Positions 1-26,053 of a stretch of 26,053 nucleotides of DNA are shown in pieces. Positions within the stretch are counted from its first letter, which is position 1. The number at the start of each line of letters is the position of its first letter. Both the position numbers and the translations under genes were made by a program. The DNA is from an uncultured Eubacterium sp. (GTDB lineage: Bacteria; Bacillota_A; Clostridia; Lachnospirales; Lachnospiraceae). The DNA lies in the NCBI GenBank assembly GCA_948560485.1, contig CAOXUF010000004.1, positions 1-26,053 of the forward strand, in the 5' to 3' direction. The notes under the pieces are model-generated. The model was not told where the DNA came from. It saw only the letters and a list, made by a program, of their open reading frames with translations, and searched no databases.

Positions 1-110
1 TCCTGTGAAACAGAAAAAACACGTATGCGGATTTTGGAAGGGTGCCATAGCTCGGGGTTCTCCAGAAGTTGATGTATGCGGAAGAAATATAGAAAACCGG
101 AGGTATTAAA
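1..110 (+). promoter_or_regulatory. Leader of rpsB with ribosome binding site
   Basis: This stretch precedes rpsB and holds no gene I can support, although one frame stays open to a stop at 107-109 and could be the tail of something further left. A canonical GGAGG at 99-103 lies 7 nt before the rpsB ATG and fixes that start. The rpsB promoter is probably to the left of the window; I see no convincing -35/-10 pair here. Confidence 0.5.
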
Positions 111-854
111 ATGAGCGTTATTTCAATGAAACAGTTATTGGAGGCGGGTGTTCATTTTGGACATCAGACAAGAAGATGGAATCCTAAGATGGCAGAGTAC
201 ATCTACACAGAGAGAAATGGAATTTATATTATTGACTTACAGAAATCTGTGGGAAAAGTGGACGAGGCTTACAAGGCAGTTTCTGATATTACTGCAGAAG
301 GCGGTATTGTTCTTTTTGTTGGAACAAAAAAGCAGGCACAGGATGCAGTAAAGACAGAAGCACAGAGATGTGGCATGTACTATGTAAATGAAAGATGGTT
401 GGGCGGTATGCTTACCAACTTTAAGACAATTCAGTCAAGAATCAACAGATTAAAAGAGATTGAAACAATGGCTGAAGATGGTACATTTGAAGTGCTTCCT
501 AAGAAGGAAGTAATTGAATTAAAGAAAGAATGGGATAAGCTGGAAAAGAACCTTGGCGGTATCAAAGATATGGGAAGACTTCCAGATGTAATCTTTGTAG
601 TAGACCCGAAAAAGGAAAGAATCTGTGTGCAGGAAGCGCATGCACTTGGTATTCCTTTGATTGGTATTGCTGATACAAACTGTGACCCTGAGGAATTGGA
701 TTATGTAATTCCAGGTAATGATGATGCAATCAGAGCAGTTAAGTTGATTGTAGCAAAGATGGCAGATGCAGTTATTGAAGCAAATCAGGGTGAGGAGATT
801 TCTGAGGAAGTACAGTCGGCTGAGGAAGATGTCGAAGAGGCAGCAGAAGCTTAA
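111..854 (+). CDS. rpsB: 30S ribosomal protein S2
   Basis: Structural protein of the small ribosomal subunit, binding at the head-body junction near S1-type factors. The 247-residue product has the full S2 signature: the N-terminal block with [15 protein letters not shown], the YIIDLQKS block, [12 protein letters not shown], the basic [12 protein letters not shown] segment, and the C-terminal [20 protein letters not shown] motif. The tail from about residue 230 is very acidic, as is common in Firmicutes S2. The start is fixed by GGAGG 7 nt upstream. It precedes tsf, the conserved partner in nearly all bacteria. Codon use is ordinary and the reading frame is intact. Confidence 0.98.
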
Positions 855-881
855 GATACAGGCGATGTGCAGTAAATAATC

Positions 882-988
882 TTATGTAATGGAGTATTGT
901 ATTATAAAAATTTATACAGTATGATTTTATGTAATGGAATTTATCAGCATAATTAGTTTATGAATGTAGTATAGTTTACGTAATGTGA
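882..988 (+). repeat. Three short direct repeats between rpsB and tsf
   Basis: TTATGTAATGGA occurs exactly at 882-893 and 927-938, and a related TTACGTAATG lies at about 976-985, spaced 45 and 49 nt apart. They sit in the 217-nt rpsB-tsf gap, which is long for this gene pair. No function is evident. They may be regulatory protein sites or a local duplication. Confidence 0.4.
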
Positions 989-996
989 TTATAATG

Positions 997-1024
997 ATGC
1001 GCCGGTTTTTTAAATTCGGCGCAT
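997..1024 (+). terminator. Hairpin between rpsB and tsf (attenuator or RNA stabiliser)
   Basis: Perfect 8-bp inverted repeat ATGCGCCG (997-1004) and CGGCGCAT (1017-1024) with a 12-nt T-rich loop. No T-tract follows, so it is not a standard intrinsic terminator. It could be a weak attenuator that lowers tsf relative to rpsB, or an mRNA processing/stabilising hairpin. The S2-Ts pair is translationally autoregulated in some bacteria, but nothing here proves that. Confidence 0.45.
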
Positions 1025-1071
1025 TACTAAATAAATTGTAAAATATTGTATAGATATGGAGGATATTAAAA

Positions 1072-2001
1072 ATGGAAATTACAGCAGCTATGGTAAAGCA
1101 GCTTAGAGAAATGACAGGTGCAGGTGTAATGAACTGCAAGAGAGCTCTGGTTGAAACAGATGGCGATTTTGATAAAGCGATTGAGGTACTGAGAGAAAAA
1201 GGTGAAGCAACCGCAGTAAAGAAGGCGGGAAGAATTGCTGCAGAGGGTACTGTTCTGGCAGTGGTAAAGGAAGATAAGGAAGCTGTTATTGTAGAAGTAA
1301 ATTCAGAGACAGACTTTGTGGCAAAAAATGAAAAGTTTAGAACTTTTGTTGCAGATGTTGCAGAGCAGATTTTTGCTTCTTCTGCAGATACAGTGGAAGC
1401 TTTGTCAGAAGAGCCGTGGATAAAGGATTCTTCAAAGACTGTAAAGGAAGAGCTGGTAAGCCAGATTGCAGTAATTGGTGAGAATTTGTCAATTAGAAGA
1501 TTTCAGAAAATGAATACAGATGGTATTATTGTAGCTTATGTGCATGGCGGTGGAAGAATTGGTGTGTTGGTAGAAGCTGATACAGATGTAGTAAATGATG
1601 AGGTTAAAGAAGCTCTTAAGAATATTGCAATGCAGGTGGCAGCTTTAAATCCAAAGTATACAAGAAGAGATGAAGTGAGTGAAGAATTTATTGCTCATGA
1701 AAAAGAAATTCTTCTGGCTCAGATTAAAAATGACCCTCAAGAGGCAGCAAAGCCGGAGAAGGTGATTGAGGGAATTATTAATGGACGTATTAATAAAGAA
1801 ATGAAGGAAATCTGTCTGCTTGACCAGGTATATGTAAAGGCAGAGGATGGAAAGCAGTCTGTAGCTAAATATGTGCAGGAAGTAGCTAAGGCTACCGGTT
1901 CAAATCTTTCTATCAAGGGATTTGTTCGCTTTGAGACAGGTGAAGGAATCGAGAAAAAGGAAGAGAATTTTGCAGAAGAAGTGGCAAAGCAGATGAAATA
2001 A
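1072..2001 (+). CDS. tsf: Elongation factor Ts
   Basis: Nucleotide exchange factor that releases GDP from EF-Tu during translation. The 309-residue length is normal. The N-terminal UBA-like domain carries the family signature VKQLREMTGAGVMNCKRAL (about residues 8-26), followed by the EVNSETDFVAKNEKF motif (about 81-95) of the core domain that contacts EF-Tu. The two dimerisation-type subdomains and a short charged tail ending AKQMK follow. A GGAGG lies 10 nt before the ATG. An intrinsic terminator closes the transcript 26 nt after the stop. In most Firmicutes pyrH and frr would come next; here they do not, which marks a break in synteny. Confidence 0.98.
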   Translation: MEITAAMVKQLREMTGAGVMNCKRALVETDGDFDKAIEVLREKGEATAVKKAGRIAAEGTVLAVVKEDKEAVIVEVNSETDFVAKNEKFRTFVADVAEQIFASSADTVEALSEEPWIKDSSKTVKEELVSQIAVIGENLSIRRFQKMNTDGIIVAYVHGGGRIGVLVEADTDVVNDEVKEALKNIAMQVAALNPKYTRRDEVSEEFIAHEKEILLAQIKNDPQEAAKPEKVIEGIINGRINKEMKEICLLDQVYVKAEDGKQSVAKYVQEVAKATGSNLSIKGFVRFETGEGIEKKEENFAEEVAKQMK

Positions 2002-2026
2002 TGCGAACTTTTTAAGAAGATGGTTT

Positions 2027-2071
2027 AATCCCTCAGAAATCCCAAGAAATGGGCTTTCTGGGGGATTTTTT
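2027..2071 (+). terminator. Intrinsic terminator after tsf
   Basis: A 13-bp stem with one G-U pair is formed by AATCCCTCAGAAA (2027-2039) and TTTCTGGGGGATT (2055-2067), with an inner CCC/GGG pairing, followed by a run of Ts to 2071. It ends the rpsB-tsf transcript. Confidence 0.9.
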
Positions 2072-2313
2072 ATGTAGATTTTAGAGGTTCGTAATATGCC
2101 ATAAATTGTTATGATTTTCTTTGGTTTTGGGGAAATTTTGGGGATGAGTTTGGGGAAAGGCTTTTCCCCAACAGACCACCGAAAGTTTGTGTGTTTCTTC
2201 AATAAAGTGTAAATAAGGGATGGATAGATATTAAATTGTATTTGATTTATAATGAATAATATGATTGTTGAATTTTTGGAATTTAATATATGATAATACA
2301 TTTTAAATAGGAC
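2072..2313. other. Gene-free spacer with G-run triplet and hairpin
   Basis: No coding gene is supported. Three evenly spaced TTTGGGGA-type runs lie at about 2125-2160, and TGGGGAAA/TTTCCCCA forms a perfect 8-bp stem at 2151-2170 with a 4-nt loop. The rest is AT-rich. The junction between core and accessory DNA may lie here, but I see no repeat or integrase site to prove it. Confidence 0.5.
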
Positions 2314-2342
2314 TTTACATCTTTTGATTTAAGAGTTATAGT
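2314..2342 (+). promoter_or_regulatory. Probable sigma-A promoter for the 2382 gene
   Basis: TTTACA (2314-2319) and TATAGT (2337-2342) are separated by exactly 17 nt, close to the vegetative consensus. Transcription would start near 2350, giving a leader of about 30 nt before the next gene. Confidence 0.6.
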
Positions 2343-2381
2343 ACCAGACATTACTTATAGGAAAGGAAGGTATATAATACA

Positions 2382-2792
2382 ATGTCAGAAGATGAGAAAA
2401 TTCAGGAGTTAATTGAAAAGTATGGCGGCTATTTTGAAAATTCAAATGCAGATGTATGCCATACATATAAGGGGATATGGTTCTTTTTCCGTTTTGACCC
2501 CAAATATAAGAATTTTGAATGTTTTATACAGTTTGAAACGGCTGGACAGTTAAAGAATATTATATTGGGCGAGATAGTCGATGATATTAACACATTAATA
2601 GAAGTTGCGGCGGATACGATTGCCCATGAGTATGATTATAAAGAGATAAATGAAGTGACTCATAGTGGTGATTATGAGGAAAGTATCAATAAGTTATTTT
2701 ATAATCTGGAGGTAATTACAAAAAGTACCCATATGTTTGAAGATGTATTTAAGGCATTGTCAGGTATTTTGTCTGAAAAGAAAAAGGCTTAG
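2382..2792 (+). CDS. Hypothetical acidic protein, 136 aa
   Basis: I do not recognise this protein. It has no signal peptide or membrane segment and is rich in Glu/Asp and aromatic residues; the stretch around KGIWFFFRFDPKYKNFECFIQFE (about residues 30-52) looks like paired beta strands, and the second half is mostly helical, ending in a lysine-rich tail. It is monocistronic, with its own promoter at 2314-2342 and a terminator 36 nt after the stop. A GGAAGG lies 11 nt before the ATG. Its place between tsf and a restriction-modification locus gives no direct hint of function. Confidence 0.75.
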   Translation: MSEDEKIQELIEKYGGYFENSNADVCHTYKGIWFFFRFDPKYKNFECFIQFETAGQLKNIILGEIVDDINTLIEVAADTIAHEYDYKEINEVTHSGDYEESINKLFYNLEVITKSTHMFEDVFKALSGILSEKKKA

Positions 2793-2827
2793 AAATAGGC
2801 ACAAACACACAATAGAGTTTAAAGTAT

Positions 2828-2853
2828 GGCAGGGCTTTTTGGCTCTGCCTTTT
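2828..2853 (+). terminator. Intrinsic terminator after the 2382 gene
   Basis: GGCAGGGC (2828-2835) pairs with GCTCTGCC (2842-2849) through 8 pairs including one G-U, followed by TTTT. It ends the small monocistronic transcript upstream. Confidence 0.8.
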
Positions 2854-2943
2854 CATGTCTGGGGTATACTTAAAGCTAGATTTTTTGAGTGACTTTGGTT
2901 TTCTAATAAGTGTATAATATGAATAATAGTATCGATAAAATTC

Positions 2944-2972
2944 TTTTAATTTACCATAAAATCTGCTATAAT
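2944..2972 (+). promoter_or_regulatory. Probable promoter of the type I restriction operon
   Basis: The extended -10 element TGCTATAAT spans 2964-2972, with a weak -35 TTTTAA at 2944-2949 and a 17-nt spacer. The leader to hsdR would be about 115 nt of very AT-rich sequence (2979-3092) in which I see no other gene. A second TATAAT at 2913-2918 lacks a good -35. Confidence 0.5.
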
Positions 2973-3092
2973 ATACCTTGTATTTTTGTGGATTTTAACA
3001 GATAAATACCTAAAAATCTGATTTTGTAAATATAAACCATATTATAATTTAATGTATATAATATAATTTATCAATATATGAGAGGATAATAA

Positions 3093-5873
3093 GTGATGGG
3101 ATATCAAAGCGAAGCTGATTTAGAAAAAAGTCTTATAGATAAGTTAAATAAATTAGGATTTATACCTGTAAAAATAAAAGATTATGATACTTTGCTTTTA
3201 AACTTTCGTCAGCAGGTAAATAAATTTAATAAAGATAAACTTAATAAAGTAGATTTGACTGATATTGAGTTTGAGCGTCTTATGACTGGTATTAGTGGTA
3301 AGACTGTATTTCAATGTGCAAAACAGTTACGTGATTTGTTTCCGTTGGACAGAGAGGATGGTACAACAGTATATTTAGAGTTTTTTAGTAAATATCCAGA
3401 GAAGAATATTTGGCAGGTGACAAATCAAGTAACTGTTACAGGAAAATATAAAAATAGATATGATGTTACAATTCTTGCTAATGGGATACCAGTTATTCAG
3501 ATTGAATTGAAGAGAGCTGGTGTTGATATTAAAGAAGCTATTAATCAAATTGATAGATATAGGGTTCATAGCTATAAGGGATTATTTCATTTTGTGCAGT
3601 ATTATGTGGTTTCTAATGCTGTTGAAACAAGATATTTTTCAAATACTGATGATTTGAGGATTATGAAATCACTTACATTTTATTGGACAGATGAAAACAA
3701 CAGAAGAATAAATAATCTTGATGAGTTTTCGGTAGAATTTTTAAATCCTAATCGAATAACAAAAATGATATGCAAGTATATTGTTTTAACTGAGTCTGAT
3801 AAAAATATGATTATCATGCGACCTTATCAAATTTATGCTACAGAAGCTGTTGTGGATAGAGCATTAAGTAGTGAAAGAGGAGGTTTTGTTTGGCATACTA
3901 CTGGTTCTGGTAAAACACTTACATCTTGGAAGTGTGCCAATTTATTGATTCAAGACCAAAAAATTAAAAAAGTGTTTTTCTTGGTTGATAGAAATGATTT
4001 GGATACTCAGACTATGGCAGAATTTAACAGGTTTGAACCAGATTGTGTTGATTCTACAGATAAAACATATAAGTTGGTAAAACAAATCGAAGATAGTAAT
4101 GTAAAGCTCATTATATCAACGATACAGAAAATGACGAAAGCTATTAATAAACCAAAGTATGCAGCTAAGTTAGCACCATATAAAGATGAAAAAGTAATCT
4201 TTATTATTGATGAATGCCATAGAAGCCAGTTTGGAAAAATGCATACTGACATAAAAAATTATTTTACAAAGGCTCAGTATTTTGGATTTACTGGAACTCC
4301 GCTTTTTCCAGAAAATAAGTCACAAGATGGCAGGACTACTGCTGATATTTTTGGGGATTGCTTACACAAATATATGATTAAGGAGGCAATCTTTGATAAG
4401 AATGTATTAGGATTTTCAGTTGAGTATATTAGTACATATAAAGGACAATATGATGCTGAAGATGAAACATTGGTAGAAGCAATAGATACTACAGAAGTAA
4501 TTGAGTCTGACAAACGTATTAGTTTGGTGGCAAATCATATTATTTCTTTTCATAACAATAAAACTAGAATAAAGGGTAATACATATACTTCAATATTTAC
4601 AGTAAGTAGTATTGATATGCTAATGAGATATTATGATAAATTTAAAAGTATAGACCATGATTTAAAAATAGTTGGGGTATTCTCTTTCGGAACAAATGAA
4701 GATTTAGAGGAAAAGGAAGAACATAGTAAAGACCAGTTAGAAAGATTGATGAAAGATTATAATGATATGTTTGACACAAATTTTAATACAGATGCATTTG
4801 CTGGTTATAATGCTGATATTTCTAAGAGAATGAAAATGAAGAAAGCACCATATATTGATATTTTGCTGGTAGTTAATATGTATTTAACAGGATTTGACAG
4901 TAGACCTTTGAATACATTATATGTTGATAAAAATCTTGAATGGCATAGTCTTTTGCAGGCATTCAGTAGAACTAACCGAGTTGAAAAAGAGACTAAACAG
5001 TTTGGTAATATTGTATGTTTTAGAAATTTAAAGAAAAAGACAGATGCTGCATTAAGATTGTTCTCTGGCGGAGGAGATGTGTCGGAAGTGTTGTTAAAAC
5101 CATATTCATATTATGTGAAAAAGTTTAAAGAATTACTTGGGGTACTTTTTAAAATTGTATCTACTCCTGATGATGTTGATTTATTGCAATCAGAAGATGA
5201 CCAAGCAAAGTTTGTTATTGCTTTCAGAGAGTTATCAAAGATTCTTTTGATATTGGAAACCTTTAGTGATTTTACTTGGGAGGATTTGTTGCCAGATATT
5301 ACTCAACAGGAATATGAAAATTATAAAAGTAAATATTTCACCATACATGATGATGTGAAAAAGAGGAGAGAGACTGAAAGAGTATCTATTTTAGCAGATA
5401 TTGATTTTGCTATTGAGTTAATTGAGACAGATAAAATCAATGTTGCATATATTATGAGCCTTTTGAAAAATGTGGATTGGGAAAATAAGGAACAAAAAGA
5501 CAAAGACATTGCTCATATTTTTGATGAGTTGGATAGAAGTGATAGCCCAGAACTTCGTAAAAAGATTGACCTTATCAAAGCATTTTTGAATAAAGTTGCA
5601 CCAGTAGCATTAGTTGGTAATTCTGTTCTTGAAATGTATGCAGAGTTTGAGGATGAACAGCGTAATAAAGAGATAGAGGAATTTGCTCAGGTAAATGGAA
5701 TAGATGCTGTATATCTTGAGAAGCTGATAACAGAGTATAGTTTTTCTGGTATTTTGGATAATTCTGAAATTAAGAAAGAGTTGCGTGGGGATTTGGGTTT
5801 CAAACAATTAAGGGAACTGGTGGCAAAGGTAACGAAGTTTATTATAGAGAACTGTGAGAAATACGGAGTGTAA
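3093..5873 (+). CDS. hsdR: Type I restriction enzyme, R subunit
   Basis: Motor and nuclease subunit that pulls and cuts DNA lacking the cognate methylation, as part of an R2M2S complex. The N-terminal PD-(D/E)xK nuclease is visible as Asp near residue 124 and IELK at 137-140. The SF2 translocase follows: Walker A in HTTGSGKT (about 268-275), DECH box (373-376), FTGTP motif III, the LTGFD segment and the LLQAFSRTNR motif VI. The C-terminal third is helical, as expected for the HsdM-binding region. At 926 aa it is within the family range. GTG 3093 and ATG 3096 are both possible starts; AGAGG at 3081-3085 favours ATG 3096. It is the first gene of a six-gene cluster. Confidence 0.95.
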   Translation: MMGYQSEADLEKSLIDKLNKLGFIPVKIKDYDTLLLNFRQQVNKFNKDKLNKVDLTDIEFERLMTGISGKTVFQCAKQLRDLFPLDREDGTTVYLEFFSKYPEKNIWQVTNQVTVTGKYKNRYDVTILANGIPVIQIELKRAGVDIKEAINQIDRYRVHSYKGLFHFVQYYVVSNAVETRYFSNTDDLRIMKSLTFYWTDENNRRINNLDEFSVEFLNPNRITKMICKYIVLTESDKNMIIMRPYQIYATEAVVDRALSSERGGFVWHTTGSGKTLTSWKCANLLIQDQKIKKVFFLVDRNDLDTQTMAEFNRFEPDCVDSTDKTYKLVKQIEDSNVKLIISTIQKMTKAINKPKYAAKLAPYKDEKVIFIIDECHRSQFGKMHTDIKNYFTKAQYFGFTGTPLFPENKSQDGRTTADIFGDCLHKYMIKEAIFDKNVLGFSVEYISTYKGQYDAEDETLVEAIDTTEVIESDKRISLVANHIISFHNNKTRIKGNTYTSIFTVSSIDMLMRYYDKFKSIDHDLKIVGVFSFGTNEDLEEKEEHSKDQLERLMKDYNDMFDTNFNTDAFAGYNADISKRMKMKKAPYIDILLVVNMYLTGFDSRPLNTLYVDKNLEWHSLLQAFSRTNRVEKETKQFGNIVCFRNLKKKTDAALRLFSGGGDVSEVLLKPYSYYVKKFKELLGVLFKIVSTPDDVDLLQSEDDQAKFVIAFRELSKILLILETFSDFTWEDLLPDITQQEYENYKSKYFTIHDDVKKRRETERVSILADIDFAIELIETDKINVAYIMSLLKNVDWENKEQKDKDIAHIFDELDRSDSPELRKKIDLIKAFLNKVAPVALVGNSVLEMYAEFEDEQRNKEIEEFAQVNGIDAVYLEKLITEYSFSGILDNSEIKKELRGDLGFKQLRELVAKVTKFIIENCEKYGV

Positions 5874-5884
5874 AAGATAAGATT

Positions 5885-6787
5885 ATGGAATTTGAAACAA
5901 CAATTTTAGATTTGAATGAATATCTTGAGTGCATTTTTGAAATGACAGAATTTATTAAGAAAAATATACTGTATCATGAGGAACTATATTTTAGAGGACA
6001 TTCAAATAATGAATATAAATTATTACCATCTATTGCAAGAGGGAGAAGATTTTCTTGTGATGTAACAATTATGAATGAAGAACGAAATATGATAGAGGAA
6101 GCAAAATATAAGTTATCATCAATATTTACAGATAATATGTTGCCAATAGATTTATTATCGTTATTACAACATCATGGCATTCCTACAAGACTTTTAGATA
6201 TTACATCTAATCCATTAGTTGCACTTTATTTTGCGGTAAGTTTAGACGATGATAAGGATGCAGAAGTGATAGTGTTTAGGCACATTGAATATGATATTAC
6301 AACATATCCAATCATAAATGCAATAGCGGATAGTTATAGATTTGCTCATGCAACTACTGAACCATTAGATCTTTTTTATGCAAAAGTAATAGAACAACCA
6401 TATTTTAATGAGCAAAGGTTTACGCTGAAGTTTTGTTATACAGATAAAATTTCAGGTGGTAAATGGATAAATGAATGTTGCAATGAACTGTTAGTAGTTC
6501 GTGCAAGAGAGCAAACAGAAAGACAAAAAGCACAACAAGGAAAGTATATATTATTTCATAATGATATTAAGCTATATGGCTCAAATAATCTTTGTTTTGA
6601 AAAGATGATATCAGAAATACCTAAAGATGAAAAACATATTTTTAAAAGGATTATTATACCTAAAGAAATAAAAAAAGATTTAAGGAAAAAATTGAGAACA
6701 TTAGGTATTTCTAAAGAGATACTTTTTCCTGACAATATTGATATTATTTGTGAGTCTATCAAACGAAATGCTGAAGATAGATTATAA
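5885..6787 (+). CDS. FRG-domain protein
   Basis: The 300-residue protein carries an FRG domain, named for its F-R-G triad, seen here as YFRGHSN around residues 35-41. It also has the downstream conserved block LLQHHGIPTRLLDIT (about 92-106) followed by NPLVALYFAV. The domain's biochemical role is not established to my knowledge, but FRG genes are often found inside type I restriction loci and other defence islands. It starts 11 nt after hsdR and ends 29 nt before hsdM, so it is co-transcribed and interrupts the R and M genes. No membrane segment is present. A role as an accessory effector or regulator of the restriction complex is inference. Confidence 0.85.
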   Translation: MEFETTILDLNEYLECIFEMTEFIKKNILYHEELYFRGHSNNEYKLLPSIARGRRFSCDVTIMNEERNMIEEAKYKLSSIFTDNMLPIDLLSLLQHHGIPTRLLDITSNPLVALYFAVSLDDDKDAEVIVFRHIEYDITTYPIINAIADSYRFAHATTEPLDLFYAKVIEQPYFNEQRFTLKFCYTDKISGGKWINECCNELLVVRAREQTERQKAQQGKYILFHNDIKLYGSNNLCFEKMISEIPKDEKHIFKRIIIPKEIKKDLRKKLRTLGISKEILFPDNIDIICESIKRNAEDRL

Positions 6788-6816
6788 AGATAATTGTACC
6801 AAAAGGAGTAGTAGAC

Positions 6817-8370
6817 ATGGCAAACATAAAGAAACAGCAAGAGTTAGCAAACGAATTGGCATCAAAACTTTGGGAGATGGCAAATGTACTTAGAGGAAAT
6901 ATGGAGGCATATGAGTTTAAAAATTACATATTAGGATTTATATTTTATAGATTTTTGTCTGAAAAGACAGAAGATTATATGAATGAGCAGTTACAAAATG
7001 ATGGAATGACATATGCTGAGGCTTGGAAAGATTCAGCATATAGAAATGATATAGAAGAAGATTTAATAGAATATTTGGGGTATGTTATTGAGCCAAAATA
7101 TTTGTTTTCATATGTAATTAAAATGATTGAAACAGGTGATTTTACTATTGAATATATGGAAAAAATAATTAATGAAATACAGGAATCAACCTTTGGTCAA
7201 GAATCACAAGAAGGATTTATTGGACTATTTGAGGACTTGGATTTGAAGTCAAGTAAACTTGGTCGAGAGCCAAAACAGAGAGGTCAATTAGTTTCAAAAA
7301 TATTAAAAACGATAGATAGCATTGATTTTAAGTTGCATGAGACAGATGTAGATGTTTTAGGAACAGCTTATACGATTCTTATTGGAAATTTTGCTTCAAC
7401 AGCAGGAAAAAAAGGTGGCGAGTTCTATACAGAAACAAATATATCAAAATTAGTGGCAAGATTGGCAACTATTGGACTTACAGATGTTAAACGTGTATGT
7501 GATCCTACTTGTGGTTCTGGGGGACTTTTATTACAAGTAGGTCAATATGCAAATGTTCGTAAATATTATGGTCAGGAACTTACAAGTTCTACTTATAATT
7601 TAGCTAGAATGAATATGATGCTTCATGGTATACGTGTTCAAAATTTTGAAATTATTAATGTAGATACATTGGAAGATGATAGTAGATTTGGTGATTTGAA
7701 ATTTGATGTACAGGTAGCCAATCCGCCTTATTCGGCTAAATGGTCAGCAGATCTTAGGTTTTATAATGATGAAAGGTATTCTGATTATGGTAAGTTAGCA
7801 CCTAAGAGTAAGGCTGATTTTGCTTTTTTACAACATATGATTTACCATATGGAAAAAGGAGATAGCAGAATTGCTGTTCTTCTTCCACATGGGGTATTAT
7901 TCAGAGGGAACGCAGAAGCAATAATAAGAAGATATATTGTTGATAAGTTGAATTATCTTGACGCAGTTATTGGTTTACCAGCTAATTGTTTTCATGGGAC
8001 ACCTATTCCAGTATGTTGTTTGGTGTTAAAGAAAGAGCGTAACGGAAATAATGATAATATTTGTTTTATAGATGCGAGCAGGTATTATACAGCAGGAACA
8101 AATATGAATTATATTTCTGAAGAAGATATAGATAGGATTGTAAATGCTTATGTAGAACGTAACCCAATTGATAAATTTTGTTATATCGCTAAACTAGAAG
8201 AAATAAAAGAAAATGATTATAATTTAAATATTCCAAGATATGTAGATACTTTTGAAGAAGAGGAACCAATTGATATTTCTGCTGTAAGAGAACAGTTAGT
8301 AAAGCATATGGAAGACTCAAGAGCATTAGATGTTGAATTGATTGATTATTTTAATCAACTTGGATTGTAG
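6817..8370 (+). CDS. hsdM: Type I DNA methyltransferase, M subunit
   Basis: N6-adenine methyltransferase subunit that modifies host DNA at the site chosen by HsdS and also forms the core of the restriction complex. The N-terminal HsdM helical domain includes the YILGFIFYRFLSEK segment (about residues 43-56). The catalytic domain has the SAM-binding motif DPTCGSGGLL (from 229) and the catalytic NPPY (302-305), the gamma-class order. The 517-residue length is typical. AAAGGAG lies 10 nt before the ATG. Only 11 nt separate it from hsdS. Confidence 0.97.
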   Translation: MANIKKQQELANELASKLWEMANVLRGNMEAYEFKNYILGFIFYRFLSEKTEDYMNEQLQNDGMTYAEAWKDSAYRNDIEEDLIEYLGYVIEPKYLFSYVIKMIETGDFTIEYMEKIINEIQESTFGQESQEGFIGLFEDLDLKSSKLGREPKQRGQLVSKILKTIDSIDFKLHETDVDVLGTAYTILIGNFASTAGKKGGEFYTETNISKLVARLATIGLTDVKRVCDPTCGSGGLLLQVGQYANVRKYYGQELTSSTYNLARMNMMLHGIRVQNFEIINVDTLEDDSRFGDLKFDVQVANPPYSAKWSADLRFYNDERYSDYGKLAPKSKADFAFLQHMIYHMEKGDSRIAVLLPHGVLFRGNAEAIIRRYIVDKLNYLDAVIGLPANCFHGTPIPVCCLVLKKERNGNNDNICFIDASRYYTAGTNMNYISEEDIDRIVNAYVERNPIDKFCYIAKLEEIKENDYNLNIPRYVDTFEEEEPIDISAVREQLVKHMEDSRALDVELIDYFNQLGL

Positions 8371-8381
8371 GAGATATTGTT

Positions 8382-9629
8382 ATGAATAGAGTACCTAAAT
8401 TACGTTTTACTGAGTTTCGAGAAGATTGGAAAAAAGTAAGTTTAAACGAAATAGTTAAGGAAAATATTGAGTCTATTCCAATGCCAGAAAACGATTATAT
8501 AAGGATTGGAATATATTGTCATGCTAAAGGAACTTTTCAGGAATATGTAACTAAAGAAAAGGCATTGAATGTTGATACAATGTATGTGGTTCATAAAAAT
8601 AATTTAATAGTTAATATTACTTTTGCATGGGAGCATGCCATTGCTATAACCAAAGATATTGATGAAGGTAAAATTGTTTCGCATAGATTTCCAACATATG
8701 ATTTTAGAACAGGACATTTGTATAAATTTTATAAGTATTTGATATTGGATAAGAAATTTAAGTATAAGTTAGGTCTAGCTTCTCCAGGTGGGGCAGGTAG
8801 AAATAGAGTTCTTAATAAATGTGAGTTTTTAAAAATACAAGTGTATACAACATCTAAAAAAGAGCAGGAAAAGATTGCAGATTTTCTATCAAAAGTTGAT
8901 GAGCGTATTACAGTTCAAGAAAATATTATATCTGATTTAGAAAATCAGAAAAAAGGATTGATGCAGAAGCTATTTAATCAAGAAATAAGATTTAAGGCGG
9001 CTGATGGTTCTGATTATCCTAAGTGGAATAATGATTCTTTTCCAGATATATTTACAATGCTTCAAAACAATACTTTTTCAAGAGATTGTTTAAATTATGA
9101 ATATGGAACTGTAAAAAATATTCATTATGGAGATATTTTAATCAAATTTGGTGCATCATTACAGCCAGATGATAATAGGATTCCTTACGTTAATAGTAAC
9201 ATAGATGTACAAAGATTTAGTAAAGAGAGCTATCTTAAGGAAGGAGATATTGTATTTGCAGATACAGCTGAGGATTTTACAGTTGGAAAATCAATAGAAA
9301 TTTGCAATATCGATAATGTAAAACTATTATCAGGTTTACATACAATTCCTTGTAGACCTAAAAAAGAATTTGCATCAAAGTATTTGGGGTATTATACTAA
9401 TTCTGAAAGGTATCATAAGCAATTATTACCTTTAATACAGGGAATTAAGGTATCTTCAATTAGTAGAACAAGTATTTGCAATACATTTATTGAGTATCCC
9501 TGTTTGGAGGAACAAAAGAAAATAGTTAATTGCATATCAGCTTTTGATAAGAAGATAGAAATAGAACGAAAAATCCTTGAAGATTGGCAACAGATAAAGA
9601 AAGGACTTCTTCAGCAGATGTTTGTATAG
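8382..9629 (+). CDS. hsdS: Type I restriction specificity subunit S
   Basis: DNA-recognition subunit that sets the bipartite target of the complex. Two target recognition domains are seen, each followed by a conserved helical spacer: EQEKIADFLSKVDERI... (about residues 163-200) after the first, and EQKKIVNCISAFDKKI... to the C-terminus after the second, both ending in a KKGL(M/L)Q(K/Q)(L/M)F pattern. The protein is full length at 415 aa. No second hsdS, inverted hsdS fragment or recombinase gene is nearby, so there is no sign of phase-variable shuffling. The RBS is GGAGAT, 8-13 nt before the ATG. Confidence 0.95.
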   Translation: MNRVPKLRFTEFREDWKKVSLNEIVKENIESIPMPENDYIRIGIYCHAKGTFQEYVTKEKALNVDTMYVVHKNNLIVNITFAWEHAIAITKDIDEGKIVSHRFPTYDFRTGHLYKFYKYLILDKKFKYKLGLASPGGAGRNRVLNKCEFLKIQVYTTSKKEQEKIADFLSKVDERITVQENIISDLENQKKGLMQKLFNQEIRFKAADGSDYPKWNNDSFPDIFTMLQNNTFSRDCLNYEYGTVKNIHYGDILIKFGASLQPDDNRIPYVNSNIDVQRFSKESYLKEGDIVFADTAEDFTVGKSIEICNIDNVKLLSGLHTIPCRPKKEFASKYLGYYTNSERYHKQLLPLIQGIKVSSISRTSICNTFIEYPCLEEQKKIVNCISAFDKKIEIERKILEDWQQIKKGLLQQMFV

Positions 9630-9639
9630 GTGAATAGAT

Positions 9640-10440
9640 ATGAAGATATTATCAATGAATTTGAATTGTTTTAGTAGATTAGATTTCTTTGATTACCAGA
9701 AAAGAACTAAGAAGCAAAAGGCAATACAGAGAGACAATGTGAATAAGGTTATAGAGCATATAAAAAATGAGAGAAAGGATATTGATATATTTCTATTTCA
9801 AGAAGTAGTGGGAGGCGATATTGGTAGTGACTTTATTAAGAAGTTTGAAGATTTGGACTTTTTAACATTTTATTGTTCAGACTCTTTGGGTACTCCATAC
9901 TTGAGAAATGTAATTGCAGTTAACAAAAACAATTTTTTGAGTGATATTGTTGAGGTGGAAAATATTTTTTCTGAAATGTATAATAGGTGGGTAGAAATCA
10001 GATTTTCCTTTGGCAACGAAAAAATATACTTGTTGAATTATCATAGAAAAGATGTGAATGATATTGATTTCTTTTGCAGATACATGACCAGAAGAAGAAA
10101 AGCATTTGCAATTGTGATGGGAGATTTAAATGCTGCATCAAAAGCAGATAGGGCAGATTTATCAAAGGTTAAAAAGCCAACTCTTTTAGAGAATGAGAGA
10201 TTTCTTGATTTCTTTAGGATATTTGAGTTTACAAATATAGGAGATGGAAAATATACTTACTATAATGACAAAGCAAAGAGAGATATAAAAGATGGAAGAA
10301 GATTAGACCATTGTTTTATATCCCAAAATGTAAGAAAAACATTTAATTGTAAGGGATATACTGATGAAATAGTAAATGCTTTGGTGCATTCAGACACTGG
10401 TTTCACTGACCATTCAGCAATAATATTGGAGATAAATTAG
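9640..10440 (+). CDS. Endonuclease/exonuclease/phosphatase (EEP) family protein
   Basis: A 266-residue metal-dependent hydrolase of the DNase I-like EEP superfamily. Motifs appear in order: SMNLNC near the N-terminus, FQE (Gln54, Glu55; Glu binds metal), MGDLNA (Asp162, Asn164), and the C-terminal TDHSAI (Asp257, His258). All catalytic positions look intact, so an active nuclease or phosphoesterase is likely; the substrate is unknown. It starts 10 nt after hsdS with an AGGTGA site, so it belongs to the same operon. EEP proteins are not a standard part of type I systems, and its presence suggests an added nuclease effector or DNA/RNA processing role (inference). Confidence 0.85.
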   Translation: MKILSMNLNCFSRLDFFDYQKRTKKQKAIQRDNVNKVIEHIKNERKDIDIFLFQEVVGGDIGSDFIKKFEDLDFLTFYCSDSLGTPYLRNVIAVNKNNFLSDIVEVENIFSEMYNRWVEIRFSFGNEKIYLLNYHRKDVNDIDFFCRYMTRRRKAFAIVMGDLNAASKADRADLSKVKKPTLLENERFLDFFRIFEFTNIGDGKYTYYNDKAKRDIKDGRRLDHCFISQNVRKTFNCKGYTDEIVNALVHSDTGFTDHSAIILEIN

Positions 10441-10455
10441 TAATGGAGGATACTT

Positions 10456-10902
10456 ATGCGAAAGATAACAATAGAGTGGTCTTATCCAATAGATGTTAAT
10501 AATATTCTTTGTGATGAAAGAATGTATAATATAGGTCTTTATTATATTACACGAAATTTTGGAGGTCATCTTTCTGACTTATATATTGGCAAAACTACAT
10601 ATAATTATAAAAGCAGATTAGAAAGTCATTTGTGGTATTGGCTTAATAACTATAGAGGTAAAAAATTTGTAAGGCTTGGAACAATAGTTAAGCCGAAGAA
10701 TATATCACAAGAAAATTTGAAACAGGTTATTAATGATGCTGAAGCTACATTGATTTTTATAATGAGAAATCAATTATTACATAATATTATGTGTACAGTT
10801 TCTTGTAATCCATCACAAAGGTTGAGGATTATTAATATTGGTAGACGAGGAAATATTCCATCTGAGGTATATATTCCAGATAATGATTGGAAAGAAAAAT
10901 AA
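10456..10902 (+). CDS. GIY-YIG-like nuclease domain protein
   Basis: The 148-residue protein contains the GIY-YIG pattern: GLY (27-29), YIG in LYIGKTT (43-45), Arg54 in KSRLESH, His58, Glu96 in DAEATLI and Asn110. These match the order of tyrosines, arginine, glutamate and asparagine used for catalysis in the family. The domain occupies most of the protein, with no extra DNA-binding module. It starts 15 nt after the EEP gene behind a GGAGG site and ends the extended restriction operon. A second stand-alone nuclease beside hsdRMS is unusual. The fold call is from motifs only, with no homologue comparison. Confidence 0.75.
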   Translation: MRKITIEWSYPIDVNNILCDERMYNIGLYYITRNFGGHLSDLYIGKTTYNYKSRLESHLWYWLNNYRGKKFVRLGTIVKPKNISQENLKQVINDAEATLIFIMRNQLLHNIMCTVSCNPSQRLRIINIGRRGNIPSEVYIPDNDWKEK

Positions 10903-10985
10903 AGTTTAAAATAAGAATAAATGATATTGATTTTATATAGCTGTTAAGGTTATACAAAGAAGTATAAAATCATTTGATATTATAA

Positions 10986-11014
10986 TTTACTAGAGGGGCT
11001 ATTTTTGATATAAT
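10986..11014 (+). promoter_or_regulatory. Strong promoter for the D12 methyltransferase
   Basis: TTTACT (10986-10991), a 17-nt spacer and the extended -10 TGATATAAT (11006-11014) make a near-ideal vegetative promoter. Transcription would start near 11021, leaving a leader of under 30 nt that consists mostly of the AAGGAGG site. This separates the methyltransferase unit from the type I operon. Confidence 0.7.
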
Positions 11015-11048
11015 ATTTCTAAATTCAACAAAGGAGGTATTATGTAAA

Positions 11049-13163
11049 ATGCCAGTAAAAGCAACAACACAAGCACTTATTGATAGTTTATTAAAAACAG
11101 TTCCGTTTGAGATAAATTATAAAGATGACATTTTTTTACAGGAAACGACCCAATATAATCATTTAGTTTCTTCATGTATTGGCAGTAAAAACAAAAATAG
11201 CAAAAATTATAATCCTAATTATGATGTGTTATTAGCTGAAAAGAAGAATATAACTTTTACAGATATAAAGTTTGATTTAATTAATTCTGTTGGTAAAGAT
11301 AGATTAAAAGAGTTAGAAGACATTTATATTTGGAATTGTAAGAAACTTGGAGATGCTGCAGATAAAGTATTTGATATTTCCTTTCAAGATAATATTGCTG
11401 ATAAATTTGATTGTTTTATAAGAGAAGTAGCAAAGAAAAGAGATAATAGAACAATGTCAATAGAATGTCTTGAGAGAGTAAATCATAATATGAAATTAGT
11501 ATATAAAGATGGTATTAAACCACCATATCAATTTTCTACATTAGATGCTCTATTGGATGAGATAGCAAAAAGTATAGTATGTTATTGTAATGGAGTTAGA
11601 AGTCTTAATAGAATAAATAAAATACCACATAATTCTTCTAAAGGTTCAAGGAATAAAACAGCACCATTATTCATTCGTAGAGTATGTGCCATGATTTGTT
11701 ATACATTACTTGATTTTGGAAATTTTGTATCAATTCAGATAATGGGTAAACAAATAGGTACAAATACTGGTGTTACCAAACAAATAATGTCAGATTTACA
11801 TCAAAGATGTGTGAAGATGGGGTATGCTTATTTTACAATAGAGAATAAATTATTTCAGTATGATAAATGGTCTATATCTCCAGAGGAAATGTTGAGAAAA
11901 TGGGGTTATATACCACCAAAAGCACCCATAACTTATGCAGGCATAAAACAAGGCTGGTTAGGGTTTTTGATTTCAGAGTTGCAAAATCAAGTTGTGCATA
12001 ATGTATTTATGGATGTATTTGGTGGTTCAGGTATGTCAATTATTCAATTTAAGCATAATGAAAATGTAAGATATTTGATAAATGATTTTCATTGTGCGAA
12101 TGTATGTTATTATAAAGTATTGAAAGCACCTAATAAAGAATTTAAAGAATTTTTAAAGTGCTTAGAATCTATAAGAGAAACTGTGAAAATAGCTGTTAGT
12201 AAAGAGACTAATGGTACATGGACAAGAGATGAATTTAATATTGCCATAGGAAGGTTATTTAATATATATGATACTGTAGCAGATGCTTGTATTGATACAG
12301 AAAAGAGAAATTATGTTCTGTTTGGTACAGTATGTTCAGATTTTTTTACTGCAATGAAAAATATTGATGGAAATTTTAAACAATACAAATACAAGCCTTA
12401 TATTATCATTGCTGCTATATTTACAGCGTTTTCCAATATGACAGTTAATGGTTTTATTGATAAGCATATTATTGGTAGTGCTAACTCGTTTATATCAAAA
12501 AATATAAATCAATTTGAAAAAGAATTTGAAAGTTTAAGAGAAATATATTCTGATGTTGAAATTGTAAGTGATTTTGGTGCAAATGCAATAGATTTAATTG
12601 GTAATTATGGTGATACAGCCTTAATTTATTTAGATTCTCCTTATATAGGTACAACAGAATATAATGCAAGTAAAAATTCATCTAATATTGACTATTCAAA
12701 TGGAGCTATTATTTCAGAAGAAGATTTTGGCAAAAAATTTATTAGTAATGATTTCAATATGGCTGATTTATTAGACAAGTGTGACAATTTTAAAGGGAAA
12801 ATTATGTTTAGCTGTCGTTTGAATATGCCAAATTCTGAACCAATGAGAGTTATAACTGGATGTTTCACTACTGAAATTGATAAGAAAGACAGTAATATAA
12901 TTAAATATAAAAACTATAATCAAAATGAAATATATCATAGTTTAAGTAATTACTTATGGTTTTTTAATAGATGGTTAAAAATGAAAGATATAGATAGATA
13001 TTATGCATATTGCATGATAGATACTGATTTTAATTTAATGCAGAGAGATTTATATTATAATTCTTTTGCTGAAAAAGATAAATATTGGCAAAAGCCAGAG
13101 GATAAAAATTTAAAAAAAGAATTTATAAATGCAGATTGGGTATGGATATTGAGACCAACATAA
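11049..13163 (+). CDS. D12-class (Dam-like) adenine DNA methyltransferase, large
   Basis: Predicted N6-adenine DNA methyltransferase. The D12 core begins near residue 295 with an AGIKQGWLGFLI segment like the start of Dam, then the SAM-binding FMDVFGGSG (about 320-328), LINDFHCANVCYYKVLK, and the catalytic motif IV as DSPY (529-532) instead of the usual DPPY. About 200 residues separate motifs I and IV, room for a large target-recognition insertion. The first 290 residues are an extension of unknown function with Cys/His pairs. At 704 aa it is far longer than Dam (about 270). AAGGAGG at 11031-11037 lies 11 nt upstream; a start-stop ATGTAA sits between. Activity is likely but not certain because of the DSPY variant. 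Confidence 0.8.
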   Translation: MPVKATTQALIDSLLKTVPFEINYKDDIFLQETTQYNHLVSSCIGSKNKNSKNYNPNYDVLLAEKKNITFTDIKFDLINSVGKDRLKELEDIYIWNCKKLGDAADKVFDISFQDNIADKFDCFIREVAKKRDNRTMSIECLERVNHNMKLVYKDGIKPPYQFSTLDALLDEIAKSIVCYCNGVRSLNRINKIPHNSSKGSRNKTAPLFIRRVCAMICYTLLDFGNFVSIQIMGKQIGTNTGVTKQIMSDLHQRCVKMGYAYFTIENKLFQYDKWSISPEEMLRKWGYIPPKAPITYAGIKQGWLGFLISELQNQVVHNVFMDVFGGSGMSIIQFKHNENVRYLINDFHCANVCYYKVLKAPNKEFKEFLKCLESIRETVKIAVSKETNGTWTRDEFNIAIGRLFNIYDTVADACIDTEKRNYVLFGTVCSDFFTAMKNIDGNFKQYKYKPYIIIAAIFTAFSNMTVNGFIDKHIIGSANSFISKNINQFEKEFESLREIYSDVEIVSDFGANAIDLIGNYGDTALIYLDSPYIGTTEYNASKNSSNIDYSNGAIISEEDFGKKFISNDFNMADLLDKCDNFKGKIMFSCRLNMPNSEPMRVITGCFTTEIDKKDSNIIKYKNYNQNEIYHSLSNYLWFFNRWLKMKDIDRYYAYCMIDTDFNLMQRDLYYNSFAEKDKYWQKPEDKNLKKEFINADWVWILRPT

Positions 13164-13474
13164 AAGAAAAAATATTTGACTATTTAAGAGCTGTTATATT
13201 GCTTAGTAAAAATTTCGAGATGATAATTACTAATTATGATGCCAAAGTACCTAGATTTAAAGATATGTATGAATATATATTTAATGATTATAACAAATCT
13301 ACGGAGAATATTACATCAAAGAATAAGAAAGATGGTAGTGTAAAGGATTCAAAAAATATGGAAATTTTGATTCCCAAGAATGGTATGTTTGTAAAGATAC
13401 CAATGAAATTAATAGCTCAATTAGTGTTAACTGAGTTCAAAGGTATAAAGAAAAGTTTTACAATAAAAAATTAA
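13142..13474 (+). CDS. Small hypothetical protein overlapping the methyltransferase
   Basis: A 110-residue basic protein of unknown function. I prefer the ATG at 13142, which overlaps the methyltransferase gene by 22 nt; a TTG at 13136 is also in frame. The overlap implies translational coupling and a functional link. It has a helical N-terminus, a low-complexity Lys/Ser/Asn linker (about residues 50-72), and a C-terminal ILIPKNGMFVKIPMKLIAQLVLTEF segment that could be a small folded unit. No nuclease motif is seen, so I cannot call it a cognate restriction enzyme. A terminator follows 15 nt after the stop. Confidence 0.65.
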   Translation: MDIETNIKEKIFDYLRAVILLSKNFEMIITNYDAKVPRFKDMYEYIFNDYNKSTENITSKNKKDGSVKDSKNMEILIPKNGMFVKIPMKLIAQLVLTEFKGIKKSFTIKN

Positions 13475-13489
13475 GAAGAAATAGTATCA

Positions 13490-13517
13490 AGACCTGCTTA
13501 TTTTAGCAGGTCTTTTT
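13490..13517 (+). terminator. Intrinsic terminator closing the methyltransferase unit
   Basis: Perfect 9-bp stem AGACCTGCT (13490-13498) and AGCAGGTCT (13505-13513) with a 6-nt loop and five Ts. It marks the end of the defence region. Confidence 0.92.
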
Positions 13518-13540
13518 AAATAGGGTATCATATTTTATGT

Positions 13541-13582
13541 ATTTTCATATTTTCATTCATATCATTCATCATATATAGTATT
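13541..13582. repeat. Module-border motif, copy 1
   Basis: ATATCATTCATCA at 13559-13571, preceded by TTTCATATTTT and followed by TATAGTATT. The same arrangement recurs at 18306-18345 and 25873-25911. It lies upstream of the first helix-turn-helix gene and may be an operator or processing site. Confidence 0.5.
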
Positions 13583-13686
13583 ACTTTATCTATTTTACCT
13601 ATATAAAAAAGGTAAGATTAGCAGAGTTAATTTTACTATAAGATAAAGATAATAAGTGAAATAAATAAGTGAAAGAGGTGACTGAG

Positions 13687-13878
13687 ATGAATGAGATTTT
13701 TCTTACATCAACAGAGTTTGCAAAGGCGATTGGAATATCATTATCAACATTAAAGAATTGGGAGAGAGATGATATTATTCATCCGTATATGAGAACACCA
13801 ACAGGTAAACGCTTATATACACAGGCTCAGGTAGAGAGTTATTTTAGCAAGTATAGGGTAAAGGAGGCTGATGAGTAA
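13687..13878 (+). CDS. Single-domain MerR-type HTH protein
   Basis: A 63-residue DNA-binding protein made of one MerR-like winged helix-turn-helix: TSTEFAKAIGISLSTLKNWERDD forms the HTH and TPTGKRLYTQAQVESYF the wing and following helix. It lacks the coiled coil and effector domain of true MerR regulators and looks like the excisionase or small regulator type found on mobile elements. I chose ATG 13687 over an in-frame GTG at 13669 because AGAGGTG lies just before it. The stop overlaps the next start (TAATG), so the two genes are translationally coupled. Related domains occur in the genes at 15538 and 17402. Confidence 0.85.
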   Translation: MNEIFLTSTEFAKAIGISLSTLKNWERDDIIHPYMRTPTGKRLYTQAQVESYFSKYRVKEADE

Positions 13879-14549
13879 TGAGGATAAAGGAGAAGCCTGA
13901 TATAGAAGATGTCATTTTCCCATCAGACACATCAGATACAACAGAGCCATTTAAAGATACAGAGGAAATTTCGCATATGACCTCGACAAGCCCAACATCC
14001 TCCGTATCTATCAAGACAGAGTTATCTCGTGAAGCTGAGATAGCAGAGTTAGAACTTTTACTTGCGGAATTTCCAGATACACGCTTTCATCGCAAGAAGA
14101 GAAAAGAGATAGAAGCTCATCGAAAGGAGCTAATAAAAGCACAGCAATCAGAGGAAAGAGAGAAATTAAGATTAGCACAGCAGACTCGCAAAGAAGAGAA
14201 GAGATATGCGAAATGGGCGAAGAAGTCTGTAGATGCCGAGACTATGACAAAGATTGCAGAGGAGCATCAGAAAGAATCCCTTGCAAGAGATAGAAAGCGT
14301 AGGGCAAGGAGAAGAAAGATAGATAAGATTTTTAGTATGATTGGCAAGGCGATATTGGTAATATCTGTGATATTTGGGGTACTCAGTCTTTCAAACGAGA
14401 ATGTTCGCAGCAAGATAAGTCATATGTTTTATAATTTTTATAAGTTTGTAAGAAGCTGGACAGATAACCCTGTAGAAACAGGAGATAGTATTCCAGAAAT
14501 AGATAATAATGAGATAGGTTTTACCATTGAAGATGAGCCTGTTTATTAA
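13878..14549 (+). CDS. Single-pass membrane protein with charged coiled-coil tail
   Basis: Unknown 223-residue protein. Residues 1-50 are Ser/Thr/Asp-rich and probably disordered. Residues 50-155 are a very charged Glu/Lys/Arg helix likely to form a coiled coil, ending in a basic cluster (RKRRARRRK). One membrane segment follows (about 158-177, IGKAILVISVIFGVLSLS), then an external acidic tail of about 45 residues. The positive-inside rule puts the long helix in the cytoplasm. A GGGGTA site lies inside the membrane-segment codons. It overlaps the preceding HTH gene by 1 nt. The layout resembles membrane anchors of conjugation or secretion machines, but no family is recognised. Confidence 0.75.
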   Translation: MRIKEKPDIEDVIFPSDTSDTTEPFKDTEEISHMTSTSPTSSVSIKTELSREAEIAELELLLAEFPDTRFHRKKRKEIEAHRKELIKAQQSEEREKLRLAQQTRKEEKRYAKWAKKSVDAETMTKIAEEHQKESLARDRKRRARRRKIDKIFSMIGKAILVISVIFGVLSLSNENVRSKISHMFYNFYKFVRSWTDNPVETGDSIPEIDNNEIGFTIEDEPVY

Positions 14550-14726
14550 AAATAGAAGTTGTATTTTGTCTAACTCTTTATAAAATGGGGTACGATTTTT
14601 CCTCTTATTTTAAGCCCCTTGTTACCCTCTGATATTTCTCATCTTTTTCCTGATATAACCTTGAAAATACTCTGTTTTAGAGTTATACTACCATACCATC
14701 AAACAATAAAGGGTGGTGGTAAAATA

Positions 14727-15041
14727 ATGGAGCAGATGAAAGTAAGCAGTATTATAAGGGCGTATCCAAATGCTTTTGTATTGGCTCAAGCGGTAAAGCG
14801 TAATGCTTTTGGGGCAATAGAGATGGCAAATGTAATGAGTGTATGTCACACCAAGCAAGAGGCTTTCACTAATCAAGTAATATTTAGAATGGTAGGAGTA
14901 AAGACATTCCTGATACCAACATTTGAAGAGCCAGAAGAAGCAGTACATATTATAATGTCAAAGGAAGAGTACAAGACAGAGCCACTTTTAAGCCCATCGG
15001 ATTATGCGATGATTTTCAGGCAGTATTATGACATGGATTGA
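14727..15041 (+). CDS. Hypothetical protein, 104 aa
   Basis: Unrecognised small soluble protein. I chose ATG 14727 because AGGGTGGTGG lies just upstream; the frame stays open to an ATG at 14619 with no ribosome binding site, and the extra 36 residues look non-coding. The sequence has alternating hydrophobic strands and helices (SSIIRAYPNAFVLAQAVKRN; VKTFLIPTF) and no cysteine pairs or membrane segment. It is flanked by GGGGTA sites at 14587 and 15047 and followed by the long stem-loop at 15087-15179. Confidence 0.65.
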   Translation: MEQMKVSSIIRAYPNAFVLAQAVKRNAFGAIEMANVMSVCHTKQEAFTNQVIFRMVGVKTFLIPTFEEPEEAVHIIMSKEEYKTEPLLSPSDYAMIFRQYYDMD

Positions 15042-15537
15042 TATTTGGGGTACTTTTTCAAGAAAATGAATAAGTGTATGAGTTTTAAAGGAAGTATATC
15101 ATAGTATTCATAAAACAGGTCATATCATTTTTTAGATAAATGATTGATTTACTGTTTTGGGGTACGATATACTTCTTTTCTTATAAAGAGATAGATATTC
15201 TTCCATAAAAGAATAATAAAATTTTCCAATGTAATCTGTTTTATTTTAAGTTCTTATGTTGAAAAGTAAGTATCTTATCAATTTTTTCTTTTACATAAGC
15301 CAGTTCAAGTATTGCAACTTCTATTTCCATAAACCAATATAAAGATAATCTACTATAAAGGCTTATAAAAATAAGAAATATAGTAACAAGTGTATTTTCC
15401 TTTAGAGGAAGTGTCTTTGTATCAGCAGTTGAGATAATAGTTGGTATACCTAAAACAAATGGGGTATCAACAGACAGCATAGCAGTTCTAAGAAAGAGAA
15501 AATCAATCAATAATAATCAGAAAGGCGGGCGATTTAT
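15042..15537. other. 496-nt gene-poor region with structured RNA and possible remnant
   Basis: No + strand gene is supported. It holds GGGGTA sites at 15047, 15159 and 15461, the nested stem-loop at 15087-15179, and a - strand open frame (15510 to 15241) whose translation includes LYSRLSLYW and KEKIDK, resembling a - strand frame at 24220-24023. That frame has only a TTG or an internal ATG start and no ribosome binding site, so it may be a decayed gene. Confidence 0.5.
15087..15179 (+). ncRNA. Nested stem-loop, candidate structured RNA
   Basis: Three coaxial stems: 15087-15100 with 15166-15179 (14 pairs, one G-U), AAAACAG 15112-15118 with CTGTTTT 15152-15158, and ATCATTT 15124-15130 with AAATGAT 15138-15144 around a 7-nt loop. 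The 7-nt internal-loop strand 15159-15165 is exactly GGGGTAC. The 3' arm ends in TTCTTTT, so it might also work as a terminator for the gene ending at 15041. Confidence 0.5.
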
Positions 15538-16086
15538 ATGACATCAAAAGAGTTTGCAAAAGCAATCAGAGTCAGCAGTACTTTATTATTTAAGTGGAGA
15601 CAATCAGGAGTTTTAGTGCCTGAGTATAGATTACCTACAGGGAAATGTTTTTACTCTGAGGAGCAAGTTGAAAAGTACAAGAATGGAGATTACAAAGTAA
15701 AAGATGAGAGTGATTTCCTTTCCATACGAGAGTTCTCAGATGAGATTGGAGTACCTGTTGGTACTTTGGATGAATGGGAAAAGACAGGCAGATTAAAGCC
15801 TGACCATTATAATGAGCATGGTCACAGGAAGTACACAAAGAAGCAAGTTGAAAAGTATCGTAATGGAGATTACGATGGTATTCGAGAGGAAGGTTTCATC
15901 AATAGAGAAGACTTTGCAAGTCTAATTGGGGTATCCGAGTCAACGCTTGCTAATTGGAATAAGAAGGGCTTGTTATGCCCAGACCATAAGAGTATTACTA
16001 GGATATGGCAGTACCGCCAAGACCAAGTAGAAGAAGCAGAGAAGATTAAGATAAGAAATCAGGGTAGAAGTAAAACTTTAATATAA
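15538..16086 (+). CDS. Triple tandem MerR-type HTH protein
   Basis: A 182-residue protein built from three successive MerR-like helix-turn-helix units: residues 1-50 (TSKEFAKAIRVSSTLLFKW, then LPTGKCFYSEEQVEKYK), 58-110 (SIREFSDEIGVPVGTLDEWEK, then GHRKYTKKQVEKYR), and 118-168 (NREDFASLIGVSESTLANWNKKG, then RIWQYRQDQVEEAEK). The first two are followed by a near-identical NGDY linker, which points to internal duplication. No other domain is present, so it should bind an extended or repeated DNA site. AAAGGCGGGCG lies upstream of the ATG. It shares its domain with the small proteins encoded at 13687 and 17402. Confidence 0.85.
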   Translation: MTSKEFAKAIRVSSTLLFKWRQSGVLVPEYRLPTGKCFYSEEQVEKYKNGDYKVKDESDFLSIREFSDEIGVPVGTLDEWEKTGRLKPDHYNEHGHRKYTKKQVEKYRNGDYDGIREEGFINREDFASLIGVSESTLANWNKKGLLCPDHKSITRIWQYRQDQVEEAEKIKIRNQGRSKTLI

Positions 16087-16174
16087 TTTTTCTTTTATCA
16101 ATGTTTCTACATAGGTTATGTTATTATCTATTTTTCTTTTCATTTTCTTCCATATAGGCGAAACTGCCAAAATG

Positions 16175-16210
16175 ACATGTATCATAACCACCTGATAGGG
16201 ATGTTTTTTT
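16175..16210 (+). terminator. Possible intrinsic terminator
   Basis: ACAT and TATCA (16175-16184) can pair with TGATA and ATGT (16193-16204) across an uneven internal loop, followed by seven Ts (16204-16210). The stem is weak, but its place 90 nt after the triple-HTH gene fits termination. Confidence 0.4.
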
Positions 16211-16309
16211 ATAAGAAAATATTTTGTGAGATGTGCCTTATAGGTATTTTAAGTTTTTATGTAAAATAGTGATATTATTTTGGGGTACGATATAAAACAA
16301 AAAAATCCC

Positions 16310-16366
16310 TTGACAAACCTCAACTTTTGAGTGATAAATACACCTACCAAAGAAGGAGAGGTGTAT
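16310..16366 (+). promoter_or_regulatory. Promoter and inverted repeats of the amidoligase gene
   Basis: TTGACA (16310-16315), a 17-nt spacer and GATAAA (16333-16338) form a promoter. CTCAA and TTGAG flank three bases in the spacer, a likely operator half-site pair. ATACACCT (16338-16345) and AGGTGTAT (16359-16366) form a perfect 8-bp inverted repeat around GAAGGAG, the ribosome binding site of the next gene. The start point falls near the left arm, so this second repeat may act as DNA operator rather than RNA hairpin. Confidence 0.6.
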
Positions 16367-16370
16367 TATT

Positions 16371-17291
16371 ATGAAGAAGAGTAGGGAAGAATTTTTAGAG
16401 TCGATGAAAAGTCAAGAGTTTGGATTGGAATTAGAGCTGACAGGTATTAGCAGGCATGAGGTGGAAAATATTATAGCAACCTATTTTAATGATAATGACC
16501 TGATTGATTATCAGGGCAGGCAATGGACAGTAAAGTATGATGGCAGTATTTTTGCTTATAAGAGATGTGGAGATAAGCTAATACCTGTATCCAGTGGTGA
16601 TTATAAGGTAGAGCTTGTAACGCCAATCCTTGAGTATGGGGATATTTCAATGTTTGAAGAGCTGATTGGTATGATAAAGAAATCAGGTGGGGTATCAGGC
16701 TCTAAGTACCGCACAGGGTTTCATATTCATATATCAGAGCAGGGGCAAAACGAAGCAACGTTAAGAAATCTGATACGATTAATGAGTGCAAGACAATACT
16801 TGTTAGAAAGGGCTTTACAGATACCAGATTCAAGATTATCAAGGTATTGCCAGCATGTAGATTCTAAGTTATCCAGCCGATGTAATAAAAAGTTTAAGGA
16901 TATGGAGGCATTACATAAGGCATGGGATAATACCTCTGACCGATATAGCATGTTAAATCTAAGCAGCCTTTTTGACGGGAAAGGGATTGAGCTTCGTATG
17001 TTTAATGGCACATTAAATCTCAATAAGATAAAGGCTTATATTCAGTTTAGCCTTGCTTTGTGCCAGTCAGCAAGGGATTTAACAAGATGCAGTTCTATGA
17101 TACCAATAAATAATGGAAATGATTTGTATGTTATGCGGACATGGCTTTGCCGCATGTATTTAAATGGCGATGAGTTTAAGGTTTGCCGCAAAGAGATGTG
17201 TAAGCATTTACATGGCGAGAGTGCTTTTGCAAATCCATATGCCAGAAAGAAAGGGGAGAGTTTTACAGAAGAGGAATTACCTTTTTATTAA
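16371..17291 (+). CDS. Amidoligase-like enzyme (GS-fold COOH-NH2 ligase family)
   Basis: Predicted ATP-dependent enzyme forming amide or peptide-like bonds, of the putative amidoligase family with a glutamine-synthetase-like fold. Visible motifs: GLELEL with metal-type glutamates 20 and 22, the DGSI...KVELVTPIL block (about 64-92), FHIHIS (His118, His120), YSMLNLSSL, and the C-terminal GIELRMFNGTLN (Glu207, Arg209). This order matches the family. It is cytoplasmic. Such ligases are found on phage, plasmids and surface-modification loci, where they are thought to modify peptides, peptidoglycan or proteins. The nearby secreted proteins and membrane proteases may be its partners (inference). It has its own promoter at 16310 and a terminator at 17358. 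Confidence 0.82.
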   Translation: MKKSREEFLESMKSQEFGLELELTGISRHEVENIIATYFNDNDLIDYQGRQWTVKYDGSIFAYKRCGDKLIPVSSGDYKVELVTPILEYGDISMFEELIGMIKKSGGVSGSKYRTGFHIHISEQGQNEATLRNLIRLMSARQYLLERALQIPDSRLSRYCQHVDSKLSSRCNKKFKDMEALHKAWDNTSDRYSMLNLSSLFDGKGIELRMFNGTLNLNKIKAYIQFSLALCQSARDLTRCSSMIPINNGNDLYVMRTWLCRMYLNGDEFKVCRKEMCKHLHGESAFANPYARKKGESFTEEELPFY

Positions 17292-17357
17292 AAATCAGAG
17301 TTTTACTTATTTTGAAAGTTTTATCCATTTTGTAAGTTCTGTTTAAAATAAATCGAC

Positions 17358-17401
17358 ATCACTCTAATCTATTATCAAAGGTAGATAGGAGTGATTTTTT
17401 T
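17358..17401 (+). terminator. Terminator that contains the next gene's ribosome binding site
   Basis: ATCACTC (17358-17364) pairs with GAGTGAT (17389-17395), with an inner ATCTA/TAGAT pairing (17367-17371 with 17382-17386), followed by seven Ts ending at 17401. The ATG of the next gene is at 17402, and its AGGAG (17387-17391) lies in the 3' side of the stem, so folding both ends the amidoligase transcript and hides that site. Confidence 0.75.
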
Positions 17402-17587
17402 ATGTTATCAGTTAGAGAAGTAGCCGAGATATTCCAAACAACACCACAGACCATATATACATGGGTAAGCAAGGGTATCTTAAAGCCTGATATTCAAACA
17501 CCAACAAACAGGAGATATTTTTCAGAGGAGCAGATAAATAGGGTATTAAAAGGAGGGATTTCTAATGAAGAGGTTAAAGAGATTTAA
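17402..17587 (+). CDS. Single-domain MerR-type HTH protein
   Basis: A 61-residue protein consisting of one MerR-like winged HTH: VREVAEIFQTTPQTIYTW forms the HTH and TPTNRRYFSEEQINRVL the wing and following helix. It has the TPT(N/G)(R/K)R wing pattern of the protein at 13687 and the first unit of the protein at 15538. The start follows directly on a terminator T-tract, with the ribosome binding site inside the terminator stem. Its last 23 nt overlap the start of the protease gene at 17565, implying coupled translation and a likely role in regulating it. Confidence 0.82.
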   Translation: MLSVREVAEIFQTTPQTIYTWVSKGILKPDIQTPTNRRYFSEEQINRVLKGGISNEEVKEI

Positions 17588-18272
17588 AAAGTTCATATTG
17601 ATAGTGCTAATAATTAGTTTACCAATGATTATTGCCTATAAGATTATACAAGCAGTTGAAACAGAGGAGCTTCAAGATAAATGCTTAACAAAGGTATCAA
17701 AAGATACTGCAAAGATAAAAGAATGTATCATAACATCAGGAGAGATTTCTGAAGATACAATCAAAGAAGTTTGTAAAATCATCCAGACACAAGTACCTGA
17801 TGAGGCTTGGAATTATCTGGTCAATTCAGGAGGAAAGCTGATTCTTGTAGAAGGTAATGATATTAAGGATTATGTATTGGAACATTATGGTGATGAGGCA
17901 AGAGAGTATAAGAAGATAACAGGCTATTGCCCATATGATTATAGGATAAAGCACTTATGGGGTATCAATGTTGGAGTATTACAAAAGGTGGATGTCATTA
18001 TCGCCCAAGACTGCTTAAAAGGTTTAGTACATGAGTTTTGCCATGTACTCGATTATTCGCATGATTACAGTAAAACAAAGGAGTTTCAATCATTTTATGA
18101 TAATGAAGATAAGATATTAGAAAAGGTATTTCAGGATGAGGAAAAAGTAAGTTATTATGCAAGAAATCATAAGGAGTTTTTTGCTGAATTGTCAGCACAG
18201 TATATAAAGGGCAATCTAAATGGGGTAGACAGCAAGTTAGAAGATTATTTATCTAAGATGCTACAACATTGA
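17565..18272 (+). CDS. Membrane-anchored lethal-factor/PPEP-like zinc protease
   Basis: Predicted zinc metalloprotease of the anthrax lethal factor catalytic-domain type (ATLF, MEROPS M34), the group that includes clostridial Pro-Pro endopeptidases. A basic N-terminus and one hydrophobic segment (about residues 6-27) anchor it outside the membrane. The zinc motif is HEFCH (His156, Glu157, His160); the third ligand is Glu204 in KEFFAE, and Tyr197 lies seven residues earlier, the same spacing as Tyr728 and Glu735 in lethal factor. All catalytic residues are present. The gene overlaps the preceding HTH gene. A second such protease lies at 18924. The substrate is unknown. Confidence 0.8.
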   Translation: MKRLKRFKKFILIVLIISLPMIIAYKIIQAVETEELQDKCLTKVSKDTAKIKECIITSGEISEDTIKEVCKIIQTQVPDEAWNYLVNSGGKLILVEGNDIKDYVLEHYGDEAREYKKITGYCPYDYRIKHLWGINVGVLQKVDVIIAQDCLKGLVHEFCHVLDYSHDYSKTKEFQSFYDNEDKILEKVFQDEEKVSYYARNHKEFFAELSAQYIKGNLNGVDSKLEDYLSKMLQH

Positions 18273-18305
18273 TATGGAATACATATTTCATCATATTTTT
18301 ACCAA

Positions 18306-18345
18306 TTTCATATTTTAGCTGATATGATTCATCATTAGTGTATTC
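18306..18345. repeat. Module-border motif, copy 2
   Basis: ATATGATTCATCA at 18322-18334 with TTTCATATTTT before and TTAGTGTATT after, the same layout as copies near 13559 and 25888. It lies between the first protease gene and the 18624 gene. Confidence 0.5.
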
Positions 18346-18385
18346 AATTTTATAGCTTACTATAAAAGTTGAAGATGGTAGTTTA

Positions 18386-18412
18386 CTATCTGAGTTATCA
18401 GATAGGTTTTTA
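18386..18412 (+). terminator. Short perfect hairpin with T-run
   Basis: CTATCTGA (18386-18393) and TCAGATAG (18398-18405) form a perfect 8-bp stem with a GTTA loop, followed by GTTTTT. It may terminate transcription from the protease gene or end a small RNA starting after the TACTATAAAAG stretch near 18357. Confidence 0.5.
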
Positions 18413-18449
18413 GAGATGTATTTTTACAGGAAAGGAAGTGAAGATTTTG

Positions 18450-18575
18450 TAGTAGTTTCAGTGTAGTTTTTAAATAGTAGTTTCAGTTTATAGTAGTTTA
18501 CTCATAATAGAGATTGAGTTGAAAAATAGTAGTTTTTAATAGTAGTTTGAGTTGTAATTTATTTATTAGTAGTTT
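18450..18575 (+). repeat. Cluster of six TAGTAGTTT repeats
   Basis: Exact TAGTAGTTT at 18450, 18475, 18491, 18527, 18540 and 18567, with a degenerate copy near 18462, all in the same orientation. Spacings are 25, 16, 36, 13 and 27 nt. Several are extended by (C/G/A)AGTT. The 351-nt gap 18273-18623 contains no gene I can support. The cluster resembles iterons or a multi-site operator upstream of the 18624 gene, but the irregular spacing argues against a classic iteron origin. Confidence 0.6.
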
Positions 18576-18623
18576 AAGTTTAGAAAGACAAGTTGAAATA
18601 CACAAGGAAAGGAGAGTTGCTTT

Positions 18624-18866
18624 ATGAATAAAACAGTTTGGAAAGTATTTTTACTGATTGGAGTTTTAGTTGCTATCTTCCTTATCTGGCAGTTAGTATT
18701 TAAAGATGGTGGTATTCTTAAAACTGGTTATAACGCTCTTGTTGAGGGTATTAATGGTCAGTGGGCGAAAGTCGCTGGTACAGGCAAGAAGATTTTACCG
18801 ACATGGGGCGAGACAGGTGCAACAGACGGCAGCAAAGCAGATGGTTTTACAATCGATACCGATTAA
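18624..18866 (+). CDS. Small membrane protein, 80 aa
   Basis: Unrecognised. A hydrophobic segment at residues 7-25 (VFLLIGVLVAIFLIWQLVF) is followed by a Gly-rich polar tail with Trp residues, ending in an acidic TIDTD. It could be a single-pass anchor or a pilin-like or holin-like subunit; the sequence does not decide. AAAGGAGAG lies upstream of the ATG. A strong terminator follows at 18876, so it can be expressed at a different level from the protease gene downstream. Confidence 0.72.
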   Translation: MNKTVWKVFLLIGVLVAIFLIWQLVFKDGGILKTGYNALVEGINGQWAKVAGTGKKILPTWGETGATDGSKADGFTIDTD

Positions 18867-18875
18867 TTATGTGAG

Positions 18876-18905
18876 AAGGCTGTTATCATGCGATAATAGC
18901 CTTTT
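18876..18905 (+). terminator. Intrinsic terminator after the 18624 gene
   Basis: AAGGCTGTTATC (18876-18887) pairs with GATAATAGCCTT (18892-18903) through 12 pairs including one G-U, with an ATGC loop and a short T-run. Read-through would feed the protease gene at 18924, so it may act as an attenuator. Confidence 0.85.
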
Positions 18906-18923
18906 CAAGGAGAAGGTGTATCT

Positions 18924-19535
18924 ATGAAGAGAGTAAGATTAAATATCTGTCTGGTTTCTATTTGGGGTATGGTCTTAATATTAATTTTACTTTGTATCAG
19001 AAAACAGCCTGAGACTATGTACCAACACCGCAAGGACAGCGAGATAGAGCCAATAAATGAATATTTATATTGTGAGAAAGGCTGTTCTAAGGATGAGATA
19101 AAAGAGATTTTAACATTAATAGAGTATTTACCGCCATCTTTGCTTGATGCGTTTAGACAGGAAAATGGAACAATCATTTTAGTATCTGACCTGAAGGGCG
19201 GCTGTATCGGAAGTACCGAAATAGAGCCTGATAATATCACTATTTATATACAAGATGGTTATGTATTTGATTCCCTGATACATGAGTTTGGTCATATTTA
19301 TCTTCATTTTCACCCAATGGAAGAAGAATTTAAGGAGCTTTTTCAGACAGAGGCAAAATCGCTAATAACTGCGTACTATGGCGATAGCCCCTATTATTAC
19401 ACCAATGAGAAAGAGTATTTTGCACAAGCCTTTCAGACAGTTTTGTGTATGGGTGGGCATGATACGCAAGAAGCAGCACCAGATACATTTCATTACATGA
19501 GTAGGTTAATTGGTGAGATGTTCGATGAAAAGTAA
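18924..19535 (+). CDS. Second membrane-anchored lethal-factor/PPEP-like protease
   Basis: A 203-residue metalloprotease related in active-site layout to the product of 17565. An N-terminal hydrophobic segment (about residues 8-26) anchors it to the membrane. The zinc motif is HEFGH (His120, Glu121, His124). The C-terminal YYYTNEKEYFAQAF gives Glu164 as third ligand and Tyr157 seven residues before it, close to the lethal factor pattern Y-x3-N-x2-E. Outside the motifs it differs much from the first protease, so the two probably have distinct substrates. AAGGAGAAGG precedes the ATG. A 10-nt repeat TTCGATGAAA occurs at its 3' end (19521) and in the leader of the next gene (19552). Confidence 0.8.
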   Translation: MKRVRLNICLVSIWGMVLILILLCIRKQPETMYQHRKDSEIEPINEYLYCEKGCSKDEIKEILTLIEYLPPSLLDAFRQENGTIILVSDLKGGCIGSTEIEPDNITIYIQDGYVFDSLIHEFGHIYLHFHPMEEEFKELFQTEAKSLITAYYGDSPYYYTNEKEYFAQAFQTVLCMGGHDTQEAAPDTFHYMSRLIGEMFDEK

Positions 19536-19574
19536 TCTTTGGGGTATGTTCTTCGATGAAAGGAAGTGAGTTTT

Positions 19575-20225
19575 ATGGATAAGGAAAAGATTGAAAAACC
19601 AGAAGATGAAATGGATAAGGATAGTCAGTTACAAGATAAGCAGCCAGATGAGGATGAAATAATGGATATTATTGCAGAAGAGAAGATTGCAAAGTTAGAA
19701 GATGATGAAAGAAAACAGTTAAAAAAGAATAAAAAGTTAAGACATAAAGTAGGTATCCGCAATGTAATTATTCTTATTTTAATTGTCATCATTATTATTT
19801 TACTTCTCCGTTCCTGTTCTGGAGATACAAATGATAGTAGAGTTAACAAGCCTGAGTTGGAACAAGCCGAGTACATACAGCCTGATGATGTAGCGGATAT
19901 GGAGCATATGGAGGGTACAACAGCCATTCCAGTCATCAGTGATTTTACGGTAAGAAAGAGTTATCCTTATGCAACCTTATTTAATCCTGAAAGCAATCTG
20001 GGGTATTCTTATCTTTCCTACAAATTTACAGATTTGAGTACAGGAAAGGTCATTTACGAGTCCAAGTTAGTTGAAGCTGGCAAGAAGTTTAGCGTTGCCT
20101 TTGGAGATTTGCTGGATATTGGCACATATCAGGTATCTGTTGATATTTATTCCTATGATTATACAGACCCAACGATACAGAAGAATGGCGGACATAGCGA
20201 TATTACTTTAACCGTAACCGAGTAG
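19575..20225 (+). CDS. Single-pass membrane protein with external beta-rich domain
   Basis: Unknown 216-residue protein. Residues 1-60 are highly acidic and lysine-rich (cytoplasmic), a long hydrophobic Ile/Leu/Val segment spans about 66-85 and ends in RSC, and the outside part (about 90-216) has the look of a beta sandwich (GYSYLSYKFTDLSTGKVIYESKLVEAG...). I chose ATG 19575, 8 nt after AAGGAAG, over an in-frame GTG at 19566. Its layout parallels the protein encoded at 13878. It lies between the protease gene and two secreted proteins and may anchor or receive them (inference). Confidence 0.75.
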   Translation: MDKEKIEKPEDEMDKDSQLQDKQPDEDEIMDIIAEEKIAKLEDDERKQLKKNKKLRHKVGIRNVIILILIVIIIILLLRSCSGDTNDSRVNKPELEQAEYIQPDDVADMEHMEGTTAIPVISDFTVRKSYPYATLFNPESNLGYSYLSYKFTDLSTGKVIYESKLVEAGKKFSVAFGDLLDIGTYQVSVDIYSYDYTDPTIQKNGGHSDITLTVTE

Positions 20226-20250
20226 CAAAGAAGCATTAAGATATAATAAG

Positions 20251-20320
20251 AAAACAGCAAGCATCAAAAATAATAAGAATTAAGATATATTAAAAACAGC
20301 AAGCATCAAAAAATAATAAG
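20251..20320 (+). repeat. 27-nt direct repeat upstream of the secreted protein gene
   Basis: A 27-nt unit beginning AAAACAGCAAGCATCAAAAA at 20251-20277 recurs at 20293-20320 with one extra A. The spacing is 42 nt. It fills the 118-nt leader of the 20344 gene and may be a recent duplication or a pair of binding sites. Confidence 0.75.
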
Positions 20321-20343
20321 ATATTTGAAAGGAGCGATTTGTT

Positions 20344-20865
20344 ATGAGAAAGAAACTTGTAGGTTTACTGATGACCATGACTTTGATTGGAGGAGCGATT
20401 CCAGCGTATGCACAGGATATTGCTGTAACAGGCGATAATGCTACAGGAAGTTCCCCAACATCATTTAGCGTTACAGCCGATATGCTTGGCGGTGATTTAA
20501 TTGTAACTGTACCAGATACGCTGACTTTGGAGTATGACCAGACAAACAGCCGATTTGCAAAGACTTCTCAGGTAAATGCAAAGGGTAATATTAATCCAGC
20601 AAAGAAGTTAGAGGTATCTGTTCCAACCTCTGTAACTTATGTACATACAGATGATGCAGATGTAGATGCGGCAGGCACTTTAAGTTTTGGGGTATCTGAT
20701 GGTGATAACCAAAAAGAGACATGGTCAGCAAGTGCGTTAAGAGCTGGAAAAACAGCAGGAGTGGATAAAGATTTAACATCGACAGTTCCTATGAGCGAAG
20801 TTGAGTATATCGGCACATATGAGGCAACAGTTACATTTCAGATAGCATTAGTAAATGCAGAGTAA
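20344..20865 (+). CDS. Secreted single-domain surface protein
   Basis: A 173-residue exported protein. The signal peptide has a KK charged start, a hydrophobic core and a probable cleavage after AYA (residue 23). The mature protein is one all-beta-looking domain with the blocks SVTADMLGGDLIVTVPD, LSFGVSDGDNQKETWSASAL and VEYIGTYEATVTFQIAL, all of which recur in the first 170 residues of the next gene product. No LPXTG, membrane tail or cysteine pair is present, so anchoring is unclear. AAAGGAG precedes the ATG and a strong terminator follows, consistent with high independent expression as for a fibre or coat subunit (inference). Confidence 0.82.
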   Translation: MRKKLVGLLMTMTLIGGAIPAYAQDIAVTGDNATGSSPTSFSVTADMLGGDLIVTVPDTLTLEYDQTNSRFAKTSQVNAKGNINPAKKLEVSVPTSVTYVHTDDADVDAAGTLSFGVSDGDNQKETWSASALRAGKTAGVDKDLTSTVPMSEVEYIGTYEATVTFQIALVNAE

Positions 20866-20894
20866 GAAATAAAGAAGTTTCATGTAAACTAGAA

Positions 20895-20934
20895 AAAGGG
20901 AGCTTAATGCAGAATCGTTAAGTTCCCTTTCTTA
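20895..20934 (+). terminator. Intrinsic terminator after the 20344 gene
   Basis: AAAGGGAGCTTAA (20895-20907) pairs with TTAAGTTCCCTTT (20918-20930) through 13 pairs including one G-U, with a 10-nt loop and a short T-rich tail. Confidence 0.85.
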
Positions 20935-20970
20935 AAAAGAGTTTAAGCAACTTTTGAAAGGAGAAAAAGC

Positions 20971-23139
20971 ATGGTATATAAGAGATTATTAGCTGGTATG
21001 TTAAGCTGTTTTATAGTAGCTTCATCAGGTGGGGTATCAGCCTTTGCAGATACAAAAACAGCCGATACTTCTTTTACAGCGACAGCGGATATGCTTGGCG
21101 GTGGTTTGATTGTAACGATTCCTGACAATGTAGCCCTTACAAAGTCAGGAGATGAGTTTGTAGGCACTGGTAAAGTAACAGCTCAGGGTATTACAAGCCC
21201 AAAGTCAGTTTTATCAGTTTCAACCAATCCTAAGATAACGTATGCGAACCAGTATAAGAGTGATATTACAGTGGATGCATCGGTTTCGTTTGGTACAGAT
21301 TGTAGTGCAAGCTGGACAGCTTCAGAATTAAAGGCGAATTTAACAGCAGAGCCTAAATTGGGGTATGATATCACCGCAACGGTGCCATTTTCTAAGATTG
21401 ACTATATAGGAACCTATCAGACCAACATTTTATTTAATATTTCGTTAAGTACAAATGATAAGGCAATGACTTATTATATGGGCTATAAATATTCTGATAG
21501 TTCCGATGTAAGTTATGCAAACCAGTATGATATTGCTTATGATATTCTTCCACAGACCGATATGGTGGCGGAATTAAAAGAGTTTAGTACCAATAAAGAA
21601 GAGATAGAGGCAAAAGGGTATGATATGGTGATTGAGTCCTCTGATAAAAACCTTGTAATTCCAAGAAGTATGGAAGATATACAGGTCGTTGGGGTATGTT
21701 TTGAGACTCTGTTTTCAGAGGCTGAGATTGCCGCTTATATCGAGGAAGTGGAAGTGCCTGACAGTGTGAAAGGTGTAGAGTTAAGTAATAGTGAAACTTC
21801 CATTTCCACAGCGATTATCACATGCGATAATGTAAGGTCAGCAGTGAATGTTTCCAAGAAACTTCCTGATACAGCAAAAATCAGGTTTAAGTTTGAAGCA
21901 AATGGGGAAAGAGATTACACCGAGTTTTTCGATTATCATTATGAAAATGGAAAGTATTATGTCTGTGGATTTTCACAGTATGGCTATGACACATTAAAAA
22001 GTTATGGCACAGATTCTATGGTAGAGATTTCATTGCCTGTTACTTATAATGGAAGTAGAGGCGTAGCACAGATAGCTGGTATCCGAAGCGATGTTGCTGG
22101 GGCAGAGATTGATTTTTCAGACTCTCTTTCTGATAGTGATATGCCACAGCAGGAATGGGTATTACCTGACAATTATGATTCTTGTCTTGGATTTTGGTGC
22201 AGTGGCTTTGATGTAAGCAATCCTTGTACCAAGTTAAAAAGTGTAACCTTTAATGAAGGTCTTACAGAGATTCACAGTGACGCCTTTAAATACTGTACAG
22301 GTCTTGAGAGCGTAGTGATTCCAAGTTCAGTCACAATAATTAAGAGCGATGCATTTTATGGCTGTACCAATTTAAAAAATGTGGTATTTAAAGATGGTTT
22401 TGATGGCAGCATAGAGGATAATGCGTTTATGGATACAGGTATTATAGAGGTGACATTGCCCGATTCCTGTACAAGTTTAAATGGGTATGCATTTGGTAAT
22501 AATGAGAGTTCAAATGGATATAATTCTAATGTAGCCAAGATAAAATGGGGTATCAGCCATGATACTGCTGAAGTAACCAATTCATCAGGACTTATGTATA
22601 CATTGATAAGTTTTTCAGATGGAGATTATATTGGAGCAGATTCAAAAGCAGTAAAGGCAATCGCAACATCTGATGATGGGGTAAGTGCTGTTTTATCCTG
22701 TGATACCATAGAAAGTTCTTATAAAAATACAGAGGGCAAGGCTTATAAAAATCTGATACTTACAGATAGCATTGTATCTATTGGAAAAAGTGCATTGGAT
22801 GGCTGTACCGCTTCTATCAGTCGTGCGGATTTAAGGAATGCAGTCACTGTTGGGACATGGGCATTTTGTGATACGACTATTGATACCTGTATTGTAAAAG
22901 ATACCTTTTTAGCAACTGAGTATGTATTTCATGGTGCGAAGATTAAGAATTTATATATTGACTACACTGATTCAGGGGTGACATTAGCGAAGTATGCCAC
23001 AAATAATGCAGTGATAGAGAATGTTTATTTTTCAGGCACAGAGGAGCAGTATATAGAGTTTCTTGGAAGTAGGGCTGGAAATGCTTTAAGGGATAACAAA
23101 GATACAATGAATGTTGTCTATCAGGCTCAGATGCCTTAA
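20971..23139 (+). CDS. Secreted protein with shared N-terminal domain and BspA-type leucine-rich repeats
   Basis: A 722-residue exported protein. The signal peptide ends about AFA (residue 26). Residues 30-170 repeat the domain of the preceding gene (TATADMLGGGLIVTIPD, SASWTASELKANL, IDYIGTYQTNILFNISL). A middle region of about 230 residues is unassigned. From about 420 to 520 there are BspA-type (LRR_5) repeats such as LKSVTFNEGLTEIHSDAFKYC and LESVVIPSSVTIIKSDAFYGC, and weaker ones near 600-690. There is no LPXTG or membrane tail. BspA repeats usually mediate host or matrix binding. It reads as a fusion of the small surface domain to an adhesin. AAAGGAG precedes the ATG. Confidence 0.85.
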   Translation: MVYKRLLAGMLSCFIVASSGGVSAFADTKTADTSFTATADMLGGGLIVTIPDNVALTKSGDEFVGTGKVTAQGITSPKSVLSVSTNPKITYANQYKSDITVDASVSFGTDCSASWTASELKANLTAEPKLGYDITATVPFSKIDYIGTYQTNILFNISLSTNDKAMTYYMGYKYSDSSDVSYANQYDIAYDILPQTDMVAELKEFSTNKEEIEAKGYDMVIESSDKNLVIPRSMEDIQVVGVCFETLFSEAEIAAYIEEVEVPDSVKGVELSNSETSISTAIITCDNVRSAVNVSKKLPDTAKIRFKFEANGERDYTEFFDYHYENGKYYVCGFSQYGYDTLKSYGTDSMVEISLPVTYNGSRGVAQIAGIRSDVAGAEIDFSDSLSDSDMPQQEWVLPDNYDSCLGFWCSGFDVSNPCTKLKSVTFNEGLTEIHSDAFKYCTGLESVVIPSSVTIIKSDAFYGCTNLKNVVFKDGFDGSIEDNAFMDTGIIEVTLPDSCTSLNGYAFGNNESSNGYNSNVAKIKWGISHDTAEVTNSSGLMYTLISFSDGDYIGADSKAVKAIATSDDGVSAVLSCDTIESSYKNTEGKAYKNLILTDSIVSIGKSALDGCTASISRADLRNAVTVGTWAFCDTTIDTCIVKDTFLATEYVFHGAKIKNLYIDYTDSGVTLAKYATNNAVIENVYFSGTEEQYIEFLGSRAGNALRDNKDTMNVVYQAQMP

Positions 23140-23153
23140 TGTTCAGAGGAAGG

Positions 23154-23187
23154 GATGGCTTACCTGAGAGGGAGAGCCATCTTTTTT
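23154..23187 (+). terminator. Intrinsic terminator after the LRR protein gene
   Basis: GATGGCT (23154-23160) pairs with AGCCATC (23175-23181), with an inner CCT/AGG pairing, followed by six Ts. This hairpin shows that an in-frame ATG at 23155 is not the start of the next gene. Confidence 0.85.
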
Positions 23188-23217
23188 CATGGTAAAGTGG
23201 TTAGAGAGGTGATAAAA

Positions 23218-23844
23218 GTGATTCAAGATGAAAAGTTGGAAGATGTAAGTATTTACATTTCTAAGGCAGAAGATAGGATATTAAAGAATATTGGAGTATC
23301 TGATTTCTACCATGCTTTAAAGCGATTTGATACAGAAACATTTACCCATTCACAGGAAGTAGCAGGATTAGCGGTACTTATCGGGGTAAAAAGAGGATTT
23401 TCAGAGGAGAGATTGGTAAATTTAGCAATATCAGGGTATCTGCATGACATTGGCAAGATTTTTACAGGGATTGGTATTATAGGCAAGAAAGGCTGTTTAA
23501 CCGCAAAGGAGTATGCGATTGTAAAAGAGCATCCTATTGTGGGGTATAGACATTTAAAGAATTTTATTCAAGATGAAGAAATCTTATCAGGTATTCTTCA
23601 ACATCATGAGAGGCTTGATGGAAGTGGGTATGTAGACCAGATGTGGGGAGATGAAATAAGTGAGTTTGGAAAAGTGATTGCTGTTGCTGATGTATTTTGT
23701 GCCATGACATCTGTAAGGGCATATAAGAGTGCCTATCCGCCAATGCAGGTAATACAGCAGATGGTTTACTCAGAAGGATTTGACCATGAATTGATTGATA
23801 TATTGGTTTCTTTTTGTTCAGATGGAAAATTGAAGGTATCTTAA
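23218..23844 (+). CDS. HD-GYP-like phosphohydrolase
   Basis: A 208-residue protein of the HD superfamily, HD-GYP branch; such enzymes hydrolyse cyclic di-GMP or other phosphodiesters. It has LHDIGKI (His76, Asp77), the KEHPIVGYRHL block, HHERLDGSGY (from His129), and the C-terminal VIAVADVFCAMTSVRAYKSAYP motif. The GYP triplet reads GYV and the usual GL after it is QM. I chose GTG 23218 because AGAGAGGTG lies 6-7 nt before it and the upstream ATG at 23155 is within a terminator stem. No receiver or membrane domain is attached. It may tune surface-protein expression through a nucleotide signal (inference). Confidence 0.85.
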   Translation: MIQDEKLEDVSIYISKAEDRILKNIGVSDFYHALKRFDTETFTHSQEVAGLAVLIGVKRGFSEERLVNLAISGYLHDIGKIFTGIGIIGKKGCLTAKEYAIVKEHPIVGYRHLKNFIQDEEILSGILQHHERLDGSGYVDQMWGDEISEFGKVIAVADVFCAMTSVRAYKSAYPPMQVIQQMVYSEGFDHELIDILVSFCSDGKLKVS

Positions 23845-23851
23845 AAAAGAT

Positions 23852-23889
23852 AATAAGGCTTGCCGATAGCTGGCAGGTCTTATTTTTTT
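23852..23889 (+). terminator. Intrinsic terminator after the HD-GYP gene
   Basis: AATAAGGCTTGCC (23852-23864) pairs with GGCAGGTCTTATT (23872-23884) through 13 pairs including two G-U, followed by a seven-T run. Confidence 0.9.
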
Positions 23890-23949
23890 GCCCACAAGAG
23901 AAGAAAGAGGCAGCTCTTTTGTATTTAAAATTCCAAGATAGATATTTGT

Positions 23950-24069
23950 ATGGCAAGTCTGGAAGGTATTTTTAATGATTGGTCTAAATTTATAAATGGG
24001 GTATGTCCAGTTGGGGATACGTTTACCAATATGTTTTTGGGGATAAAGAATACAGGAATAATCTATTAA
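23950..24069 (+). CDS. Possible 39-aa small protein
   Basis: Open frame from ATG 23950 to TAA 24069, with a plausible amphipathic sequence (IFNDWSKFINGV, then DTFTNMFLGIKNTG). A Gly-Val pair in it is written GGGGTA. There is no clear ribosome binding site, and it follows directly on a terminator, so it may be a remnant. Unknown function. Confidence 0.25.
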   Translation: MASLEGIFNDWSKFINGVCPVGDTFTNMFLGIKNTGIIY

Positions 24070-24157
24070 AAGGCAGGGAGAAAAATAGTTTCCTGTTCAT
24101 ATGGTTTACCATTTCATCAGTTTTTTCTTTGGTATTCCAATATATAACAAATCTATT

Positions 24158-24208
24158 ATAAAGCAGTACAAGTAGAAAAAATATTTTTCTATGAGTTGTA
24201 CTTGCTGA
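24158..24208 (+). repeat. Long imperfect inverted repeat
   Basis: AGCAGTACAA on the left pairs with TTGTACTTGCT on the right with one bulge, and inside it TAGAAAAA pairs with TTTTTCTA. The combined stem is close to 18 pairs. It lies about 50 nt before the 24259 gene and could be an operator, RNA hairpin or remnant. Confidence 0.5.
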
Positions 24209-24258
24209 GTAGGGTAGCACTAATAAGAAAGTTTATTTAAGAAAGGTAGGTAGTAATT

Positions 24259-25098
24259 ATGTATGGTTCAAATGGTTATGTTGGCAAATCTATTATTGAG
24301 AATGGGGTAAAGAATTTGTCAGGTGAAGAGAAGGTAGGAAATTTGTATTGTTTAAATGATTATGCTGAGGTATTTACGAGAGAGAGCGAGGATAAACATT
24401 TTGAGTTAGCAGAGAATATAAGTCGTTTAAATGTTTATATTGAGATGTTTGTAGGACAAGATGAGGATAAGCAGTTTGAGTTGATGAAACAACTGGTAGA
24501 TAAAGATGGTTTTACACACATGTCTTGTACAGGAAGGGGATGTGCTAAGACTGACTATTTTACAAAAGCTGGGTTAGATTATATTTTTGCTTTCACTTAT
24601 GCCATAAGAGAGGGAAGGGAGTATTGTTTACCGATTATTATGGATGTTGAGTTTGCAAAAAGACATTATATGAAAGATGGCAAGTTTGATAAGATTATTC
24701 GATTAAATGGACATAGCAATAAGAATTCGGAACTTACACCAGTTATGGATTATAATGGGAAGAAAAATGTAAAAGTACATAGAGTTTATATGAAGGAGTT
24801 GGGTTATAACATTGAAGGTTTGCAAATTGACCATTTAAGTCATTGTCAAGGTGCGATTACAGAGTTAATGCTAAGACCCTGTACTAATGATGAAAATCAA
24901 TTAAACAAGGTAGGTGTAGAGATAGAAGGTAAAAGTGACTATGAGTATAATGCACTTCAAGATTTTAGATTTTCATTTTGGATTCCTTTTCTTTGTTTTA
25001 TTCTAGGTGTTGTATCTTTTGATGATATGACAAAGTTGAAAGAGATGGAAATTGCTATAAAGAAAAAGAAATTTGCTATGAATTGGTTGTCATATTAA
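24259..25098 (+). CDS. HNH-like protein with hydrophobic C-terminal segment
   Basis: A 279-residue protein whose middle resembles phage-type HNH nucleases: VHRVYMKELGY (His about residue 175) then QIDHLSH (Asp-His) and LMLRPCTNDENQLNK, matching the H...DH...LR..T..EN pattern. The N-terminal 150 residues, with CTGRGCAKTDYF, are unrecognised. The C-terminus contains FSFWIPFLCFILGVVSF, hydrophobic enough for a membrane segment, which would be odd for a homing nuclease. The site AAGGTAGGTAGTA just before the ATG is repeated exactly before the frame at 25811. An alternative is a regulatory or phage-derived protein that has lost nuclease function. Confidence 0.55.
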   Translation: MYGSNGYVGKSIIENGVKNLSGEEKVGNLYCLNDYAEVFTRESEDKHFELAENISRLNVYIEMFVGQDEDKQFELMKQLVDKDGFTHMSCTGRGCAKTDYFTKAGLDYIFAFTYAIREGREYCLPIIMDVEFAKRHYMKDGKFDKIIRLNGHSNKNSELTPVMDYNGKKNVKVHRVYMKELGYNIEGLQIDHLSHCQGAITELMLRPCTNDENQLNKVGVEIEGKSDYEYNALQDFRFSFWIPFLCFILGVVSFDDMTKLKEMEIAIKKKKFAMNWLSY

Positions 25099-25138
25099 AC
25101 AGAGATAAATATTGTTATTCAAGACAATGTAAAAATTG

Positions 25139-25166
25139 GAGTACCTCATGGATGCGTGGGGTACTC
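25139..25166 (+). promoter_or_regulatory. Intergenic hairpin carrying GGGGTAC
   Basis: GAGTACCTCA (25139-25148) pairs with TGGGGTACTC (25157-25166) through 10 pairs including one G-U around an 8-nt loop. No T-tract follows, so it is more likely an RNA processing or binding element between the genes at 24259 and 25191 than a terminator. Confidence 0.6.
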
Positions 25167-25190
25167 ATTCAAAGAAAGGTAGGAATGTTT

Positions 25191-25766
25191 ATGTATTTAA
25201 GAAGTTTTAGTTATTCAAAGCAGTTGACAGGTGAAATGCTTAATGTATTATTTAAGGATTTAGAAGATGATAATGGAAATCTTGAGGATAACCTTAAAAA
25301 TTTTGACTATGGTTTTGAGCTGATTGAGTCTGCACTTGACGGGCGGATTTACCTTGATAAGCCATTCCATTTGCATGGCTGGGTAACAGCGTTTAAGAAT
25401 GGGAAGTATCAAGAAGAGATAGATAAGCTGAAAAGAAGGCAGTATTTCACTGATGATTATGAGGACAGTACGGGAGTAAAGCTATCATCAATTGTGGATA
25501 TGCGTGATGATTATGAGGACATCCTTGATAAGGAAGAACTGGCATATACAGTAAACGAGGTTTGTAACTTAAATAATGAGTTTAAAGCGGATATGGGGAT
25601 TGATTTTATTTTTTGTATGAGAAGGGCTGTACAGGGGATTCCTTTTGCTGTTGAGGAGATAATGAAAATTTGTGCAGAGTATAAAAGGGTTGCTGAATAT
25701 GTAAAAGTTATTTTAAGCAGCGGGGTAGAGTTCCAGACATTGTTCCCTGAGCAGATAGCTTGTTAA
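25191..25766 (+). CDS. Hypothetical protein, 191 aa
   Basis: Unrecognised soluble protein. I chose ATG 25191, 9 nt after AAAGGTAGG; ATG 25185 is too close to that site, and the frame opens further back to 25083 without support. It is acidic and mostly helical, with FDYGFELIESALDGRIYL and DDYEDILDKEEL segments and no membrane or signal sequence. It shares the AAAGGTAGG type of leader with the 24259 gene and the frame at 25811, suggesting these are one module. No function can be assigned. Confidence 0.7.
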   Translation: MYLRSFSYSKQLTGEMLNVLFKDLEDDNGNLEDNLKNFDYGFELIESALDGRIYLDKPFHLHGWVTAFKNGKYQEEIDKLKRRQYFTDDYEDSTGVKLSSIVDMRDDYEDILDKEELAYTVNEVCNLNNEFKADMGIDFIFCMRRAVQGIPFAVEEIMKICAEYKRVAEYVKVILSSGVEFQTLFPEQIAC

Positions 25767-25810
25767 TATTTTAGGTAAGAAAGTAAGTGAAAGAAGGTAG
25801 GTAGTAGCTG

Positions 25811-25909
25811 ATGAATTTAGATGGGGTACTCATATATGAATATAAAAATAAAAAGTTCATTTTAAATATAAATTCATATATCATTTCATATGATTCATCA
25901 ATTATGTAA
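25811..25909 (+). CDS. Possible 32-aa small protein
   Basis: ATG 25811 to TAA 25909, preceded by AAGGTAGGTAGTA (25794-25806), identical over 13 nt to the leader of the 24259 gene, with nearly the same spacing. The product is Asn/Lys/Ile/Tyr-rich. The frame runs through a GGGGTA and the third module-border motif. It may be a real short gene, a leader peptide or the start of a truncated gene. Confidence 0.35.
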   Translation: MNLDGVLIYEYKNKKFILNINSYIISYDSSIM

Positions 25910-25911
25910 TT
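25873..25911. repeat. Module-border motif, copy 3
   Basis: ATATGATTCATCA at 25888-25900, with ATTCATAT before and ATTATGTAATT after, as in the copies near 13559 and 18322. It would precede genes beyond the window. Confidence 0.5.
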
Positions 25912-26000
25912 GTTTTTTATTATCGTTTTTATTTTGTGAAAAATAATATGGTTAAGATAAATTGATTTTATTGATGTTATAAATTTTTTCATAATCAGGG

Positions 26001-26049
26001 GGCTGTCGCTTTAATGAATAAAGATTCGTGAAGCGGCAGTTTCATTTTT
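26001..26049 (+). terminator. Intrinsic terminator at window end
   Basis: CTGTCGCTT (26003-26011) pairs with AAGCGGCAG (26031-26039) through 9 pairs including one G-U, followed by TTTCATTTTT. The stretch 25910-26000 is AT-rich with no gene. Confidence 0.7.
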
Positions 26050-26053
26050 GCTG

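Follow-up and report, generated by a model that had tools for sequence, protein, structure and literature searches.

The stretch of DNA analysed here (the window, 26,053 nucleotides) carries a sharp seven-base word, TGGGGTA(T/C), which is strongly enriched and lies in one orientation only. We tentatively interpret it as the window's variant of a polar recognition site with a GGGTA core, which a family of integrated mobile elements of the Lachnospiraceae carries along all of its DNA on one strand, and favour a priming-type function for it, a reading that we place somewhat short of probable. The same habit is shown, with other flanks, by a serine-recombinase element of genome G118 (GGGGTAA, 43:2 on the two strands, plus TGGGTAT), in which the sites are confined to the element, and, on weaker evidence, by an element of genome G024 (GGGGTAT).

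The motif and its setting in the window

Relatives were picked through the genes of the window and not through the motif. The elements compared are E2 (G118, contig C13, 1-26.7 kb), E3 (G118, contig C21, 53697-68313) and E4 (G024, contig C133), all of them, like the window, incomplete; E2 and E3 are probably one element split over two contigs, and were counted as the element of one host and not as two replicates. The relevant features of the window are the following.

111..2001, +, rpsB and tsf, host chromosome at the left edge, motif-free
2860..11824, +, seven further TGGGGTA in the restriction-modification and methyltransferase block (GGGGTA at 2861, 4674, 5139, 7077, 7891, 9386, 11819)
10456..10902, +, GIY-YIG-like protein, named by eye and with no Pfam match, 79% identical to a protein of E2
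11049..13474, +, putative D12-class N6-adenine DNA methyltransferase of the element family, class assigned by homology
13669..13878, +, single-domain MerR/HTH_17 protein with homologues in E2 and E3
13878..14549, +, membrane protein (by eye), directly 3' of the small HTH gene
14375..25828, +, 26 GGGGTA sites, 24 of them as TGGGGTA (starts 14376, 14587, 15047, 15159, 15461, 15928, 16282, 16689, 17959, 18222, 18964, 19541, 20000, 20689, 21031, 21360, 21691, 22547, 22678, 23383, 23541, 23998, 24304, 25158, 25722, 25823)
24259..25098, +, HNH-like protein (HR...DH...N..N) with a homologue in E4 (E 1.8e-11)
25999..26053, no strand assigned, repeated, IS-like sequence at the end, with matches in about 35 of 397 family genomes

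The contig likely stops at 26,053 because of the repeated IS-like sequence; the left edge alone is visible, no recombinase was found in the window, and Rfam and tRNA scans of it gave no match. A likely counterpart of the membrane protein in E3 (L290:3516-4124, 26% identical in a gapped alignment) also lies downstream of a small HTH gene. The HNH-like label is based on the sequence signature, which recurs in four E2 paralogues, and on a sub-threshold Pfam match (E 0.02); the structure models are of low to middling confidence (pLDDT 66 and 58), so that the name rests on sequence. Intergenic TTCATAT...TTCATCA repeats in the window have the look of operators.

On recount, all 33 GGGGTA positions given in the earlier note on this DNA were exact, TACCCC is absent as claimed (33:0), and rpsB-tsf is indeed free of the motif. 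In the half from 13.5 to 26.05 kb (the A half; the first half is the remainder, rpsB-tsf included) a dinucleotide Markov model predicts 2.5 GGGGTA against the 26 seen, the earlier estimate being about two. GGGGTA is the hexamer with both the highest enrichment and the highest strand skew in that half. It is preceded by T at 31 of the 33 sites and followed by T or C at 28, and its one-base neighbours are near background; the real unit is TGGGGTA(T/C), found 24 times in the A half (0.7 expected) and seven times in the other (0.4 expected, Poisson P 2e-7). The excess in the first half implies that the signal begins soon after tsf and not at 14.4 kb.

Codon use was controlled by synonymous shuffles within genes (2000). 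Genes of the A half hold 18 GGGGTA versus 4.9 +- 2.0 in the shuffles (maximum 14) and 16 TGGGGTA versus 2.6 (maximum 10), and those of the first half hold six TGGGGTA versus 0.56 (maximum 4) and six GGGGTA versus 1.3, a count that the shuffles just reach (maximum 6). The proposal that about half of the Gly-Val pairs use GGG-GTA was likewise borne out (12 of 25 in the A-half genes, where GGG makes up 40 of 205 Gly codons). The enrichment exceeds both the composition and the codon-use controls; the suggestion of selection on the DNA or RNA itself is supported.

The motif strand is the G-rich, gene-sense strand, and the sites extend over about 23 kb at about 1-2 per kb. In the A half GGGGTA is denser in non-coding DNA (8 in 2474 bp) than in coding DNA (18 in 10049 bp), and the sites are spaced more evenly than at random (CV 0.61, P 0.003; shortest gap 101 bp, P 0.002). 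Helical phasing of the sites was considered and dropped, not being credible over 23 kb.

Recurrence in related elements

The G118 element bears the hallmarks of an integrative element, namely a CcrB-like serine recombinase at one end (at the end of E2, L194:4854-6593) and a motif edge at host DNA. E2 carries GGGGTAA 30:1, and its 25 coding sites compare with 4.4 +- 1.9 in codon shuffles (maximum 11). These 30 sites lie in the 26.7 kb of the element, against seven in the remaining 62.1 kb of the contig (P 2e-10). In E3, GGGTA stands at 67:5. On C21 the motif breaks off at 53.7 kb, where 67 sites in 14.6 kb give way to four in the 9.7 kb to the left (P 4e-11), and 56 coding sites of E3 compare with 20.6 in 500 shuffles (maximum 31). 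Over 76 other stretches of G118 (1.33 Mb), GGGTA counts on the two strands are 726/739 versus 944/888 expected. The 9:0 GGGGTAT of E4 (0.6 expected) are weaker evidence when taken alone, because the G024 background is raised (GGGGTAT 31 in 215 kb versus 13.7 expected, and other stretches with up to GGGTA 0:10 in 8.6 kb); even with all background sites placed on one strand P is 7e-6. The five coding GGGGTA of E4 are reached by shuffles (maximum 6), and its GGGTA total is 14 versus 7.6.

These data bear on whether chance, biased codon use or the way G-rich DNA mutates might account for the pattern, an explanation to which we give next to no credence. The strand is indeed G-rich, and other loci of the family have single 7-mers at 10-16 fold (for example GTGCTGA at L058, 12 versus 0.77), so that E2 does not stand out by its fold enrichment alone. 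Nevertheless, the dinucleotide and codon-preserving controls, the near-background level of one-base neighbours, the recurrence of the GGGGTA core at loci that were selected through homologous genes and the sharp element edges all speak against it; it is refuted for the window and for E2/E3, the refutation being weakest for E4 alone.

As to conservation in homologous elements, individual sites were not found conserved, and what recurs is an oriented word with the GGGTA core and a flank that differs per element. In three other genomes with restriction genes about 70% identical, TGGGGTA, the only form counted in this comparison, is missing at 12 of 12 aligned places (five window sites). The GIY-YIG gene holds three GGGGTAA in E2 and none in the window or in the IMG/VR orthologues; two of the three arise from synonymous differences alone and one lies beside a His-to-Lys change. 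Together with the restriction block of the window, where sites are sparser, this gene would suit a gradual re-spelling of acquired cargo.

Cargo genes used as bait did not bring the motif along; these were the amidoligase (30 loci of 2.6-3.9 kb), a 173-aa surface protein (a weak match in one of 299 genomes, and L193), the restriction genes (three genomes near 70% DNA identity) and the GIY-YIG gene (three overlapping viral contigs of one element). At L193 and the restriction loci the count covered TGGGGTA alone, and none of those loci of at least 9 kb ranks among the 14 densest segments for GGGGTA. Chromosomal TGGGGTA clusters in relatives (L142-L151, selected for having clusters) reach at most five sites per 20 kb. 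A 1124-aa protein of E2 occurs in no genome but G118 (1 of 60 searched), with one metagenome protein at 61%, and a second methyltransferase search matched G024 alone (1 of 33). Plasmid and phage collections contain amidoligase relatives and no relative of the block DNA (13476-21400), of the GIY-YIG protein or of the 1124-aa protein; the 25083-25766 protein has no relative in the plasmids, nor the 20344-20865 protein in the phages, and viral scans with other baits found nothing.

The earlier note had also raised a Chi-like site for AddAB and a polar translocation motif. Chi and KOPS are G-rich, polar and of leading-strand sense, as is the present motif, which is enriched on the gene-sense strand at 33:0. 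Nonetheless, no comparable density exists in a close relative of the host (Tsf 91% identical), in four genomes of the nearest genus, or in 299 family and 299 phylum genomes (two draws that share a few); G001 has 146 sites in 2.6 Mb. The Chi reading is unsupported because the genomes of relatives lack such density, and the motif is densest in accessory DNA, differs between elements and stops at the G118 element edges. A host Chi or FtsK/SpoIIIE orientation site is accordingly ruled out by these counts unless the genome of the window differs from its genus, and we regard it as highly improbable. No donor with a genome-wide excess was found among the 299 phylum genomes. The strict polarity, the lack of host-wide density and the G118 edges agree instead with an element-specific motif.

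Candidate readers of the motif

We hypothesize that the site would be read on one strand, by element-encoded or recruited machinery, during replication or transfer. If replication runs with the genes, the G-rich gene-sense strand would be the lagging-strand template; alternatively, it might be the transferred strand. The density and the even spacing in the window would fit a site met at regular distances, at which either an element primase would start or a translocating enzyme would stop or take its direction; a priming-type site, whose flank would drift with the specificity of the enzyme, is favoured. Against this explanation counts the spacing in E2, where the evenness of the A half is not repeated (CV 0.95, P 0.48). 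We know of no primase that needs seven bases, and the proteins searched, part of the ORFs of incomplete elements, included no primase, helicase or other reader.

As almost every gene points the way of the motif, a signal acting at the transcript level would leave a very similar pattern: UGGGGUA, or that word on the non-template DNA strand during transcription, could be bound along long operons by an RNA-binding protein or elongation factor of the element. We consider this rather unlikely. The motif lies on the sense strand of plus-strand genes, GGGGTAA is sparser in the non-coding DNA of E2 (0.85 versus 1.21 per kb), and the sole convincing minus-strand gene of E2 (8965-9306, 342 bp) carries a lone GGGTA in its own sense direction and has no plus-strand copy, which leans towards RNA. 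However, the non-coding density exceeds the coding one in the A half and in E4 and about equals it in E3, the site at 2861 lies just 3' of a terminator-like hairpin (by eye) and ahead of any obvious promoter for the next gene, and the proteins searched showed no recognisable elongation factor or RNA-binding family.

The motif could also be the target of the D12 N6-adenine methyltransferase, possibly together with the HNH-like protein, one-strand m6A marking the old or transferred strand as self. The motif occurs in all three loci with this methyltransferase family (window, G118:C21, G024:C133) and is mostly missing from GIY-only or restriction-only loci; the core holds a single adenine per strand; and the HNH-like gene, as far as these incomplete elements go, occurs once in those with one variant (window, E4) and four times in the one with several (E2). 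Yet a modification target need not be enriched, and co-occurrence in three loci may mean only that both are core parts of the element. The enzyme of the window, which has homologues in E3 and E4, has no Pfam match of its own, the E3 homologue matching PF02086; being split into two overlapping ORFs (11049-13163 and 13136-13474), it may be inactive, the relatives P0005-P0018 being single proteins of 776-878 aa. On balance we judge this explanation improbable.

A broader proposal, which we hold to be possible if doubtful, is that the GGGTA core with lineage flanks forms a one-strand identity code, spelled out over the whole of the element and inside its genes as well, read by an element protein and marking the transferred or lagging-template strand against host DNA. 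Reading could take the form of sequence-specific priming or of D12-dependent methylation of one strand, and cargo would be re-spelled in the code.

That the small MerR/HTH_17 proteins bind the motif, as had been suggested earlier for the HTH proteins of the element, be it as an operator or as a nucleoid-type site, seems very improbable. Genes for such proteins are common to the window, E2 and E3, and the window has paralogous domains at 15538-16086 (three) and 17402-17587. The reading is disfavoured because orientations of 33:0, 43:2 and 9:0 are unexpected for a plain double-strand operator; moreover, 18 of the 26 A-half sites lie inside genes, and the TTCATAT...TTCATCA repeats are the more operator-like.

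Known polar words and the meaning of the motif

KOPS, SRS and AIMS run over whole chromosomes and are graded towards the terminus, whereas the present motif ends at element edges, being confined in G118 to the element with no host-wide excess. Another parallel comes from Streptomyces plasmids, whose TraB translocase reads TRS repeats clustered at the clt locus: an element-specific short word and an element protein as reader (a putative one here), with specificity varying between elements. The TRS repeats differ in their clustering, as the present sites lie throughout the element, over about 23 kb and not as clustered transfer-locus repeats, and no TraB or FtsK-like protein was among the proteins searched. 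The Chi sites of RecBCD/AddAB are similarly short, G-rich, polar, over-represented and found inside genes. They are, in contrast, the host's own and spread over the chromosome, whereas the window word is element-confined and varies between elements. Chi sites are treated in PMC8022716. KOPS and SRS (FtsK/SpoIIIE) and AIMS resemble the motif as strand-biased short words for a polar process. For T7 primase the recognition sequence is 5'-(G/T)2GTC-3', used on the lagging strand; the phage genome of ~37 kb has about 26 strong sites of this kind (PMC12839067). These sites too consist of a G/T run followed by GT and one base, at a density close to that of the present motif, and differ in having five bases plus flank instead of seven and GTC instead of GTA.

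The motif points to a new sequence-reading activity in elements of abundant gut bacteria. To our knowledge, the polar DNA words described so far, such as Chi and KOPS, belong to chromosomes; here integrated elements have a word of their own whose core is shared and whose flanks go with the lineage, and it is strong enough to alter the choice of codons. It can serve as a computational tag to find such elements and to date their cargo. The reader can now be searched for as a protein that motif-bearing elements have in common and in which the residues that contact DNA or RNA vary along with the flanking bases and, if this is true, it should favour the flank of its own element, TGGGGTAT versus GGGGTAA.

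The word in the window

The earlier note had listed 33 GGGGTA positions and no TACCCC, and a recount returned all of this exactly. In the A half (13.5-26.05 kb) GGGGTA is the most over-represented hexamer, with 26 copies against 2.5 expected under a dinucleotide model, and the one with the highest strand skew. The true unit is nevertheless TGGGGTA, not GGGGTA: the preceding base is T in 31 of the 33 window sites, the following one is T or C in 28, and the A half holds 24 TGGGGTA against 0.7 expected, its one-base neighbours reaching 0-5 against 0.2-1.5 (TGGAGTA 5 and TAGGGTA 4 at the top). The first half (2.3-13.5 kb) is likewise in excess, with 7 TGGGGTA against 0.4 expected. When synonymous codons were shuffled within genes 2000 times, the control that the earlier note had called for, the 18 coding GGGGTA of the A half exceeded every shuffle (4.9 +- 2.0, maximum 14); in the first half, 6 coding GGGGTA compare with 1.3 (maximum 6) and these 6, counted as TGGGGTA, with 0.56 (maximum 4). 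The sites do occur in all three codon frames and in spacers, as had been claimed, and in the A half they are denser in non-coding (3.2 per kb) than in coding DNA (1.8 per kb), with gaps more even than random. CTGATA/TATCAG is also enriched in 13500-26053, on both strands (15/16, against 3.2 expected for CTGATA), and TATCAG is high on one strand in the extracted loci L198 and L211-L213.

Other features of the window:
2382-10902: defence-like block with type I restriction genes and, inside the operon, an FRG-domain protein (PADLOC PDC-S15), besides an Exo_endo_phos protein and a GIY-YIG-like protein
11049-13163 and 13136-13474: D12-type methyltransferase in two overlapping ORFs (a single protein of 776-878 aa in relatives); either the gene is broken or the sequence contains an error
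13527-13572, 15120-15151, 18290-18335 and 25856-25901: TTCATAT...TTCATCA-type intergenic repeats, possibly an operator for small HTH proteins
15042-15537, 16087-16370 and 23845-24258: spacers partly alike in DNA, with possible short minus-strand ORFs (LYSRLSLYW / LYNRFVIYW), possibly gene remnants or small peptides
16371-17291: Amidoligase_2 gene whose relatives occur in 55 phage records, 8 of them from Arthrobacter phages and some from phages of gut Firmicutes
17565-18272 and 18924-19535: a pair of small paralogous proteins matching Pfam ATLF (metallopeptidase; E 1e-6 and 6.5e-10), probably secreted or membrane-anchored
25999-26053: terminal 55 bases, for which about 35 of 397 family genomes have an IS-like end of 76-95% identity; the contig's right end falls within a repeat

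Motif-bearing elements in two other genomes

With genes and not the motif as bait, a DNA search with window 2.3-13.5 kb in 200 family genomes led to contig C13 of genome G118, which carries a GIY-YIG-like gene with 74% DNA identity to that of the window. When 94 loci no shorter than 9 kb were scanned for 7-mers, TGGGGTA of the window took first place and GGGGTAA of the C13 locus (17 against 1.05 expected, 1 reverse) came 24th by fold, the words between them having mostly 8-11 copies. In a stricter scan (at least 12 copies, strand filter, distinct contexts; 180 loci, 314 segments, 3.1 Mb), which took in L142-L151, picked for motif clusters, and left out the short E4 described below, under the length limit, GGGGTAA of C13 came third, behind two window words. 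Since unrelated words reach 10-16 fold at other loci, the shared core is what singles out the C13 locus. The densest GGGGTA segments among the 314 were, in order, the window's A half, L190, L198, L190 and L194. The element part on C13, E2 (1-26.7 kb), terminates in a CcrB-like large serine recombinase and carries GGGGTAA 30:1 by strand, 25 of them in genes against 4.4 +- 1.9 in codon shuffles, while the other 62.1 kb of C13 holds 7 on the same strand (P 2e-10). Within L190, from the same element, 9700-11280 comprises about 1.5 kb of mostly non-coding DNA with, by eye, repeats of about 60 bases on the minus strand.

Of 200 genomes searched with a 15-sequence profile built on the window's methyltransferase, 2 gave a match. 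The first match, E3, runs from 53.7 kb to the end of G118 contig C21 (14.6 kb), with GGGTA 67:5 by strand against 19.6 and 6.7 expected; the 9.7 kb before its edge has 4 (P 4e-11), and the host genes there resemble, by eye, pcrA and the gene of an RlmD/RumA-type methyltransferase. GGGGTAA (30 and 13) and TGGGTAT (23 and 17) are common to E2 and E3, which for this reason probably represent the two ends of a single element; a check for overlap of C13 with C21 found none. The second match, E4 (contig C133 of genome G024, 8.6 kb), has nine GGGGTA, all GGGGTAT and none reverse, against 0.6 expected. Its proteins include a homologue of the one encoded at window 24259-25098 (E 1.8e-11), which is otherwise rare, and a GmrSD-like protein in common with E3 (E 1.9e-72). 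Its coding GGGGTAT (5) compare with 0.8 in shuffles (maximum 4), but its 5 coding GGGGTA are within the shuffle range (maximum 6), which makes E4 a weaker case than E2 and E3.

Host genome and cargo

In 76 other G118 stretches (1.33 Mb) GGGTA occurs 726 and 739 times by strand, against 944 and 888 expected, and none has five or more GGGGTAA per strand; nine further stretches, several picked as seemingly dense, give at most 6:1 in 20 kb (L202), and the whole 4.9 Mb of G118 has 286 and 212 GGGGTAA. Twenty G024 stretches (215 kb) hold 18 and 13 GGGGTAT against 8.4 and 5.3 expected, and at most 8 GGGGTA per 20 kb on one strand. The window's own host is placed in Lachnospiraceae by rpsB-tsf; the nearest genome found, G001 (Tsf 91% identical), has 146 TGGGGTA in 2.6 Mb. 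Counts in 299 genomes of the family, 4 of the genus and 299 of the phylum, draws that overlap in a few genomes, stay near the reversed-word control, the top tabulated density being about 0.22 per kb with both strands summed (G415), whereas the window reaches about 1.3 per kb on a single strand, and GGGGTA in 80 tsf-bearing loci of relatives is mostly at expectation or below. That the word is confined to the element speaks against the Chi reading of the earlier note, taken as a host site, and against KOPS.

Cargo-only loci mostly lack the word: TGGGGTA is absent at all 12 aligned places, which correspond to 5 window sites, in restriction-gene relatives of about 70% DNA identity (G190, G064, G050), an IMG/VR element with the GIY-YIG gene (L212) has 0 GGGGTA against 4.9 expected, and 30 amidoligase loci of 2.6-3.9 kb and L193, with a weak surface-protein match, are similar. 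All three methyltransferase loci, the window included, carry the motif, and a small MerR/HTH_17 gene followed by a membrane-protein gene is found in the window and E3. The motif accompanies the element core (methyltransferase, small MerR/HTH_17 and membrane protein, HNH-like proteins) and not the cargo.

Selection or drive on the nucleic acid and a putative reader

The GIY-YIG gene has three GGGGTAA in G118 (GGG GGT AAG, AGG GGT AAA, AGG GGT AAT) and none in the window (GGA GGT CAT, AGA GGT AAA, CGA GGA AAT) or in the IMG/VR orthologue. As these two orthologues lack the sites, we infer that they were gained in G118 and not lost in the others. Two of the three differences are purely synonymous and the first also requires a His-to-Lys change, which bears out the earlier suggestion of selection on the DNA or RNA itself: selection, or a very specific drive, acts on the nucleic acid.

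At these loci the effect of gene direction can scarcely be separated from that of DNA strand. E2 leans towards a transcript-level signal on the sense strand: in its one convincing minus-strand gene (8965-9306), a single case, the only GGGTA is a sense-strand copy, and the non-coding density of E2 is lower than the coding one. In the window and E4, however, the non-coding density is higher, and the window site at 2861 closely follows a terminator-like hairpin; both lean away from such a signal. One-strand methylation of GGGTA by the D12-type methyltransferase is a further, less likely candidate reading, this gene accompanying the motif at 3 of 3 loci, although the window's copy is divided into two ORFs. 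A plain double-strand operator, and with it the HTH binding site proposed earlier in that form, is disfavoured by the strict polarity of the sites.

Orientation, density and even spacing would be best explained by a step in replication or transfer that acts on one strand, either priming or strand-specific translocation. The T7 primase, whose site 5'-(G/T)2GTC-3' is described in PMC12839067 as having about 26 strong lagging-strand copies in about 37 kb, may serve as a working analogue of the proposed reader, not as a relative. Against such a single-strand event count the lack of a visible primase among the element proteins searched and the close coupling of gene direction to strand. TGGGGTA as a whole word did not occur in a search of 5.39 million papers, and no such report was recognised among the papers listed for element-specific polar words, Firmicutes Chi, primase sites and strand bias, KOPS/TRS in conjugation, and AIMS. 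The common core with differing flanks suggests that the reader arrives with the element; such an element-borne reader would recognize the core while its flank preference, and hence its specificity, drifts.
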